From: an uncultured Kordiimonas sp.
Lineage (GTDB): Bacteria; Pseudomonadota; Alphaproteobacteria; Sphingomonadales; Kordiimonadaceae
Direction: 5' to 3'
DNA length: 64,000 bases
NCBI GenBank assembly: GCA_947500295.1
Contig: CANMRM010000001.1
Coordinates: forward strand, 1,178,001 to 1,242,000
Part shown: positions 1-64,000 of the stretch, piece by piece
Position numbering within the stretch: position 1 is the first letter of the stretch
How the letters are laid out: each line of letters starts with the position of its first letter
Position numbers and translations under genes: made by a program
The notes under the pieces: model-generated
The model's database searches: none
Told to the model about the DNA's origin: nothing
Seen by the model: only the letters and a program-made list of their open reading frames with translations

Positions 1-157
1 ACAAAAGTTCCCTGTCAGCCCCTGCTGCAGTTGCCGGATCATTCAATGCATCGCCGACAGGCTGGCTCTGGCTATTCAGTGCACTTACAGCGAGAGGACA
101 CAAGATAAACGCAATCAAAAAAGCGATTGCTTTTGGTATGATGAATTTTGAAACCAT
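1..157 (-). CDS. N-terminal part of an exported protein of unknown function (runs off the window)
   Basis: The first bases hold the 5' end of a minus-strand gene that continues beyond the window. The start codon at 157-155 is preceded by a strong ribosome-binding site (AAGGGGGAATACGG on the minus strand). The 52 visible residues begin with a basic N-terminus, MVSKFIIPKAIAF, followed by a hydrophobic stretch and an Ala-rich cleavage region near LAVSALNS, which is a clear Sec signal peptide. No domain is visible yet, so no function is offered. It is divergent from the D-amino-acid oxidase-like gene at 403, and the 245 bp between them contain an inverted repeat and a candidate GntR site. Confidence 0.6.
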   Translation of the reverse strand, partial: MVSKFIIPKAIAFLIAFILCPLAVSALNSQSQPVGDALNDPATAAGADRELL

Positions 158-174
158 CCGTATTCCCCCTTCAC

Positions 175-201
175 TGACCTCCATTCCTTTAAGGGAGGTC
201 A
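175..201. repeat. Inverted repeat in the 5' leader of the first minus-strand gene
   Basis: TGACCTCC and GGAGGTCA form a perfect 8-bp inverted repeat with an 11-bp spacer, immediately upstream of the ribosome-binding site of the gene starting at 157. It could be an operator or a leader hairpin. No T-run follows, so it is not a normal Rho-independent terminator. Confidence 0.4.
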
Positions 202-321
202 CTACAGTCCGTATCAGCTCTAAAATCTCTTATGTGCTGGATAAGCTATTTGATAGGGAAAAAAACAACAATAAACAAGCCTTGATTACAAATAATTAAG
301 TGTTAATGATTGAATAAATCG

Positions 322-337
322 TAATAAACAAGAATTA
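322..337. promoter_or_regulatory. Candidate GntR-family site, copy 1
   Basis: TAATAAACAAGAATTA lies 65 bp upstream of the likely start of the FAD oxidoreductase gene at 403. It matches TAATAAAGCAGAATTA at 2982-2997 at 14 of 16 positions. The motif has weak dyad symmetry (TAAT...ATTA). Because it is shared between the oxidase upstream region and the intergenic region of the GntR regulator gene at 2895, it is a candidate operator for that regulator. Confidence 0.4.
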
Positions 338-402
338 TGTCGAGAGTCTGGTGTTCATACCAGATGCCTCTGGCATCACCCCATTTGTTGAAGGCCCCTG
401 TA

Positions 403-1674
403 ATGGTTGATTGCAAAAGCAGTGTTATTGTCATTGGCGGCGGGGTGGTCGGTGTGTCGACCTTTTATCAATTGTCTCGGTTAGGCTTGTCCCCAGTTCT
501 CCTCGACGCGTCTCACGATTTGGCGGCAGGAACCAGTTTTGCAAACGGGGGTTTGTTGACGCCGTCCATGCCAGAGCCCTGGAACGGGCCCGGCGTTGGC
601 GGGCATTTGTTTTCATCCCTCTTTGACGCCAAATCACCAATGAAGGTGCGTCTTTGGTCATTGCCGTCGATGGTTCCTTGGGGCCTTAGGTTCTTGAAAC
701 ACTCGTCGAGAAGAAGGCACCAGTATGCAGTGGTCGCCAACTTCAAGCTCGCACATAGATCAGCGTGCATCACTCATGACGTGGTGCGGGAGCATGGCAT
801 GGGGTGCGATATGCGCGCTTCTGGCACCATCAAGACTTTCTCGTCAACGAACGCAATGCACGCAGCGCTGCAAAATGCAGAAGCTTTGAACAAGCTCGGA
901 CTGGAGTATGAGCCGCTCTCAGCGCAAGGGGCCATTGGTCTGGAACCAGAGCTTGCCGCGATACAGGGCAGGGTATCAGGTGCGATATACTATAAGGAAG
1001 ACAGCGTGGGTGACGCCCGAAAATTTACGCATGCGCTTTCCGACATTGCCGTCAGGTTTGGCGGTACCATTCAGAAAGCAACAAGAGTTAACAATATTGA
1101 GGTTAGGCAGGGAGCGGTTGTTGGCGTTGCGACAGCTGAGGGTTTTTTGGAAGCAACGGATGTAATCGTTGCAGCTGGCAACGCGTCGCCTTCTCTCGTT
1201 CGCCCTCATGGTGTTCGCATACATATGAAACCGGCGAAAGGATACTCAATCACGCTGAGTATGAAGAATTGGACGTCGAGGCCCAAGATTCCCGTGATTG
1301 ACGACGAAATGCATGCGGCAGTGACGCCTATTGGTGACAGACTGAGAATTGCCGGCACGGCTGAGTTTGTGGGCAACAATTTGAAACTGGATACTCGACG
1401 GGTGGAAAACCTGCACGGCGTTTTTGCAAACGTTTATCCCAGATTGGCTTCGCAATCAGATCGCGCCGACAGCTTGGCATGGACGGGGCTTCGCCCCATG
1501 AGCGCGGATGGCCTGCCGTATGTTGGGCCGGCAGGCCCTCGGGGGCTATGGGTCAACACCGGCCATGGACATCTTGGCTGGACCATGGCCATGGGATCCG
1601 CAGAAATGATGGCAAGTATGTTGATGGGGGAGACCCCTGAAGTTAATCCCGCCCCATATAGAGTTGCCCGCTAA
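403..1674 (+). CDS. DadA-like FAD-dependent D-amino acid dehydrogenase / glycine oxidase family
   Basis: This is a DAO-family flavoprotein that would oxidatively deaminate an amino acid, probably a D-amino acid, to the 2-oxo/imino acid. The dinucleotide-binding motif VIGGGVVGVSTFY is within the first 20 residues, and the C-terminal signature TGHGHLGWTMAMGS is the FAD-contacting end typical of DadA. I place the start at the ATG at 403 (423 aa), where an AAGG lies about 8 bases upstream and the FAD motif is near the N-terminus, as in the family; in-frame starts at 337 or 364 would add an atypical extension. It is followed by a RidA gene, which fits because RidA removes the imine such enzymes release. 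The exact substrate cannot be read from sequence. Confidence 0.8.
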   Translation: MVDCKSSVIVIGGGVVGVSTFYQLSRLGLSPVLLDASHDLAAGTSFANGGLLTPSMPEPWNGPGVGGHLFSSLFDAKSPMKVRLWSLPSMVPWGLRFLKHSSRRRHQYAVVANFKLAHRSACITHDVVREHGMGCDMRASGTIKTFSSTNAMHAALQNAEALNKLGLEYEPLSAQGAIGLEPELAAIQGRVSGAIYYKEDSVGDARKFTHALSDIAVRFGGTIQKATRVNNIEVRQGAVVGVATAEGFLEATDVIVAAGNASPSLVRPHGVRIHMKPAKGYSITLSMKNWTSRPKIPVIDDEMHAAVTPIGDRLRIAGTAEFVGNNLKLDTRRVENLHGVFANVYPRLASQSDRADSLAWTGLRPMSADGLPYVGPAGPRGLWVNTGHGHLGWTMAMGSAEMMASMLMGETPEVNPAPYRVAR

Positions 1675-1807
1675 AAACAATTGACTGGCTAACGGTTTGC
1701 TGGGCGACCGGGTACTTGTTTCGGGGCTTGCCATCTCAGGACAGGCCAAAAAAGCCGGGCGACGAACGCCGTAGCAATAAAGAAATCAAACGGAAAGGGA
1801 GGTTGAA

Positions 1808-2155
1808 ATGACGATTGAGCGAATGCACCCAAATGGTATGTTTTCAAAGATCGTGATTCATAGCGGGATCGTCTATTCCGCAGGTATCGTTTCAGAACAA
1901 TGGAGCGGTGACATTCGTTTCCAGACTTTGTCTATTTTTGACCAGATAGACAGCCTGTTGGCAGATGCGGGAACCAACAAAGCACGGCTCCTTTCAACCA
2001 GCTGCTGGCTAAAGGACATGGCTGACTTTCCAGTATTTAATGAAGTCTTCAAGGCATGGGTTGACCCAGACAACCAGCCGACCCGTGCAACTGTGCGGGC
2101 GGATCTGGCCGATCCGGCCCTGTTGGTTGAAATAGCCTTTCAGGCTGTGCGTTAG
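1808..2155 (+). CDS. ridA: RidA family reactive intermediate/imine deaminase
   Basis: This 115-residue protein has the length and fold signature of the RidA/YER057c/UK114 family: HSGIVYSAGIVSE near the N-terminus, the helix DQIDSLLADAGTNKARLLSTS, and the C-terminal block TRATVRADLADPALLVEIAFQAV, in which the conserved Arg and Glu that bind the carboxylate of the imine are present. These proteins hydrolyse enamine/imine intermediates to ketoacids. GGGAGG sits just before the ATG. It lies 133 bp after the FAD oxidase and probably detoxifies or completes that reaction. It may act on general imines rather than one substrate. Confidence 0.85.
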   Translation: MTIERMHPNGMFSKIVIHSGIVYSAGIVSEQWSGDIRFQTLSIFDQIDSLLADAGTNKARLLSTSCWLKDMADFPVFNEVFKAWVDPDNQPTRATVRADLADPALLVEIAFQAVR

Positions 2156-2214
2156 TCCTGGTTGGAGACCAGGCGCGGAAGTCCCTCAAGTGACTTTGAC
2201 CGCGAGAACGGCGA

Positions 2215-2895
2215 CTATATTTTTAGGTCCTGCGTATAGAACTGGGGATGGGAAAACACGGTTGTCATAACCCGGTCTTCTGTTTGCGCAATCATGTCAT
2301 GCACCATGGCTTTTATGCGTGCAGGTTCCTTGCTCATTATAACGTCATAGGTAGCGGCTTGCTGCTCTGCCGAATAGGGGAAGCTCTTGTTGGTTTTTAC
2401 GTACAGCCAGTAGATGCGCATGGCCGTATCTTCCAGTTGGTTAATCCAGTCCAGCATCAGCGGGTAACCCGCTTCCTCACACAAAAGCAGGTTTAGACGT
2501 TTGTTTTTCTGAAGAAACTGCAACGAGGACTCATCATCTATAACAGGCAGGAGTTTCTGAATGTCGTCATTGACCGCATGCACCGCTTCAAAATCGGTTT
2601 TGGCCGCAGCAAGGGACATAACCTCAGGCAGCAACATCTTGCGGAGCATGAAATTCTGTTTGATTTCAAGAAGTGTCAAGGGAGCCACCTGCGTAACACG
2701 CGGGGAAATGGAAACCAGAAACTGTTTGGCAATTAGCCGCTCTATCAGGTTGCGCGAAATAGCACGGCTGATCCCGAACATATCGCTGATGATATTCTCG
2801 GATACTTTCTGACTCGGTGCGAGTTTCTGCGTGACGATGGCATCAATCACTATGCGGTATGCATCCGTTGTATCGTCACCATTTTTTTCCGGCAT
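2215..2895 (-). CDS. GntR-family transcriptional regulator (FCD/FadR-type)
   Basis: This 226-residue protein has an N-terminal winged helix (about residues 10-75, with AYRIVIDAIVTQKLAP and SENIISDMFGISRAISRNLIERL) and an all-helical C-terminal ligand domain with the spacing of the FCD group. It is transcribed away from the TonB receptor operon at 3150, and GAGG precedes its ATG. Repeats of a TAATAAAGCAGAATTA-like element in the shared intergenic region, and another copy before the FAD oxidase, suggest it controls the amino-acid/peptide genes on both sides. The ligand is unknown; FCD regulators commonly bind small carboxylates. Confidence 0.85.
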   Translation of the reverse strand: MPEKNGDDTTDAYRIVIDAIVTQKLAPSQKVSENIISDMFGISRAISRNLIERLIAKQFLVSISPRVTQVAPLTLLEIKQNFMLRKMLLPEVMSLAAAKTDFEAVHAVNDDIQKLLPVIDDESSLQFLQKNKRLNLLLCEEAGYPLMLDWINQLEDTAMRIYWLYVKTNKSFPYSAEQQAATYDVIMSKEPARIKAMVHDMIAQTEDRVMTTVFSHPQFYTQDLKI

Positions 2896-2981
2896 CGCAG
2901 AACCTCACGTCAGTCATCATTGTGTTCCGTTCTTATACAGATCGGGTTGGACAAGCAAGCCGCGATCTCTCTCAAAACGGG

Positions 2982-2997
2982 TAATAAAGCAGAATTA
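2982..2997. promoter_or_regulatory. Candidate GntR-family site, copy 2
   Basis: TAATAAAGCAGAATTA is in the divergent intergenic region between the GntR gene (start 2895) and the TonB receptor gene (start 3150). It is the best-formed of three related copies (see 322 and 3055) and is flanked by GTA...TAC, extending the dyad. Confidence 0.45.
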
Positions 2998-3054
2998 TAC
3001 ACGCACAAACATTCTAAAATAAAAATAAGGCTGTACAAAATAAACAAAAAGACA

Positions 3055-3070
3055 TATTAAAGCAGAATAA
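3055..3070. promoter_or_regulatory. Candidate GntR-family site, copy 3
   Basis: TATTAAAGCAGAATAA matches copy 2 at 14 of 16 positions and lies 80 bp upstream of the receptor start codon. The core AAAGCAGAAT is identical in copies 2 and 3, whose starts are 73 bp apart (about seven helical turns). Confidence 0.4.
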
Positions 3071-3149
3071 AAACCAGATAGGTCATGTAAATGACTTGAA
3101 TATGCAGCGGACCGGCTTGTGTTTTTGTGAAAAATTCGGGGAGGAATTT

Positions 3150-5375
3150 ATGACACGGACTATTCGAGGCAGATGCTTTGCATCCACCTGTATTTCTGCG
3201 ATTGCTTTGTCAGGGGGTGTTCTGGCGCAGGACCAGAATACTGAAAATGAAGATTTCGAACTTGAGGAAATTATCGTAACAGCAGGACGGCGCAGCCAAT
3301 CGCTGCAAGACGTACCCGCTGCAGTTGTCGCTGTATCGCCGGATGACTATAAATTCAAAGGCCTTCAGCAGATAGAAGATGTGCTGAATTATATTCCGGG
3401 CATCGAGTATACAGAATCTGGCTCGCCTGGCCGCGGCACGATCGCCGCGCGGGGTGTCCCGCAGTCTTCTGCAACACCCGTTTTTGGTGTCTATGTTGAC
3501 GACACACCGCTTACGTCCAACACAAACTTTGGAAATGGGTCTTCTATTTTGCTGGATGGCCTGCTTCTGGATGTTGAACGCATCGAAGTCATCAAGGGGC
3601 CGCAAGGAACGCTGTTTGGAGCAACCTCAGTTGGCGGGTTGTTGCGCTACATTTCTCGCGATCCGGCTCTGGAAGAATTGCGGGCATCCTTCAGCGCGGA
3701 CGTATCGAGCACCAAAAGCGGTGAGTGGGGCGAAACATTCACTGGCAAAGTGAGTGTTCCGCTTATCAAAAACAAGTTGGGCATCACAGTCGCAGGCTAT
3801 TACCAGCATCAGGCGGGTTTTGTGGACTCCGTTGACCCGGCCGACGGCACGGTTTTGTTTGAAGACGCTAATGGCGGTGAATCAATCGGGTATTCGGGCG
3901 ACCTTCTTTTTACACCAACCGATGAGTTGGAGGTGCGCCTCAAATATGTCAAGCAAGAGAATGAAAGCGAATTCCTGTCCAGTGTTAATCTTGCAGGACC
4001 AGAAACGGAAGACGGGTTGTTCGGCGACTACGCCAGTCTGGATGCGCCCGGACCAACAGACCTGGATTTTGAAATATATTCAGGCACCGTCAATTACGAC
4101 TTTGGGTCTTTCTCGCTGACATCCACAACAAGCCACGCGGAATATGAAACGTCGTCCACGATCGATTTCACTGCCGGTTTCGCCGGACTTGCTGATTTGT
4201 TGGCTGGCAATCCACCTGGCACAACCACCGGTGTGAACTTTGTCGGGTTGAGTGGTTCGGAGAAAACCGTACAGGAAGTGCGCCTGACATCCGCTGACAG
4301 TGATACCTTCGAGTGGATTGCAGGGTTCTACTACACCAATGAAGAAACATTCAATATTCAGGATGTGAACGCGACACCGGCATTCAATCTGTTGTTCGCT
4401 GATTTCCCTTCCGAATACACTGAATATGCGGGATTTGCGAACGCAACATACTATTTCAACAAGAACTTCGATATTTCGGGCGGTATCCGTATCAGTAAAA
4501 ACGAGATATCGTTGGACTTCAACACGTCAGGGCCGCTTGCGGGTGAATCTGCCATTGTTGGCGAGGTGCTTGAGGATACAGTCGATACCTATCTGTTTGC
4601 TGCCCGCTACAGGGTCGACGAAGACCTTTCATTATACGCGCGAGTTGCCAGCGGTTATCGGCCAGCTCAGGCGAACATTCCAATCATTGATCCGTTTACC
4701 GGCGAAGACATCGCGCCGCCGGTTGTAGAAGCGGACCAGGCATGGAGCTATGAAGTTGGAGCCAAAGGCACTGCCGCCGATGGTAAAGTCGATTTCGATA
4801 TCGCTCTGTGGAGAATCAGCTGGGACAATTTCCAGTCAGAAGTTGTGGCTAATGGGGTCACCACCGGTGGCAACGCAGTGGGGGGCATAACCGCCTACGG
4901 GTTCGAAAGCGTGCTGACGGTACGTCCGGTCGAAAACCTGAGCATTACTGGCAACCTTGGTTACACCTCCAGCACTCTGGATGAAGATGAACCCGGTATT
5001 CAGGGTTTGGAAGGGGACAATGTTCCCAACCTGCCCAATTGGAAGGGCTCACTGCAGTGGAACTACGTGTTTGATGTGTCGGGTGAATGGTCGGGTACCT
5101 TTGGCGGCGGTATTCGGTATATCGGTGGGTTCGACTCTGCCTTCCGGCAGTCGGTGACACAATTGGGCGTTCCAGTTGACGGCAGAACATTTGCAGACGT
5201 CAATGTCGGTGTATCGAACGGGACAGTTCACCTCGGTCTTTATGCAACCAACCTGTTCGACAACAGAGCGCTTCTAAGCCGGGACAATACAGTTCTTGGT
5301 GGTGCTGTCCCAGCGCCAACGGGTATCTTCGAGCGACCCAGGACAATTGGTGCCAATATCAGGGTGGATTTTTAA
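3150..5375 (+). CDS. TonB-dependent outer-membrane receptor
   Basis: This is an energised outer-membrane transporter. The start at 3150 is chosen because GGGGAGGA lies just upstream and it directly begins a Sec signal peptide ending in GGVLAQ; an in-frame ATG at 3096 would add 18 unlikely residues. The mature protein (741 aa before processing) opens with a TonB-box-like EEIIVTAGRR, then the plug domain (QDVPAAVVAVSPDD, IARGVPQSS, RIEVIKGPQGTLFGATSVGG) and a 22-strand-type barrel ending in an aromatic residue (RVDF). It heads an operon of D-aminoacylase-like, epimerase, beta-lactamase-like and dipeptidase-like genes, so a peptide or acyl-amino acid is the likely substrate. The substrate itself is inferred only from neighbours. 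Confidence 0.88.
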   Translation: MTRTIRGRCFASTCISAIALSGGVLAQDQNTENEDFELEEIIVTAGRRSQSLQDVPAAVVAVSPDDYKFKGLQQIEDVLNYIPGIEYTESGSPGRGTIAARGVPQSSATPVFGVYVDDTPLTSNTNFGNGSSILLDGLLLDVERIEVIKGPQGTLFGATSVGGLLRYISRDPALEELRASFSADVSSTKSGEWGETFTGKVSVPLIKNKLGITVAGYYQHQAGFVDSVDPADGTVLFEDANGGESIGYSGDLLFTPTDELEVRLKYVKQENESEFLSSVNLAGPETEDGLFGDYASLDAPGPTDLDFEIYSGTVNYDFGSFSLTSTTSHAEYETSSTIDFTAGFAGLADLLAGNPPGTTTGVNFVGLSGSEKTVQEVRLTSADSDTFEWIAGFYYTNEETFNIQDVNATPAFNLLFADFPSEYTEYAGFANATYYFNKNFDISGGIRISKNEISLDFNTSGPLAGESAIVGEVLEDTVDTYLFAARYRVDEDLSLYARVASGYRPAQANIPIIDPFTGEDIAPPVVEADQAWSYEVGAKGTAADGKVDFDIALWRISWDNFQSEVVANGVTTGGNAVGGITAYGFESVLTVRPVENLSITGNLGYTSSTLDEDEPGIQGLEGDNVPNLPNWKGSLQWNYVFDVSGEWSGTFGGGIRYIGGFDSAFRQSVTQLGVPVDGRTFADVNVGVSNGTVHLGLYATNLFDNRALLSRDNTVLGGAVPAPTGIFERPRTIGANIRVDF

Positions 5376-5396
5376 CAACTCCTGTTCTCCCAGGAA

Positions 5397-5436
5397 GACC
5401 CTCGGGGTGTGCATTCAGCCCCATGCTCCGAGGGTC
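5397..5436 (+). other. Intercistronic hairpin between receptor and amidohydrolase genes
   Basis: GACCCTCGG and CCGAGGGTC make a perfect 9-bp stem with a 22-base loop. The sequence CCCAGGAAG occurs as a direct repeat on both sides of the stem. There is no T-run, so an mRNA-processing or stabilising element, or a partial attenuator separating receptor and enzyme expression, is more likely than a full terminator. Confidence 0.5.
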
Positions 5437-5512
5437 CCAGGAAGGAAAGTTGGGATATGCACAAAAAAGTGTTGGCGAACATAGGCATTGCCAAGAATGA
5501 GAGCAGTAAAAA

Positions 5513-7150
5513 ATGAAACTATCACATAGCGTGTTGAGCGCTTTTTTTGCTTTGTTGCTGTTGGCGGGCCACATGCCCGTTTCGGCAGAGAATGACCATG
5601 ACATTGTGATAAGAGGCGCGCGAGTGCTTGATGGTGCCGGCAATCCCTGGGTGCATGCCGACATTGCAATTCAGGACGGCAAAATTGTCAAAATCGGGCG
5701 CGTAACCGGCTCAGGGCTTCGCGAAATAGATGCGTCCGGCAAATATGTGTCCCCAGGCTGGATTGACATGATGGACCAATCAGGGCGGGCGCTTCGGGAG
5801 GTCGGCTTTGCCCCCAACAAGATCAACATGGGTGTAACAACCCTGATTGGTGGAGAAGGGGGTACTGTTGTTCCAGCTGCTGAAATCGATGCCTATTTTA
5901 CCGAGCTGGGCAAAAAGGGCATTTCGGTCAACTTTGGCACCTACTATAGCGCAACACAGGCGCGGGTAGCTGTATTGGGCGATTCAGCAACTGACCCAAC
6001 GCTGGATCAGCTGGAGGAAATGAAGTCGCTTGTTGCTCAGGCGATGGAAGCGGGCGCGATGGGAATTACCACGGCGCTCATTTACCCGCCGTCCGCCTAT
6101 CACAAAACCGAAAACCTGATCGAGTTGGCGAAGGTGGCTGCTGAGTATGACGGCATTTATGCCAGTCATATCAGGGACGAAAGCTCGATGTTCCTTGAAG
6201 CCGTTGGCGAGGCCATCCGCATTGGAGAAGAAAGTGGCGCGGGTGTCGAAATATTTCATTTGAAGGCTGCCTTCTATCCTAACTGGGGCAAGGATATGCC
6301 TAAGGCGCTCGAATTGATGGCGGCCGCCCGGCAAAGAGGTGTCAATGTTGGCGCTGATGTCTATCCCTATGTGGCAGGGGGCACCGGACTTGAGATAACT
6401 GCACCCAACTGGGTGTATGCGGAAGGTGTCGAGCAGGCCGTGGCGTGGTTGCAGGACCCTGACATGCGCACGCGGATGAAGCAGGAACTGGCAGCCGGCC
6501 CGGCGCCTGAGTGGACGAATCTGGTCTATTCTTCCGGTGGCTGGAAAAATGTGGTTTTGGCAAATTCTTACCTCGAAGCCTACACTCAGTTTCATGGCAA
6601 AAACTTTCAGGAGATTGGAGAGGCGCTAGGGCGTGACCCAGCTGATATCGCCTGGGATATCTTGCTGGAGGCTCAGCCCAACAGGCCACTCGCGCTCTTT
6701 TTCATGATGAGCGAAGAAGACGTGCGCCTGGCTCTCCAGAGCCCGTTTGTCAGTATCGGTAGTGACGCCGCCTCTGCCCTGAAGGAGGGGGACCTCGATG
6801 ACCTGGGACTTCCACATCCGCGTAGCTATGGCACTTTCCCCAAGATCATCGCAAACTATGTGCGGGACCAAAAAGTATTGTCTCTGCCTGAGGCCATCCG
6901 CAAAATGACGTCGTGGCCAGCAACCCGCATGGGGTTGTCGGACCGAGGCCTTCTACGGGAGGGGCTGGCCGCTGATATTGTCGTCTTTGATCTGGAGATC
7001 ATAGAAGACACAGCGACATGGGCGGAGCCGACCGCCAAGCCTACCGGTATCGAGTATGTCATCGTCAATGGCGAGTTGGTTCTTGATGATGGTATTCACA
7101 CCGGTGCAACGCCCGGCGTCGTGCTGCGCGGGCCAGGCTATAGCAGGTAA
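5513..7150 (+). CDS. Exported amidohydrolase, N-acyl-D-amino-acid deacylase (D-aminoacylase) family, divergent metal site
   Basis: This 545-residue protein has a Sec signal peptide (hydrophobic core LSAFFALLLLAGH, cleavage near VSAEN) and the D-aminoacylase layout: beta-sandwich start DIVIRGARVLDGAGNPW, barrel strand ending PGWIDMMDQSG, MGVTTLIGGEGG, SHIRDESSMF, FHLKA and a C-terminal GLAADIVVFD. The family hydrolyses N-acyl-D-amino acids or similar amides in the periplasm. The usual strand-1 His-X-His is replaced by MMD, and the usual Cys of GNCG is replaced by the GGEGG form, while the SH and FH histidines remain. This places it in a divergent subfamily whose substrate I cannot name. It follows the receptor gene by 137 bp and precedes the epimerase. 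Confidence 0.8.
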   Translation: MKLSHSVLSAFFALLLLAGHMPVSAENDHDIVIRGARVLDGAGNPWVHADIAIQDGKIVKIGRVTGSGLREIDASGKYVSPGWIDMMDQSGRALREVGFAPNKINMGVTTLIGGEGGTVVPAAEIDAYFTELGKKGISVNFGTYYSATQARVAVLGDSATDPTLDQLEEMKSLVAQAMEAGAMGITTALIYPPSAYHKTENLIELAKVAAEYDGIYASHIRDESSMFLEAVGEAIRIGEESGAGVEIFHLKAAFYPNWGKDMPKALELMAAARQRGVNVGADVYPYVAGGTGLEITAPNWVYAEGVEQAVAWLQDPDMRTRMKQELAAGPAPEWTNLVYSSGGWKNVVLANSYLEAYTQFHGKNFQEIGEALGRDPADIAWDILLEAQPNRPLALFFMMSEEDVRLALQSPFVSIGSDAASALKEGDLDDLGLPHPRSYGTFPKIIANYVRDQKVLSLPEAIRKMTSWPATRMGLSDRGLLREGLAADIVVFDLEIIEDTATWAEPTAKPTGIEYVIVNGELVLDDGIHTGATPGVVLRGPGYSR

Positions 7151-7182
7151 CGTCGTCCATGCTCTTTGAAAAGGACAACCGG

Positions 7183-8166
7183 ATGCAGTTTGAGCTGAAA
7201 ATCGAAACAGTTTCGTATCCTTACACCGTACCGTTTTCCATCACGGGCCACACTTTCACCGCCTCTGACGCGGTGCAGGTGACCCTGACAAAAGGCGGTG
7301 TTTCCGGCCGGGGTGAAGCCATTGGCGTCTACTATACCGGTGAAACTGCGGAGACTATTGTGGAGCAGCTTGAGTCTGTTGCTCCCCAGGTCAATGACTT
7401 TGTCAGCCCCGCAGAGTTGCAGGAGTTGTTGCCGCCCGGTGGGGCACGAAACGCGCTGGATTGCGCAATGTGGGATCTGCTTTGCAAGCTCAATCGCACC
7501 AGTATTTGGGAGGAGCTTGGCATTGCTCCCTATCAGCTCACAACTGTAGCGACCGTGGGAATTGGATCGCCGGCCGAGATGGCGGAACAGGCATCACGGT
7601 ATGCCAAATACCGGAATCTCAAGATCAAGCTCGACGGAGACCGTCCGATTGAGCGACTGGAAGCCATCCAGAAAGCGCGGCCGGACGCCCGGTTGGTTGT
7701 CGATGTCAACCAGGGCTGGAGCTTTGCTGAGTTGAAGGAATATGTGCCCTACGCCGAGAAGCTTGGCGTTGCCATGATTGAGCAACCTTTGAAGCGCGGC
7801 GGTGACGAAGAGCTTGAGGGGTACAACTCACCGATTCCATTGGGGGCAGACGAGTCCTGTCTGGATCTTTCTGAATATGCGATGGCGGCAAAGCGGTATG
7901 ATGTCATTAACATCAAGCTCGATAAATGTGGTGGACTTACCGAAGGGCTGCAAATCGTCAGACAGGCGCAGGCGGATGGAAAAGGCCTGATGGTGGGCAA
8001 CATGATGGGCACGTCGCTTTCCATGGCACCATCCTATGTAATTGGTCAATTTTGCACATTTGTTGACATCGATGGTCCGTTGTTGATGCAGCAGGATATC
8101 GAAAACGGGTTGGAATATAAAGATAGAGGGGTGGTCGGCCTGCCGGCGCCCCTGCTTTGGGGATAA
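7183..8166 (+). CDS. Dipeptide epimerase (L-Ala-D/L-Glu epimerase-like, enolase superfamily)
   Basis: This cytoplasmic enolase-superfamily protein of the muconate lactonising subgroup has both catalytic lysines: LKIKLDGD on the second barrel strand and INIKLDKCGG on the sixth. The metal ligands lie in VVDVNQGW, IEQPL and GADES. Members of this arrangement racemise one residue of a dipeptide, classically L-Ala-D-Glu from peptidoglycan, so that ordinary peptidases can act. The start at 7183 has AAGGA upstream; a start at 7159 is possible but lacks one. The gene sits between an N-acyl-D-amino-acid deacylase-like gene and D-peptidase-like genes, which supports a role in D-residue-containing peptides. 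Dipeptide specificity cannot be read directly. Confidence 0.85.
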   Translation: MQFELKIETVSYPYTVPFSITGHTFTASDAVQVTLTKGGVSGRGEAIGVYYTGETAETIVEQLESVAPQVNDFVSPAELQELLPPGGARNALDCAMWDLLCKLNRTSIWEELGIAPYQLTTVATVGIGSPAEMAEQASRYAKYRNLKIKLDGDRPIERLEAIQKARPDARLVVDVNQGWSFAELKEYVPYAEKLGVAMIEQPLKRGGDEELEGYNSPIPLGADESCLDLSEYAMAAKRYDVINIKLDKCGGLTEGLQIVRQAQADGKGLMVGNMMGTSLSMAPSYVIGQFCTFVDIDGPLLMQQDIENGLEYKDRGVVGLPAPLLWG

Positions 8167-8183
8167 AACCGGGGAGAAAAGCT

Positions 8184-10118
8184 GTGATTAAGATAATGAG
8201 GACCGCTCTGGCGGCAGTATTAAGCCTGTTGGTTTTGTTTTTTGCGGCTGGTGGTGGCGCTGGTTCCACACTCGCACAAGCTCAAGACCTTGAAAATGAG
8301 GCGGCCGCGCCGGAGCCTTACCCTGACCTTTCGGCCTTTGTTGATGGTATGATGGAGACGCAGTTCAAACTGCTCGACATTTCAGCAATGACCGTTTCCA
8401 TCGTGAAAGATGGCCAGGTCATATTGGCGAGAGGGTATGGCATGCAAAATCGGGAGAAGGACATTCCGGTTACAGCTGACAAATCCCTGTTTCGTATCGG
8501 CTCCACCTCAAAACTGTTCACATGGACCGCAATCATGCAGCAGCTGGAGCAGGGTAATCTGGACCTCGATACAGATGTGAATGAGTATCTGAAGGATTTT
8601 CAGATTCCTGACACATTTGATGAGCCAATTACCCTCAAGCACGTGCTGACGCATACTGCTGGATTTGAAGAAGGTGGGCTGGGCTACCTTATAAATTACG
8701 ACCCGGACAAAGACGCGAGTATTGCCAAGTTCATGGCAAAATATGTCCCTGAACGCGTAAACGCACCCGGCGCCTACGGCTCCTATTCCAACTATGCAAC
8801 GGTATTGGCAGGCCTGATCGTGCAGAATGTTTCAGGTGTTCCATTCGACGACTATGTCGAACAAAACATATTTGAACCACTCGGTATGAACAATACCACT
8901 TTCCGCGAGCCGCTTCCGGAAAGCATCAGGGATGACATGACCATTGGCTATAAGCGTGAAGCAGGCGTTTATGAGCCGCAGCCATATGAAATTCTCGGTG
9001 GTTTCCGCCCGGCCGGGTCGGTCGCGTCAACCGCTGCCGATATGGCCAAATTTATGATGGCGCACTTGAATGGCGGTTCCTTGGGAGATGCGCAAATACT
9101 AAGGCCGGAAACGGCAAGACTGATGCATTCGGTCCTGTTCCAGCCCGACGATCGTTTGGGTGGTATGGCGCATGGTTTTTATGAAGAATACATCAACGGC
9201 CACCGGCTAATTGGTCATGGCGGCGATACCTTCCAGTATCACACGGACATGATGATCGACCAGGACGAGAACCTCGGCATTTTTGTATCCTACCAGACCT
9301 TTACAGGCGCAGAAGGCCGCACCGAATTCATAAAGACATTCTATGATCAGTACTATCCGGACCCGCTCGAGGAGATCACACCGCCAAGCGATTTTAACGA
9401 GCGTGCCGACAAATATGCCGGGACCTATATTTTCTGGCGCCGGAACTTCAGTACCATTGAGAAAGCAATGGGGCTCGCAAGCGGTGGTTTTACTGTGGCA
9501 CCATCCGGTGATAACACGCTCATTCTGAGTGCGTTCGAGGAACCTGTGCAGCTGGTCGAGATTGGTGACAACCTGTTTCGTCAGGTAGATGGCAGGATGA
9601 AAGTTGCCTTCGGTGAAAATGCTGACGGGGAAATCCAAGACATGTACATTGATTTCATTCCGTTCATGGCCTTGAGCCGTGCACCGGCTTTTGAGTCAAC
9701 GTTTTTCAAGATGCTCCTGCCTTTGATCGCCATCATCCTGTTCTTTACTGTTTGGACCGGGTGGCTCTATCGCCGCAAGGACTATAAAACCATGCAGGCG
9801 GGCGAGCGCAATGCAATCAGGTTGTCGATGGCCACAAGTGCCATCAATGTTGTGTTTATTCTCTTGTTTGTTGGCATCTTTGCGACCTACCAGGTCGAGC
9901 TTTACGAGAGTATCCCAACCATCCTGAAGGTTAGCCTGATCATGCCGGTCCTCCTGGTTCCAGCCACGATTGGCATGTTGTATTTCGCCCTAACTTCCTG
10001 GCGGGAAGACTTCTGGCGGGTAGGGCGCAGGGTTCACTATTCGCTGGTGACGGCGTCAGCCGTGTTCATGCTCATTTTCTACAACTATTGGAACATAATC
10101 GGTTGGCAATACCACTAG
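8184..10118 (+). CDS. Membrane-anchored serine beta-lactamase-family hydrolase (class C / D-aminopeptidase-like), paralogue 1
   Basis: The N-terminal part is a periplasmic penicillin-binding-type serine hydrolase. From the GTG start at 8184 the catalytic STSK is at residues 107-110, YSN lies about 100 residues later, and HGG is in LIGHGGDTF. A signal peptide opens the protein and four predicted transmembrane helices occupy roughly the last 135 residues, ending NYWNIIGWQYH. The start is the GTG because GGGGAG lies just upstream; an earlier ATG at 8157 overlaps the epimerase. The family includes beta-lactamases, DD-carboxypeptidases, D-aminopeptidases and esterases. The operon favours a D-peptide-cleaving role over antibiotic resistance. 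A closely similar paralogue follows directly. Confidence 0.8.
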   Translation: MIKIMRTALAAVLSLLVLFFAAGGGAGSTLAQAQDLENEAAAPEPYPDLSAFVDGMMETQFKLLDISAMTVSIVKDGQVILARGYGMQNREKDIPVTADKSLFRIGSTSKLFTWTAIMQQLEQGNLDLDTDVNEYLKDFQIPDTFDEPITLKHVLTHTAGFEEGGLGYLINYDPDKDASIAKFMAKYVPERVNAPGAYGSYSNYATVLAGLIVQNVSGVPFDDYVEQNIFEPLGMNNTTFREPLPESIRDDMTIGYKREAGVYEPQPYEILGGFRPAGSVASTAADMAKFMMAHLNGGSLGDAQILRPETARLMHSVLFQPDDRLGGMAHGFYEEYINGHRLIGHGGDTFQYHTDMMIDQDENLGIFVSYQTFTGAEGRTEFIKTFYDQYYPDPLEEITPPSDFNERADKYAGTYIFWRRNFSTIEKAMGLASGGFTVAPSGDNTLILSAFEEPVQLVEIGDNLFRQVDGRMKVAFGENADGEIQDMYIDFIPFMALSRAPAFESTFFKMLLPLIAIILFFTVWTGWLYRRKDYKTMQAGERNAIRLSMATSAINVVFILLFVGIFATYQVELYESIPTILKVSLIMPVLLVPATIGMLYFALTSWREDFWRVGRRVHYSLVTASAVFMLIFYNYWNIIGWQYH

Positions 10119-10138
10119 TCTCCCAAACACGAAAAAAC

Positions 10139-10160
10139 GCGGTGCCCGACCGGGCTCCGC
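10139..10160 (+). other. Intercistronic hairpin between the two beta-lactamase-family paralogues
   Basis: GCGG-T-GCCC GACC GGGC-T-CCGC forms an 8-pair stem with one T-T mismatch and a 4-base loop, directly after an A-run. Read on the minus strand the stem is followed by a T-run, so it would terminate antisense transcription. On the plus strand it is more likely an mRNA hairpin just before the GTG start of the second paralogue. Confidence 0.45.
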
Positions 10161-10185
10161 GACGATGGGAAAAGAGGAAACCAAA

Positions 10186-12099
10186 GTGAAAAACTCGAAC
10201 AGATTTCTGATGTTGAAAAAAATGGCTGTGGCGTTGGCTGGCCTTACCGTCATGGTCAACTCCACAGCCAGCTTCGCGCAGGTTCAGGATGTGACCAACC
10301 CGGCGATTGTAGAAGCGTTTGTCGATGGCACCGTCAAACCGTTGATGAAGGCAAACAACAGCCCATCAGGTGTGGTTGCCGTAATGAAGAACGGTGAACT
10401 GATTTTCTCCAAAGGGTACGGGTACATCGACGTGGAAAACCGAATTCCCGTTGACCCTGAGACCAGCCTGTTCCGGCCTGGTTCAATATCAAAATTGTTC
10501 ACCTGGATCTCCGTGATGCAGCTTGTTGAAAAAGGACAGATCGACCTTGATGCTGATGTTAATCAATATTTGAGGACGTTCCAGATTGAAGACACCTGGC
10601 CCGGGCAGCCTGTGACGATGCGACATATCATGACGCATACAGCTGGCTTTGAGGACGGCTGGCTTGGGTATCTGATTATTGATGATCCTGACCGCATTAT
10701 TCCCCTGCATGAAGCCATGGCAAGATATCAGCCGGCCCGGGTCAACCCACCTGGCGCCCATGTCGCTTATTCGAACTGGGCGACAGCCCTTGCTGGGCTG
10801 ATTGTTTCCAACGTTTCCGGTGTGGAATTCAACAGCTATTTGCAGAGCAATATATTCGACGTGCTAGGCATGAAAAACGCCAGCTTTGTTGAGCCTCTGC
10901 CGCCCGAGCTCAATGCCAACATGGCAAAATCATATCGCTATGAGGCTGGTAAATATGTTGAGTTAAACTATGAAATTGTCTCAAATTTTGGCCCTGCTGG
11001 GGCCTTGGCGGCCAGTGCGCACGATATGATGATATTTGCCCGCGCTCTTCTGGGTGGCGGTGAATACAATGGCGGCCGTATCCTGAAGGCGGACACCCTG
11101 CAGCAGATGCTTGACGAAGGATTTGTTCATGATGACCGTGTCAATGGTATGGGGCTTGGGTTCGTCCATAGAAACTTTGGGCCTGATGGCTTCAATCTTT
11201 TTGGTCATGACGGCGGTACGACAGTGTTCATTTCTCATTTCGGGCTGTCGAAGGCGGAAGACTTCGTGCTATTTTCTTCCTTCAGCGGCCCGGGGGCTGG
11301 GCCAACCCATGTGGCTTTTGTTCAGGGTTTTTACGATAAGTTTTTCCCGCGTGAGGTACCCTATATCCAACCGCCCACGGATTTCCTTGAACGCGCCGGA
11401 AAATATGCGGGAACCTACAACGCCTGGCGGAACAGTTTTCATGGTGTGGAAGCTTTGGCGAGAGCCTTAACGGGCACAGTCATTACACCGATGCCGGACA
11501 ACACGCTGATGATCGGTGACACACGCTATGTTGAAGTTGGCGAAAACCTGTTCCGTGCCGTTGACGATTATACGCAGATTGCGTTTCAGGAAGACAGTGA
11601 TGGCAACATAGTCGGGTACGTTATTGATGGTCTCGGCGTGAATCAGAATTATCCTGCGCCTTTTTATGAGACAGCGTCCTTTACTTTTACGATGCTGGGC
11701 CTGGCCGTCCTCGTGTTTATCTCGGTACTGCTGCGTCCTGCGTATCAGTGGGCTGCCTTCAAAGCTGCTCAGGGGACAGACAGGAAGGCACGCATCGCGT
11801 CGATCGTTGTCGCGGGATCAAATATTTTATTCTTCATCGTCGTCCTAATCACGGTCAGTGGTGGCCTTCAACCCATGATGTATGGCGTTCCGACAATTTT
11901 CAAAGTTGGCCTCGTACTGCCGCTGATCGCAACACTCGCCGCTTTCTATCAAGCCTATCTGTCGGTGGAGATCTGGCGCGGTGGTTTGCTCACCAGCGTC
12001 TGGGCTCGGGTGCGCCACAGTGTCGTCGCTTTCATGGGCCTCTTTCTGGTCTGGTTTTACTTCTATTGGAACCTGCTTGGATTCCAATATCACACCTGA
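10186..12099 (+). CDS. Membrane-anchored serine beta-lactamase-family hydrolase, paralogue 2
   Basis: This is a tandem duplicate of the preceding gene, with the same order: signal peptide (ending near ASFAQ), catalytic SISK at residues 100-103, YSN, an HDGG box where paralogue 1 has HGG, and a C-terminal domain of about four transmembrane helices ending FYWNLLGFQYHT. The GTG at 10186 is taken as start because AGAGGAAA lies 5 bases upstream; an ATG at 10165 lacks such a site. Sequence is conserved over the full length but clearly diverged, which suggests an old duplication and different substrates. Proteins with this four-helix tail are exported and held in the inner membrane facing the periplasm. 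The substrate is inferred only from the D-amino-acid context. Confidence 0.8.
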   Translation: MKNSNRFLMLKKMAVALAGLTVMVNSTASFAQVQDVTNPAIVEAFVDGTVKPLMKANNSPSGVVAVMKNGELIFSKGYGYIDVENRIPVDPETSLFRPGSISKLFTWISVMQLVEKGQIDLDADVNQYLRTFQIEDTWPGQPVTMRHIMTHTAGFEDGWLGYLIIDDPDRIIPLHEAMARYQPARVNPPGAHVAYSNWATALAGLIVSNVSGVEFNSYLQSNIFDVLGMKNASFVEPLPPELNANMAKSYRYEAGKYVELNYEIVSNFGPAGALAASAHDMMIFARALLGGGEYNGGRILKADTLQQMLDEGFVHDDRVNGMGLGFVHRNFGPDGFNLFGHDGGTTVFISHFGLSKAEDFVLFSSFSGPGAGPTHVAFVQGFYDKFFPREVPYIQPPTDFLERAGKYAGTYNAWRNSFHGVEALARALTGTVITPMPDNTLMIGDTRYVEVGENLFRAVDDYTQIAFQEDSDGNIVGYVIDGLGVNQNYPAPFYETASFTFTMLGLAVLVFISVLLRPAYQWAAFKAAQGTDRKARIASIVVAGSNILFFIVVLITVSGGLQPMMYGVPTIFKVGLVLPLIATLAAFYQAYLSVEIWRGGLLTSVWARVRHSVVAFMGLFLVWFYFYWNLLGFQYHT

Positions 12100-12190
12100 C
12101 CACCTTGCAGCGGCAGGGCCTAAATATGGATTATTCCGGTTGTTGAGTTGCGCAGGTGCTGGACAACCACAAAAATAACGGAGGATGGCA

Positions 12191-13351
12191 ATGGTATCGC
12201 AAACACGCAGACGGTTTTTAAAAGGCGCCACAACGGCAGCAATAGCATTTCCAATGATTAATATGGGCAGTTACCGCGTGTTCGCGCAGTCTGCGGCGAC
12301 CTACAGTGCCCGTGCTATCGACCTTGTGAACAGCAATCTCGTGATTGATATGCTGTCTGTGCTCGCGCCGCTGGGGCCGATGATGCTTGCGGCATTTGGT
12401 CAGGAGCCAAAACGGGCTGATGGCATGGTGCTCGATGAAGACCATGTGGCTAAACTACTTTCGATGGGTATCGACGTTTTCCATCCGGCCATCGGTGTTG
12501 GTACCCGGGATGAAGCCTTTTCAATCATGGCACGGTATAACGCCTATGCAAGCGAGCATCCGGGTTTGCTTGTCCGGGTGGACAGTGTTGCAGACCTGGA
12601 GAGAGTGCGCGCCAAAGACAGGATCGGATTCATTCTGGGTTTACAGACCGCCGATCATTTTCAGGAACTGGATGATATCGACCTGTTCTACAATCTTGGT
12701 CAACGGGTTTGCCAACTGACCTACAACAGCCGCAACCTGATTGGTACAGGAGCCACAGATCGCTCGGATGGTGGACTCAGTTCATACGGTGTGCAGGTGG
12801 TTGAGCGCATGAATGAAGTTGGTATGGTCGTCGACGTCTCGCACTGTGGGGATCAGACAACGCTCGATGCATTTGAGTTTTCCAAAAAGCCGGTTTTGAT
12901 CACCCATTCGAATTGTCGTGCGTTGGTGCCGGGGCACCCGCGTTGCAAAACGGATGAAGCAATCAAGGCCGCTGCCAAATCCGGCGGGGTTATGGGGATC
13001 ACGGGTGTGCGGAATTTCATTCGCAACCAGGAGCCGACCACCATCGAACAAATGCTTGATCATTATGACCATGTGGCTCGCCTGGTGGGCATAGAGCACC
13101 TGGGTGTCGGGTCTGATATGGACCCCGACGGGTATGATGATATTCCGGAACCGGCATACAGTGCCCTGAAGAGCGGTTACAGAGACAGCTACAGCTTTCG
13201 GGACAAAATCGATACCGATGGTTTCGATCACCCCAAGCGCATGTATGATCTCACTGAGGGATTGATCCGCAGAGGCTATTCCAATGAGGACATAGGCCTG
13301 ATCCTCGGTGGTAATTTCAAGCGTGCTCTGGCCGATATTTGGACGGCATGA
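12191..13351 (+). CDS. Tat-exported membrane dipeptidase-like protein (peptidase M19 family), divergent metal site
   Basis: The protein opens with a twin-arginine signal (SQTRRRFLKGATTAAIAFP). The M19 fold is supported by VVDVSHCGDQT, LITHSNCRAL and HLGVGSDMDPDG, which match the His, His and Asp blocks of renal-type dipeptidases that cleave dipeptides with a C-terminal D or L residue. However, the strand-1 His-X-Asp of the family is replaced (VIDMLSVLAP), and the bridging Glu block reads GLQTADHF. A divergent subfamily with one or no metal is therefore likely. The start at 12191 is chosen because GGAGG at 12180-12184 is six bases upstream; the ATG at 12185 directly abuts it. It is the last gene of the peptide operon. 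Confidence 0.75.
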   Translation: MVSQTRRRFLKGATTAAIAFPMINMGSYRVFAQSAATYSARAIDLVNSNLVIDMLSVLAPLGPMMLAAFGQEPKRADGMVLDEDHVAKLLSMGIDVFHPAIGVGTRDEAFSIMARYNAYASEHPGLLVRVDSVADLERVRAKDRIGFILGLQTADHFQELDDIDLFYNLGQRVCQLTYNSRNLIGTGATDRSDGGLSSYGVQVVERMNEVGMVVDVSHCGDQTTLDAFEFSKKPVLITHSNCRALVPGHPRCKTDEAIKAAAKSGGVMGITGVRNFIRNQEPTTIEQMLDHYDHVARLVGIEHLGVGSDMDPDGYDDIPEPAYSALKSGYRDSYSFRDKIDTDGFDHPKRMYDLTEGLIRRGYSNEDIGLILGGNFKRALADIWTA

Positions 13352-13544
13352 TCATTCGCTGATAATGTCCATTTCTTTGTCCGCCTATGTGGTTCAGCGG
13401 CGGGATATAGTCATTTGTCTTTGGCGAACCGCCGCGTCCCAGAGAAGACTGCAAACGATGATATTAGGCGTCGTTTTTTGCGACTTCTATGTTCGAAAAA
13501 ATTTAATTTTTCTGATGTTTCAATCTATATTATAGAAGTGTCGT

Positions 13545-14417
13545 ATGAAGCATCTGAATTACAGACATCTGCACTATTTCTGGGCCGTTGCTCATGAAGG
13601 CAATCTAACGCGCACCGCTGAAAAACTGAATATTTCGCAGTCCGCTCTCTCGGTCCAGATTCAGAAACTTGAGGAACAACTCGGTCACGCCCTGTTTGAG
13701 CGGCGCGGGCGGCAGCTGATCGTGACCGAAGCCGGCACGGTTGTTTTGGAGCACGCTGACCAGATTTTCAATACGGGTGAAGAGTTGTTGGTGGCTTTGC
13801 GTGACCGCATTACCGGAACAACACCGACGTTGAGAATAGGCGGTCGTGCCACTCTGTCCCGAAACTTTCAAATGAAGTTTTTGGAACCTCTGCTGTCGCG
13901 CACAGATGTGAAGCTGATACTCAAGTCAGGCAGCTTTCAGGAGTTGATTGAAGCATTGGAAAGCCACAAGATTGATGTCATTCTCTCAAATGTGCTGCCG
14001 CTGCGAGATGCGTCGGCAACATGGGTGCCACACCTCATCGATGAACAGCCTGTAGCGCTCGTCGGGAGCCCTAAGTACCAGAAGGGCTTTGAAAGCTGGC
14101 AGCAGGTCGTTTCTGAGATGCCAATGATCCTGCCTTCACCGGAAAGTGGCGTGAGGACTGGTTTCGATTCGCTCATCGAGCGCGAAGGCTTGAAGCCCAA
14201 AATATTAGCCGAAAGCGATGATATGGCGATGATGCGGCTGCTCATCAGGGAAGGTGTGGGTGTTGGCGTGGTGACGCCGATTGTCGTTCGTCATGAGCTC
14301 AAGTCCGGGCTTTTGATAGAATTGGCTGAATTGCCCGGTCTCGTTGAGACCTTCTTCGCGATTACGCTGTCCCGGTTGTTCCCGAATATACTTCTGAACG
14401 AGCTGCTGGCGACCTGA
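13545..14417 (+). CDS. LysR-family transcriptional regulator (NhaR-like)
   Basis: This 290-residue LysR regulator has an N-terminal helix-turn-helix (residues about 5-62: YFWAVAHEGNLTRTAEKL, SQSALSVQIQKLEEQL, LFERRGRQLIVTEAG) and a periplasmic-binding-protein-like effector domain. The opening MKHLNYRHLHYFW and the block after the HTH resemble the NhaR subgroup. It is separated by 193 bp of AT-rich DNA from the dipeptidase-like gene, so it probably has its own promoter. It is convergent with the GntP permease gene. It may regulate the peptide operon or be independent; nothing in the sequence decides. Confidence 0.85.
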   Translation: MKHLNYRHLHYFWAVAHEGNLTRTAEKLNISQSALSVQIQKLEEQLGHALFERRGRQLIVTEAGTVVLEHADQIFNTGEELLVALRDRITGTTPTLRIGGRATLSRNFQMKFLEPLLSRTDVKLILKSGSFQELIEALESHKIDVILSNVLPLRDASATWVPHLIDEQPVALVGSPKYQKGFESWQQVVSEMPMILPSPESGVRTGFDSLIEREGLKPKILAESDDMAMMRLLIREGVGVGVVTPIVVRHELKSGLLIELAELPGLVETFFAITLSRLFPNILLNELLAT

Positions 14418-14469
14418 TCCGTTGAAACGATGATCGCTGCAGTGCGAGTGCCGCTGCATGTCGGTCTGT

Positions 14470-15825
14470 TCACACAAACAATGACAATATCAGTGTGGCC
14501 GCAAAACCTGTCAGCCCTACCAGGCTGGATGCAACTGTCCAACTTTTCAGGGTGCTTGCCGTGTCCAGAGCAAAATACCGACTGACAAGCCAGAATCCAC
14601 TGTCATTGACGTGAGACGCGGCGGTGGCACCAGCTGCAATTGCAACAACCGTGAGGGCGACGGAGCTATCGGAAACACTGGAGACACTCAGGATTGGTGC
14701 TGTTAGTCCGGCAGCCGTAATCATGGCAACCGTGGCAGACCCCTGCGCCACCCGGACAAGCAACGCCAGCAAAAAACCCGCAACAAGAGGTGTAAAGCCG
14801 AATGCAAGCACTGTTTCAGCCAGAGTGTTGCCGGCTCCCGTGTCGATCAGGACCTGCTTAAACGCGCCACCAGCCCCGGTAACCAGGATGATGGCCCCTG
14901 CAGGTTCCAGCGCTCGCTCGCAAGCAGTGCGAAGTCTGGCTTTTGCTTCAGGGTCATCACTGCGAAACAGGAAGTATGCCGCCCCGCATGAAAGCAGCAA
15001 TGCAGAGAAGGGATGCCCGATAAATTGCAGGAAGTTCATGAGAGGGCCTGCATCCAAAAAATAAGGGGACAAAGTGCTGCCGATAATGAGAATGAGCGGC
15101 AGCGCTATAATGAGTAGAACAAGGCCTGTATGAGCGGAAGCCGCCGTACAATGGTCGGCGTTGGCCGCGGCGTCTACCGATGCAAGCGGCAATGTCCCCG
15201 AATTCAAATTCATTTTGCCCAGAAATCTCGCCCAGAGCGGCCCCGCAACCAGCATGGCAGGCGCACCCGCCAGCGCGCCATACAGGGCAACCAGTCCGAT
15301 GTCGGCATCAAGCAGGTCAGCAACAGCGATAGGGCCCGGCGTGGGAGGGACAAAAGCATGTGCCGTGGCGAGGCCGGCCAGTAAGGGAATTGCAAGGCTG
15401 ACAGTGGTAACGCCAAGTCTTTTTGCCAACCCAAAAACAACAGGGGCAAGAATGATCAGTGCGACATCAAAAAACACAGGGATGGCAACAATCAGGCCCA
15501 GCAGGCCCAATAGCCAGGGCGCAAAGCCCGGACGGGCACGGCTCACAAACAGGTCTGCCAGCGCCTCAACGCCGCCGCCTGTCTGGAGCAGCGCGCCGAA
15601 CATAGAACCGAGGCCAACCACTATCGCGATGAAACCCAGTGTGCTGCCCATCCCGTTTTGCACAGATGAGATGGCCTGCATCACAGGCATGCCAGCCGAT
15701 ACCGCAGCCAAAAGGCTTGTGATGACAAGCGCAAGAAAAGCCGACATTCGGAAGTACAAAACAAGTGTCAGCAGCATCGCGACCGCGCCGCCGGCAACCA
15801 AGAGGGGTTGAAGTGCCTCAGTCAT
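14470..15825 (-). CDS. gntP: GntP-family gluconate:H+ symporter
   Basis: This 451-residue, very hydrophobic protein has 12 or more transmembrane segments and GntP signatures such as AFVPPTPGPIAVADLL, GGAFKQVLIDTGAG and the C-terminal ASHVNDSGFWLVSRYF. The family carries gluconate and related sugar acids inward with protons. It is the last gene of a five-gene operon in which successive genes overlap, and it starts 8 bases inside the end of the lactonase gene. With gluconokinase encoded nearby, uptake and phosphorylation of gluconate or a keto-gluconate made in the periplasm is the natural reading. Confidence 0.88.
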   Translation of the reverse strand: MTEALQPLLVAGGAVAMLLTLVLYFRMSAFLALVITSLLAAVSAGMPVMQAISSVQNGMGSTLGFIAIVVGLGSMFGALLQTGGGVEALADLFVSRARPGFAPWLLGLLGLIVAIPVFFDVALIILAPVVFGLAKRLGVTTVSLAIPLLAGLATAHAFVPPTPGPIAVADLLDADIGLVALYGALAGAPAMLVAGPLWARFLGKMNLNSGTLPLASVDAAANADHCTAASAHTGLVLLIIALPLILIIGSTLSPYFLDAGPLMNFLQFIGHPFSALLLSCGAAYFLFRSDDPEAKARLRTACERALEPAGAIILVTGAGGAFKQVLIDTGAGNTLAETVLAFGFTPLVAGFLLALLVRVAQGSATVAMITAAGLTAPILSVSSVSDSSVALTVVAIAAGATAASHVNDSGFWLVSRYFALDTASTLKSWTVASSLVGLTGFAATLILSLFV

Positions 15826-16840
15826 TGTGCCACGCGGCCCCGGTCATCAGGGTTTCTACGGACAGCAGCCGATTGGCAGATGTGATGAATAAAGTAGACC
15901 CATCCAGCCCAAAGGCGCAATTGGCTGTCGCGCTTTCCAGCCGGATCATCCCGAGTGCAACGCCTTCAGGTGAGAGGATAAAAACACCGCCTGGACCGGT
16001 CGCAAACAAATGGCCGGATTTTGCGACTGCCATGCCGTCCGGCAGCCCCGGCCAACCGCGTTCGAGATAGGGGCCGGCATCAAAAAAAACGGACCTGTTC
16101 TGGAAGCCATCGCCGTCGCGCAGATATCTGTATATTTTGGGTGCTGCAGGGTCCGATACAGCCACATAGAGAGTTTGCTCGTCTGGCGACAGTGCGATCC
16201 CGTTTGGAAAGGTCAGGGAACCATCGATTAGATGGACAGCCCCGTCGCGCCGCACCTCATAGACACCATTCTGCTGTTGTTCTTTCAAGGGAGAAGCATC
16301 CAGGCCTTCCAGCCCATACGGCGGGTCCGTAAAGAAAAGCGAACCATCGTCGGCAAGAGCAATGTCATTGGGGCTGTTTAACGACTTTCCATCATACCGA
16401 TTAGCGATAGTCTCACGCAGACCGCTGTCAATATTCATCCGTTCAACTGCCCTGGCGCCGTGGTTGGCTATCAGGAGATGACCATCAGGTGTCACAAGCA
16501 GCCCGTTTGACCCCGGCTCCCGGAACCCAGCAACATTGTTCGACTGCAAACCAGATGGAGACATGAAAGTCTCCAGACCATTTTCTTGCGACCATATGTA
16601 AGCTTTGTTTTCCGGAACATCAGAGAAATAGAGACGGCCTCTCCCTTGGTCCCAGGCTGGTCCCTCTGACCAGGTGAAACCGTCAGCGAGCTCGCTGATT
16701 GCTGCCGTCCTCGGCATTACAGACCAAAGGTCTTCGGTAAATGCTACTACCGCATCTTCAGTTGGTGCGCTATGTGCCGGCGCCGTAAGACACACAAGCA
16801 ATCCCACCAGAAAATTCCGCGCATACACCAGGTTTCTCAC
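15818..16840 (-). CDS. Exported SMP-30/gluconolactonase-family lactonase
   Basis: This six-bladed beta-propeller of the SMP-30/gluconolactonase/LRE family has a Sec signal peptide (LVGLLVCLTAPAHSA). Family blocks are FTWSEGPAWDQGRGRLYFSD, NSPNDIALADDGSLFFTDPP (the metal-binding Asn/Asp), FPNGIALSPDEQTLYVAVSD and LPDGMAVAKSGHLFATGPGG. Such enzymes open aldonolactones to aldonic acids in the periplasm. The GTG start at 16840 forms a GTGA overlap with the stop of the upstream isomerase-like gene, which implies translational coupling. Between a GMC dehydrogenase (which would make a lactone or keto sugar) and a GntP permease, gluconolactone hydrolysis is a good fit. Confidence 0.85.
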   Translation of the reverse strand: MRNLVYARNFLVGLLVCLTAPAHSAPTEDAVVAFTEDLWSVMPRTAAISELADGFTWSEGPAWDQGRGRLYFSDVPENKAYIWSQENGLETFMSPSGLQSNNVAGFREPGSNGLLVTPDGHLLIANHGARAVERMNIDSGLRETIANRYDGKSLNSPNDIALADDGSLFFTDPPYGLEGLDASPLKEQQQNGVYEVRRDGAVHLIDGSLTFPNGIALSPDEQTLYVAVSDPAAPKIYRYLRDGDGFQNRSVFFDAGPYLERGWPGLPDGMAVAKSGHLFATGPGGVFILSPEGVALGMIRLESATANCAFGLDGSTLFITSANRLLSVETLMTGAAWHND

Positions 16841-17688
16841 CGAATGATGTCGGAAAGGGCAGCAAAGCTTCTAGTGATCGTCCGGACCGGGTCCTCCGCG
16901 CTGTCATGCTCGACAAAGAAATGCTGGATTCCGGCTTTTTTGCGTGCAGCATATATGACCTCGAAGTCTATGATGCCATCACCCACATCAACCATTTTGC
17001 CATTTGCCCCATAGTCTTTCACATGCACGCAGGGGAAGCGTCCGGGCTCGGCATTGAAAAGCGAAAAGGGATCAACACCAGCCACCCGCACCCAATACAA
17101 ATCCAGTTCAAACTTGACGAGGTCCGGGTCGGTCTCGCCCATGAGAACATCGTATCCGCGGGTGCTATCAAGCAGGTCAAATTCAAATTCATGATTATGA
17201 TATCCGAGCTGCACGCCGGCTGCTTTTGCCTTTTCCCCGTTGGAATTGAGCAGGCCGGCAATTTCCCTGTAGCGATCCAGCGTCCGGTCTTCCGGTGGTA
17301 GCCAGGACAGGACCAGGTTTTTATGACCGAGGGTTACGGCCGCTTCCAAAGCTTCATCGAACCGGGTTTTAAAATCTGTATGGCGAATATGGGCTGAAGG
17401 GGCCGTCAGGCCGCTGTCGGCAAGCCACTGGCGAATGCTTGCAAGCGGTTTGTCAAAGTACCCTGCAAACTCGACCTCCCGGTATCCGATCGCCCCTACC
17501 GTTGCCAACGTCTGCGCTACATCTTTCTCCATCAGGGTACGCAGTGTATAGAGCTGTACGCCAATAGGGTGAGGTCGTGGCGTCGTTTGCGAAATGGCGA
17601 TTGCACCAGTCGCAGGAACAAGAGCAGCGGAGGCGGCGGCAGTCATTTTCAGCATGGTACGCCGTGAAACCTTATGATTTTTCATCAT
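16837..17688 (-). CDS. Tat-exported sugar phosphate isomerase/epimerase-like TIM-barrel protein
   Basis: This 283-residue AP-endonuclease-2-type TIM barrel carries an N-terminal Tat signal (SRRTMLKMTAAASAALVPAT), so it acts outside the cytoplasm, where no sugar phosphate is expected. Strand-end residues typical of the family include GYREVEFAGY, GYHNHEFEF, FELDLYWVRVAG and VHVKDYG, giving the metal-binding Glu/Asp/His set. Exported relatives occur with GMC dehydrogenases in 3-keto-glycoside pathways, where the barrel acts by epimerisation or beta-elimination. Its ATG overlaps the TGA of the GMC gene (ATGA), and GGGAG precedes it. The exact reaction is inference. Confidence 0.78.
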   Translation of the reverse strand: MMKNHKVSRRTMLKMTAAASAALVPATGAIAISQTTPRPHPIGVQLYTLRTLMEKDVAQTLATVGAIGYREVEFAGYFDKPLASIRQWLADSGLTAPSAHIRHTDFKTRFDEALEAAVTLGHKNLVLSWLPPEDRTLDRYREIAGLLNSNGEKAKAAGVQLGYHNHEFEFDLLDSTRGYDVLMGETDPDLVKFELDLYWVRVAGVDPFSLFNAEPGRFPCVHVKDYGANGKMVDVGDGIIDFEVIYAARKKAGIQHFFVEHDSAEDPVRTITRSFAALSDIIR

Positions 17689-19403
17689 AACACTCCCGAT
17701 TTGAGTTGCTCGTCAGCATAGGCTGCAGCCCTTGCGGACAAAGCCATGAAAGTAAGGGATGGATTTTGGCAGGCCGTGGATGTCATTGCCGCGCCGTCGG
17801 TGACAAACAGATTGTCGACCAGATGGCATTGGTTTTTACCATTGAGATAACTGTCCTCGGGTGAATGCCCCATGCGGGCGGTACCCATTTCGTGGATAGC
17901 GATTCCAGGATAGGATTCGCGTCTGAATCCCTGGATGTCTCTAAAGCCCGCGGCCTGAAGCAACTCAATAGCTGTCTGTTGCATGTCATCCTTGATGCGG
18001 TTTTCGTTGTCGCCGTATGCGCAGCTGATTTCAAGCAGCGGCATGCCCCATGCGTCGGTTTCAGTGGCGCTCAGCGAGACATGGTTCTCATGCCGTGGCA
18101 ACATTTCCCCGAATCCTGTCAGCCAGAAACGCCACGGGCCCTGCAGTTGAATCTTGTTTTTGAATTCCTTGCCGACGCCTTTGGCGCCAATGGCAGAATT
18201 CCAACTCGCCCGCGTTGCTTCACCCTGGAAGCCATATCCACGGATGAACTTATCCGTCTGTTCCGTGACATTCCGGAATCTGGGAATATAAAGCGAGGTC
18301 GGCCGCCGCCCCGAATAATAGTGATCTTCGTAGCCGTCGATCATCGCCGTGGCACCCGCCCCGGAAACATGATCCATCAAATAATGACCGAGAGCATGAC
18401 CTGTGTTGCCAATGCCGTTGGGGAATGCTGTGCTTCTGGAGTTCAGAAGAATATGTGCAGTTCCCAGTGTTGACGCACATACAAAAACAACCCGTGCTGA
18501 GATAAACACCCGGTCTCCGGAGACCATGTCGACCATGCGAACACCCGTTGCCCGCCTGGTTGCCTCATCATAAACAACTTCCTGAACCTGGGCGTTGGGG
18601 ATCAGGGTCATGTTGCCAGTTCGGTCTGCCGCAGGCAGCGTTGCCGAAAGGCTTGAAAAATACCCTCCCCAGGAGCAACCGCGCTGACATTCGTTGCGAG
18701 CCTGACACGGTCCCCGCCCGAGATCGAGCTGTTCTTCTGTCGGTTCGGTGAGATGTGCGCACCGCCCCATGATTACTTTTCGACCCGGAAAGGCCGTTTC
18801 GATGCTGGCTTTTGCATCTTTTTCAACCTGATTCATTTCGAACGGTTTTTGAAAATCGCTGTCAGGTAACTGGGGCAGGCCTTCTGCGGCGCCGCTGATG
18901 CCGGCAAACCGCTCAACATAGCTGTACCAGTCTTTCAGGTCGTCATAGCGGATTGGCCAGTCGCAACCGTGGCCGTCCAGCTTGTTGGCCATGAAATCCA
19001 TTTCACTCAGGCGGTATGAGTGCCGATGCCACAATAGTGATTTTCCGCCTACACTGCTGCTGCGAATCCAGTCAAATCTTTTGCCGTCTTTGACAGTGAA
19101 AGGGTGGTCGCGATCTTTGATAAAGTGCCGCTTGGTGAATTCATCGAACGCATAACAGAGACGAACATGTTCATAGTCCTGCAAGGCCTCCTGTTTGCTG
19201 ACATTACCGCGTCCGGGAAGTTCCCATGGGCCTTTCCCCTCGGTTTTATAATCTGCGCCATGCTCCAGCGCTTCACCGCGATCCAGAACCGCCGTTTTGT
19301 AGCCGCGCTCGCACATTTCCTTGGCGACCCAGCCTCCCGACATGCCGGAGCCGACCACGATGACATCAAAGTCATAGTTTCCCGGTTTCTGAACTGTCTT
19401 CAT
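17685..19403 (-). CDS. GMC-family sugar dehydrogenase flavoprotein (gluconate 2-dehydrogenase / glucoside 3-dehydrogenase large-subunit type)
   Basis: This 572-residue FAD oxidoreductase of the glucose-methanol-choline family has the Rossmann motif DVIVVGSGMSGGWVAKEM near the N-terminus, SSVGGKSLLWHR after it, and the C-terminal catalytic block IHEMGTARMG with the His/Asn pair ending NPSLTFMALS. The ATG at 19403 overlaps the stop of the small-subunit gene (ATGA). The pairing with a gluconate-2-dehydrogenase-subunit-3-like Tat protein matches membrane-bound gluconate 2-dehydrogenases and the glucoside 3-dehydrogenases/lactose dehydrogenase of Alphaproteobacteria. It would be carried across by the Tat signal of its partner. 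No c-type cytochrome subunit is present in the window. Confidence 0.85.
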   Translation of the reverse strand: MKTVQKPGNYDFDVIVVGSGMSGGWVAKEMCERGYKTAVLDRGEALEHGADYKTEGKGPWELPGRGNVSKQEALQDYEHVRLCYAFDEFTKRHFIKDRDHPFTVKDGKRFDWIRSSSVGGKSLLWHRHSYRLSEMDFMANKLDGHGCDWPIRYDDLKDWYSYVERFAGISGAAEGLPQLPDSDFQKPFEMNQVEKDAKASIETAFPGRKVIMGRCAHLTEPTEEQLDLGRGPCQARNECQRGCSWGGYFSSLSATLPAADRTGNMTLIPNAQVQEVVYDEATRRATGVRMVDMVSGDRVFISARVVFVCASTLGTAHILLNSRSTAFPNGIGNTGHALGHYLMDHVSGAGATAMIDGYEDHYYSGRRPTSLYIPRFRNVTEQTDKFIRGYGFQGEATRASWNSAIGAKGVGKEFKNKIQLQGPWRFWLTGFGEMLPRHENHVSLSATETDAWGMPLLEISCAYGDNENRIKDDMQQTAIELLQAAGFRDIQGFRRESYPGIAIHEMGTARMGHSPEDSYLNGKNQCHLVDNLFVTDGAAMTSTACQNPSLTFMALSARAAAYADEQLKSGVL

Positions 19404-19963
19404 GTTGCCCACGCCTTCACTGAATTTTCGGTGGTGAAAGGCTGGTAGCCACCTGGAATGGGGTCATAGGCCAGCTCAAGAGTTGCGCCGATTTCTGACG
19501 TATAATAGCCGATCAATACGAGCTCTTTCAGTTGTCGATAAAATTCCAGGCCAGTTGGAAGGTCATGCAGTTGCTGATCGAGCGATCGGACGACGGTTTC
19601 CTGAACTGCTGATTTCGCCGTCAGGAAACGGGCATTTTGCTGGGAGAAATTTTCGAGGCCCGCTAGAAAGGCGCTGGTTTCTTCAGGCAGTAACCAGGTG
19701 TCGAGAGCCCAGTCAATGAATGAGGGTACGCCGACCCCAACGGCTCCCGGTGTGTCGGTTTCGGGGAGAATGATGTCCGCTATCACCGATAGTGTGCGAA
19801 ACTGTTTTTTCGTTAACACAGAAAAGCTGGCATCTCTGGCACCGGCATCGCTGTTCTCAAGCGCGGCAACGGAGCCGGGCAACAGACTGCCGCCCATCAA
19901 CACCGCAACGCCTATTAGAATCTGCCGCCTATCAATCCCTTGATTGATGGTCTTTCTCCCCAT
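19400..19963 (-). CDS. Gluconate 2-dehydrogenase subunit 3-like Tat protein
   Basis: This 187-residue small subunit has a Tat-like signal (DRRQILIGVAVLMGGSLLPGSVAAL) and the subunit-3 features LSVIADIILPETDTPGAVGVGVPSFIDWAL, a helical fold with the conserved Pro-Xaa-Thr-Asp-Thr-Pro-Gly. It accompanies GMC flavoproteins and helps their export. The reading frame is open to 20176, but a start at 19963 is preferred because longer versions would run into gntK on the other strand and put the Tat signal internally. It is first in a five-gene overlapping operon and lies just downstream of a LacI-type operator at 19977. Confidence 0.8.
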   Translation of the reverse strand: MGRKTINQGIDRRQILIGVAVLMGGSLLPGSVAALENSDAGARDASFSVLTKKQFRTLSVIADIILPETDTPGAVGVGVPSFIDWALDTWLLPEETSAFLAGLENFSQQNARFLTAKSAVQETVVRSLDQQLHDLPTGLEFYRQLKELVLIGYYTSEIGATLELAYDPIPGGYQPFTTENSVKAWAT

Positions 19964-19976
19964 TTGAAACCGAAAA

Positions 19977-19990
19977 TGAAACCGGTTACA
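19977..19990. promoter_or_regulatory. LacI-1 operator, one-mismatch copy
   Basis: TGAAACCGGTTACA differs at one position from the perfect palindrome TGTAACCGGTTACA found at 22707 and 25443. It sits in the divergent region between the sugar-oxidation operon (start 19963) and gntK (start 20082), so it could control both. The GntR/IdnR regulators of E. coli use a related palindrome. Confidence 0.65.
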
Positions 19991-20081
19991 TTTCCCAATT
20001 TTTACCTTACTGTTGTCTGCGAATTTTGCAATATGATTCTGCATCGGGCAATCGGTAACCTGGAAATGATAAGGAAAACCA

Positions 20082-20591
20082 ATGGCGCAAGACGGTGAAG
20101 TTGTCATCATCATGGGTGTTAGCGGATGCGGTAAGTCCACAGTGGGGCGCGCCTTTGCAGCCGCCGCAGGTTTCACTTTTCATGATGCGGATGATTTGCA
20201 TCCCGTCAGCAACATTGAAAAAATGAAAAATGGTCAACCGCTTTCCGACGAGGACAGGCTGCCTTGGCTGCAAGCGCTTGTTGACCTGATGGACCGGAGT
20301 TGTCTGGCAGGAGAAAACATCGTTTTGGCCTGTTCCGCGTTGAAAAATCGATATCGCGATACGCTGTCATCAGGAGTATCGTCACCGCGCTATGTTTTTC
20401 TTGATGGATCCGCGGCACTGATCGAGGCGCGTCTTCGGGGCCGGGAAGGGCACTTCATGCCTGGCAGCCTCCTAAAAAGTCAGTTTGACGCTCTGGAAGT
20501 GCCGGAGGTGGCAGAGCGTGTGTCCATTGACCAGCCCGTCGATGCGATTGCACAGGAAATTAGCCGCCGGTTGTGGCCTGCAGGTCGATAG
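20082..20591 (+). CDS. gntK: Gluconokinase
   Basis: This 169-residue P-loop kinase has the Walker A GVSGCGKST at residues 12-20, FHDADDLHPVSNIEKMKNGQPLSDEDRLPWL (the gluconate-binding block), ACSALKNRYRDTL and FLDGS, all diagnostic of thermoresistant gluconokinase GntK. It phosphorylates gluconate to 6-phosphogluconate with ATP, feeding the Entner-Doudoroff or pentose phosphate route. It is divergent from the operon that would make and import gluconate, and shares the LacI-type operator at 19977. AAGGA precedes the ATG. Confidence 0.93.
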   Translation: MAQDGEVVIIMGVSGCGKSTVGRAFAAAAGFTFHDADDLHPVSNIEKMKNGQPLSDEDRLPWLQALVDLMDRSCLAGENIVLACSALKNRYRDTLSSGVSSPRYVFLDGSAALIEARLRGREGHFMPGSLLKSQFDALEVPEVAERVSIDQPVDAIAQEISRRLWPAGR

Positions 20592-20633
20592 GCCTTTGAA
20601 TCGTTGGAAATGCGGGCCGATAGGCCAGTGAAT

Positions 20634-21545
20634 CTAGAGAAAAGAACGCAGGAAAGTGCCACTTTCCTGAAGGGCGCGTTTGCGATCTTCGAGGGATGCT
20701 TCATAGTCGCTATCTTCAACTTCAATGCAGAATGCACCGTCAAAGCCACTTGCTTTCAGGCAAGCCATATACTCGCGCCAATCAATGTCGCCGCGTCCCG
20801 GGATGCGCGGATCATGATAGGACAACGGCACTGCCATTGTGCCCACATCGTCAAGCCTGTCCTGATCGACCTTTACGTCCTTGGCATGAGCATGGAATAT
20901 CCGGCTACTGAAGGCATCAAGAGGCTTCAGGTGGTTCATCTGCATCCAGACCAGATGAGAAGGATCATAGTTCAAGCCAATGTTCTCGCTTTGCAGGTCT
21001 TTAAACATTCGCCGCCAGATCGCGGGGCTGTAGGCCAGGTTTTTCCCGCCGGGCCATTCGTCATCGGTGAAATACATGGCGCAATTTTCAATCGCAATAC
21101 GAACGCCGAGCGACTCTGCATATGACAAAAGCGGACGCCATATCTCCAGAAAACGCGGCCAGTTGTCATCAATTGATTTTGTCCAGTCGTTGCCAACAAA
21201 CGTTGTGACTAGGTCAAGGCCCAATAATTTTGATGCCGCTATGACCTTCCTGAGATGATCGAGGCTCAGCGAGGCTTCCTCGGGGTCTGGCGACAGAAGG
21301 TTTGGGTAATACCCCAGAGCGCTGATAGCCACGCCTTTTCGCGCACAATAGTCCAGCACCTCGCGAGCGTTGTCTTCCGTAAATTCACTCACGTCCAGGT
21401 GCGTGACGCCTGCATATTTCCGGTCGGCAGCGCCAGGCGGCCAGCACATGACCTCCACGCAGTCAAAACCATTGTCAGAAGCAAAATCGATGACCTGTTC
21501 AAACGAAAGGTCGGCCAGAATTGCGCTTTGAAATCCGAACTGCAT
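20634..21545 (-). CDS. Cytoplasmic sugar phosphate isomerase/epimerase-like TIM-barrel protein
   Basis: This 303-residue AP-endonuclease-2-type barrel has no signal peptide. Conserved strand ends include FDCVEVMCWPPG, RIAIENCAMY, LNYDPSHLVWMQ, IFHAHAKDVKVD and GAFCIEVEDSDYEASLEDR, which supply the usual Glu/Asp/His metal ligands and closely match proteins encoded next to Gfo/Idh/MocA dehydrogenases. The ATG at 21545 shares one base with the stop of that dehydrogenase gene (TAATG) and has a GGAG upstream. It is the second gene of this pair. Probable role: isomerise or eliminate a keto-sugar inside the cell. The substrate is unknown. Confidence 0.8.
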   Translation of the reverse strand: MQFGFQSAILADLSFEQVIDFASDNGFDCVEVMCWPPGAADRKYAGVTHLDVSEFTEDNAREVLDYCARKGVAISALGYYPNLLSPDPEEASLSLDHLRKVIAASKLLGLDLVTTFVGNDWTKSIDDNWPRFLEIWRPLLSYAESLGVRIAIENCAMYFTDDEWPGGKNLAYSPAIWRRMFKDLQSENIGLNYDPSHLVWMQMNHLKPLDAFSSRIFHAHAKDVKVDQDRLDDVGTMAVPLSYHDPRIPGRGDIDWREYMACLKASGFDGAFCIEVEDSDYEASLEDRKRALQESGTFLRSFL

Positions 21546-22654
21546 TATGGTTGCTCCACCGCCACCCAGCTTTCCTGCTGATGACTTTTCAAGATTGCCT
21601 CGCACAGCAGAATTTCCCGATGACCATCTTCAAAGGTAGGAAATTGCCATGGCGCCGGGCCGCTGGTTGCTTCAACCGCTTCATAAAACGAGCGGAAACA
21701 CTGTTTGAAAGTGTCAGGGTACCCTTCGTTGTGCCCACCTGGATAGTTGGCAAGAGCGGCGGCATTCGCGCTCATGAGAGCAGGGTCTTTATTGAGGATT
21801 TGATTGGGGCGGTCGCGGTATCCGAGCCAAAGGTCATTTGGTGTTTCACTATCCCATGCGACCGCGCCTTTCTCCCCGGAAATTTCGTACCGAATAGTAT
21901 TTTTACGGCCTGATGCCACCTGCGATACAAAGAAGCTGCCTGCCACTCCGTTTTGCATCCGGAACAAAATACTTGCGCAGTCTTCGGTGTCCACCGGTAC
22001 GCGCGTGTTGCTGTCGGATGTTCGGGTTTGGAAAACGGTGGAAAGGTCTGCGAATACGCGGGCAATTTTCTGCCCCGTGATCATTTGGACCATGTCCATC
22101 CAATGCGTGCCGATGTCGGCGACCGAGCGCAATGCGCCGCCTTTCTTGCTGTCGACCCGCCAGTTGAAGTCCGTATCAAACTGTAGCCAGTCCTGAATGT
22201 AGCAGCCATTGATGTGGAACAGCCGCCCCAGTTCATCTGACGCGACAAGATCCCTGGCATGGAAATTCAGGGGGTAATATCGCAGGTTATAACAAACACC
22301 CGCTTTCAGTCCGCTGGATTGTGCCAATGCCGACAGCTCACCGGATTCAACAGAGTTCATTGCCAGCGGCTTTTCGCAGATGACATGCTTGCCGACTTTG
22401 AGCGCACGTTTGGCCATGTCGAAATGAAGCATGTTGGGGGTGCAGATGTGAACAACGTCGACCGTGTCGTCTGCCAGCAGTTCTTCATAGCTGGTGTAAC
22501 CTTTGGACAGGCCCATCTGCTTTGCTGCATCCGTCGCTTTGTCGTGTGAACTTGAAGCGATGCCGGAAACTTCAATACCCAGTCGTCGCAATGCCTCTAG
22601 GTGAGCTGCTCCCATAAATCCTGAGCCCGCTATGGCAGCGGTAGACTGGAACAT
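21545..22654 (-). CDS. Gfo/Idh/MocA-family NAD(P)-dependent dehydrogenase
   Basis: This 369-residue protein has an N-terminal Rossmann domain (AAIAGSGFMGAAHLEALRRLG) and the signature HVICEKPLAMN containing the catalytic Lys, followed by the alpha/beta oligomerisation domain. The family oxidises or reduces sugar hydroxyl/keto groups with NAD(P). The ATG at 22654 is chosen because GGGGAAGAG lies upstream; the frame continues open to 22894 but across the operator and promoter region. It is translated just ahead of the TIM-barrel gene and divergent from the MFS permease gene, with a perfect LacI-1 operator between. Confidence 0.87.
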   Translation of the reverse strand: MFQSTAAIAGSGFMGAAHLEALRRLGIEVSGIASSSHDKATDAAKQMGLSKGYTSYEELLADDTVDVVHICTPNMLHFDMAKRALKVGKHVICEKPLAMNSVESGELSALAQSSGLKAGVCYNLRYYPLNFHARDLVASDELGRLFHINGCYIQDWLQFDTDFNWRVDSKKGGALRSVADIGTHWMDMVQMITGQKIARVFADLSTVFQTRTSDSNTRVPVDTEDCASILFRMQNGVAGSFFVSQVASGRKNTIRYEISGEKGAVAWDSETPNDLWLGYRDRPNQILNKDPALMSANAAALANYPGGHNEGYPDTFKQCFRSFYEAVEATSGPAPWQFPTFEDGHREILLCEAILKSHQQESWVAVEQP

Positions 22655-22706
22655 TGCTCTTCCCCTAGCTAAATGTCGCGACTCATTCGCGTCAATCGCT
22701 GCTTCT

Positions 22707-22720
22707 TGTAACCGGTTACA
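22707..22720. promoter_or_regulatory. LacI-1 operator, perfect palindrome
   Basis: TGTAACCGGTTACA is a perfect 14-bp palindrome in the divergent region between the Gfo/Idh/MocA gene (start 22654) and the MFS permease-LacI genes (start 22818). It is identical to the site at 25443-25456. The LacI gene at 24111 lies in the controlled transcript, so autoregulation is expected. Confidence 0.8.
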
Positions 22721-22817
22721 TTTCAGCTTGTCAAGCGCGTCCAAACATGCGTACTCTGTATAAGGGGACGGCGAGAAGCAGACGCCGAAAGTGCATAAAT
22801 CGATGAGGGAGGCGATT

Positions 22818-24050
22818 TTGTCAGGCTCGATATACGCTCGACTAAGTGCCATGATGTTTCTGCAGTTTTTTGTCTGGGGCGCGTGGTTTGTCACTCTCGG
22901 TACCTATCTGGCCACAATAGGGTTTTCCGGCGCAGACATTGGCTTTGCCTACCTTACCAACAATATCGGGGCCATCGTTGCGCCCTTGTTTGTCGGGATT
23001 GTTGCAGACCGGTTTTTCTCCTCCGAGAAAATCATGGGGGTCATGCACATCCTCGGCGCTTTCATCCTTTACGGCGTGTCCGACCTGGGTGTGCAGTCCG
23101 CAATAATTCTTGGCCTCATTCTCTATAATGTGACCTACATGCCGACGCTGGCGCTTGTGAATGCAATTGCTTTCAATGCAATGGAATCTGCTGACCGTCA
23201 GTTCCCGAAGGTGCGTGTGTGGGGAACACTCGGTTGGATTGCCGCGGGTCTTGTCATCAGCTTTGGATTGTCCGGTTACATTGATGATGTGGAGCGCACC
23301 TCTGTTCCCATGAAACTGGCCGCAGTTTTTTCTCTTGTTCTGGGCCTATATAGCTTCACGCTGCCCAAAACCCCGCCGCAGAACGCTGGTGGTGCCGTTG
23401 CGGTTCGTGACCTTCTCGGCCTTGACGCTCTTGCTCTGTTGAAAGACAGGGCGTTTGCGATGTTTGCCCTTTGCTCGCTGCTGATTTCCATTCCGCTCGC
23501 GTTTTATTATGCCTTCACCAATCTTTTCCTGAATGAGCTCGGCATGCCTGCTGTTGCCGCAACCATGAGTTTGGGGCAGGCGTCGGAAGTGCTGTTCATG
23601 CTGGTTATGCCGCTGCTGTTTGTGCGTCTCGGTGTTAAATGGATGTTGCTGTTCGGCATGCTTGCCTGGGTCTTGCGCTATGCCTTTTTTGCGATGGGTG
23701 ACTGGGGCGCCATGTCTTGGATGCTGTATGCCGGCATTATTCTGCATGGCATTTGCTACGATTTCTTTTTCGTGACCGGTCAGATTTATGTTGATCGAAA
23801 GGCAAATGCGAAAATCAGGGCGAGTGCACAGGGTTTCATTGCGTTGCTCACGTATGGTGTGGGGCTGGCAATCGGGTCCGTGGTTGCCGGTATGACGGTT
23901 GATCATTTTACCGTCGACGGTATGAAAGATTGGGCGAGCATCTGGTGGGTACCGTGCGTTTTTGCCGCTATGGTCGCCTTGCTGTTCCAGCTTACCTTCA
24001 AGGACGAGGCAGAAGAAGCCGATGCGTCCGAGCAATCGACTGGCGTGTGA
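22818..24050 (+). CDS. MFS permease of the nucleoside:H+ symporter / NupG-like group
   Basis: This is a 12-helix major facilitator protein with the opening MMFLQFFVWGAWFVTLGTYL and internal VRVWGTLGWIAAG, typical of the NupG/XapB-related subfamily often encoded beside Gfo/Idh/MocA and TIM-barrel isomerase genes. It probably imports a modified sugar or glycoside. The start is uncertain: GAGGGAGG at 22805-22812 fits best with TTG at 22818 (410 aa), whereas a GTG at 22791 and an ATG at 22803 lack good sites. It is followed after 60 bp by the LacI-1 gene and is divergent from the dehydrogenase/isomerase pair. Confidence 0.82.
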   Translation: MSGSIYARLSAMMFLQFFVWGAWFVTLGTYLATIGFSGADIGFAYLTNNIGAIVAPLFVGIVADRFFSSEKIMGVMHILGAFILYGVSDLGVQSAIILGLILYNVTYMPTLALVNAIAFNAMESADRQFPKVRVWGTLGWIAAGLVISFGLSGYIDDVERTSVPMKLAAVFSLVLGLYSFTLPKTPPQNAGGAVAVRDLLGLDALALLKDRAFAMFALCSLLISIPLAFYYAFTNLFLNELGMPAVAATMSLGQASEVLFMLVMPLLFVRLGVKWMLLFGMLAWVLRYAFFAMGDWGAMSWMLYAGIILHGICYDFFFVTGQIYVDRKANAKIRASAQGFIALLTYGVGLAIGSVVAGMTVDHFTVDGMKDWASIWWVPCVFAAMVALLFQLTFKDEAEEADASEQSTGV

Positions 24051-24110
24051 AGATGGCTTGTTGTAAGCGGAGCAACCCCTTATGACTGTTTTGCAGGGCA
24101 GGGAAGACGT

Positions 24111-25118
24111 ATGAGCAATATTCGGGCAGTTGCAAAAAAGGCCGGCGTATCGGTGGCCACTGTATCCAGGGCACTGCAAAAGCCCGATGTTGTTTCCGAA
24201 AAAACCAGAAAAAAGGTACAGGATGCCGCCAAGGAGGTCGGTTACCGGCCCAACATGATGGCGAAGGTGTTTCGCTCCAAGAAAACACATTCAATTCTGG
24301 CGCTGGTACCTGATATGTCGAACCCGTTTTTTGCCAGAGTGATAAGCGGTATCCAAAAAGCAGCAAAAGCGCGCGGTTTCAATGTCATTCTTGGCAACAC
24401 TCTTGGCAACAAGGAAACGGAACGTGATTTTGCCCGGCTGCTACAGACCAGCCAAACCGATGGCATTATTCAGCTCAGTGCGCGCTATCCACTTGAAACC
24501 CCGGAAAACGATATCGGCAGTCCCTTGCCGATTGTGAACTGTTGCGAATGCGTCGTGGATGACAGCATGCCAACCGTTCAACTGGATAATCAGGAGGCTG
24601 CAAGGGCACTTGTCAATTACCTTGTCGAGCTTGGCCACAAGCGCATTGGTGTGGTTGCCGGGCCGCCCGACAGCCCTTTGACCGCAGGACGAATGGCTGG
24701 ATACAAGGCTGCCCTTGAGGAAAATGGGCTGACCTTTGATGCCAGTCTCGTAACGGAGGGTGATTATTCACTTGAGGCAGGGGAAGAAAGCGCTGCAACA
24801 CTGCTGTCCGTTAACGACGCGCCCACAGCGATCTTCTGCTTCAATGACGAAATGGCTTACGGCGCTATGCGTGGCTTGAAGGAAAAAGGGTTGAGTGTTC
24901 CGGGTGAAGTTTCCGTGGCCGGATTTGACGACCTGCCCTTTTCAAAATATATGGAACCCGCGCTTACAAGCGTGCGCCAGCCGTCAGCTGAATTTGGCAC
25001 GGTTGCCGTTGATATGCTGTTCGAACTGATGTCTGGCAGCCTGGCAGGAAAACGGCATCGGCAACTGCCGTTTGAGCTTGCCATTCGCGCGAGCACCGGG
25101 CCTGCAAAACAGATCTGA
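24111..25118 (+). CDS. LacI-family transcriptional regulator (LacI-1)
   Basis: This 335-residue regulator has a canonical N-terminal headpiece (IRAVAKKAGVSVATVSRAL, hinge GYRPNMMAKVFRS) and a periplasmic-binding-protein-like effector domain (SILALVPDMSNPFFARVI, NCCECVVDD, PTAIFCFNDEMAYGAMRGL, VAGFDDLPFSKYMEPALT). The nearby perfect palindromes TGTAACCGGTTACA with a central CG fit LacI-type binding, and this is the nearest LacI gene to all three copies. It should act as a repressor of the sugar-oxidation operon, gntK, the Gfo/isomerase genes, its own transcript and the TonB receptor at 25636. The inducer is unknown; gluconate or a keto-sugar are candidates. Confidence 0.88.
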   Translation: MSNIRAVAKKAGVSVATVSRALQKPDVVSEKTRKKVQDAAKEVGYRPNMMAKVFRSKKTHSILALVPDMSNPFFARVISGIQKAAKARGFNVILGNTLGNKETERDFARLLQTSQTDGIIQLSARYPLETPENDIGSPLPIVNCCECVVDDSMPTVQLDNQEAARALVNYLVELGHKRIGVVAGPPDSPLTAGRMAGYKAALEENGLTFDASLVTEGDYSLEAGEESAATLLSVNDAPTAIFCFNDEMAYGAMRGLKEKGLSVPGEVSVAGFDDLPFSKYMEPALTSVRQPSAEFGTVAVDMLFELMSGSLAGKRHRQLPFELAIRASTGPAKQI

Positions 25119-25434
25119 CAACCTGTGAACCAATTGGTCTGAGCTGGGCTTACCATTTAATGGTGAGTGACCAGCGTGTGATACATCGGTTGGTGCTGCC
25201 GGGAGCCGACCGTGCTCCCCAAAACATATTTCTGGAAGTGTTTCCATTTTTATACGCAAGAATCGCCAAGTTTATCGGCGATAAATGATTGATATTTTCT
25301 AATATTCCGGTGTTTTGAGTGATTATTTGAGTATAAAAATTCAAGATGTCTGATTGCTGAATACCACAAATTATTGTTTTTAAATAATGCGTTAAGTGAT
25401 TTTTGAAGGTTGCAAAAATATTACATGAAATTCG

Positions 25435-25463
25435 TTGCAATATGTAACCGGTTACATTATAGT
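25435..25463 (+). promoter_or_regulatory. Promoter with LacI-1 operator in the spacer
   Basis: TTGCAA at 25435-25440 and TATAGT at 25458-25463 are separated by 17 bp, good for a vegetative sigma-70-type promoter reading towards the receptor gene. The spacer contains the complete operator at 25443-25456, so a bound repressor would block RNA polymerase directly. Confidence 0.6.
25443..25456. promoter_or_regulatory. LacI-1 operator, perfect palindrome
   Basis: TGTAACCGGTTACA is identical to the site at 22707-22720. It lies within the promoter spacer of the TonB receptor gene, 180 bp upstream of its start codon. Confidence 0.8.
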
Positions 25464-25508
25464 CCTCAATTACCAACACGGGAGGATTTGCAGGTATACC
25501 TGACATAA

Positions 25509-25522
25509 TGATAGCGCTGTCA
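25509..25522. promoter_or_regulatory. LacI-2-type operator, imperfect copy
   Basis: TGATAGCGCTGTCA has the TGA..AGCGCT..TCA core with one mismatched pair. Its centre is 35 bp from the perfect site at 25544-25557 and both lie downstream of the promoter -10 element, where bound protein would act as a roadblock. Confidence 0.5.
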
Positions 25523-25543
25523 TTTATTATTTTTCGGAAAATC

Positions 25544-25557
25544 TGAAAGCGCTTTCA
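25544..25557. promoter_or_regulatory. LacI-2-type operator, perfect palindrome
   Basis: TGAAAGCGCTTTCA is a perfect 14-bp palindrome of the catabolite-repression/LacI type. The same core occurs before the LacI-2 gene (35253) and before the sugar porter (36386). It is 79 bp upstream of the receptor start. Confidence 0.75.
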
Positions 25558-25635
25558 TAAATAATTGAACAGATGTATCTGCCTGTTGGTGAGTTTTGGG
25601 ATTGCAGCCATAATGGATGCGTGGGGAGAGAAATA

Positions 25636-28600
25636 ATGATGAAATATTTAGTGCGCGATTATCCTTCGGGGCGGCGGTCTTTGTCGCGCTCGAAGTCCTT
25701 GCTAATGGGCGGGGCGTCAATGGCTGCAGTCATGGCCGTTGGATTGACGTCAGCCGTATCTGCTCAGGGATCGTCTGCTGACGACGAAGAGCTGGAAGAA
25801 ATCGTTGTTACAGGCATTCGCCAATCACTACGGGCGAGCGCTGATATCAAGCGTCGGTCGTCAGGGGTTGTTGACGGTATTGTCGCTGAGGATATGGGCA
25901 AGTTCCCGGACTCAAACCTTGCAGAATCGCTTCAGCGGATCACAGGCGTGTCTATCAACCGACAGAACAACGAGGGCTCACAGGTTACCGTTCGTGGTTT
26001 TGGTCCCGGTTTCAACCATGTGACAATCAATGGCAGGTCTATGCCAACCGCAGACGTTCCCCTGGTTGGTGGTGACGGAAGCGGCACCAGCGGCGCGACG
26101 CGCGCATTTGACTTTTCGAACATCGCGCCTGAGAGCGTTCGCGCCATCCAGATTTACAAAACGGGTCGGGCAGACATTGCTTCTGGTGGCATTGGTGCGA
26201 CCATCAATGTTGAAACTCGCAAGCCGCTTGACCAAGGGGCAGGCTTTACCGGGTCGCTCAGTGCTAAAGCGCTGCACGACAGCAGCGTAGACCGCGGAAA
26301 TGATGTTACGCCAGAGCTTGCTGGCTTTATAAGCTGGGCGGATGATGATGAGAAGTTTGGCATCTCACTGTTCGGCGGCTATTCGCGGCGTGATAACGGT
26401 GCTGCCAGCGTTAACTCGGCTGCATGGAACATTGAAACTGCGGGTACGTTCCTTGACCCAGCCAATGGCCGGGTAACCGCAAGCACGCAAATTACTGGTG
26501 CGCCAAGTGATCCAAATGCCTTGATTTCGGTTCCACGTGACAGCCGTCAGAGCTTCTCCGAGTTTGAGCGTGAGCGGATCAACGGTCAGGTTGTTCTGCA
26601 GTTCAATCCAACCGAAACTTTCCGGATGACTGCTGACGCTACTTACTTTGTCAATGAATCGGAAGAACAGCGTGGTGCTTACTCAAACTGGTTTAACCGC
26701 CCGTTTACGCAGGTTGCATTTGACGATAACCCGCTGGTTGCAACAACTGTATTCCTGGCGGAAGAACTGACGTCGCCAAAAGACCTGGCAATGGAACAGA
26801 CGCTGCGCGCCACCAAAGATGAGCTGACATCCTTTGGCTTCAACGCTGAATGGGATGCGACGGACAGAGTGACTATTTCGTTCGATGCTCACACATCCGA
26901 AGCGAAAGTGACGCCAAACGCTCCGATGGGGTATAGCGCCATCAATGTTGGTATGGCGATGCCTGTTGTTGTTGCCCACTCCGTTGACTATTCGGGCGAC
27001 GTGCCGATTGTCAGCATAACTCGCGACGACTCGATCAGCAGCAACGGCGATGGTGTTTTTGATGCCCGCGATATCAGTACACAGGTTGCGAACCTGCGTA
27101 CTGTGACGCAAGAGAACCAGATTGATCAGTTCGACCTGCACGCGGATTGGGACATCGACGACGAAATCACCTTCACCGCTGGTGCCAACTACCGCACGCA
27201 AACAAACTCGACACGCAACCAGACTTTCCGACAGATTTTGGGGAACTGGGGCGCGACAAACCCGGGTGACGTAGAGTCGCTACTGCCGGGTGAGTTGGAG
27301 GAATATTGCCTTTCATGTCGGTTTGACGATTTCACCATTGCGGACGCCCAGGCCTTCAGGGGTAATGCCGCTGATATTTTTGCTGCTGTGTCGCCGTTCT
27401 ACGACGGGCAGGGCAATCCGCTGAACACGTTGTCCAGCTCTTTTGACGAGATCGAAGAGGACGTGCTCTCATTCTATGGTCAGTTCGATGTCAATACCGA
27501 GTTGGCAGGCATGGGTGTGCGTTTCAGCGTCGGCCTGCGATACGAGAAAACGGATGTAACTTCCTTCACGGAGTCTGTTCCAACCGGTGCGATCATCTGG
27601 CAGGGCGACAACGACTTCAACACCATCGCAGGCAATGCAACGGGTGGCATTACGCTGGAGTCTTCCTATGACAACTTCCTGCCTAACGTCGACTTTGCGA
27701 TTGATCTGACAGAGGACGTGGTTTCCCGCTTCTCATACAGTAAGACGATTGCGCGCCCTGGCTACAGCAACCTCTTCGCCAGCGACTCCGTCAACACGCC
27801 CGCAGGCCCATCGGCCCTTGGTAACGTGGCGACGGGAACGCGCGGTAACCCAGGACTTTTGCCGCTTGAATCAGACAACTTCGATGTGTCGTTTGAGTGG
27901 TACTATGGTCCGGACAGCTGGGTAGCCGTTGGTGGTTTTGTCAAGCGGGTCAGAAACTTCGTAGGCGTTGGCCAGGTAACTGGCAGTTTGTTTGGATTGC
28001 GTGATGCCACCTCAGGTGCCGCTGGCACACGGTCCGGTGATGCGCTGGCTCTTCTCAATACCATCGGCGCTGATGTGTCTGACCGTAACCTGTTTGCCAT
28101 GACTGCCCTGATTGATAGGGAAGGTTCGTTGGCGGGTGCCCAGGCCGTGTTCCAGGCAAATCAGACAGCAACAGGTGCGCTCGATGATGCTTTCTATATC
28201 CAGCTCGAAACTGACCTGGATGTTGAGCCCAACTCTGATGATCCGCTGTATGCATTTGAATTGACGCAACCGGTCAACAATGAGGAAGCGGAAATCCGCG
28301 GTCTCGAGATGGCATTCCAGCATTTCTTTGGTGACACCGGCATCGGTGTGGCTGGTAGCTATACACTTGTTGATGGCGATGTCGGATTTGATGTTGGTGC
28401 GGACCCAAGCACCGATCAGTTTGCTCTGACCGGCTTGTCTGACACAGCCAACCTGACTTTGATCTACGAAAACTATGGCCTGTCGGCACGCATCGCTTAC
28501 AACTGGCGTGACGACTTCCTTGCCTCCGCCAACCGTGGTGGTGGTTTCCGCAACCCTGTGTTTGTCGAGTCATTTGCGACAATTGATGTGAACATCAGTT

Positions 28601-28749
28601 ACAATGTGACCGAAAATCTCGCGGTTTCCTTTGAGGGAATTAACCTCACTGGCGAGAGCAGCAGGACTTATGGACGTGATGTCTCCAACCTGTGGTTTGC
28701 CCGCGAAAACAAACCACGTTTCTTCCTGGGTGCACGCTACAAGTTCTGA
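25636..28749 (+). CDS. Large TonB-dependent receptor, carbohydrate type
   Basis: This 1037-residue outer-membrane receptor has a signal region ending in AVSAQG, then the TonB-box-like ELEEIVVTGIRQSLR and the plug (KRRSSGVVDGIVAEDMGKFP, LAESLQRITGVSINR, VTVRGFGPGFNHVTINGR), which is the pattern of large sugar/oligosaccharide receptors in Caulobacter, Xanthomonas and Alteromonas relatives. Late barrel markers include FSYSKTIARPGYSNL and the terminal aromatic FFLGARYKF. The start at 25636 has GGGGAGAG upstream; the ATG at 25573 would add 21 atypical residues. Two kinds of LacI operator precede it, and a strong terminator follows. Likely substrate: a beta-glucan or similar oligosaccharide, inferred from the GH3 enzyme and permeases nearby. 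Confidence 0.9.
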   Translation: MMKYLVRDYPSGRRSLSRSKSLLMGGASMAAVMAVGLTSAVSAQGSSADDEELEEIVVTGIRQSLRASADIKRRSSGVVDGIVAEDMGKFPDSNLAESLQRITGVSINRQNNEGSQVTVRGFGPGFNHVTINGRSMPTADVPLVGGDGSGTSGATRAFDFSNIAPESVRAIQIYKTGRADIASGGIGATINVETRKPLDQGAGFTGSLSAKALHDSSVDRGNDVTPELAGFISWADDDEKFGISLFGGYSRRDNGAASVNSAAWNIETAGTFLDPANGRVTASTQITGAPSDPNALISVPRDSRQSFSEFERERINGQVVLQFNPTETFRMTADATYFVNESEEQRGAYSNWFNRPFTQVAFDDNPLVATTVFLAEELTSPKDLAMEQTLRATKDELTSFGFNAEWDATDRVTISFDAHTSEAKVTPNAPMGYSAINVGMAMPVVVAHSVDYSGDVPIVSITRDDSISSNGDGVFDARDISTQVANLRTVTQENQIDQFDLHADWDIDDEITFTAGANYRTQTNSTRNQTFRQILGNWGATNPGDVESLLPGELEEYCLSCRFDDFTIADAQAFRGNAADIFAAVSPFYDGQGNPLNTLSSSFDEIEEDVLSFYGQFDVNTELAGMGVRFSVGLRYEKTDVTSFTESVPTGAIIWQGDNDFNTIAGNATGGITLESSYDNFLPNVDFAIDLTEDVVSRFSYSKTIARPGYSNLFASDSVNTPAGPSALGNVATGTRGNPGLLPLESDNFDVSFEWYYGPDSWVAVGGFVKRVRNFVGVGQVTGSLFGLRDATSGAAGTRSGDALALLNTIGADVSDRNLFAMTALIDREGSLAGAQAVFQANQTATGALDDAFYIQLETDLDVEPNSDDPLYAFELTQPVNNEEAEIRGLEMAFQHFFGDTGIGVAGSYTLVDGDVGFDVGADPSTDQFALTGLSDTANLTLIYENYGLSARIAYNWRDDFLASANRGGGFRNPVFVESFATIDVNISYNVTENLAVSFEGINLTGESSRTYGRDVSNLWFARENKPRFFLGARYKF

Positions 28750-28787
28750 CGTTATGCCACAGGCATGCGGCAATCGCTAAAGCTGGG

Positions 28788-28819
28788 GGGCCGCTCTTCG
28801 GAGCGGTCCTTGTTTTTTT
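28788..28819 (+). terminator. Rho-independent terminator after the TonB receptor gene
   Basis: GGGCCGCTC, a TTCG tetraloop and GAGCGGTCC form a 9-pair stem (one G-U) directly followed by TTGTTTTTTT. This is a classic terminator 38 bp after the receptor stop codon. It would limit read-through into the SapC-halogenase genes, which therefore depend on partial read-through or a promoter in the following 90 bp. Confidence 0.9.
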
Positions 28820-28910
28820 ATGGCTTGTTACCGGATTAGCTATTCGAAAACTGGCATTTTTGCGTGATTGCAATAGGATAGTTTTCAGAGTTGGTCTGCG
28901 GGGGAATATC

Positions 28911-29636
28911 ATGGCGAACGTCGTGCTACTGGACAACATTGAACATGGGAACCTTAAGGTTAAAGGCGAAAGAGGCGATGCCTTTGGTGACCATGTCAAT
29001 CAGGCACTGGTCTTTCCAAACGAGTTTCGTGCCCTGCAGCGCGAGTACCCCATTGTGTTTCGCCGGGATGCGTCGGGTGAATTTCAGAGCGTGGCACTTC
29101 TTGGGTTGGAGCGGGACGAGAACCTGTTTCTCTCTGACGGTATTTGGCGGGCGGACTATATGCCTGCGGTTCAGGCGCGGGGACCGTTTTCGATAGGGCT
29201 GAAAAAATCAGCGACCGGAGACCCGGAGGAGGCTTCCCCTGTCATCCGCATTGATCTGGATAACCCTGCGGTTGGCGCAGAAGAAGGGCATCCGCTCTTT
29301 CTTCCACAAGGCGGATACTCGCCCTACCTTGAAGGCATTATGGAAGTGTTGAAGACGCTGCATACGGGCGTTGCTTTCAGCAAGGCGTTTTTTGCCGCCC
29401 TTGAAGAGCTGGACTTGATTGAGCCCGCGACACTGGAGATCAAGATTAGCGACAGCCAGCAATATAGTGTGCCCGACGTCTTCTCAATCAACGAGCAACG
29501 ATTTCAGGGTTTGCAAGGCAATGACCTTGAAAAACTGCACCTTGCAGGGCTATTGGCCCCTTGTGTTTGGGTCATGTCTTCACTCGATAATGTCAGGTCG
29601 CTCGTCGAGAGGAAGTTGAAGGTGAGCCGTGCATGA
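28911..29636 (+). CDS. SapC-family protein
   Basis: This 241-residue protein matches the SapC family: MANVVLLDNIEHGNLKV, VFPNEFRALQREYPIVFRRD, LLGLERDENLFL, GPFSIGL and ALEELDLIEPATLEI. SapC was first linked to S-layer secretion in Campylobacter, but in Proteobacteria it recurs directly after large TonB receptors together with tryptophan-halogenase-like and cupin genes, where its function is not established. The start at 28911 follows GGGGGAATATC; the frame is open further upstream but runs back through the terminator. No signal peptide is seen, so it is probably cytoplasmic. It begins a cassette of four genes. Confidence 0.85.
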   Translation: MANVVLLDNIEHGNLKVKGERGDAFGDHVNQALVFPNEFRALQREYPIVFRRDASGEFQSVALLGLERDENLFLSDGIWRADYMPAVQARGPFSIGLKKSATGDPEEASPVIRIDLDNPAVGAEEGHPLFLPQGGYSPYLEGIMEVLKTLHTGVAFSKAFFAALEELDLIEPATLEIKISDSQQYSVPDVFSINEQRFQGLQGNDLEKLHLAGLLAPCVWVMSSLDNVRSLVERKLKVSRA

Positions 29637-29684
29637 TCGCACCGGCATTGGAGCCGGTAATTATCGGGCCTGGAAAGATTTGTG

Positions 29685-31178
29685 ATGGGTGACAGCAAAC
29701 AAAAAACACGAGTGGTGATCGCAGGCGGCGGTACAGCAGGCTGGGTGACCGCTGCCATGCTGTCTGCGCAGTTGAACAAACTTGTTGATATCACGCTTGT
29801 CGAGTCTGACCAGATTGGCACAGTAGGGGTTGGTGAAGCGACCATCCCGACACACCGCAGGTTTCACGAATTGATTGGCGCCGATGAAGTGGAATTCATG
29901 CGTGCGGCACGGGCCACCTTCAAGCTCGGCATCTCATTTGAAAACTGGGGTGGCTTGGGTGATAAATATATCCATTCGTTCGGCACCTGCGGCAAGCCGA
30001 CCTGGATGGCCGACTTTCATCACCTGTGGCTTCAGGCGCGGTCAGAAGGCTTTGGCGGCGACCTGAACGACTACTGCCTTGAACTGCGCGCTGCAGAAGC
30101 GGACAGGTTTGCAAAATCGGATCAGTTGAACATCAATTATGCCTACCATCTGGATGCCAGTCTCTACGCGGGCTATTTGCGGGGTCTGAGTGAGCGGCGC
30201 GGCGTAAGGCGCATCGAAGGCAAGTTTGTTGATGTACTTCAAAACCCCGAAACAGGATTTATCGAAGGCCTGAAGATGGAATCAGGCGACCTTGTCGAAG
30301 GTGACCTGTTTGTCGACTGCACAGGTTTTCGTGCAGCTCTGATCGAAAAAACACTTGATGTCGGCTACGACGACTGGTCGCATTGGCTACCGATGAACAG
30401 CGCGTTCGCCGTACAGACCAAACTCTCGGGAGACATGCCGCCCTATACGCGCTCGATTGCGCGGCAAGCGGGTTGGCAGTGGCGCATCCCGCTGCAGCAC
30501 CGGGTGGGCAATGGCCATGTTTTTTGCAGTGATTACATCAGCGACGATGAGGCGCGCGACACGCTCATGAAATCGCTGGACGGTGAGCCCCTGTTCGAGC
30601 CTCGTGTGATCCGTTTTCTCACCGGACGCCGCAAAAAAATGTGGGAAAAGAACTGTATTGCGCTCGGGCTCTCCAGCGGATTTCTGGAACCGCTTGAGTC
30701 GACAAGTATCCATCTTTTCCAGATTGCAGCCACGCGCCTGGTTCAGATGTTCCCGTTTTCAGGTTTCAACCAGTCTCTGATCGATCGGTTTAACCAGATG
30801 GCAGATGAGGAATTTGAGAGCATCCGGGATTTCATTATCCTGCATTATGTGCTGACAGAACGTGATGACACGCCCTTCTGGCGAGACCGACAGACGCTCG
30901 ACATTCCCGATACACTCAAGGAACGCATTGCGCTCTACCGCGAAAATGCCTTCGTTTATCAGGGAGAAGCCGACCTGTTCCGGGTCGAGTCCTGGCTGCA
31001 GGTGATGCGGGGCCAGCGGCTTGAAAGTGAAGGCTATCACAGGGCAGGGCAGTTGATGGAAACATCCAAGCTCAAGGCGTCGCTTGAAGGGCTGAGTGGC
31101 CGCATCAAGGCCGCTGTGGCGCAGATGCCCACACATGAGGAGTTTATTTCCCGATACTGCGCAGTCCAGAGTGATTGA
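29685..31178 (+). CDS. Tryptophan-halogenase-family flavoprotein 1 (catalytic residues conserved)
   Basis: This 497-residue FADH2-dependent halogenase-family protein has the FAD motif IAGGGTAGWVTAA, VGVGEATIP, the catalytic Lys (residue 80, in RATFKLGISF, equivalent to RebH Lys79), the WxWxIP signature as GWQWRIP, and the catalytic Glu in SSGFLEPLES. The equipment for forming hypohalous acid and lysine chloramine is therefore complete. The ATG at 29685 is chosen over a GTG three bases earlier because GGAAAG is better spaced. It follows SapC closely. The native substrate is unknown in such receptor-linked cassettes; free tryptophan should not be assumed. Confidence 0.85.
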   Translation: MGDSKQKTRVVIAGGGTAGWVTAAMLSAQLNKLVDITLVESDQIGTVGVGEATIPTHRRFHELIGADEVEFMRAARATFKLGISFENWGGLGDKYIHSFGTCGKPTWMADFHHLWLQARSEGFGGDLNDYCLELRAAEADRFAKSDQLNINYAYHLDASLYAGYLRGLSERRGVRRIEGKFVDVLQNPETGFIEGLKMESGDLVEGDLFVDCTGFRAALIEKTLDVGYDDWSHWLPMNSAFAVQTKLSGDMPPYTRSIARQAGWQWRIPLQHRVGNGHVFCSDYISDDEARDTLMKSLDGEPLFEPRVIRFLTGRRKKMWEKNCIALGLSSGFLEPLESTSIHLFQIAATRLVQMFPFSGFNQSLIDRFNQMADEEFESIRDFIILHYVLTERDDTPFWRDRQTLDIPDTLKERIALYRENAFVYQGEADLFRVESWLQVMRGQRLESEGYHRAGQLMETSKLKASLEGLSGRIKAAVAQMPTHEEFISRYCAVQSD

Positions 31179-31203
31179 CGCAACGGGTTGATTGGAACAG
31201 CAT

Positions 31204-32730
31204 ATGCCAGCACCGATCAGAAAAATTGTTATCGTAGGCGGTGGTTCCGCCGGCTGGATAACAGCGGGACTTCTTGCGGCAAAAAACCGGCCTGTCGATG
31301 GCGGCGGTATACGTGTCTGCGTGATCGAGTCACCGGATATCCCGATCATTGGCGTCGGCGAAGGCACCTGGCCAACCATGCGCACAACCCTGCGAACACT
31401 GGGTATAAGCGAGGCAGACTTTGTCCGGAACTGTCATGCATCTTTCAAGCAGGGTTCCAAATTCCGGCATTGGCGCCGCGGGGACCAATCTGAATTCTAT
31501 TATCACCCGTTTGACCTGCCGGAAGGCTTCGATGAGCAGAATGTTGCTGAGTATTGGCTTGAAAACGGCGGCAACCTGTCCTTCTCAGCGTCTGTTTGTC
31601 CGCAGGAGCATATCTGTGAGCGGCATCTTGCCCCCAAGCAGGTCACGAGCCCGGATTATGGTGGCTTTTCCAATTATGGGTATCATCTTGATGCGGGAGC
31701 CTTCTCCGGGTTCCTGCGGCAACATTGCGTCGAGCATTTGGGCGTGCAGCATATTGCGGACACCATGGTCGGGCTCAAGGCTCTTGAAAACGGCGACATA
31801 GAAGCAATCGAAACCAAAAACAGTGGTGTCATCACAGGTGACCTGTTCATCGACTGCACGGGCTTTCGCTCACTGCTGCTCGGAGAGCATTTCGGCGTAC
31901 CGCTCAAATCCAAAAGCGACATTCTGTTTCAGGACACGGCGCTCGCCGTTCAGGCACCTTACCGTGAAGACGATCCTGTCCAGTCCTCGACGGTTGCAAC
32001 CGCGCAGGCAGCCGGGTGGATTTGGGACGTGAGCTTGTCAACACGGCGCGGTGTCGGGCATGTTTACAGCAGTTCCCATATGGATGAAGAGAGCGCCGTG
32101 AACTGTATCCGGGAGTATCTTGGCCTGGGCGAGCGTGAGTTCGCCAAACTGTCAGTTCGCAAACTCGGGATCGGGTCGGGTTACCGGGAAACCTTCTGGA
32201 AACGAAACTGTATTGGCATAGGCCTTTCCGCCGGGTTTCTTGAGCCGCTGGAAGCGTCGGCCCTCATGCTGATCGAAACGGCGGCAAACATGGTTGCGGA
32301 CCACATGCCGGCCAACCGGGACCAGATGGAAGACGCATCAGTCGTGTTCAACGACCGTCTTCACAAGATCTGGGATCATATTATCCATTTCCTGAAGCTG
32401 CATTACTGTTTGAGCGACCGCGAGGAAGCTTTCTGGCAAGACAACCGGGCCGCGTCCAGCATCCCGGAAAGCCTGCGCAGCGATCTGTCGCTATGGGCGC
32501 AGCATGTTCCCTGGCACAGCAATGGGGAAGGGCATATGGTTTTCCCACCCGCAAGCTATCAATATGTATTGTATGGCATGGGATTTGGTGCCCAAACAGC
32601 GTCAGGCAGCGTTTCCGAACACTTGAAGGCGTTTGCGCAGAAGAAGTTCGACACGGTGGAACGCAGCGCCTCTCGCCTGACGACAATGCTGCCAACCAAT
32701 CGTGATCTGTTAGATCAGATCAATGCCTAG
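31204..32730 (+). CDS. Tryptophan-halogenase-family flavoprotein 2 (altered WxWxIP motif)
   Basis: This second, diverged member has 508 residues from the ATG at 31204. It keeps the FAD motif IVGGGSAGWITAG, the catalytic Lys (residue 82, HASFKQGSKF) and the Glu block SAGFLEPLEA. VGVGEATIP of paralogue 1 is VGEGTWP here, and the WxWxIP signature reads GWIWDVS, lacking the Ile-Pro pair. That signature excludes substrate monooxygenation in known halogenases, so the activity could differ. It is 25 bp after paralogue 1 and 22 bp before the cupin gene. An upstream in-frame TTG at 31192 is less likely. Confidence 0.83.
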   Translation: MPAPIRKIVIVGGGSAGWITAGLLAAKNRPVDGGGIRVCVIESPDIPIIGVGEGTWPTMRTTLRTLGISEADFVRNCHASFKQGSKFRHWRRGDQSEFYYHPFDLPEGFDEQNVAEYWLENGGNLSFSASVCPQEHICERHLAPKQVTSPDYGGFSNYGYHLDAGAFSGFLRQHCVEHLGVQHIADTMVGLKALENGDIEAIETKNSGVITGDLFIDCTGFRSLLLGEHFGVPLKSKSDILFQDTALAVQAPYREDDPVQSSTVATAQAAGWIWDVSLSTRRGVGHVYSSSHMDEESAVNCIREYLGLGEREFAKLSVRKLGIGSGYRETFWKRNCIGIGLSAGFLEPLEASALMLIETAANMVADHMPANRDQMEDASVVFNDRLHKIWDHIIHFLKLHYCLSDREEAFWQDNRAASSIPESLRSDLSLWAQHVPWHSNGEGHMVFPPASYQYVLYGMGFGAQTASGSVSEHLKAFAQKKFDTVERSASRLTTMLPTNRDLLDQINA

Positions 32731-32752
32731 CTGAGTAACGGGAGGGTCCGGG

Positions 32753-33781
32753 TTGCGCGCTACAAATAAGGTGAAGGAACTGACGGGTATCAAGCCTGAC
32801 GCTATTCCTTATGGTGACCTGGTGTCGGAGGCAGAGCCCGTGGTGCTGAAAGGCGTGGCTGTGGACTGGCCCCTCGTTCAAAAAGGGCTGGAATCAGCGA
32901 CCGAAGTTACTGATTACCTAAAGCAGTTTCACAACGGAAAACCTGTCACAGCTTTTGTGGGTCCACCGGAAATCGATGGACGCTTCTTCTATGACGACAG
33001 CGTTACCCGGCCGAACTTTCAGGCCATGACAGTTCAGTTCGATGCTTTTCTGGACTCAATTATTGAGGCCCGGGGCAACCCCCAGTCAGGCTACAAGTAC
33101 ATCGGCTCCACAGATCTGGATTTGTACCTGCCGGGTTTGCGGCGGGAAAATGACCTGCCGCTCAACCACGCCATGTTCCAGCACCGAAACCTGCTTGCAA
33201 GCATCTGGATCGGTAACCAAACGGTTGCGGCGGCACACTTTGATATGTCTCACAATCTCGCATGCTGCATGGTGGGGCGGAGGCGGTTTACCCTGTTTCC
33301 GCCGGAGCAGGTTGAAAACCTGTATCCCGGTCCCCTTGAGCCAACACCGGCAGGCCAGGTGGTGAGCATGGTGGATATACGGGACCCGGATTTCGACCAG
33401 TATCCACGGTTTCGCGATGCGCTTGCATCCGCGCAGGTCGCAGACCTTGAACCAGGGGACGTGGTTTTCTTCCCGGCTTTGTGGTGGCACCAGGTTGAGG
33501 CGCTCGATGATTTCAGCGTTATGATTAACTATTGGTGGAACGATGTGCCACGCCATATCGATGACCCGATGGACGCCCTGTTACATGGCTTGCTTAGCCT
33601 GAGAGATCGCCCCATGCAGGAGAAAGAAGCATGGCGTGATCTCTTCGACTATTATGTGTTTGGGCCGTCAGAGCGCCCTGCTGAACATTTGCCAGAAGCT
33701 GCCCGCGGCGCCCTTGGTCCGATGGATGACATGACGTCCCGTCGTCTGCGGGCGCAGCTACTTCGGAAACTAAACCGTTAA
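32753..33781 (+). CDS. Cupin-like JmjC-domain protein (possible Fe(II)/2-oxoglutarate hydroxylase)
   Basis: This 342-residue protein has the JmjC/cupin-8 fold, with the first metal ligands in AAAHFDMSHN (His162, Asp164) and the distal His246 in FPALWWHQVEAL, so the iron site is complete. A Lys/Arg-rich strand, GRRRFTLFPPEQ, lies between them, as in FIH-type hydroxylases. The start is TTG at 32753 with GGAGGG six bases upstream. It is the last gene of the SapC-halogenase cassette, where such proteins recur. It could hydroxylate a protein or peptide, or act as a sugar-linked regulator; the substrate is not known. Confidence 0.8.
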   Translation: MRATNKVKELTGIKPDAIPYGDLVSEAEPVVLKGVAVDWPLVQKGLESATEVTDYLKQFHNGKPVTAFVGPPEIDGRFFYDDSVTRPNFQAMTVQFDAFLDSIIEARGNPQSGYKYIGSTDLDLYLPGLRRENDLPLNHAMFQHRNLLASIWIGNQTVAAAHFDMSHNLACCMVGRRRFTLFPPEQVENLYPGPLEPTPAGQVVSMVDIRDPDFDQYPRFRDALASAQVADLEPGDVVFFPALWWHQVEALDDFSVMINYWWNDVPRHIDDPMDALLHGLLSLRDRPMQEKEAWRDLFDYYVFGPSERPAEHLPEAARGALGPMDDMTSRRLRAQLLRKLNR

Positions 33782-33815
33782 AAAGCACAATGCTGCATCC
33801 GGCAAGCGGACCAAT

Positions 33816-35183
33816 TCACCGGCGGGGGTGTTCGTGGCGCGTATGCAGTTCATCTGTGAACTTGCGGTGAAGCGAGGAAGAGATGGGGTAGGATGCCATC
33901 AGGAATGCAGACCCGATAATGGCGAGCGCCGGTACGGCAGTGACAAACAGGATGAGGTTATCGATCGTTGCCTGGCTTTGTGCGACACCGGCGCTGTAGT
34001 CGATAGCGTCCAGCGACAGCCCCACCCCGTAAGCCGTCGCTGCGAGTGCTATTTTCTGACCGGAAGAAACAACACCGATGATGCTGGATTCGTTCCTGAC
34101 GTTTGTTTCGTGCTCGCCGTATTCGATTGTGTCGGGCAGCATGCTCCAGAAAAGAACCGCGAAAGAGCTCATGCCGAGCGCTATCAGGCCGAACGACAGA
34201 AGGGCGGCAAGCGCGGTGCCAGAGGAACTCAGATACAAACTTATCAGTCCCATCAGCGTTACAGCGCTGCCCAGCAACCATGCTGGTTTTTTTCCCAGCC
34301 ACAAGGCAATGAATGACCAGACGGGAATTGTGACAAGTGGTGCGCCCGCCATGATCATCAGTGCGGTCCCTCCGGCAGCTTGGTCATTGTAGCCATATTC
34401 GAATACGTAGAGAATGGTTGAGCTGATAATGGTGACGGCGACGGTCACCATTACGATGCCACCAAGGATAAGGAGGAATGCCTTATTAAGCGCCAGCGTT
34501 TTGGCGATTTGAGCAAAGTCTGATGCGACGGGGGCGTTCGGTGGGCGCCGGGCCGCTGACTCTGTACCCCAGAAACACAAAGTGAAAATGCCGAGGCTCA
34601 CCAGCCCGCACACCATGGCCATGACAGGAAAGGCCTGTTCGTCCGGAAGGCTTTCGCGAAAATAATTGGCAAGAGAGATCACGCTCAGGCCACCCAGAAA
34701 ACCAAAATACATTCTGATGCCGGCGACGCGCGTTCTCTCATCGCTGTCCTCGGTCATGCGAGCGCCAAGCGTGGAGTAGGGTATCGAGACGACGGTGTAA
34801 CAGGTTTTGAACAAAATCAGGGCTGCTGCCGCCGTCACCGCCACAGGAAGCCCGGCGATGGGAGTTGGCGAAACAAACAGCAGGACAAAAGACCCTGCCA
34901 AAGGGAGTCCGCCGAGCAGAAGATAGGGACGATAGGCTCCCCAGCGGCTGCGGGTACGTTCTGCGAAGACACCCATTATCGGATCCGTGAAGGCGTCCCA
35001 CAAGCCGCCAATGGCAAAAACCAGCCCGGCTACTGCATTCGGCAGGCCGACAACATCGGTATAAAAAAACAGGAGATAGAACCCTGTTCCCTGCCAGAAC
35101 ATATTGAGTGCAAAGTCTCCGACGCCGTATCCAAGGCGGGATGACCACGGTAGGTTTTTTTGTGGTTCCGGCGCGCTTGTCAT
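33816..35183 (-). CDS. GPH-family (glycoside-pentoside-hexuronide) cation symporter
   Basis: This 455-residue, 12-helix permease has MelB/GPH landmarks: SRLGYGVGDFALNMFWQ, the cation-site region GLWDAFTDPIMGVFAERTRSRWGAYRPYLL, YSTLGARMTEDSDERT and LPDTIEYGE. The family imports disaccharides and glycosides with H+ or Na+. It is divergent from the LacI-2 gene with a LacI-type operator between them and is convergent with the cupin gene. With a GH3 beta-glucosidase nearby, a beta-glucoside such as cellobiose is a plausible substrate. Confidence 0.87.
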   Translation of the reverse strand: MTSAPEPQKNLPWSSRLGYGVGDFALNMFWQGTGFYLLFFYTDVVGLPNAVAGLVFAIGGLWDAFTDPIMGVFAERTRSRWGAYRPYLLLGGLPLAGSFVLLFVSPTPIAGLPVAVTAAAALILFKTCYTVVSIPYSTLGARMTEDSDERTRVAGIRMYFGFLGGLSVISLANYFRESLPDEQAFPVMAMVCGLVSLGIFTLCFWGTESAARRPPNAPVASDFAQIAKTLALNKAFLLILGGIVMVTVAVTIISSTILYVFEYGYNDQAAGGTALMIMAGAPLVTIPVWSFIALWLGKKPAWLLGSAVTLMGLISLYLSSSGTALAALLSFGLIALGMSSFAVLFWSMLPDTIEYGEHETNVRNESSIIGVVSSGQKIALAATAYGVGLSLDAIDYSAGVAQSQATIDNLILFVTAVPALAIIGSAFLMASYPISSSLHRKFTDELHTRHEHPRR

Positions 35184-35252
35184 CGTTGCTGTCTTGCCCC
35201 CTTGGTCCCTGAATTCAGGCTGGATCGATAAGCCCTAAAATGCGAAACCATA

Positions 35253-35266
35253 TGAAAACGCTTTCA
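35253..35266. promoter_or_regulatory. LacI-2-type operator, one-mismatch copy
   Basis: TGAAAACGCTTTCA differs in one base from the perfect palindrome at 25544-25557. It lies between the GPH permease gene (start 35183) and the likely LacI-2 start (35297), so it can control both and implies autoregulation. Confidence 0.65.
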
Positions 35267-35296
35267 TTATGGATAGTAAATCGGATATGCAGAGCT

Positions 35297-36331
35297 ATGG
35301 CCAGTAAAAAAGTCTCGAAGATTACCATCTCTGACGTTGCGCGGGTAGCCGGTGTGTCCGTGACCACGGTGTCGCGCGTTCTCAACGGCGAGCGTTATGT
35401 GCGCGAAGACAAAAAACAGGCGGTCCTGGACGCGTCTGCAAAGCTGGATTATCAGCCAAATGTTTACGCGCGAAGCTTGGCTGGCGACAGGTCATATTTG
35501 CTGGGGCTGTTGTTTGATGAAGCACCAGGCGGGGAGTATTTGTCCGGCATGCAGCGCGGTGCCATGCGCCGGTGCAAGGAGGCTGGACTTCATCTGGTGG
35601 TGGAGCATTTTGATCGCACGACCGTTCTCGATGAAATTGAGTCTTTCCTGTCCAAATTAAAATTGTCCGGCGCCATTCTCACGCCGCCAGCCTGTGACAA
35701 TAAAGTGCTGCTCGCTGCGCTGGAGCGCAAAAAAGTGCCCACCGCCCGCATCTCTCCCAGTGGCTCGTATCCGGGCATGCCTTCGGTGAAAATCAATGAT
35801 TTTGAAGCCGCTCAGCAGATGACGGAACATCTCATTTCGCTCGGACACAAGAAAATTGGCTTCATTGCCGGAGATCCCGAGCATGCGGATTCTCGCGAGC
35901 GCCTGAAAGCCTTTCGTGACACCATGGCGGCTGCGAAACTGACGGTTCCGGAAGAATGGATTCAGACCGGCGGCTATCTGTTTGAGGGTGGGTTGGATGC
36001 CGCGATGGCGATCCTTGGTCAGCGCCAGCGGCCAACCGCAATATTTGCGTCAAACGATGACATGGCAGCCGCAGTAATTGTTATTGCGGACCGGCTCAAG
36101 ATAAACGTTCCTGAGGACCTCTCAGTCGTTGGTTTTGACGACATCCCCATGGCGTCGGTGCTGTCTCCGGCGTTGACAACCATGCGCCAGCCGGTTGAAG
36201 AAATGGCAAAAGTCGCGGCGGGGCTGCTGATTGATATGCAAAAAGGCAAAAAAATAGCCACCGATGAGCCTGTTGTGCTCAATGTGGAGTTCATTCTCAG
36301 AAGCTCAACAGCAGCTGCACCCGAATCTTAA
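35297..36331 (+). CDS. LacI-family transcriptional regulator (LacI-2)
   Basis: This 344-residue regulator has the headpiece ITISDVARVAGVSVTTVSRVL, the hinge YQPNVYARSLAG and an effector domain with ARISPSGSYPGMPSVKINDF, GFIAGDPEHADSRERLKAF and AIFASNDDMAAAVIVIADRL. The start at 35297 is preferred because the headpiece then begins within 12 residues; an in-frame start at 35240 would place the operator inside the coding sequence. Sites of the form TGRAAGCGCTTYCA lie before this gene, the sugar porter and the TonB receptor at 25636, which gives a coherent local regulon for uptake and cleavage of a beta-glucoside. Confidence 0.88.
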   Translation: MASKKVSKITISDVARVAGVSVTTVSRVLNGERYVREDKKQAVLDASAKLDYQPNVYARSLAGDRSYLLGLLFDEAPGGEYLSGMQRGAMRRCKEAGLHLVVEHFDRTTVLDEIESFLSKLKLSGAILTPPACDNKVLLAALERKKVPTARISPSGSYPGMPSVKINDFEAAQQMTEHLISLGHKKIGFIAGDPEHADSRERLKAFRDTMAAAKLTVPEEWIQTGGYLFEGGLDAAMAILGQRQRPTAIFASNDDMAAAVIVIADRLKINVPEDLSVVGFDDIPMASVLSPALTTMRQPVEEMAKVAAGLLIDMQKGKKIATDEPVVLNVEFILRSSTAAAPES

Positions 36332-36385
36332 ATCGGGGTTTCACGACATTTTTTATGCGAAAGACGATGGGTGTTTCTGAATTAA

Positions 36386-36405
36386 ATATGGAAGCGCTTC
36401 CATAT
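36386..36405. promoter_or_regulatory. LacI-2-type operator, perfect 20-bp palindrome
   Basis: ATATGGAAGCGCTTCCATAT is a perfect 20-bp palindrome in the intergenic region before the sugar porter. A TATAAT at 36428-36433 lies 22 bp downstream with a poor -35 (TTCTCT), so bound protein would overlap the -35 position. Confidence 0.8.
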
Positions 36406-36558
36406 TCTCTGGACAAGACCCTGACTTTATAATAGCAAGGTTGCCTGAGCAGGCCTTTAACCATGTTGCGTTGGGGAGATTAAGTCGCCTTTCTGAAGGG
36501 CGGCGCGCAATATTCGGTCAGGCTTGGGGGAAGCTACTTTGACATATGGAGCCTGTGC

Positions 36559-37971
36559 ATGACCTCGACGATGTCCGATCGGCAAGACAATCTTATTTTT
36601 ATCATTTTCATAAGCTGTGTTGCAACACTGGGCGGCTTTTTGTTTGGTTTCGACAGCGGCGTCATCAATGGCACCGTTGATGGTCTTCAGGCCGCCTTCA
36701 ATACGGATAGTGCGGGGACCGGGTTTAACGTAGCTTCCATGTTGCTTGGTAGCGCTGTTGGCGCATTTGCAGCGGGTCGGCTTGCCGACCTTTATGGCCG
36801 TAAAGCCATTTTGATCTCCGCGGCAGTTTTGTTTCTGATCAGCGCCTGGGGGTCGGGTGCCGCTAACGGGTCGTTGGAATTTGTCCTCTATCGGGTTTTG
36901 GGTGGCCTCGCGGTGGGTGCGGCAAGTGTCATGACACCAGCCTACATCAGTGAAATTGCGCCAGCTCATATTCGAGGGTCTCTGGCGACCGTGCAGCAGA
37001 TCGCCATTATTGTCGGGCTATTCGCTGCTTTCATAAGCAATTATTTCCTTGCCAGTATCTCAAGCTCATCCATGGCGGAACTGTGGTTTGGCTTTGCTAC
37101 ATGGCGGTGGATGTTCTGGATGGAAATTATCCCGGCTTCCGTCTTTTTCATCGCATTGTTCCTCATTCCGGAAAGCCCACGCTATCTGGTGGCAGCCGAC
37201 AGGAAGGACCAGGCAGAGGGCGTGCTCAAGAAGCTGTTTGGTGCCGCAATAGCCGCAGCAAAGCTCAAGGAAATTTACGAATCGCTGGCTGCAGATCACA
37301 AACCTTCTTTTCGTGACCTGAAGGCGGCTGACACAGGCAAAATCCGCCCCATCGTCTGGGTCGGCATCGGCCTCGCAGTTTTTCAACAACTGGTTGGCAT
37401 TAACGTCGTGTTTTATTACGGCGCTGTCTTGTGGCAGTCGGTTGGCTTTACCGAAGCTGATGCTTTGCTGATCAATGTTATTTCCGGTGCTGTCAGTGTT
37501 GCTGCTGTTCTGACCACCCTGGCCCTTATCGACAAAGTTGGCAGAAAACCATTTCTGCTCGTTGGCTCGATCGGGATGACCATCTCCCTTGCCACGGTGG
37601 TTTTTGCCTTCGCGACAGGGAGTTTGGGCGCTGATGGCAGGCTTGAATTGTCTGACCAGATGGGGATCGTGGCGCTGATCGCAGCCAATGTTTATGTCTT
37701 CATGTTCAATGGGTCTTGGGGCCCGGTGATGTGGGTCATGCTGGGAGAGATGTTCCCGAACCAGATCAGGGGATCGGGCCTTGCCGTAAGTGGCCTGGCG
37801 CAGTGGGGTGCCAACTTCATCATTACCATGACGTTCCCGATCTTCCTGGCGGCCATCGGGCTGGGGCTTACCTACAGCATTTACATGATTTTTGCCGGCA
37901 TCTCCGTTGTCTTTATCTGGAAGAAGGTCACGGAAACCCGAGGCAAGGAACTTGAGGAAATGACCGGTTAA
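36559..37971 (+). CDS. MFS sugar porter (sugar:H+ symporter family)
   Basis: This 470-residue, 12-helix permease carries the sugar-porter signatures GGFLFGFDSGVINGT, GRLADLYGRKA, RVLGGLAVGAASVMTPAYISEIAP, PESPRYLV in the central loop, GRKPFLLVGS and VWKKVTETRGKELEE near the end. It resembles XylE/GalP-type hexose or pentose symporters. GGAG precedes the ATG at 36559. It is probably co-transcribed with the GH3 gene 36 bp downstream and would take up the monosaccharide released by that enzyme. The exact sugar is not determined; glucose is the simplest guess. Confidence 0.9.
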   Translation: MTSTMSDRQDNLIFIIFISCVATLGGFLFGFDSGVINGTVDGLQAAFNTDSAGTGFNVASMLLGSAVGAFAAGRLADLYGRKAILISAAVLFLISAWGSGAANGSLEFVLYRVLGGLAVGAASVMTPAYISEIAPAHIRGSLATVQQIAIIVGLFAAFISNYFLASISSSSMAELWFGFATWRWMFWMEIIPASVFFIALFLIPESPRYLVAADRKDQAEGVLKKLFGAAIAAAKLKEIYESLAADHKPSFRDLKAADTGKIRPIVWVGIGLAVFQQLVGINVVFYYGAVLWQSVGFTEADALLINVISGAVSVAAVLTTLALIDKVGRKPFLLVGSIGMTISLATVVFAFATGSLGADGRLELSDQMGIVALIAANVYVFMFNGSWGPVMWVMLGEMFPNQIRGSGLAVSGLAQWGANFIITMTFPIFLAAIGLGLTYSIYMIFAGISVVFIWKKVTETRGKELEEMTG

Positions 37972-38007
37972 GCCGGTAGCGGGCCGAGTAAGAAGAGGAA
38001 CCAGGGG

Positions 38008-40497
38008 ATGAAAATGCGGAAATTGCGCCTCATAGCGTTAATGACCGGCACGGCGCTCACATTGGCGGCGTGCAGCGATGCGGGCCGTCCTTCAAATGAT
38101 GATCAGCAAGAGGCAACGGCCAGTCAGGTTGTTTGGCCATCTGTCGATACTGCCCGGTTTCGGGATGAAGCGGTTGAGCAAAGGGTGGATGCGCTGCTTG
38201 CCCGCATGACACTTGAAGAAAAGGTCGGGCAGGTCATTCAGGCGGACACCGCTTCAGTCACAGCAGAAGAGGTTAAAACCTACAATCTGGGTTCCGTGTT
38301 GAGCGGTGGGAATTCCGCGCCGGGCGACCTGCCTTATGCGGCGGTTGACGCCTGGGTGGAGGCTGCCGACGGGTACTTTTTGGCCTCGATTGACGATAGC
38401 GATGGTGGCGTTGCGATCCCGCTGATCTGGGGCATCGATGCTGTTCATGGCCACAACAATGTTATTGGCGGCACCATATTCCCGCACAATGTCGGGCTGG
38501 GCGCCATGAACAACCCGGACCTGATACGCGATATCATGACTGTGACTGCCCGGGAGCTTCGGGTCACGGGTCATGACTGGACATTTGCGCCGACACTGGC
38601 CGTGCCGCGGGACAACCGCTGGGGCCGCTCTTATGAGGGTTTTGGCGAGACACCTGAGATGCCGTCAAAGTATGCCGCCGCAATCGTCGAGGGCGTGCAG
38701 GGTGTGTTTGGCGAAGACGGTTTTCTCGGCGACAGCAAGGTCATTGCATCCGCCAAGCATTTTGTTGCCGATGGCGGCACCAAGGATGGGGTGGACCAGG
38801 GGGACGCCCAGATGTCAGCAACGGAGCTGCGCGACATTCATGGCCTGCCCTACATCAACGCCATTGACGCAGGGGTTCAGTCAGTGATGGCCTCTTTCTC
38901 AAGCTGGAACGGCGATAAGCTGCATGGCCACAAAGACCTGCTCACCGATGTGCTCAAAGATCAGATCGGTTTCGAGGGCTTTGTAGTTGGTGACTGGAAC
39001 GCCCACGGCCAGGTGGAGGGCTGCACCAACGTCAGTTGCCCGCGTGCGATTAACGCAGGCGTTGATATGTTCATGGCACCTGACAGCTGGAAAGGGCTGT
39101 ACGAAAATACGCTGCAGCAAGCCAGGAACGGCGAGATACCGATGGCGCGGCTTGACGATGCAGTCCGCCGTATCCTGAGGGTCAAGGTGCGCGCCGGCGT
39201 ATTTGAAGCTCAAAAACCCTCAGCGCGACGCTGGGCGGGTGATGAAGCAGTCCTCGGCATGCCCGAACACAGGCGGGTTGCGCGCCAAGCAGTGCGCGAG
39301 TCACTGGTTCTGCTCAAGAACAATGACAATGTTTTGCCGCTTTCACCGCGCCAGAAGGTGCTGGTGGTAGGCGACAGAGCGGACAGCGTTTCTTCTCAGG
39401 CCGGTGGCTGGACCCTGACGTGGCAGGGTGGCGGGCTCGACAACAGCCTGTTTCCCAACGCGGATACGATCCTTGATGGCATCGAGGCGGCGGTTGAGCA
39501 GGCGGGCGGCGCTACCGAGTTTTCCGCTGACGGTTCCTACCAAGACACGCCTGATGTGGCGATTGTTGTGTTTGGTGAGCAGCCGTACGCAGAATTTCAG
39601 GGCGACGTGCAATCGTTAGTGTTCCATGATGAGGCCGCGCTTGCCCAGTTGCGTCAACTGCAACGGGATGGCATTCCCACGGTTTCAATTTTCACGTCCG
39701 GTCGGCCCCTGTGGGTCAATCCTTTGCTCAATGCGTCTGACGCATTTGTTGCCGCCTGGTGGCCGGGCAGCGAAGGCGCCGGCATCGCGGACGTTCTGTT
39801 TTCGGGTGAAACCGGTGACATTGATCATGATTTCAAAGGTCGCCTCACCTTCTCTTGGCCCCGACGCCCTGACCAGGTGTCGCTCAACCACGGCGTTGAG
39901 CCATACGACCCGCTGTTCGCCTATGGGTATGGCCTGAGCTATGCGGACAGCGTCAATATGGCCGTTTTGCCGGAAGATGCAGGAGCAGGCCTTCAATCTG
40001 AAAACAAATATCTGTATTTCACCAAAGGCCGGGCTGAAGACCCTTGGTCAATCGTGGCTGCGGGTGCGTCTTTCAGGGCCGTGGACAGGGATGCTCAGGA
40101 AGACGCAATCCGCCTGACCTGGGCATCCGAAACGCCGGGCTATTTTGCTTTTCAGTCCACTGAACCGATCTCGCTGGTGCGCGAAATGAACGGCGCCATG
40201 GAGCTTCAGTTCGACTATCGAATTGATCAGGCCCCTGAAGGCAAAGTATTTTTGGGCGGCAGTTGTCAGGCGGGCGCTAATTGCTCTGGCGGTGTGGACG
40301 TGACGGCCTTCTTCAAGTCTGCGGAGATTGGCGTCTGGCAAACTGGCCGTGTCAGCCTCTCTTGTCTGGTGCGCAGCGGCATGAGTATGGACGGGGTGAG
40401 AGCACCATTTGCTCTGGCGTCAGATAAGGCTTTTCAGATGTCGCTGTCTGATGCGCGTCTGGTTGAAGATGAAGACGGTTTGGAGACTTGTCCCTGA
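38008..40497 (+). CDS. Lipoprotein glycoside hydrolase family 3 (exo-beta-glucosidase/ExoP-like)
   Basis: This 829-residue lipoprotein has lipobox LTLAAC with Cys22. The GH3 barrel includes GIDAVHGHNNV, DNRWGRSYEGFGETP and KHFVADGG. The catalytic nucleophile is Asp329 in GFVVGDWNAHGQ and the likely acid/base is Glu529 in VFGEQPYAEFQGD, as in barley ExoI and marine ExoP-type exoglucanases. A C-terminal region of about 180 residues beyond the second domain is present, as in ExoP. The enzyme should remove terminal glucose from beta-1,3/1,4-gluco-oligosaccharides in the periplasm or at the outer membrane. It ends the LacI-2 gene set before a strong terminator. Confidence 0.9.
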   Translation: MKMRKLRLIALMTGTALTLAACSDAGRPSNDDQQEATASQVVWPSVDTARFRDEAVEQRVDALLARMTLEEKVGQVIQADTASVTAEEVKTYNLGSVLSGGNSAPGDLPYAAVDAWVEAADGYFLASIDDSDGGVAIPLIWGIDAVHGHNNVIGGTIFPHNVGLGAMNNPDLIRDIMTVTARELRVTGHDWTFAPTLAVPRDNRWGRSYEGFGETPEMPSKYAAAIVEGVQGVFGEDGFLGDSKVIASAKHFVADGGTKDGVDQGDAQMSATELRDIHGLPYINAIDAGVQSVMASFSSWNGDKLHGHKDLLTDVLKDQIGFEGFVVGDWNAHGQVEGCTNVSCPRAINAGVDMFMAPDSWKGLYENTLQQARNGEIPMARLDDAVRRILRVKVRAGVFEAQKPSARRWAGDEAVLGMPEHRRVARQAVRESLVLLKNNDNVLPLSPRQKVLVVGDRADSVSSQAGGWTLTWQGGGLDNSLFPNADTILDGIEAAVEQAGGATEFSADGSYQDTPDVAIVVFGEQPYAEFQGDVQSLVFHDEAALAQLRQLQRDGIPTVSIFTSGRPLWVNPLLNASDAFVAAWWPGSEGAGIADVLFSGETGDIDHDFKGRLTFSWPRRPDQVSLNHGVEPYDPLFAYGYGLSYADSVNMAVLPEDAGAGLQSENKYLYFTKGRAEDPWSIVAAGASFRAVDRDAQEDAIRLTWASETPGYFAFQSTEPISLVREMNGAMELQFDYRIDQAPEGKVFLGGSCQAGANCSGGVDVTAFFKSAEIGVWQTGRVSLSCLVRSGMSMDGVRAPFALASDKAFQMSLSDARLVEDEDGLETCP

Positions 40498-40534
40498 ACG
40501 GGCTATGCCAGTCTTCTGTTTAATCGGGAACCCA

Positions 40535-40575
40535 AGCGACCGCATATCCAGCTGGGCATGCGGTCGCTCTGTTTT
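40535..40575. terminator. Bidirectional terminator between GH3 gene and convergent small gene
   Basis: AGCGACCGCAT and ATGCGGTCGCT form a perfect 11-bp stem with a 12-base loop, followed by CTGTTTT on the plus strand. It lies 37 bp after the GH3 stop and 22 bp from the stop of the convergent gene ending at 40590. Confidence 0.85.
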
Positions 40576-40589
40576 GGTATGGGCGGAGG

Positions 40590-40955
40590 TCAGGCAGCTC
40601 TGTCGTCATTGACAGCCTGCAGCTGCTGGTTCACCTCAGGTGTTTCCTGCTCACTCAGCGCATGAATTTCCTGCTCCATGGAGCGCATCACTGTTGCAAT
40701 CAGCTTCTGCTGAGCCGTCTGACGTTCCGCTTCGGCTTCAGCGTCGGGCCGGTATGTTTCAATCTCCGGCAGGTCAAGCACGCCTTTTTGCGCGACAAGG
40801 CGCTCGAGCGTATCCAGTCGCTCACGCGTTACAGCCAGCTCCTGCATCAGTGCCATGGTCATGGACATCAGATGCTCTTCAGCTTTGGTGTTCAGAAACT
40901 GTGGGCGTCGGCCCTTGGCGTTTTTGTTGATCAGATGGTTCAGGTCATCGGACAT
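40590..40955 (-). CDS. Small helical protein of unknown function, coupled to a methyltransferase gene
   Basis: This 121-residue, highly charged and predicted alpha-helical protein begins MSDDLNHLINKNAKG and contains coiled-coil-like stretches (LMQELAVTRERLDTLERLVAQKG and LIATVMRSMEQEIHALSEQE). I do not recognise a named family. The ATG at 40955 is 2 bases after the stop of the methyltransferase gene, with GAAGG upstream, so the two are translationally linked. A partner or oligomerisation subunit of the methyltransferase is a reasonable guess only. Confidence 0.6.
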   Translation of the reverse strand: MSDDLNHLINKNAKGRRPQFLNTKAEEHLMSMTMALMQELAVTRERLDTLERLVAQKGVLDLPEIETYRPDAEAEAERQTAQQKLIATVMRSMEQEIHALSEQETPEVNQQLQAVNDDRAA

Positions 40956-40956
40956 G

Positions 40957-42150
40957 TCATTCACCTTCGCTAGCTGTTTTTTGTGCGCCGTAGGCGTGCC
41001 AGGCTGCTCCGCGCCCATGATCCTCCGGGCCCTCCAGAACGGTGGCAGCAGCCACACGGGCCGTAAACAGTTCTGGCTCGCTAAAGCCGCTGTCCTGCAT
41101 AACGTCCAGAATGTTCAGGTCATGCAGCCGGGACCAGAAAGGTTCATTGTTGTTATGCGCATCCCAGTCGCGGATAAATTGCTCATAAAGCGGCATATCT
41201 TCCGTGTAGCTGGGTTGCTCAAGATGCAGGGTCAATCCACCGGGGGCCAACACGCGTTGCACTTCTGCCATAACGTTCCGCAGCGCAGCGTTCGATGTCT
41301 CGTGCAGAAACATCGACGTATAAACCATGTCGAAACTGCCCGCTTCAAATCGGCTCAGGTCCTCACCGTCTGCCTGGACGAAACGCACGTTGTCGATGCC
41401 GAGAGAGGCAGCGCGAGCTGCCGCGTAGCGGAGTACAGGTGCAGCGACATCAATGGCAATAACCTCGGCGTCGGGGAAAGCTTCAGCAATCGGAAGGGTT
41501 GTGTGGCCGATCGTACAGCCGATATCCAGAATGCGTTTGGGGGCAAACGTCGGGTGATTGGCTTTCAGCCAGTCAACGACGGCACGGCCTGCCATGTCCG
41601 TAAGCTGACCCATGGCACCGCCCGTCGTTGCGAACATGCCCATGTCATAGTTCGCTCCGGCTGACACATCGCCCTCAATAAGGGCAGTGTGATAACTGCC
41701 GGGCATGCAGTGATGGTCCACGCTTGCAATATAGGACGGCAGTGCCAGATCGGGGTCCAGCTCAAGGTTCCGGGCTTCGCTGATCAGTGCGTCAGCGCGT
41801 TCCTTCAGGTCATCCGCCTGCGGCAGAACAATCGACCGGCTGATTTGCTGGCGTTGTTCCATGGTGTTCCGCTTGGCCGCGCTCCAGACGCTGTGGAATG
41901 GGTCGCGGTTCATGGCTTCGCGAATTTCATGCCGTGAGCGGGGGTCGCGGCGCAGTTCTTTTTTGAGTGCAGGCAGGACACGCTTGTCATAGGCAAGTTC
42001 GTTACCTGCACCCAGCGTTTGCGCCAGATACTTGTTCATGGACGCGACAAAGTTAAAGCGTGCCACGTCATCATGGTCATGGTCCGGGAACATGCCGTGT
42101 TGCTCGACATGGTGCCAGGCGGGAGGGGAGGATTTTGCTGCTTTTGTCAT
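40957..42150 (-). CDS. SAM-dependent class I methyltransferase with N-terminal extension
   Basis: The C-terminal part is a Rossmann methyltransferase: motif I ILDIGCTIGHTTLPIAEAF, acidic motif II EVIAIDVAAP, VRFVQADGEDLSRF and SFDMVYTSMFLHE. About 190 residues precede it, including RHEIREAMNRDPFHSVWSAAKR and a His-containing linker; this region has no clear domain and could bind the substrate. Start is uncertain: ATG at 42150 (397 aa), with ATGs at 42162 and 42171 also in frame. Coupled to the small helical protein gene and transcribed on the same strand as the SDR operon, but a hairpin at 42269 separates them. The methylated substrate is unknown. Confidence 0.75.
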   Translation of the reverse strand: MTKAAKSSPPAWHHVEQHGMFPDHDHDDVARFNFVASMNKYLAQTLGAGNELAYDKRVLPALKKELRRDPRSRHEIREAMNRDPFHSVWSAAKRNTMEQRQQISRSIVLPQADDLKERADALISEARNLELDPDLALPSYIASVDHHCMPGSYHTALIEGDVSAGANYDMGMFATTGGAMGQLTDMAGRAVVDWLKANHPTFAPKRILDIGCTIGHTTLPIAEAFPDAEVIAIDVAAPVLRYAAARAASLGIDNVRFVQADGEDLSRFEAGSFDMVYTSMFLHETSNAALRNVMAEVQRVLAPGGLTLHLEQPSYTEDMPLYEQFIRDWDAHNNNEPFWSRLHDLNILDVMQDSGFSEPELFTARVAAATVLEGPEDHGRGAAWHAYGAQKTASEGE

Positions 42151-42268
42151 ATCTCTACTCATTGACTTCATCTGCAATCTGGATAGTCAAATGGACCAAA
42201 AGGCAACCATGACAAATGTCATGCGAAATCACGGTTTTCGGTTGGACTACACTTTATTAATACGGTGA

Positions 42269-42297
42269 AGCGGCAGCCCCGGGGAAGAGCTGCCGCT
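42269..42297. terminator. Hairpin, possible terminator of the MarR-SDR operon
   Basis: AGCGGCAGC and GCTGCCGCT form a perfect 9-bp stem with an 11-base loop in the 193-bp gap between the SDR stop (42371) and the methyltransferase start. The plus-strand side is followed by TATATTTATT. On the minus strand the T-run is weak, so termination strength is uncertain. Confidence 0.5.
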
Positions 42298-42370
42298 ATA
42301 TTTATTGATCGATAAAATCTATCACAGGAGGATTTTAGGGAAGCCATCTGTATATGGCCGGTCACTTGGG

Positions 42371-43201
42371 TCAGTGCACTTCCTCACCACCTGATACATT
42401 CAGGGCTTCGCCGGTGATATAACCTGCTGCTTCTGACGCCAGAAACACACAGGCAGCCGCCGTGTCTGTGGCGAGGCCCGGACGGCCCATTGGATTGGTG
42501 CGGCGCATGTTGGCGAGATAATCATCGACGCTGTCAAAGCCCAGCAGCTTGGAGAAATAGCCGTTTTGTTTCGCGCCAAGGCCGGTGGTGACATGATTGG
42601 GGCATACCGCATTGACCGTAATGCCATACTGCCCGAGTTCCACCGCGTTGGAGCGGGTCAGGCCGACCATGCCATGCTTTGACGCTGTGTAAGGGGCCAT
42701 ATGCGGGAAACCGGTTTTGGCAGCCTGGCTTGCGATATTGATGATCCGCCCGCCAGTTTCCTTCATGGCCATAGCCGCATGTTTGCTGCACAAAAAGGCA
42801 CCCTTCAGGTTAACGTCCAGAACAGCGTCCCACTCGTCTGCCGACAGATCGAACATCGGTTTCATGATGTAACCAATGCCTGCATTATTCACCAGAATGT
42901 CAATTTTGCCGAAATGTGCCACTGTCTTGTCAATCAGGGACTGCACCTGCGCATCATCGCGTATGTCCGCCGCTAATGTCAGGACGTCAGCACCGGACTT
43001 CCTGAGGTCGTTTGTGATCTCTTCCATTTCGTCTGTGGTGCCGATATCGTCCGCACCCATATGTTCTGCAGGTGCGCCGAGGTCGGTTACAACCAGCTTT
43101 GCACCTTCTGCGCCAAAGGCTGCCAGAATTGCTTCACCCAGTCCTTTTCTGCGGCCCGAGCCCGTGACCAGCGCAACCTTGCCGTCAAGTGTTCCTGTCA
43201 T
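42371..43201 (-). CDS. SDR-family oxidoreductase
   Basis: This 276-residue short-chain dehydrogenase has the cofactor motif TGSGRRKGLG (residues 13-22), NNAG at 105-108, Ser158 and the catalytic Tyr171-x-x-x-Lys175 (YTASKHG). These enzymes interconvert alcohol and ketone with NAD(P). An insertion between strands 2 and 3 (EHMGADDIGTTDEMEE) makes it longer than the 250-residue norm and is seen in 3-oxoacyl reductase-like members for larger substrates. The ATG is 4 bases after the HapK-like gene. It is the last gene of a MarR-led operon; substrate unknown. Confidence 0.88.
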   Translation of the reverse strand: MTGTLDGKVALVTGSGRRKGLGEAILAAFGAEGAKLVVTDLGAPAEHMGADDIGTTDEMEEITNDLRKSGADVLTLAADIRDDAQVQSLIDKTVAHFGKIDILVNNAGIGYIMKPMFDLSADEWDAVLDVNLKGAFLCSKHAAMAMKETGGRIINIASQAAKTGFPHMAPYTASKHGMVGLTRSNAVELGQYGITVNAVCPNHVTTGLGAKQNGYFSKLLGFDSVDDYLANMRRTNPMGRPGLATDTAAACVFLASEAAGYITGEALNVSGGEEVH

Positions 43202-43205
43202 CGGG

Positions 43206-43520
43206 TTATCCTTCGATATTGTCAGTCAGAATGAACATGGGATTGTCGGCAAAGCCCTGGAACTCCCCCGCTACTTTTTGCATGACATCAGTGCCCACTT
43301 CCTCGCCGAACTTTGCCATGTCGCCGACACTGATGATTTCGACATATTCATAGGGGCTCGGGTCATCGCTGCCGAGCAGGCCGTTGGCGCGAAACACTTC
43401 GAAACCAGCGATGGAAGACAGTCCGCGAACAGTTTTGAGGTCCGTTTCCCGGGCCCAGTTTTCATAAACCGCCCGGTCTGTGCCGTCCTTGAGGTTGAAT
43501 AAAACGATAATCGTGGTCAT
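43206..43520 (-). CDS. REDY-like / HapK-family protein
   Basis: This 104-residue protein has an EthD/dimeric alpha-beta barrel look and matches the family named after HapK of Hahella prodigiosin biosynthesis: TTIIVLFNLKDGTDRAVYEN, SIAGFEVFRANGLLGSDD, YEYVEIISVGDM and VMQKVAGEFQGF. GGAG precedes the ATG at 43520. The biochemical role of HapK-like proteins is not established. It sits between MmgE/PrpD and SDR genes, so a part in processing the same organic acid is possible. A longer start at 43535 is less likely. Confidence 0.75.
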   Translation of the reverse strand: MTTIIVLFNLKDGTDRAVYENWARETDLKTVRGLSSIAGFEVFRANGLLGSDDPSPYEYVEIISVGDMAKFGEEVGTDVMQKVAGEFQGFADNPMFILTDNIEG

Positions 43521-43531
43521 GGGTAACTCCG

Positions 43532-44917
43532 TCATTGTGAATTTGCGTTAGGGGCCAACTGCGCCAACAGGTGCCAGCAATCGGCAGATTGTTTGATCGC
43601 CAACAGGTCAGTGAACAGGTTGCTTGTGGCTGCCGGGGGGGCTGGGGAGAGCGAGGCTGCCAGTTCGAACTTGCTTTTCAGTTCTTCTATGGAAACGGGG
43701 TTCTTGGGTGCGCCGAGCACAGCGGGTAACCGCTCCGTCAGACGTTCACCGTTTTTCAGTTCAATACTGACTTCCTGCGGTGCAAGCGCATTCAGGTCCT
43801 GATTGTCGTCGACAAGAACGCGCACACATGACGCAGCGGCCAAAATGCCCGGATCTTCAAAGTCAGCAGCTGTAAAGCGTCGGGGATCAATTGTTTTGTC
43901 CCGCAAAGCAAGTCCGGTCAGAAACGGAAGGCACAAGCGCGCATAGGCCGGAGACATGTCTTGTCCTAGCGGACGCCCGACGAGCCGGTGCACCAGGGGC
44001 GGTACACGCGCGGTCAAGCCTGCGAAGTTATTCGCGTTTACGGTTCCTGCCTGAATATGCCGCAGTAACACCGAAAGGGCGCCGTGGCTGGCTCTTCCTG
44101 ACGGGTAGGGTTTGATCGAAAGCTCATCAATGGCAAACCGGTTTCCGAGGCCTGACACAAGCTTTCCGGTGTCGCCGTCTTCTTCGATCAGTGTGAAATA
44201 TCCAAACTTGCCGTCAAACACGTCGTGAGGCCCCTGCAAACCGGCGGCAGCAAGATCGCAGGCGTTGACCGCTGCCCGGGCAGACAGGGCGACCTGCATT
44301 GCCAGAGCCGGTGTGCCTTCCAGATGCGCCTGCATGGTGCCCTGCACCTGCGAGTAGGCGAGGCCTACGGCATTTTTTGCTTGCGCTGGAGTGAAGCCGC
44401 GTAATCGGGCTATTGCGGCTGCAGCGCCGATCAGCCCCGCCGTCGCCGGGCGAAAGAAACGAAGCGCCCCTTTGGTGGCGACACCCAGTCGGGAGGCAAT
44501 GTCGACGCCGACAATCACACTTTCAAGGAAGGTTTTGCCGCCAACGGCCTTGTGTGTCTGGACTTCTGCCCAAAGCGCGCCGGTGGTGACAGACATGGCG
44601 TGCACGACTGCAGGCTCGTGAACGGCGTCCCATTCCAGGCAGTGAATAGCGTGAGCCGCCAGAACAGCAGCGGCATCACGGTCGACCAGCTCCGGTCGAC
44701 CTGGCAAACGGTATGGGCCCTGGTTTTTTGAAAAGGCCGCCAGCATCGCAAGGTTGGTTTCTGTGTTACTGCCGGCCAGCGCACACCCGAGCGTGTCGGT
44801 AAGAAAAACACCAGCAGTATCAAATGTGGATGCAGGCGCATTTGCAGGAGCCGGGCCGAGGGCAAATTCGACCAAAGCGTCGGTCGTGTTTCCGGGTGCT
44901 GTTGGTGTGCCTGTCAT
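43532..44917 (-). CDS. MmgE/PrpD-family protein (2-methylcitrate dehydratase-like)
   Basis: This 461-residue protein of the MmgE/PrpD family has LTDTLGCALAGSNTE, AIHCLEWDAVHEPAVVHAMS (the conserved region near the active site), AAAIARLRGFTPAQAKNAVGLAYSQVQGT and IDELSIKPYPSGRASHGAL. Family members dehydrate tricarboxylic acids such as 2-methylcitrate or isomerise related acids; many divergent members, like this one, have no known substrate. It starts 13 bp after the MarR gene stop, so they are one operon. Neighbouring SDR and HapK-like genes suggest a small catabolic or biosynthetic route for an organic acid. Confidence 0.82.
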   Translation of the reverse strand: MTGTPTAPGNTTDALVEFALGPAPANAPASTFDTAGVFLTDTLGCALAGSNTETNLAMLAAFSKNQGPYRLPGRPELVDRDAAAVLAAHAIHCLEWDAVHEPAVVHAMSVTTGALWAEVQTHKAVGGKTFLESVIVGVDIASRLGVATKGALRFFRPATAGLIGAAAAIARLRGFTPAQAKNAVGLAYSQVQGTMQAHLEGTPALAMQVALSARAAVNACDLAAAGLQGPHDVFDGKFGYFTLIEEDGDTGKLVSGLGNRFAIDELSIKPYPSGRASHGALSVLLRHIQAGTVNANNFAGLTARVPPLVHRLVGRPLGQDMSPAYARLCLPFLTGLALRDKTIDPRRFTAADFEDPGILAAASCVRVLVDDNQDLNALAPQEVSIELKNGERLTERLPAVLGAPKNPVSIEELKSKFELAASLSPAPPAATSNLFTDLLAIKQSADCWHLLAQLAPNANSQ

Positions 44918-44930
44918 GCTTCAGCCTGTC

Positions 44931-45434
44931 CTATTCTTCTTCATCGATTGAGAGCAGGATTTTTTTAAGGACTTTGGCGACAATAGTTCGCTCGTCTCCG
45001 TCTATTCCATCCAGCAGGCGATGCTCAATCTGGTTTTCCTTGACGATGACGGCGTCAAAGGCGCTCAGCCCTTCCTCGGTTACGGACACAATAACACCGC
45101 GGCCATCGTTTGTATCCTTGCGCCGGGCCACCAACCCCTTCTTTTCCATGCGGGTCAGTACATTGGTCATGCCACCCGAGGTGAGTAAATTATGACGCGA
45201 AATGGCATTTGGCTTCGCCTCATAGGGCGGGCCGGACAGGATCAGGGCACCAAGGGTCTGGAATTCAGAGAAGGTAAGTCCATGCTGGTTCAGGAGGCGG
45301 TTCAGGCGGGAGAGGAAGATGTCATTGATGCGGGTGATGCGCCCCCAAACCTGCCATGGGCTGATGTCAAGGTCATGGCGAGACTCTGACCAGGCGCGGC
45401 TCAGGCGATCAAGTCTGTCTTCTTGCTCCGGCAT
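44931..45434 (-). CDS. MarR-family transcriptional regulator
   Basis: This 167-residue winged-helix regulator has RLNRLLNQHGLTFSEFQTLGALILSG, the recognition region KPNAISRHNLLTSGGMTNVLTRMEKKGLVARRKDTNDGRGVIVSVTEEG and C-terminal dimerisation helices. GAAGGGAGAG precedes the ATG at 45434, which decides it over the upstream in-frame start at 45497. It is divergent from the FAD oxidoreductase gene at 45541, and the intergenic region holds a palindrome of MarR type. It probably represses itself, the PrpD-HapK-SDR genes and the divergent oxidoreductase until a small aromatic or acid ligand binds. Confidence 0.87.
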   Translation of the reverse strand: MPEQEDRLDRLSRAWSESRHDLDISPWQVWGRITRINDIFLSRLNRLLNQHGLTFSEFQTLGALILSGPPYEAKPNAISRHNLLTSGGMTNVLTRMEKKGLVARRKDTNDGRGVIVSVTEEGLSAFDAVIVKENQIEHRLLDGIDGDERTIVAKVLKKILLSIDEEE

Positions 45435-45474
45435 TGCTCTCCCTTCAATAGTCCAGCGCGATTTGCCAATATAT

Positions 45475-45498
45475 CTTGACATAAAGCTTTTTATCAAG
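45475..45498. promoter_or_regulatory. Candidate MarR operator
   Basis: A 24-bp palindrome with arms CTTGACATAAAG and CTTTTTATCAAG (10 of 12 pairs match, centre AAAGCTTT) lies between the divergent MarR and FAD oxidoreductase genes. The CTTGA...TCAAG outer arms are typical of MarR-family sites. A second TCAA...TTGA pair follows at 45514-45530. Confidence 0.6.
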
Positions 45499-45540
45499 TG
45501 AAATTCGTGTTTTCAATCGATAAGCTTGAGCGACGTATCC

Positions 45541-46950
45541 ATGGCGATCATACGAAATCCGGATTTTACTCCTGAATATACAGTGCCAGTTGTGGTGATC
45601 GGCGGTGGTGCGTGCGGCCTGACCGCAGCGATTGCCGCGCGGCGCAAGGGTGCTGAAGTCCTTGTGCTGGAGCGCGACGCCCATCCGGCAGGTTCTACCG
45701 CAATGTCTTATGGAGGCATATGTGCTGCGAACACGGCGGCGCAGCAGCGCGCCGGCCTGAGCGACAGCACCGAGCAGTTTTTCCAGGATATCCTCGCCAT
45801 CACAAAAGGACAGACCGACCCTGCGCTCGCGCGAACTATTGCCAACAACGCAGGGCCAACCCTTGACTGGTTAACTGAGGATCTTGGCTTTGAGCTGGAT
45901 ATCGAGATGCAGTGGGCGGGGCTTGGCCACAGTGAACTTCGCCTGCATGCACCGCCCGGCCGTTCCGGTGAGGTGTTGATGGGGATGCTTTTGTCGGCAG
46001 CAGAGCGCGAAGGCGTTGATGTTTTGACGCAAGCGCGGGTCTCCGACCTCATTGTGGATGAAAGCGACACTGTGCTCGGTGTGCGTGTGGCACGCCCGGA
46101 CGGCGTTGAAGAATTTGGCGTGGAGCAGCTTGTTCTTGCAACCTGTGGGTACGGGGGCAATGAAGGCCTGATCAAACAGCATATGCCGGAGCTGAAGAAT
46201 GCCCAGTATTATGGTCATGAAGGCAATGAGGGCGACGCTCTGTTGTGGGGGCAGGAGCTCGGGGCCGCAGTTGCGGACCTTGGCGCCTATCAGGCGCTGG
46301 GGTCGCTCAGCAGTCCCGGCAATCTCGTTATCCCGCATATTCTGCTGATTGGTGGCGGCGCACAGATCAACAAAAATGGCGAACGGTTCGAAAACGAGCT
46401 GCACGATATTTCAGGACAGGCGCTGACGATCCTTGAGCAACCGGACGGTGAAATCTGGATTGTATATGACCAGAGCCTGCACGAAGACGCGATCAGCCGC
46501 TTTGAGGAATACAAAGATGCCTTTGGCCTGAACCTGTGCAAGTCAGCAGACAGCTGGGAGGCGCTGGCCTCGTTGATGAAGGTACCCGCTGATGCATTGT
46601 CACGGTCCATGGCGGATGTTCAGGCGTTCAAGCAAGGCGAAAAACATGACCCGTTTGGCCGGGCGTTCAAAGGGAACCGTGCGCTGGAGGCACCTTATTA
46701 TGCCATCAAGGTCACGGGCGCTCTGTTCCACACGCAGGGGGGCTTGTGCGTCGATGAGGAAGCGAGGGTGGTACGTCCCGACGGGTCGCCATTCCCCAAC
46801 CTTTATGCTGGCGGTGGTGCCGCGCGCAGTGTGTCGGGCCCATCCGTCTGGGGCTATCTGCCCGGCATGGGTATTTGCACAGCTGTGACGCTTGGCAAGC
46901 TCGCGGGAGAGGCCGCAGCGAAGGCCGTCATGTCGTCAGGAACTGCCTGA
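45541..46950 (+). CDS. FAD-dependent oxidoreductase, fumarate reductase/3-ketosteroid dehydrogenase flavoprotein type
   Basis: This 469-residue flavoprotein has the FAD motif VVVIGGGACGLTAAIAARRKG, GSTAMSYGGICAA, and the C-terminal FAD block PNLYAGGGAARSVSGPSVWGYLPGMGI, in the fumarate reductase/KstD/tricarballylate dehydrogenase group. Such enzymes introduce or reduce a C=C next to a carbonyl or carboxyl group. It has no export signal. It is divergent from the MarR gene, with the palindrome between them, and its 3' end overlaps that of ppd by 23 bp on the opposite strand. It could act with the PrpD/SDR genes; a role in phosphonate tailoring is only conjecture. Confidence 0.82.
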   Translation: MAIIRNPDFTPEYTVPVVVIGGGACGLTAAIAARRKGAEVLVLERDAHPAGSTAMSYGGICAANTAAQQRAGLSDSTEQFFQDILAITKGQTDPALARTIANNAGPTLDWLTEDLGFELDIEMQWAGLGHSELRLHAPPGRSGEVLMGMLLSAAEREGVDVLTQARVSDLIVDESDTVLGVRVARPDGVEEFGVEQLVLATCGYGGNEGLIKQHMPELKNAQYYGHEGNEGDALLWGQELGAAVADLGAYQALGSLSSPGNLVIPHILLIGGGAQINKNGERFENELHDISGQALTILEQPDGEIWIVYDQSLHEDAISRFEEYKDAFGLNLCKSADSWEALASLMKVPADALSRSMADVQAFKQGEKHDPFGRAFKGNRALEAPYYAIKVTGALFHTQGGLCVDEEARVVRPDGSPFPNLYAGGGAARSVSGPSVWGYLPGMGICTAVTLGKLAGEAAAKAVMSSGTA

Positions 46951-48073
46951 ACCGCTTGGCGACGTCAGTGGGCGAGAGCGTCGGACGACCAAGGTCGTTA
47001 ACGGAGCCCGGCCGGATTGCCATATGGATCAGATGAGGGCCTTTGCCATTGAGCGCGTCTTTCAGCGCGGACTGAAGACCGCTTAGCGTGTCACAGCGGT
47101 GGGCGGCCTGATAGCCGACAGCGCTTGCAATCTGAACAAAGTCGACGTTTTGTGACCCGGTTGGTTGCCCACCGGTTGAATCGTGTGCGCCGTTATCCAG
47201 AATGACGTGGATCAGGTTTTGAGGGGCTTCCGCACCAATGGTTGCCATTGTCCCAAGTCGCATCAAGGCCGCACCGTCACCATCCAAAACAACGACAGGC
47301 CGATTTTGCTGGCACAAGGAGACACCGAGCCCGATCGCACTGGCGGAGCCCATCGAACCGACCATGTAAAAATGCTGCGGCCGGTCTGACAGCGTGAAAA
47401 GTTCGCGACCACATTTTCCTGTCGTCGCAATCACTGCTGCATTTTCCGGCAAGTCCGGAAGAATGGATTTTAAGGCCTCGAAGCGGGCAGGAGGCGTGAG
47501 TTTCTTTTTCTGGTCGAAAATGTCTGTTTTTTGCGAGTATGCGGACTCTTTTTGCTCTAAATCTGACTTTTTTGTGCCCGTGGAAAAGCTGTTTGGGTGC
47601 ACGAGCAAGGCCACCGGCTTACCTGTCACCTCCATTATGTTTGCGGCCTTTATCACACAGCGATGCATTGCTTCCCTGTCTGTTGGCAGTATCAGGCTCT
47701 CAACGTCCATGAGCGCGAGCATTTCCCGAGTGGTTTTTCCCATCAGAAGATGCTGTGGTTCGTCGTCTGTGCCAGGCGCGCCGCGCCACCCCAGCACCAA
47801 TAGTGACGGAATGGAGAACGGATTATTGAGGGAACTCAGTGGGTTAATGAGATTTCCGAGGCCGGAATTTTGACAGAAGACTGCACTGCGTTTTCCCGCC
47901 AGCCATGCACCGGCTGCCAGCGAGATGGCTTCGGTTTCAATCGTTGCGGCAACGTAACGGTCGTCGTTTGCGAGAAGTTGCATGGGGGCCTTGAGGAAGG
48001 AGCACGGGACGCCAGAGAAAAAGTCAAAGCCCTGTTTTTCCAACGCTTCCAGAAAGTCTTCGGCGTTCAGCAA
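46928..48073 (-). CDS. ppd: Phosphonopyruvate decarboxylase
   Basis: This 381-residue thiamine diphosphate enzyme decarboxylates phosphonopyruvate to phosphonoacetaldehyde, the pull reaction that makes C-P bond formation favourable. Family blocks are FDFFSGVPCSFLKAPM, the N-terminal Glu region IETEAISLAAGAWLAG, CQNSGLGNLINPLSSLNNPF, VLGWRGAPGTDDEPQHLLMG and the ThDP-binding GDG (residues 265-267) with Asn294. It starts with TTG at 48073, 5 bases after the pepM stop and within reach of GGGGTAGG, so the two are coupled. The central linker is lysine-rich and variable, as usual. Confidence 0.92.
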   Translation of the reverse strand: MLNAEDFLEALEKQGFDFFSGVPCSFLKAPMQLLANDDRYVAATIETEAISLAAGAWLAGKRSAVFCQNSGLGNLINPLSSLNNPFSIPSLLVLGWRGAPGTDDEPQHLLMGKTTREMLALMDVESLILPTDREAMHRCVIKAANIMEVTGKPVALLVHPNSFSTGTKKSDLEQKESAYSQKTDIFDQKKKLTPPARFEALKSILPDLPENAAVIATTGKCGRELFTLSDRPQHFYMVGSMGSASAIGLGVSLCQQNRPVVVLDGDGAALMRLGTMATIGAEAPQNLIHVILDNGAHDSTGGQPTGSQNVDFVQIASAVGYQAAHRCDTLSGLQSALKDALNGKGPHLIHMAIRPGSVNDLGRPTLSPTDVAKRFRQFLTT

Positions 48074-48078
48074 GACAC

Positions 48079-49002
48079 CTACCCCGAGCGACGACTGCTG
48101 GTGGCCAACTGGCGCTCGCGAGCCAACAGGCCTTCGGTATCGGTGAGAGCCAGAATATCGTCAACTGTCGAGATTTTCTGTTCAAGCTCCGCAACACTGC
48201 GCGCATCAAAAATTTCCTGATACGCCTGCGTCATTGCCTTCATGGCAGCCCGCAAACCGTGATTGGCCCATATAACGGCACTGATCCCAAGGCGCTCGAA
48301 AACGTCTGTGCTCGTGTTCGAATAGGTCGTCGGCGCAATGATCAGGGGAATGCTGCCGTTCCAGCTCTTGCAGAAGGCTTCAATTTCGAAAGCAGTCTTT
48401 TGCTTTGAATGGACAAAAAGCGCATCTGCTCCAGCCGCTTCGTATCTCGCGGCCCGCTCCAGCGCTTCGCTCAAACCGGCGCCGGCAACCAGTGCCTCTG
48501 TGCGCGCGACCACACAAAAATCCGGGTCGGTTTGCTGGTCCTTTGCAGCCATAATCATGCCAGTGAAGTCTTCGATGTCGGCCAGTTGATGATGCGTATT
48601 GGCAAAGGAATTTCGTTTCGGAAACGCCTTGTCTTCAATACACACACCGGCAACACCCGCAGCGCATGCTTTAGTGACAAAACGACCGAAGATGTTGAAA
48701 TCACCGTAGCCGCTATCCGCGTCAAGCAGCACCGGCCGGTCCACAAAATCGGTTATCGGGTCAACAAGTTTGAGAACATCTGGCCAGGCAAGCTCATTGG
48801 CATCCCGCATACCCATCGAAGCGGAAAGTGTCAGACTGGAGGCCCACAATGCCTCAAAGCCCGCGTCTACAGCCAGCTTTGCTGCCAATGCATTATGCGC
48901 TTCCATAAGGAATGAAAGATCGTCGCCCTGCAGCAGCTGCTTCAGTTGGGCGCCGGCTGTCAGGTCTGTGCCGTTTGACGGAGTTTTGCGGGCGTCAGTC
49001 AA
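48079..49002 (-). CDS. pepM: Phosphoenolpyruvate mutase
   Basis: This 307-residue enzyme of the isocitrate lyase/PEP mutase superfamily rearranges phosphoenolpyruvate to phosphonopyruvate, the entry step of nearly all phosphonates. The diagnostic EDKxFPKxNS is present (EDKAFPKRNS, residues 123-132), with the Asn that distinguishes mutases from phosphonopyruvate hydrolases. Metal-binding LLDADSGYG (Asp94, Asp96), LMEAHNALAAKLA, MRDANELAW, VARTEALVAG and VIWANHGLRAA align closely with known PEP mutases. The start appears to be TTG at 49002 with GGTGA upstream; the N-terminal QLKQLL region required by the fold rules out a later ATG. Divergent from an aminotransferase gene. Confidence 0.93.
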   Translation of the reverse strand: MTDARKTPSNGTDLTAGAQLKQLLQGDDLSFLMEAHNALAAKLAVDAGFEALWASSLTLSASMGMRDANELAWPDVLKLVDPITDFVDRPVLLDADSGYGDFNIFGRFVTKACAAGVAGVCIEDKAFPKRNSFANTHHQLADIEDFTGMIMAAKDQQTDPDFCVVARTEALVAGAGLSEALERAARYEAAGADALFVHSKQKTAFEIEAFCKSWNGSIPLIIAPTTYSNTSTDVFERLGISAVIWANHGLRAAMKAMTQAYQEIFDARSVAELEQKISTVDDILALTDTEGLLARERQLATSSRRSG

Positions 49003-49158
49003 GTTTCATCACCGGTTTGTTGCACTGCTTAAATGAATGCGCATACTTGCGTAAAAACATGGATTTATCCTTCTACCTCAGTCATGTCCTTGATGTCATG
49101 GCAAAAAGAATCAAATGCCGGGCAGGTCAAATAGGTCTGTCCGGCCCGGGAGCCCAAC

Positions 49159-50373
49159 ATGAGTATGCCGCAGTTGAGTAGCCAGCTATTGTCTCTTGAT
49201 GGATATGCGACAAAAGCAATGGCGGAGAAGGCGCGCGCCATCCCCGGTGCGATTAACCTTGCATTTGGGGAGCCTGCTTTCGGACCACCGGAGACAAGCC
49301 GTGGTGTCATCGAAAGCGGTGAGCTGACGTGGGATGTTTTTCACCAGTCCAGCAAGCGTTATGAAAAGAACCGCGGCATGCCTGAACTGCGGGCGGCGAT
49401 CGCGGACTATTATACGCGCAGGTATGGGCTGCAGGTTGATCCAGAGACTGAAATTCTAATCACGCATGGGGGCGTCGAAGCGATCAATCTGGCGGCACTT
49501 GTTGTGTCAGATCCAGCCGACAGGATCCTGATCACTGACCCCACCTATATGCTTTACCAGCGGGCTATTCGCACTTTGGGCCGCGACCCGGTCTGCTTGT
49601 CGCGCACGATTGAAGAACACGAATATGAAACCCTGGAAAGGACGACTGCCATTGACGGGAATGCTCGGGCACTCATCGTCAATTCACCAGAAAATCCAAG
49701 CGGGTATGTTGCCAGTAAAAAGGATTTTGAGGCGCTTCGCCGTTTTTCAGAAAAGCGGGATTTATGGATCATTCATGACGAGGTTTATGACAGCATGGCG
49801 TTTGCCCGGCCACACATTCCGGCACGCTCGGTCACCGGATTGCGGGATCGGTCGATCCTGATCAACAGTTTTTCGAAGAAATACGGCGTGCCTGGCCTGC
49901 GCATTGGCTGGATGTGTGCGCCAAAAGCGGTCATTGATCTGGCTGCCAAGCTGCATGATTTCATGTACCTTGGCGTGAATATCCTGTCCGAGCGTATCGC
50001 GCTGCGGATGATTTCTGACACAAAGGCCGACAGCTGGATGGATGAGACCGCCCGAATACTTGGCAAGCGTGCAGATCGATTGCGCGACGTTGTCGGCGAC
50101 AGCAGTGGCTTTTCCTGGCCACGCCAGCCACTTGGCGGCATGTTTGCTTTCCCAGATGTCAGCGGTCTGGTTGCTGAAAAGCATTTGTCGAATGCAGATG
50201 GTGAAACCAGCGGCTGCGGTGCACCTGCTGCGGATTGGTTGCTGAAAAACAAAAAACTCGTCTCGATACCGGGGCATGTTTATGGCCCGACAAGTGCTGA
50301 TTGTATCCGGTTGATCCTGTGTTCTGAAGAAAGCGTGTTTGAGCGGGGCCTCCAGGCCCTTTCGTCGCTTTAG
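49159..50373 (+). CDS. PLP-dependent class I/II aminotransferase of the phosphonate cluster
   Basis: This 404-residue fold-type I aminotransferase has the PLP Lys240 in NSFSKKYGVPGLRIGW, Asp207 and Tyr210 in IIHDEVYDS, and the ring-stacking/Asn region VNSPENPSG. GGGAG precedes its ATG. It is divergent from pepM-ppd, so it most likely converts phosphonoacetaldehyde to 2-aminoethylphosphonate, or phosphonopyruvate to phosphonoalanine. The classical 2-AEP transaminase PhnW is a different (class V) type, which makes this a non-standard assignment and the product uncertain. It ends 4 bp inside the stop of the convergent ATP-grasp gene. Confidence 0.83.
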   Translation: MSMPQLSSQLLSLDGYATKAMAEKARAIPGAINLAFGEPAFGPPETSRGVIESGELTWDVFHQSSKRYEKNRGMPELRAAIADYYTRRYGLQVDPETEILITHGGVEAINLAALVVSDPADRILITDPTYMLYQRAIRTLGRDPVCLSRTIEEHEYETLERTTAIDGNARALIVNSPENPSGYVASKKDFEALRRFSEKRDLWIIHDEVYDSMAFARPHIPARSVTGLRDRSILINSFSKKYGVPGLRIGWMCAPKAVIDLAAKLHDFMYLGVNILSERIALRMISDTKADSWMDETARILGKRADRLRDVVGDSSGFSWPRQPLGGMFAFPDVSGLVAEKHLSNADGETSGCGAPAADWLLKNKKLVSIPGHVYGPTSADCIRLILCSEESVFERGLQALSSL

Positions 50374-51884
50374 GTCTGCCTGCCAGAGGCTATCTTTCTG
50401 CGCACCATGGCTTTAAAGGCACTCTCGACCGCCTCAAGGTGGGGCTGAAGGTATGGGAAATTCTCGGCATGTGAATAGCCGTGTCGCATCGCAGGGTTGA
50501 GTTCAAAGATCAGAACCGTACCATCCGCCAATAGCGTGAAGTCAAAACCAAAGAAATCCAGGCCGATGATGTCCGGGAGCGTCTGCAGAAGCTGGTATTG
50601 CGCATCCCCGATCACCGATGCCGGGTCCGCCATGAAACGTTGTTCCTTTTCCAGCATCCAGTCATGGCGGGCCATAAAGGTTTTGCGGTTGCCGCCATGC
50701 ACGTTCCACACTTCGTCAATATGATGCACGACAGGGTACAGGTCTCCGTCAATCGCGAAGAAGCGCATTTTGCTGTAGTGGCCTTGCTCAGAGGCGCTTT
50801 CAATGAATTCAATTGCATAGAGGCAGTCGCCGCCTGCAGCAGCAATATAGGCTTCAAGGGTCTCCCGGTCATCCACAAGCGCGGTTGAGATGGCCGTGTG
50901 AGTGCCGGTTTCCCGGACAATTAGCGGATAGCCAAACCCGTTTGCTTCCATTTGAGCGGCCAGGTCGCTTGGTGCAATGTCGGTGGTGTTGAACCGCCTG
51001 GTCTTGGGAAAGCGTATGCCTTCAATGTCATTCAGGGTCCGATAGTTGTTGTCGCGTGTTGTTGCCAGCACCCTGGTTGGGTGGTTGATAAGCGGCGTTT
51101 TAGTGTTGGTTTCCAGATACTTTTCCAACGATTTTAGGGAAGAGAATTCCGTATCGGCGTCTGCAATTGTATTGAGGATCAGGTCATGAGATCCTGTGGG
51201 TGGTTTTTTTGAGAGATTGTCGCCTGCAACCACGAACGAGTGAACATCAAAACTGCTGCTGTCGAGCAGATGCGCCAGCATAAAATGCCCGCCGCTGCGA
51301 TAGTATCTAAAGCTACCATTCTCTCGGCGGGCCATCTTGAATTGTGTTTTGTCAAAACCGGAAAACCGCAGAATGCGACCCAGGCTGCCTTCCTCCCGGT
51401 CTGATGTCTCAATGGACGTTGGGTGTTCAATAAAGAATGATTGCAGGAAGCCATGCGCTTCCTCTTTCCTGCCTTCCGCGTAATAAAGGCTCGACAGCCG
51501 GATGTGATCATCGTGATCATCGGGTTCCTGCTTGATAATCTGCTCGTAGATTTTGATCGCAAGCTGAATGCGGCCAGCGCTCATCAGGGTGGCACCAAGC
51601 GATCGCAGGTCTTCAACACTTTTCCCGTCGGAAAGGGCGGAGTTTTCATACCCGGCCAGTTGCACGGCAAGTTCGTAGAGTGTCGCCGATTCCTGCTTTT
51701 TCATGGTTTGAGAAAGCAGCTCGGCATGGCGAAACATCAGGGAAACAAGTGTTTCCTTGGCAAGGCCGGCCGGCACCGGAGCTGATTGATCCCGACGTCC
51801 CAGGGCGACAAAAGCGCTCGCGACTTCTTCATCCAGATCATTGGGCGCTGCATCTGCCTCTGTTTGTTTCTTGAAGAGTGGCAT
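50370..51884 (-). CDS. TPR-containing ATP-grasp ligase-like protein
   Basis: The N-terminal half holds TPR-like helices (AGRIQLAIKIYEQIIKQEPD, DHIRLSSLYYAEGRKEEAHG). The C-terminal half, from about residue 300, is an ATP-grasp domain: FPKTRRFNTTDI, GFGYPLIVRETGTHT, YAIEFIESA, FFAIDGDLYPVVH, LDFFGFDFTLLADGTVLIFELNPAM, where the last block supplies the metal-binding Glu and Asn. ATP-grasp enzymes join a carboxylate to an amine, thiol or similar group. The start at 51884 gives 504 residues; an in-frame ATG at 51950 would add a hydrophobic, unlikely segment. It follows dctP by about 110 bp on the same strand and is convergent with the aminotransferase gene. Substrates are unknown. Confidence 0.75.
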   Translation of the reverse strand: MPLFKKQTEADAAPNDLDEEVASAFVALGRRDQSAPVPAGLAKETLVSLMFRHAELLSQTMKKQESATLYELAVQLAGYENSALSDGKSVEDLRSLGATLMSAGRIQLAIKIYEQIIKQEPDDHDDHIRLSSLYYAEGRKEEAHGFLQSFFIEHPTSIETSDREEGSLGRILRFSGFDKTQFKMARRENGSFRYYRSGGHFMLAHLLDSSSFDVHSFVVAGDNLSKKPPTGSHDLILNTIADADTEFSSLKSLEKYLETNTKTPLINHPTRVLATTRDNNYRTLNDIEGIRFPKTRRFNTTDIAPSDLAAQMEANGFGYPLIVRETGTHTAISTALVDDRETLEAYIAAAGGDCLYAIEFIESASEQGHYSKMRFFAIDGDLYPVVHHIDEVWNVHGGNRKTFMARHDWMLEKEQRFMADPASVIGDAQYQLLQTLPDIIGLDFFGFDFTLLADGTVLIFELNPAMRHGYSHAENFPYLQPHLEAVESAFKAMVRRKIASGRQT

Positions 51885-51996
51885 CAGATAGAAATTTCCA
51901 AACCAGATAAAAAGCAAGAATTCCTGAAAATAATCGGTGTTGAGCCGCATGCTACGCGGGCATCACTTGCTTGTGCAAGACCCATTGAAGTGATGC

Positions 51997-53067
51997 TCAG
52001 GAGCGCAAATCCACCTGACAGGCCTCAACCGCGTCATCAAGGCTTTGCAGCCAGTCGTTGCCATATCGTTCACCAAACCAGTCTCGCATGCCCGCTGTTG
52101 CGTCAATGAAGGTCTGCCTATCGTCGATTGACGGCCTGTAGATGGTGCCGCCAGCCGCTTCAAACTCTGCCAGTGCGGATGCTTCGCCTGCTTTGGTAAT
52201 TTGCCGGGTTGCCTGCTGAAGGTCGGAAAATGCGTCCGAGATTATCGACTGCATTTCCGGCGTGAGTGCCTGCCACCGGTCCGCTGAGTACCACCACATG
52301 GCCGCCATGTAGGCGTGGCCGTCCAGTGTCAGATGCTTGATATGCTCGTGGAATTTCATACCAACAATGTCCTGAACACTGTTTTTGGTGCCTTCAACAA
52401 CCCGGGTTGCCAGAGCAGAATACAGCTCCGACCAGGCGATCGGAGTGGCGCTCGCCTCCAATTGCCTCATCATTTCCTGCTGAATGGGTGCGGTCACCGT
52501 ACGCAGTTTCAACCCGGCCAAATCCTCTGCTCTGTGAACAGGCGTGCCCACGGTCGCAAAATTGCGCCAGCCGCCGGTATTGGAGATAACGCCAAGTCTC
52601 AGGCCGGCGCCCGCCTCCAGAACGGCGCTGCGCAAGCGCTGCGCAAATGGTCCGTCGACAACACATTCCGCCGTATCATCACCATCAAAAGCGTAGGGAA
52701 GATCGAGGACCTGAATGGCGCCAAACAGGCTGCCCGCCCCGCCCGCTGTTGTCATGGTAATTTCCAGCGTGCCTGACTGCAGGGCTTCAAGACATTCGCG
52801 GGCGTTTCCGCAAAACTGACCTGCCGGGAAAATCTGAACCGTCACTTTCCCGTCGGTTCGGGTTTCAACTACCCTCTTGAAGGCAACAGCGCCCGCATAG
52901 TCTTCGTCATCTTTGGAGCCCAGAAAAGCCACTTTGATTACGTCCCCGCGCGAGGCGCCAAAACTGTAGCTCAGACCAATCAGGCACATGGTGACCAGGA
53001 TAAAAAACAATATCCGCACCATCTTTGTGCGGGTGTCATCTGTTTGCGGGGTCTCTGGTTCCATCAT
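51997..53067 (-). CDS. dctP: TRAP transporter substrate-binding protein, DctP family
   Basis: This 356-residue DctP-type protein has an N-terminal membrane/signal segment (MVRILFFILVTMCLIGLSYSF) and family blocks GAVAFKRVVETRTDGKVTVQIFPAGQF, LEITMTTAGGAGSLF, GLKLRTVTAPIQQEMMRQLEASATPIAWSELYSAL with the carboxylate-binding Arg, and VVEGTKNSVQDIV. It captures an organic acid in the periplasm for the DctQM permease. AGGGGCAC precedes the ATG. It lies 6 bp after dctM, in the same operon. The ligand is unknown; carboxylates are usual for the family. Confidence 0.92.
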   Translation of the reverse strand: MMEPETPQTDDTRTKMVRILFFILVTMCLIGLSYSFGASRGDVIKVAFLGSKDDEDYAGAVAFKRVVETRTDGKVTVQIFPAGQFCGNARECLEALQSGTLEITMTTAGGAGSLFGAIQVLDLPYAFDGDDTAECVVDGPFAQRLRSAVLEAGAGLRLGVISNTGGWRNFATVGTPVHRAEDLAGLKLRTVTAPIQQEMMRQLEASATPIAWSELYSALATRVVEGTKNSVQDIVGMKFHEHIKHLTLDGHAYMAAMWWYSADRWQALTPEMQSIISDAFSDLQQATRQITKAGEASALAEFEAAGGTIYRPSIDDRQTFIDATAGMRDWFGERYGNDWLQSLDDAVEACQVDLRS

Positions 53068-53073
53068 GTGCCC

Positions 53074-54360
53074 CTACAGAAAGCCGAGAAGTCGCGGAAT
53101 GGTGAGCGACAGGGCGGGAAAATAAGTGATCAGAAATATCACGCCGATCTCGACAGCCAGAAAGGGCAGCATCTCCTGCGCGATCCTGTCCACTTTTTCG
53201 CCCGATATCGACGAGGCAACAAAGAGAACCAGCCCCATTGGAGGCGTTGCAAGGCCGACGGTTACGTTTACGCACATGACGATTGCAAAATGCAGTGGCT
53301 CAAGTCCAAGACCTATGAAGATTGGGCCCAATACAGGCCCCAGGATCAGGATGGCAGGACCTGCATCCAGAAACATGCCGACAATCAACAGGAAGATATT
53401 CACCAGGAATAACAAGAGCAGCACATTGTCAGTGATGCCGGTGAGGGCAGTTGCAAGCTGCTCAGCCATGCCCGAAACAGTTATGATCCAGGCAAAGGTT
53501 ACGGCAGCACCCACCAGCAGCAGAATGACCCCGGACTGGGTTGCGACATTCCGGAAAATAAGAGGAAGGTCTTTTGCATTCAGCGAGCGCATGAAAAAGA
53601 GCCCGACGATCAGCGCATAAAAGGCTGCGACGGCTGCAGCTTCCGTTGGGGTGAAAATACCAAGGATTATACCGCCCAGCAAAATAACCGGGGTCAGCAG
53701 CGCGAGAATGGTGCTTTTGAAGGCAGCACCCCGCTCCCCCCACGTGGCCTTCCGGCTGGCAACTGGATAGTCGCGCACTTTTGAAATGCGGCTTGTCATG
53801 GCCATCAGGCCCGCGGCCACAAGAAACCCGGGGACAATCCCGGCGGCAAACAGCCCACCCACCGAGACATTCATAATGAAAGCGTAAATAATCATTATGC
53901 CTGACGGTGGAATGATTGGACCAATGACGGATGATGCGGCGGTTACTGCGGCCGAAAACCGTTTGGAGTATCCGGCTTCTTCCATGGCGGGCACGAGCAT
54001 TTTGCCGAGCGCCGACGTATCCGCGACAGCGGAGCCCGAAAGTCCGGCAAACAAAATTGAGGACAGGATGTTGATTTGGGCCAGGCCGCCACGCACATGA
54101 CCAATGAGTGTCTGGCTGAACTTGACAATGGCGCGGGTGATGCCGCCAGAATTCATGAGTTCGCCAGCCAGAATAAAGAAAGGCACAGCCATCAGCGGAA
54201 AGCTGTCCATGCCGTTATAGAGCCTGCTGAGGAGGGCACGCACATAAAGGGGCTGGCCATCCAGTGTCAGGCTGAGAGCCGGGCCAATCAGAAGGGCAAA
54301 CACAACCGGTGCGCCAATGACCATCAAGAGAATGAATATCCAGAAGTAACCAAGCGACAT
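53074..54360 (-). CDS. dctM: TRAP transporter large permease, DctM family
   Basis: This 428-residue membrane protein with about 11-12 helices has DctM landmarks: AVPFFILAGELMNSGGI, LSGSAVADTSALGKMLVPAM, AVTAASSVIGPIIPPSG and FLDAGPAILILGPVLGP. It forms the sodium-driven transport channel with DctQ. GGGGAG precedes the ATG, which is only 3 bases after the dctQ stop. Same-strand neighbours are dctQ before and dctP after, completing a tripartite importer. Confidence 0.94.
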   Translation of the reverse strand: MSLGYFWIFILLMVIGAPVVFALLIGPALSLTLDGQPLYVRALLSRLYNGMDSFPLMAVPFFILAGELMNSGGITRAIVKFSQTLIGHVRGGLAQINILSSILFAGLSGSAVADTSALGKMLVPAMEEAGYSKRFSAAVTAASSVIGPIIPPSGIMIIYAFIMNVSVGGLFAAGIVPGFLVAAGLMAMTSRISKVRDYPVASRKATWGERGAAFKSTILALLTPVILLGGIILGIFTPTEAAAVAAFYALIVGLFFMRSLNAKDLPLIFRNVATQSGVILLLVGAAVTFAWIITVSGMAEQLATALTGITDNVLLLLFLVNIFLLIVGMFLDAGPAILILGPVLGPIFIGLGLEPLHFAIVMCVNVTVGLATPPMGLVLFVASSISGEKVDRIAQEMLPFLAVEIGVIFLITYFPALSLTIPRLLGFL

Positions 54361-54363
54361 GAA

Positions 54364-54924
54364 CTAACCGCTCCCCTCGTTGACCAGGTATGATTTCCCG
54401 GTTGTGGTTAGGGTAAGCAGGTACCGAATGATGGTTTCAACGGCGACCAGGAACATGGCAGCGAATGCGCCTGGCACAATACTGTAGAACCATGAAAGCT
54501 TGATCGGCAGTGTTGCAGCGAAGGTTGCGCGACCGCGCTGCCAGAAGTCTATGCTTTCAATGAAAAAGACATAGAGTGCCCACAAAACGAGGGCATGGAT
54601 GATGAGGCCGAGCCAAAGACGAAATCGCTCTGAAAAGGGCTCGATGAACATGTCTACTGACACAAAGGCTCCATAGCGATAGGCCCAGGGACTGACGAGA
54701 AAAGTGACCCAGACCATCATGGCCTTGGCAATTTCCTCGCTCCAGCCAAAGGCATCATTCAGGACATACCGGTAGAATACCTGCGCCAGCACGATTGTGA
54801 CCATGGTCGCAAGCAGGAGCGCGGCTATGTTGCACCCTGTTTTTGCAATCACTGCATTCAATCGACCCAGCAGCGACGCGGTATTTTCGAAGAACTGTCG
54901 CAAGGCCTCTCCCCTTGGCTTCAA
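54364..54924 (-). CDS. dctQ: TRAP transporter small permease, DctQ family
   Basis: This protein of about 186 residues has four transmembrane helices and the DctQ signatures VLAQVFYRYVLNDAFGWSEEIAKAMMVWVTFL and YGAFVSVDMFIEPF. The start is not certain: TTG at 54924, or TTG at 54903, which has AGGGGAGAGG close upstream. It is 84 bp downstream of a TonB receptor gene on the same strand, with a hairpin between. Outer-membrane receptor and TRAP importer may therefore serve one substrate. Confidence 0.88.
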   Translation of the reverse strand: MKPRGEALRQFFENTASLLGRLNAVIAKTGCNIAALLLATMVTIVLAQVFYRYVLNDAFGWSEEIAKAMMVWVTFLVSPWAYRYGAFVSVDMFIEPFSERFRLWLGLIIHALVLWALYVFFIESIDFWQRGRATFAATLPIKLSWFYSIVPGAFAAMFLVAVETIIRYLLTLTTTGKSYLVNEGSG

Positions 54925-54948
54925 GCGCGAACAGGATCAAAAGTCTGG

Positions 54949-54971
54949 GCGCACCACCCGTGGTGATGCGC
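54949..54971 (-). other. Hairpin between TonB receptor gene and dctQ
   Basis: GCGC and CACCAC pair with GTGGTG and GCGC (a two-base bulge in one arm) around a 2-base loop. On the minus strand the stem is followed by CCAGACTTTTG, a weak T-run. It may reduce TRAP expression relative to the receptor or fully terminate; the sequence does not decide. Confidence 0.4.
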
Positions 54972-55008
54972 TTTCATTGTTGGCGAGCTTGCCCGCTGTG
55001 GCAACCGC

Positions 55009-57396
55009 TTAGTTGAAGTTTGCCCGCAGGTTGATGCCGAAAAAGCGGTCAGCGTCACGCGGGATCTGATAGCGGAAGTTGTCGCCGCTGTGTGTGGTGA
55101 CAAAGCTTTCGTCGAACAGGTTCCTGACAAAACCGGTAACCAGATACTGGCCGTCATTCATCGAAAGTGTGATGCCCGCATCCACTTTGTCATATCCAGG
55201 CAACAAGCTCACCGGGTTGAAGGTGCCGTTTGTGCCCGGCAGCAGTGACTGCTGGTCATCAACGCGTGCCCAGTTGGCATTCAAAATCACCTCTGTGCCA
55301 TCACTCACCGGAATGATGTACTCGCCGCCGATGTTGAAGTTGAAGTCAGGCGAGAACAAGAGGTCCAGTCCCGATCGGCTGGTACAGCCGGCGGGTGGCT
55401 GACCGGACAGCGGATCAAGCGGGCAATTGAATTCTTCGATCTGTGCATCGTTCCATGCCGCTGATGCCGTGAGGGTGAAATTGGCCGTCGGGTTCCACAG
55501 GACATCAAGCTCTATACCTTTGGTCGACACGTCGCCGGCATTAGTCAGCCGGGTGATGGTGACGCCGGTTGAATTGTCGAAGTTGTTTGCCTGGAAACCG
55601 CTGATATCGGTGTAGTAGGCAGCCAGGTTCACAACAAGATCTGACGACGCATATTTGTAGCCAACCTCATAGCTGTCTGACGATTCTTCATTGATCGGCA
55701 ATTCGTCGTTGCGACCCATGTTGTAAAATACATTGAACGCCGGGCCTTTATAACCTTGCGAATAGGTTGCGTAGAACACACCCGCATCGCCCATGTTGTA
55801 CTGCAGGCCAGCCTGGATCGAGAAGTCCGTGTTGCTGCTTTCATTGGCGAAATCGGTCGCAAAACCACCGGACGCTTCACTGAACTGGCTGTTCGGCAGC
55901 TCTGGCCGCACGCCAACACCCTGGCGACCAAACGGGTCGAGGCTGACGCGGCGGTGATTGAAGGAAACGGTGTCATCGGTGTATCGCGCACCAAAGATCA
56001 ATGTCAGTTCGTCTTCGATAATTTCATAGCTGCCTTGCCCGAAGAGAGCCCAGTTTTCGATGTCGACACTGGAAAAACCGGTGGCGGCAACAATATCGTT
56101 AGCGTTACAGGTCAGACCGGGGTTTGCGTCCAGGATAGGCTGGTTCTGGCCGCCATTGTTCTGGCAGCTTGCGTTCCGGGTAAAATCGGCTTCCTGGTCC
56201 TGATTGAAGTAGTAGAAGCCAACCTGATAGAACAGGCGCTCGCCTTCAGGACCGGCCACACGAAACTCCTGGGAGACCTGATCCCACTCCCGGGTGCCAT
56301 CATCATGCAACTGGAAAGGGACACCAAACACGGGCTGGTCGGAGGTGCCGCCGATTGACGTGAAATCACCTTCCCGAAACTCGGTGTTGACCCAGTTTCT
56401 GTAGGCGGTGATCGACGTGAAGGTGAAATTCTCGAAGTCTTTGTTGATTTCGATCGACCAGGCATCGTTGTTATCGAGCGTGGTGGTCTCAAAATCATGG
56501 TCAACGCGGCGCTGGCCCAGGTCCAGGTCAGCAACACCGTTGACGATGCCGTCGCTGTCAGGTGCGGCGGGTGACGCCGGGTTGCGGCCACTTGGCAGAA
56601 CCTCAAGGTCGGCACAGCAATCGTCATCAGCTTCTGAATGCTCGTAGATGGCCAGAATCGACAGAGTGTCCGACGGCATATATTCGACCATTGCCCGGAA
56701 GCCGTATCGGTCATACCCGTTGACAGTACGGTTGTTGAAAACGTTTCGTATATAGCCCGCGAACTCCGACTTGGTGACGGTCAGGCTGGCGTTCACATTG
56801 TCAGCAAGCGGGCCAGAGATGCGGCCGCGCACCCGCCATTCATTGTCTTCCGCCAGCATGGCATCCACGTAGCCCTCGAGCTCGCTGGACGGGCGTTTGG
56901 TCGTGATGTTCACCACACCCGCCGAGGCGTTTTTGCCAAAGAGCGTGCCTTGCGGGCCGCGCAACACCTCCAGGCGCTCAATGTCATAGAGGTCGGCGAA
57001 TGCCTGCCCCGAGCGAGCGAGTACCACGCCGTCAACAACGGTGGATACGCTGGGTTCCGCAGCGCCACTGAACGAAATGGTGCCGATACCACGGATGGTG
57101 ATCGCCGAGTTGGCGTTGGTCGTGCCCTTGCGGAAACTGACCGCCGGGATCAGGGTTTGCAGTGATTCGATGTTGGGTGCCTGTGCCCGCTCGATGGCTG
57201 TAGACCCGAGAACGCTTACGGCAATGGGGACTTCGCTCAGTCTCTGCTCCCGCTTTTGCGACGTCACTACGATCTCTTCAAACACCGTATTGTCGCTTGA
57301 AGCATCTTGCCCGATAGCAGGTGCGGCGCAGGCGATTGCCGCTGCCGCCGACACGCTGGACAACGCTGTCATTTTAATCCGATTGAGTGTGGACAT
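55009..57396 (-). CDS. TonB-dependent receptor upstream of the TRAP genes
   Basis: This 795-residue receptor has a signal peptide (ALSSVSAAAAIACAAPAIGQ), TonB-box-like EEIVVTSQKREQ, and plug blocks LSEVPIAVSVLG, IRGIGTISFSGAAEP and LEVLRGPQGTLFGKNASAG of the iron-complex/small-molecule receptor type, then a barrel ending NLRANFN. GGAGG precedes the ATG. It differs from the large sugar receptor at 25636 in size and plug type. Its promoter region (57397-57747) contains a conspicuous inverted repeat. Substrate unknown; being followed by TRAP genes points to an organic acid or its complex. Confidence 0.9.
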   Translation of the reverse strand: MSTLNRIKMTALSSVSAAAAIACAAPAIGQDASSDNTVFEEIVVTSQKREQRLSEVPIAVSVLGSTAIERAQAPNIESLQTLIPAVSFRKGTTNANSAITIRGIGTISFSGAAEPSVSTVVDGVVLARSGQAFADLYDIERLEVLRGPQGTLFGKNASAGVVNITTKRPSSELEGYVDAMLAEDNEWRVRGRISGPLADNVNASLTVTKSEFAGYIRNVFNNRTVNGYDRYGFRAMVEYMPSDTLSILAIYEHSEADDDCCADLEVLPSGRNPASPAAPDSDGIVNGVADLDLGQRRVDHDFETTTLDNNDAWSIEINKDFENFTFTSITAYRNWVNTEFREGDFTSIGGTSDQPVFGVPFQLHDDGTREWDQVSQEFRVAGPEGERLFYQVGFYYFNQDQEADFTRNASCQNNGGQNQPILDANPGLTCNANDIVAATGFSSVDIENWALFGQGSYEIIEDELTLIFGARYTDDTVSFNHRRVSLDPFGRQGVGVRPELPNSQFSEASGGFATDFANESSNTDFSIQAGLQYNMGDAGVFYATYSQGYKGPAFNVFYNMGRNDELPINEESSDSYEVGYKYASSDLVVNLAAYYTDISGFQANNFDNSTGVTITRLTNAGDVSTKGIELDVLWNPTANFTLTASAAWNDAQIEEFNCPLDPLSGQPPAGCTSRSGLDLLFSPDFNFNIGGEYIIPVSDGTEVILNANWARVDDQQSLLPGTNGTFNPVSLLPGYDKVDAGITLSMNDGQYLVTGFVRNLFDESFVTTHSGDNFRYQIPRDADRFFGINLRANFN

Positions 57397-57747
57397 GTAA
57401 ACCTCCGGCTTAATTTATGCTTTGCTTAACTCGAAACATAACACGCGGGAGTGATGGCTTTGCGGACGCAAAACCCAGGGTGGTATTGTCTCCCCAGAAG
57501 TAACTTTTTATTGCGGTTTCGGCGCAAAAAGTTACGACTTATTAATCTTCCCAAGGGCCATTTGATAACATTTGCATAATAAATGCAACTTATTGTCATT
57601 CACGGCTTGTTGATGGCGCCTCTTGGGTATAAATCACTTGAAGCAATAAAAAGTACCGCCATACTGACGTTTTGGACGCAGTCGAGGCGTTCATAGTTTC
57701 CCAAAAAAGCACGGCCTGCGCGGTCGGTGCAAAACAAGGCCCAACGA
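57397..57747. other. 351-bp divergent promoter region of the third TonB receptor and the Gfo/Idh gene
   Basis: No gene is visible here. The stretch is AT-rich and contains the inverted repeat at 57500-57535. No LacI-1 or LacI-2 type site is present, so this region belongs to a different regulon. Confidence 0.5.
57500..57535. promoter_or_regulatory. 36-bp inverted repeat, candidate operator or leader hairpin
   Basis: GTAACTTTTT and AAAAAGTTAC form a perfect 10-bp inverted repeat separated by 16 bp, with a smaller GCG/CGC pair inside. It is 104 bp upstream of the receptor start. No regulator gene lies next to it, so the controlling protein is not identifiable here. Confidence 0.5.
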
Positions 57748-58977
57748 ATGGCAGACAAAAAAGAACTGCGCCTTCGGCATATGGAAGAAGCCCCTTTTTT
57801 CGACTTTGTTGAAGCGGATGACCGCTACCTTTTTGGTGGCGAAAAACCCCGCTATCGTTTTTGCGTGATCGGCACGGGCACCATCGGACAGGAACACATG
57901 CGTGTCACGGAACTCGAAGGGCGCGCTCTTGTTCATGGCTTGTTCGATACAAGCAAAAAAAGCCTGGCTGTTGCCCAGGAGATTTTCAAGGAGCACTCAG
58001 ACCGGGATCTGGTGGTTTACGAATCCATGGAAGCTGCCTGCATGGACCCGGCTGTCGACGCCATACTCATTTGCACGCCAAATCATACGCATCTTGATGT
58101 GCTCAAGGTTGCCGTGAAGTCAGGCAAGCCGATCCTGCTCGAAAAACCGATGGCGCCGACGCTTGAAGACGCCAAACAAATTGCCGAAATTGCAAGCGCA
58201 TATCCTGCACCTGTCCAGGTCGGATTACAGTATCGCTATAAGGCGACGTATGCGGAGTCGATCCAGGAAGTGCTGACACGTGGTGTTCTCGGTGAGGTCA
58301 AAACCGTGTCGATGGCGGAACATCGCCCACCGTTTCTGGACAAGGTTGGTCAGTGGAACAAGTTTTCGGAAAAGTCGGGTGGCACACTTGTTGAAAAATG
58401 CTGCCACTATTTTGATCTGATGAACATGTTTGCAGGAGCCAGGCCAAAACGTGTGTTTGCCACGGGCTCGCAGGCAGTGAATTTCAGGGGCTTTGAAAAG
58501 GATGGCCAGCAGTCCGATATTCTCGACAACGCGTTTGTGACAGTCGACTATCAAAACGGTGTGCGCGGCGCTTTTTCCCTCAATATGTTTTCGCCGTCCT
58601 TTTATGAAGAGCTCATCGTCGTTGGCGATGAAGGGCGGCTGAAAGCCTACGAGGAAATCAATACATTCCAGGACGATACGCTCGCGACTGGCATCGATAT
58701 CCTGCATGGGGAAGACGGTATATCCCGGAAGATTTCCCCAAGCTACATCAGTCGAATTGAGCGCAGTGGCCATAGCGGGGCAACATACATTGAGCATGCC
58801 CGCTTTGTGGATTTGCTGGATGGTAAATCCACAGATGCAGCCGACTGCGGGCAGGGGCTCTTGTCGGTGCTTGTGGGGGCGGCGGCAGAACTATCGGTGA
58901 AAACGGGAAAACCCGTCGAAATTGACACCCTGATTAGCGAACACGGGCTAGAGCACCTTCTGCCACCAGAAGCCTGA
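57748..58977 (+). CDS. Gfo/Idh/MocA-family dehydrogenase 2
   Basis: This 409-residue NAD(P)-dependent oxidoreductase has a Rossmann motif offset by about 33 residues (FCVIGTGTIGQEHMRVTELEG), ILICTPNHTHLDVLK, and the catalytic block PILLEKPMAPT, followed by the C-terminal alpha/beta domain. The N-terminal extension (KKELRLRHMEEAPFFDFVEA) is unusual. The ATG at 57748 follows AAGG; a GTG at 57727 is also in frame. It is 36 bp before the 2-oxoglutarate dioxygenase gene, so the two form a pair that would oxidise the same molecule, probably a polyol, sugar or amino-sugar-like compound. Confidence 0.85.
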   Translation: MADKKELRLRHMEEAPFFDFVEADDRYLFGGEKPRYRFCVIGTGTIGQEHMRVTELEGRALVHGLFDTSKKSLAVAQEIFKEHSDRDLVVYESMEAACMDPAVDAILICTPNHTHLDVLKVAVKSGKPILLEKPMAPTLEDAKQIAEIASAYPAPVQVGLQYRYKATYAESIQEVLTRGVLGEVKTVSMAEHRPPFLDKVGQWNKFSEKSGGTLVEKCCHYFDLMNMFAGARPKRVFATGSQAVNFRGFEKDGQQSDILDNAFVTVDYQNGVRGAFSLNMFSPSFYEELIVVGDEGRLKAYEEINTFQDDTLATGIDILHGEDGISRKISPSYISRIERSGHSGATYIEHARFVDLLDGKSTDAADCGQGLLSVLVGAAAELSVKTGKPVEIDTLISEHGLEHLLPPEA

Positions 58978-59013
58978 ACTGTTGCAACCCGGGGGTAATT
59001 TGAGAGGCACATC

Positions 59014-59991
59014 ATGAGCAACACTATTCAAGAGACCACAGCCAGTTTCCAGCAATCCTATCCTGATGGCCCGTTTCCGGCATTGATTGTTAATGCGGAC
59101 CAGAACCTCGATCTGGCTGGCACAGTTGATTGGGTGAAAAGCGAGAAAGAACGCCTCTTCGAAGCATTGTCTGACAGCGGAACGGTCCTGTTCCGTGGGT
59201 TTCCCCTGTCATCTCCGGAAGACTTTGATGCGTTCATTGCCGCCTTTGGCGAGTCCGGGTTCACCTACAAAGAATCGCTTTCCAACGCTGTACGGGTTAA
59301 TTTGACCGAGCGCGTTTTTACCGCCAACGAGGCGCCGCCCGAGGTTGGTATTTATTTGCATCATGAGATGGCACAGACGCCCTTGTTCCCCTCGAAACTC
59401 TATTTCTTTTGTGAAATTGCCGCTGACGAAGGTGGTGAGACGCCAGTCTGTCGGTCGGACGTGTTGCTTGATCGCATGAAAGAACTGGAGCCCGATTTTG
59501 TTCAGGCCTGTCGTGACAAACTGGTGAAATACAGTTTGGTGATGCCGTCTGTAGATGATCCGGAGTCCGGCCAGGGCCGTGGCTGGCAAAGCACGCTGGG
59601 TGTTAATACACGCGCAGAAGCTGAGGCCCGCCTTGAGAAGCTGAATTACAGCTGGAAATGGCTTGAGGACGGGAGTTTACGCACGACAACACCTGCACTG
59701 CCCGCTATTCGTGAAGCCGAGAACGGTCGTGAAGCCTTTTTCAACCAACTGATCGCAGCCTTCCTTGGCTGGGCCGATATCAGCCATACCGGTGTGCATA
59801 AAATTGCCTTCGGGGATGGCTCACCCATGCCTGCTGATGTCATGCAGCGCGTGTGTGATATGGCCGAAGACCTGATTGTTGACCTGCCGTGGCAGGCGGG
59901 TGACGTGGCACTTGTCGACAACTATCAGGTTATGCATGGCCGCCGCTCGTTTGTAGGCAAGCGGCGGGTCCTGGCTGCGCTGATTTCCTAG
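59014..59991 (+). CDS. TauD/TfdA-type Fe(II)/2-oxoglutarate dioxygenase, SyrP-like
   Basis: This 325-residue protein has the clavaminate synthase/SyrP version of the iron site: His116-x-Glu118 in YLHHEMAQTP rather than the usual His-x-Asp, with distal His308 in YQVMHGRRSF and the 2-oxoglutarate-binding Arg just after (GKRRVL). Such enzymes hydroxylate or desaturate amino acids, often in natural-product pathways. GAGAGG precedes the ATG. It is paired with the Gfo/Idh/MocA gene. Its stop overlaps the stop of the convergent RND gene in a shared CTAG. A tailoring role on an amino acid or aminophosphonate is possible but unproven. Confidence 0.85.
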   Translation: MSNTIQETTASFQQSYPDGPFPALIVNADQNLDLAGTVDWVKSEKERLFEALSDSGTVLFRGFPLSSPEDFDAFIAAFGESGFTYKESLSNAVRVNLTERVFTANEAPPEVGIYLHHEMAQTPLFPSKLYFFCEIAADEGGETPVCRSDVLLDRMKELEPDFVQACRDKLVKYSLVMPSVDDPESGQGRGWQSTLGVNTRAEAEARLEKLNYSWKWLEDGSLRTTTPALPAIREAENGREAFFNQLIAAFLGWADISHTGVHKIAFGDGSPMPADVMQRVCDMAEDLIVDLPWQAGDVALVDNYQVMHGRRSFVGKRRVLAALIS

Positions 59992-62900
59992 GCAGCGGAG
60001 GCGTGTGATCGCCTGAAGAACAGCATGTAAGCGGCCGGAACAAACACGAGCGTCAGCGCGGACGCAAACGCAAGCCCGAACATCATCACGGCCGCAAGGG
60101 GTGACCACAAAGCGCCGCCAAAGAAATATAGCGGTGCAAGCCCGACAACTGTTGTGATGGACGTCAGTAGAATTGGCCGAAGCCGCTTGGTACCCGCCAG
60201 GCGGATCGCTTCCGTGATGGGGTTTGACTTCAGTTCGATGTCTATCTGGTCCACCAGCACAATGGCGTTATTAATGATGATGCCTGCCAGGCTGATGATG
60301 CCCAGCATGGCAAAAAACGACATGGGCTCGCCTGTTATCCAAAGCCCTATTGGCACACCAACAAGGGCCAGCGGAACCGTCATGAAGATCACGAGACCTC
60401 GCCTGAGCGAGTTGAACTGAAACACAACAGCCAGGATCATCAGCAAGAAGGCATACGGCAATCCATTGCCCAGTTTCGTGTAGATCTCCTTGCTGTCTTC
60501 AATCTCGCCGCCAATGGTTATGTTGAAATCTGACGGCATGTCCAGCGCATCCAGCCCCGGTTTGATGTGAGCATACAATGCATCAGCAGTGATGCTGGTG
60601 CTGCGGCCCGTGATGGTAATTGTCCGGACCTGATCGTTGCGGCGTATCTGTGAGTTTTCCAGTTGGGGTTTCAGGACAGCAAGCTGTTCCAGTGGCGTCA
60701 GGTTGTTTTCATTGCCGCCGGGCAAGATGATGTCGAGAAGGTCGCCAATACTGTTTCGGTCGCGTTCAATAGATCGCATCATGATGGGAATTGTCTGGTC
60801 GGCATCACGGAATTCCGAAATTTCGAAGCCATCAAAATAGGCGCTCAATGTCTGCGCCATGTCTTGCGAACTCATATTCAACCGGCGGGCTTTGTCCTGA
60901 TCGATGTCGATCACGAACTTCACCAGTTTTTCACCCCAGTTGTGCTTGTTTTCCTGAATGCCAGGCGCCGTGGCAAACAATTCCTCTACTTCGCCGCCGA
61001 GGCTGAGAAGCCGCTCAAGATTGCTGCCGGAAATCTCAACGTCAACCGTGCCGGATTCGCTGGCGCCCATCGCCAGGCGTTTGATTGTGAAGCGTCCTTC
61101 CGGCTGGCTTTCAAACAGGTGGCGCTTGGCGCGGGCCGCAAATCTGTCTGCTTCGTCGGAGCTGTGCGTATTCACAAGAAAAAATGCAGTTGCCGGGTCA
61201 GGGTCTTCGGGGTTTAGGCTGAGGTAAAACCGCGGCCCACCCGAGCCGACATAAAGGATATGATCCCTTACTTCGGGGTTGATGGTATCGTCCCCAATCC
61301 AGCTGGATACTTGCTTGGCGATAAATTCGGTGCCTGAAATATGAGCGCCTTTGGGCAGATCCATATAAATCAGAACTTCTCCCCGGTCGCTGGTGGGGAA
61401 CATTTCGTTTGGTACCGAAGAGAACAGTTGAACCGTCCCAAAAATCAATGCGTAACTCGCGATGATGACCATTCCGGCACGCTTGACCGCCACGGGCAGA
61501 ATATGGCCGTAAACCCGTGTCAGCGCATTTTCCTCCTCGGGATCCGGCTTGGCCACTTCAGTCGTTCGGCGGCGCAGGAAATTTGAGGCGATAAGCGGCA
61601 GGAAGTACATCGCTGAAATCCAAGACCCAATGAGGGTAAGGGCAACCACTGACCCCAGGGAGAAAGCATATTCACCTTCGGCGCCGACCATCAGGAAGAA
61701 GGGCGTGAAGGCAAAAATTGTTGTCAGCGAGGAAATCAGAAGCGGCATGGCAAATTGTTTGCCGGCGGCCTTTGCCGCATCGTGACGCGTGGAGCCCTCG
61801 TCGATGCGCCGGAGAATGTCCTCGACGATGACGACGCCATTATCCACCAGCAGCCCCAGCGAGATTATGACGGCGGCAATCGATACCTGTTCAAGCGCGA
61901 TGTCGAGCACGTTCATACCCAGCAGGGTGAACATGACCGCAAACGGCACGATGGATGCGATGACCATGCCGGAGCGCAAACCAAGGAATGCCAGAACAAC
62001 CAGCAGAACAACAATGAAGGTTTGAGCGACGTTTGAAAGGGCGTCGTTGATGGCCCGTGACACATCTTCCGGCTGGAAGGTGGCAAACTCGAACTCATAG
62101 CCGATTGGCTGGGCCTGTTCGAACGAACGGACCATAGTCATGACATCCTGGCCGACATCCTGCACATCAAAACTGGGCTGCATCTGAACGCTCAGTACAA
62201 GCGCAGGGCGTCCGTTATAGAAAGCAGGTTGCTCCAACGGCGAGACGATCCCGCGCCGGACGGTTACAATATCGTTCAATCGAACAAAATCACCGCTTTC
62301 CGACACTTGCGTCAGCATGTTTTCGATTTCTGCCACGCTTTTGAAGTCGCCGCTGGCTTCAAGCAGAATGGAGCTGCCGTCAGCGTTCAGCCGACCGGCT
62401 GGCAGGATGATGTTTTGCGTTTGCAAATCGTTGACGAGTGTATTGACCTGCGCGCCAATGGTGCCAAAGCGCCGGGTGTCGAGCTCCAGCCAGATGCGTT
62501 CTTCCTGAACGCCTGAAATCTCTACTTTCGACACGCCGTCAACCGTGTAGAGCCGCCGCTGCAGGTCCTTGGCGGTTACCTCCATTTCGCGGTACGTGAA
62601 ACCCTCCGCAGTCATGGCGATGGTTGCAATGGCGACCTCTCCGAAGTCTGTGTTGACAAATGGTCCTTGTGTTCCCTCCGGTAATTCACGTTCAACATCG
62701 CCCATTTTGTCACGCAGTTCCTGCCAGATGGGATCGAGGTCGGTAATTTCATCCTTGAGGTTGACGTAGGTGCGCATGCTGCCGGTTTTGAGCACGGTGT
62801 TGATTTCGTCAACTTCCTTGATTTCCCGGATTTTGCGTTCGATTTTTTCGGCGATCAGGTTTTCCACCCGTTCTGGTGTCATGCCAGGGTAGCGGGCATC

Positions 62901-63044
62901 AACAATCGCTGTGCGAATGATGATTTCTGGGTCTTCCCGTTTGGGAAAGTCTACATAAAGGAGCATGCCCGAGATGACGAGGGAAACCATCAACAGGACA
63001 GTGAAGCGGGCCTTGCCCAGGCCAAGCTCTGTAAGGGATGTCAT
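59988..63044 (-). CDS. RND-family efflux transporter permease
   Basis: This 1018-residue inner-membrane pump has the RND plan: first helix MVSLVISGMLLYVDF, periplasmic porter loops, QTFIVVLLVVLAFLGLRSGMVIASIVPFAVMFTLLGM, the conserved ISLGLLVDNGVVIVEDILRRID with the proton-relay Asp, and the second half LGIISLAGIIINNAIVLVDQIDIEL. It resembles the less-studied AcrB-related group often paired with an HlyD-type adaptor alone. It exports hydrophobic compounds or metabolites using proton flow. The gene lies 11 bp after the adaptor gene. It may export the phosphonate product, but no evidence links them beyond proximity. Confidence 0.93.
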   Translation of the reverse strand: MTSLTELGLGKARFTVLLMVSLVISGMLLYVDFPKREDPEIIIRTAIVDARYPGMTPERVENLIAEKIERKIREIKEVDEINTVLKTGSMRTYVNLKDEITDLDPIWQELRDKMGDVERELPEGTQGPFVNTDFGEVAIATIAMTAEGFTYREMEVTAKDLQRRLYTVDGVSKVEISGVQEERIWLELDTRRFGTIGAQVNTLVNDLQTQNIILPAGRLNADGSSILLEASGDFKSVAEIENMLTQVSESGDFVRLNDIVTVRRGIVSPLEQPAFYNGRPALVLSVQMQPSFDVQDVGQDVMTMVRSFEQAQPIGYEFEFATFQPEDVSRAINDALSNVAQTFIVVLLVVLAFLGLRSGMVIASIVPFAVMFTLLGMNVLDIALEQVSIAAVIISLGLLVDNGVVIVEDILRRIDEGSTRHDAAKAAGKQFAMPLLISSLTTIFAFTPFFLMVGAEGEYAFSLGSVVALTLIGSWISAMYFLPLIASNFLRRRTTEVAKPDPEEENALTRVYGHILPVAVKRAGMVIIASYALIFGTVQLFSSVPNEMFPTSDRGEVLIYMDLPKGAHISGTEFIAKQVSSWIGDDTINPEVRDHILYVGSGGPRFYLSLNPEDPDPATAFFLVNTHSSDEADRFAARAKRHLFESQPEGRFTIKRLAMGASESGTVDVEISGSNLERLLSLGGEVEELFATAPGIQENKHNWGEKLVKFVIDIDQDKARRLNMSSQDMAQTLSAYFDGFEISEFRDADQTIPIMMRSIERDRNSIGDLLDIILPGGNENNLTPLEQLAVLKPQLENSQIRRNDQVRTITITGRSTSITADALYAHIKPGLDALDMPSDFNITIGGEIEDSKEIYTKLGNGLPYAFLLMILAVVFQFNSLRRGLVIFMTVPLALVGVPIGLWITGEPMSFFAMLGIISLAGIIINNAIVLVDQIDIELKSNPITEAIRLAGTKRLRPILLTSITTVVGLAPLYFFGGALWSPLAAVMMFGLAFASALTLVFVPAAYMLFFRRSHASAA

Positions 63045-63055
63045 GCCGCTATCCC

Positions 63056-64000
63056 CTATCGTGAGGCTGGAAGGCGGCGGACTTTTTGCCCGTCCGACAG
63101 ATAAGAAACTCCGGCAGAGGCAATCAACTCTCCTGCGCGCAAGCCGCCCACGACGATGATCTGGTTCTCGCGGACACCGGCAGTATAGACTTCACGCTTG
63201 CTGACGGTGGATGTTTCGGGGTCGAATACAAACACTTCCGCTTGTCCGCCGCCATCGCGAATGGACTGGCCTTCCTGCAGTGAGGTGGAACCAGACAATG
63301 AGAAACACTGAAGGGGTACAAGAAAGCCAACATCACCTTCCAGCAACTCAACTGTAACCGCCACGTCGGCTGACATGCCTGCTTTCAGCCCGGGCAAGTC
63401 TTCTTCCAGTGCGACGACTACCGGAAAGGCAGATACCTGCCCGGCACGTGATCCGAGTTCCTTGATGCGGCCGCTTACGGTTCGACCGGAAAGGTCCGTT
63501 ATCTCCACCTGAGCCAGATCGCCAAGACTCAGGTCATTGATAACAGTTGCGGGTACGGTGAATTCCACTTCAAAAGCGTTTTCACTATAGAGCGAAACGA
63601 CCGTCTGGCCCGCTGCGACATTGGAATAGGACCTGACATCCACGCTGGAAATAACGGCGTCAAAAGGCGCTTTCAGCTCGGCTTTTTCAAGCCGTTCCGC
63701 GGCAATTGCATATTGTTGTATCGCCTGATCCTCCTGAGATTGGGCGCTCTTGAGGTTGGTTTCCGAGGTATCGTAGGCCGCTTGTGTCACGTTGCCGGAT
63801 CGCAATAGCTCTGCCTTGCGGTCAAAGTCTGTGCTGGCGTTACTGAGTGTTGCTTCTGCCTGTTCGAGTGCTGCCCGGGCCTGTTGCAGTTCCAGCCTGA
63901 GAGTGGTTTCATCGATCGAAGTCAGAGTTTCACCAGCCTGGACACGGCTGCCAACTTCCAGGTCTACTTCCGATAGTTGTCCCGAAATCTCAAACGACAT
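63056..64000 (-). CDS. RND periplasmic adaptor (membrane-fusion protein), C-terminal part; gene runs off the window
   Basis: The visible 314 residues are the HlyD/MexA-type adaptor from within the first lipoyl half (SEVDLEVGSRVQAGETLTSID), through a coiled-coil hairpin (LEQAEATLSNASTDFDRKAELLRSG), the second lipoyl half (LKAPFDAVISSVDVRSYSNVAAGQ) and the beta-barrel and membrane-proximal domains. The true start, signal peptide or lipobox lies upstream of the window; the Met at the window edge is probably internal. It links the RND pump encoded immediately downstream to an outer-membrane factor. No TolC-like gene is in the window. Confidence 0.9.
   Translation of the reverse strand: MSFEISGQLSEVDLEVGSRVQAGETLTSIDETTLRLELQQARAALEQAEATLSNASTDFDRKAELLRSGNVTQAAYDTSETNLKSAQSQEDQAIQQYAIAAERLEKAELKAPFDAVISSVDVRSYSNVAAGQTVVSLYSENAFEVEFTVPATVINDLSLGDLAQVEITDLSGRTVSGRIKELGSRAGQVSAFPVVVALEEDLPGLKAGMSADVAVTVELLEGDVGFLVPLQCFSLSGSTSLQEGQSIRDGGGQAEVFVFDPETSTVSKREVYTAGVRENQIIVVGGLRAGELIASAGVSYLSDGQKVRRLPASR

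Follow-up and report, generated by a model that had tools for sequence, protein, structure and literature searches.

A four-gene phosphonate cassette in Kordiimonas-type bacteria that may yield a conjugate of 2-aminoethylphosphonate

The window analysed here, a stretch of 64,000 nucleotides from an uncultured Kordiimonas sp., carries a compact phosphonate locus with the following features.

46928..48073, minus strand: Ppd, phosphonopyruvate decarboxylase, a thiamine diphosphate enzyme (TIGR03297 and an invariant motif)
48079..49002, minus strand: PepM, PEP mutase (TIGR02320, EDK(X)5NS motif, PDB 1m1b)
49003..49158, no strand: divergent intergenic region, with ATGTCATGGCAAA at 49093-49105
49159..50373, plus strand: putative phosphonoacetaldehyde transaminase, a PLP aminotransferase of class I/II (PF00155, co-occurrence, fold-type residues, model)
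50370..51950, minus strand: putative carboxylate-amine ligase with TPR repeats and an ATP-grasp domain (TPR Pfam families, model, Foldseek, gene adjacency)

The pepM gene lies 5 bases upstream of ppd and in the same direction, the aminotransferase gene is divergent from both, and the ligase gene overlaps the 3' end of the aminotransferase gene by 4 bases. The initial annotation had recognised pepM-ppd and the divergent aminotransferase as a phosphonate core, which is real, as PepM and Ppd both score over their NCBIfam cut-offs. The limits it drew (46928-50373) were too short, because they left out the TPR/ATP-grasp gene; the cassette spans 46928-51950. Its remark that cytidylyltransferase, phosphonolipid and exopolysaccharide genes are missing nearby agrees with a Pfam scan of 30 window proteins (main ORFs from 21.5 to 63.0 kb), among which none of these families occurs. 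Nor is a PntC-type nucleotidyltransferase fused to PepM, which is 307 aa long, or found beside it among the same 30 proteins.

PepM reaches 335.3 bits against TIGR02320 (cut-off 319.55) and contains E123-D124-K125-A-F-P-K-R-N131-S132, the intact motif that had been claimed for it, of which E123, D124, K125, F127, P128, K129, N131 and S132 are invariant across 8 aligned PepMs. The closest solved structure is 1m1b, a PEP mutase (E 5e-89). Phosphonopyruvate hydrolase and methylisocitrate lyase were rejected as identities, both models being far under their cut-offs; the hydrolase model, TIGR02321, gives 208.4 bits where 374.4 is required. Ppd scores 427.2 bits against TIGR03297 (cut-off 312.5), sulfopyruvate decarboxylase models stay under their own cut-offs, and the DGDGAALMRLGT motif is invariant in 8 orthologues. 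Family membership over curated cut-offs thus lends good support to the predicted steps from PEP to phosphonoacetaldehyde: PepM would convert PEP to phosphonopyruvate, and Ppd would decarboxylate the latter, pulling the PepM reaction forward. A catabolic set that runs in reverse and degrades an aminophosphonate would draw on the reversibility of PLP transamination, but the curated cut-offs give PepM and not the hydrolase, decarboxylation does not run back, and phnJ was not found in the source genome; we give this reading next to no credence.

The genome-neighbourhood comparison of pepM clusters that the initial annotation had proposed was carried out at three levels. In the Kordiimonas-type family, pepM exceeds the cut-off in 9/29 genomes, and the aminotransferase is present in exactly the same nine. 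Ppd occurs in 9/9 of these cassettes and the ligase gene adjoins the aminotransferase gene in 9/9, being intact in seven, in pieces in G016 and truncated by a contig end in G023, where 54 residues remain. Gene order and orientation are constant in these cassettes, while the surrounding genes come in at least four arrangements, and the pairwise identities of the four cassette proteins co-vary (r 0.68-0.89; 7 genomes, 21 pairs). At the level of the class, pepM is over the cut-off in 44 of the 385 genomes, the source genome included, and neither an aminotransferase nor a ligase profile match (E 1e-4) lies near it in any of the other 43, three of whose stretches are shorter than 5 kb. Nine class genomes below the cut-off, picked from a longer list, gave no ligase and one aminotransferase match (L201). 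At the level of the phylum, 19/369 genomes exceed the cut-off, three of which (the source genome, G574 and G624) had already been counted; the remaining 16 and one genome below the cut-off supplied 19 stretches for comparison, with no ligase in any and an aminotransferase match in four (L224, L225, L228 and L229). The phylum-wide search for the aminotransferase used a threshold of E 1e-90, at which weaker orthologues could be missed. Taken over the 59 other genomes above the cut-off (43 class, 16 phylum), a class I/II aminotransferase is near pepM in three and the ligase in none. The TPR/ATP-grasp gene belongs to the phosphonate unit as its fourth member, and the conserved unit is without an exporter or additional tailoring gene.

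The third enzyme had been described as a class I/II aminotransferase and not a PhnW, and this stands: it matches PF00155 at 171 bits, and TIGR03301 (PhnW-AepZ) is over its cut-off of 360.8 in 0/29 family genomes. The best TIGR03301 match in the source genome, at 219.9 bits, is on a different contig; activity of this class V protein on 2-aminoethylphosphonate (AEP) is conceivable. The AlphaFold model of the cassette enzyme (pLDDT 79.7) finds aminotransferases as its structural matches. None of the 25 best NCBIfam families shown reaches its cut-off, the best being GntC, a cyclodehydratase, at 228 bits against 415. This match, together with the long branch that sets the protein apart from the other aminotransferases compared, might point to a PLP enzyme that is not a transaminase, such as one that cyclises an amino acid, or carries out an elimination on it, before it is joined to the phosphonate. 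The GntC match is not specific, though, because the generic aminotransferases scanned match GntC too, at 238-267 bits, and all seven residues expected in class I transaminases are retained in the alignment, with roles that we assume from general knowledge of the fold. Such a non-transaminase is, in our view, very improbable.

The substrate of the aminotransferase bears on the product. Position 106 is Val in 8/8 aligned cassette enzymes, at what we take to be the site where AspAT-type enzymes hold the Lys for a second acid group; the enzymes encoded next to pepM in L224, L225 and L228 have Lys there, but three further aminotransferases compared (L116, L231 and L233) do not, all on alignments at 19-26% identity. 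R384, presumably the alpha-carboxylate Arg, is retained, which would suit a PnaA-like enzyme acting on phosphonopyruvate to give phosphonoalanine, with the ATP-grasp enzyme making phosphonoalanine peptides and Ppd serving a side branch. Val106 argues against this, as does the presence of Ppd in every cassette, where it would drain phosphonopyruvate; moreover, the enzymes of L224, L225 and L228, whose stretches are without Ppd, form a separate clade and are 24-26% identical to that of the cassette. Of the marks of a PnaA-type enzyme, class I membership was found (PF00155 and fold), while the AspAT-type Lys, an indirect marker, was not. In the phosphonoalamide pathway, PnaA is an AspAT-superfamily PLP enzyme and ATP-grasp ligases are employed (PMC11867202), which also favours phosphonoalanine. 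On balance, we consider that product unlikely.

The protein of 50370-51950 matches only TPR families in Pfam at E 0.001, with no RimK or other ATP-grasp match. Its AlphaFold model (pLDDT 84.4) retrieves Ddl, LysX/ArgX, RimK and PsnB ligases in Foldseek at probability 1.00; the best TM is about 0.55 by target with an rmsd of 7-8 A, which gives the fold and not the substrate. Residues D449, E462, N464, K373 and R375 (numbering from 51887) are invariant in 16 homologues; we take D449 and E462/N464 (E-x-N) to be metal residues, and K373 and R375 to be basic residues of the ATP site. As a putative ligase, the protein probably joins the phosphonate to another molecule. A search for it across genome contigs gave 9 loci. 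Homologues at 30-43% identity occur in seven family genomes that lack pepM, and the pepM-linked ligases do not form a clean clade among the homologues; the family thus extends beyond phosphonate contexts. Neither PepM nor Ppd is present among the compared ORFs in 20 stretches around distant homologues, which counts against a purely phosphonate role. The same observations would fit a cassette that yields free AEP, beside which the TPR/ATP-grasp enzyme is a mere neighbour with a separate task; yet the gene is adjacent in all nine pepM genomes of the family despite their varied flanks, and we hold this to be quite unlikely.

Other elements around the cassette were considered. An exact copy of ATGTCATGGCAAA is found in 5/9 family intergenic regions, and one with 2 mismatches in two more; it was rejected as a PhoB box, because such boxes follow an 11-base pattern that its spacing does not match. 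Genes for TRAP, TonB and Gfo/Idh proteins (51997-58977) sit next to the cassette in G025, G026 and G021. They were set aside as part of the pathway because they are absent beside it in G009, G022 and G016; the G018 and G023 stretches end close to the ligase and are uninformative on this flank. On the Ppd side, a block of FAD reductase, MarR and MmgE genes is shared with G025 only (8 stretches compared). A TauD gene lies at 59014-59991. In L116, the class V aminotransferase next to an ATP-grasp gene resembled PhnW at first sight but is a phosphoserine transaminase.

Known systems offer partial parallels. The AEP branch ppm-ppd-aept, as in Treponema denticola (PMC6697681), likewise uses PepM and Ppd and passes through AEP, the intermediate proposed for the cassette. 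The cassette differs in that a class I/II enzyme stands in for PhnW/AepZ as the aminotransferase; unlike the Pnt phosphonyl tailoring pathways, it is without a nearby PntC-type nucleotidyltransferase (30 proteins scanned) and has a TPR/ATP-grasp gene instead. The Streptomyces phosphonoalamide cluster pnaABCD (PMC11867202) comprises pepM, an aminotransferase and two ATP-grasp ligases, and so resembles the cassette in combining PepM with an aminotransferase of the AspAT superfamily and with ligation by ATP-grasp enzymes; the cassette differs in having Ppd and a single ligase, which bears TPR repeats. With LysX/ArgX and RimK the cassette ligase shares its fold and the residues expected to bind metal and ATP, but it has N-terminal TPR repeats and no ATP-grasp Pfam match. 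No open-licence PMC paper was found whose title or abstract describes the four-gene set or Kordiimonas phosphonate synthesis.

The initial annotation had left the product as AEP, phosphonoalanine or a derivative. The core chemistry stands, and AEP is favoured because Ppd is conserved and, weakly, because the aminotransferase is without the AspAT-type Lys; a conjugate of AEP is then indicated because an ATP-grasp gene is in the unit. The cassette should make a C-P compound, probably 2-aminoethylphosphonate. We put at roughly 50% the fuller reading, in which PepM, Ppd, the aminotransferase and then the TPR/ATP-grasp ligase make an AEP conjugate. Judged from context and active-site residues, the class I/II enzyme would take the place of PhnW/AepZ and convert phosphonoacetaldehyde to AEP; fold and gene linkage suggest that the TPR/ATP-grasp enzyme would couple an ATP-activated carboxylate to the AEP amine as an amide. 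A more specific version is a long shot: the TPR repeats would bind a protein or peptide to whose carboxylates the ATP-grasp domain attaches AEP, by analogy with LysX/ArgX or RimK and with no cytidylyl activation, a class I/II AEP transaminase having replaced PhnW.

AEP is a very common biogenic phosphonate, and the proposed pathway, if true, would add a second, unrelated enzyme type for its synthesis and an ATP-grasp route to its conjugates that needs no cytidylyl activation. A survey based on pepM and ppd only would misread the cassette as an ordinary AEP cluster. Since it consists of only four genes and is present, with all four reading frames open, in a named marine strain, Kordiimonas aquimaris JCM 16665, its product is directly testable, and this compact marine-bacterial cassette is a promising starting point in the search for a new phosphonate.

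The cassette lies in a genome of 4.27 Mb and comprises four genes.

46928-48073, minus strand: ppd, phosphonopyruvate decarboxylase
48079-49002, minus strand: pepM, PEP mutase, 5 bases from ppd
49159-50373, plus strand: class I/II aminotransferase (PF00155), beyond a 156-base divergent region from pepM
50370-51950, minus strand: TPR/ATP-grasp gene (the proposed ligase), overlapping the aminotransferase end by 4 bases

The initial annotation, which described a PEP mutase with an intact motif, paired with a decarboxylase and accompanied by an aminotransferase not of the PhnW type, is borne out on each point. PepM carries EDK(X)5NS, scores 335.3 bits against TIGR02320 (cut-off 319.55), falls below the cut-off of the phosphonopyruvate hydrolase model in the same NCBIfam scan, and aligns over residues 16-295 with the PEP mutase structure 1m1b. 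Its neighbor Ppd reaches 427.2 bits against TIGR03297 (cut-off 312.5). No PhnW/AepZ (class V, TIGR03301) exceeds its cut-off in any of the 29 genomes of the Kordiimonas-type family; the window's genome does carry, elsewhere, a class V hit scoring 219.9 bits, below that cut-off. All seven residues characteristic of class I transaminases (Y68, N175, D207, Y210, K240, R248, R384) are kept in the alignment. In AspAT-type enzymes, a Lys serves the second acid group of the substrate; here Val106 occupies that position, which fits a substrate carrying a single acid group (phosphonoacetaldehyde, for example) better than phosphonopyruvate, a weak argument because three unrelated aminotransferases in the compared set also miss this Lys.

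The fourth product has TPR-type matches only in Pfam and NCBIfam. Since its AlphaFold model (nine sequences, mean pLDDT 84.4) matches D-Ala-D-Ala ligases, LysX/ArgX, RimK and PsnB in a structure search (E 1e-9 to 4e-8, probability 1.00), the C-terminal part is predicted to adopt an ATP-grasp fold. D449, E462, N464, K373, R375 and R468 (numbering from 51887) are invariant across 16 homologues.

The four genes form a single unit. PepM exceeds its cut-off in 9 of the 29 family genomes, and the aminotransferase profile at E 1e-60 matches exactly those nine, an agreement with a chance of 1e-7 under independence, although relatives are not independent. The ligase adjoins the aminotransferase in all nine (seven intact, one in pieces in G016, one ended by the contig end in G023), and pairwise identities of the cassette's proteins track one another (r 0.68-0.89; 21 pairs, seven genomes). 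Cassette flanks are TRAP/TonB in the window's genome, G025, G026 and G021; G022, G016 and G023 share other genes, and G009 and G018 have others again. In G016 (L042 9606-13455), aminotransferase and ligase are both fragmented while pepM and ppd are open.

Adjoining the cassette, 42371-46950 holds SDR, HapK-like, MmgE/PrpD and MarR genes with a divergent flavocytochrome-like FAD reductase, an order common to G025 only among the stretches read. Elsewhere in the window, 25573-33781 is a run of genes for a TonB receptor, SapC, two Trp_halogenase-family flavoproteins and a Cupin_8 protein; LacI regulators flank it, and a GH3 glycosidase lies at 38008.

The divergent region contains ATGTCATGGCAAA at 49093-49105, its only exact copy in the window. 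Exact copies occur in five of nine pepM/aminotransferase intergenic regions, with three in tandem, spacing 12, in one stretch (L040 3977-4192). At up to two mismatches the window has eight matches vs 2.8 expected; 3 of 100 shuffles gave at least eight.

In the class, pepM exceeds its cut-off in 44 of 385 genomes, the window's own among them. The open frame is at least 540 aa in 38 of these, which would presumably fit the fused nucleotidyltransferase type, and neither the aminotransferase nor the ligase profile matches near pepM in the 43 other genomes, within the stretch read. Among 16 further genomes with pepM over the cut-off read from the phylum sample, none has the ligase near pepM and three (G484, G487, G490) have an aminotransferase there, as does G365, with pepM below cut-off. 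Such aminotransferases in stretches L224, L225 and L228 share 24-26% identity with the one in the window and belong to a separate clade; Ppd was not found in these stretches. Their rhizobia-like clusters (L224 6946-12345, L225, L228 1234-7892) encode PepM, an AspAT-like aminotransferase and a MobA-like NTP transferase, with a CDP-alcohol phosphatidyltransferase in L228 and an asparagine-synthase-like gene in L224, and perhaps represent a phosphonoalanine phospholipid route.

The ligase family extends beyond phosphonate metabolism. Homologues occur in seven pepM-less family genomes and in G311 (386 bits), and the pepM-linked ligases form no clean clade. In 20 stretches surrounding homologues of this kind, no PepM or Ppd turned up among the ORFs compared. 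In GTDB, the ligase profile finds nine named loci, six under Kordiimonas or Kordiimonadaceae and the remainder under Alphaproteobacteria or Sphingomonadales. The ATP-grasp homologues have various neighbors: a phosphoserine transaminase gene sharing 4 bases with the homologue and, beyond it, a 2-hydroxyacid dehydrogenase gene (L116 5700-8062); a TonB receptor on one side with an alpha/beta hydrolase on the other (L110 3989-8338 and L118 5070-9457, in another genus of the order); and a TauD-like dioxygenase gene immediately preceding (L105 4011-6500).

As whole systems, the AEP (2-aminoethylphosphonate) branch and the phosphonoalamide pathway each have a defining feature that the cassette misses. 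The former has PepM and Ppd in common with it but differs in having PhnW/AepZ and a nucleotidyltransferase. The latter (PMC11867202) matches in transaminase class and ligase type, whereas the cassette has Ppd and one ligase. No description of the cassette was found in the open-access PMC literature searched.

In the proposed pathway, PepM would form phosphonopyruvate, from which Ppd would remove CO2 to give phosphonoacetaldehyde, for which some consuming enzyme must exist; the class I/II aminotransferase would be that enzyme, in place of PhnW/AepZ, and would yield AEP. The genome is devoid of phnJ. Gaps within the cassette are too short to hold a distinct precursor gene, though the divergent region could perhaps accommodate a tiny one. 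The ATP-grasp enzyme would then join the amine of AEP to a carboxylate and, because TPR repeats frequently bind proteins or peptides, its partner may be a peptide or protein.
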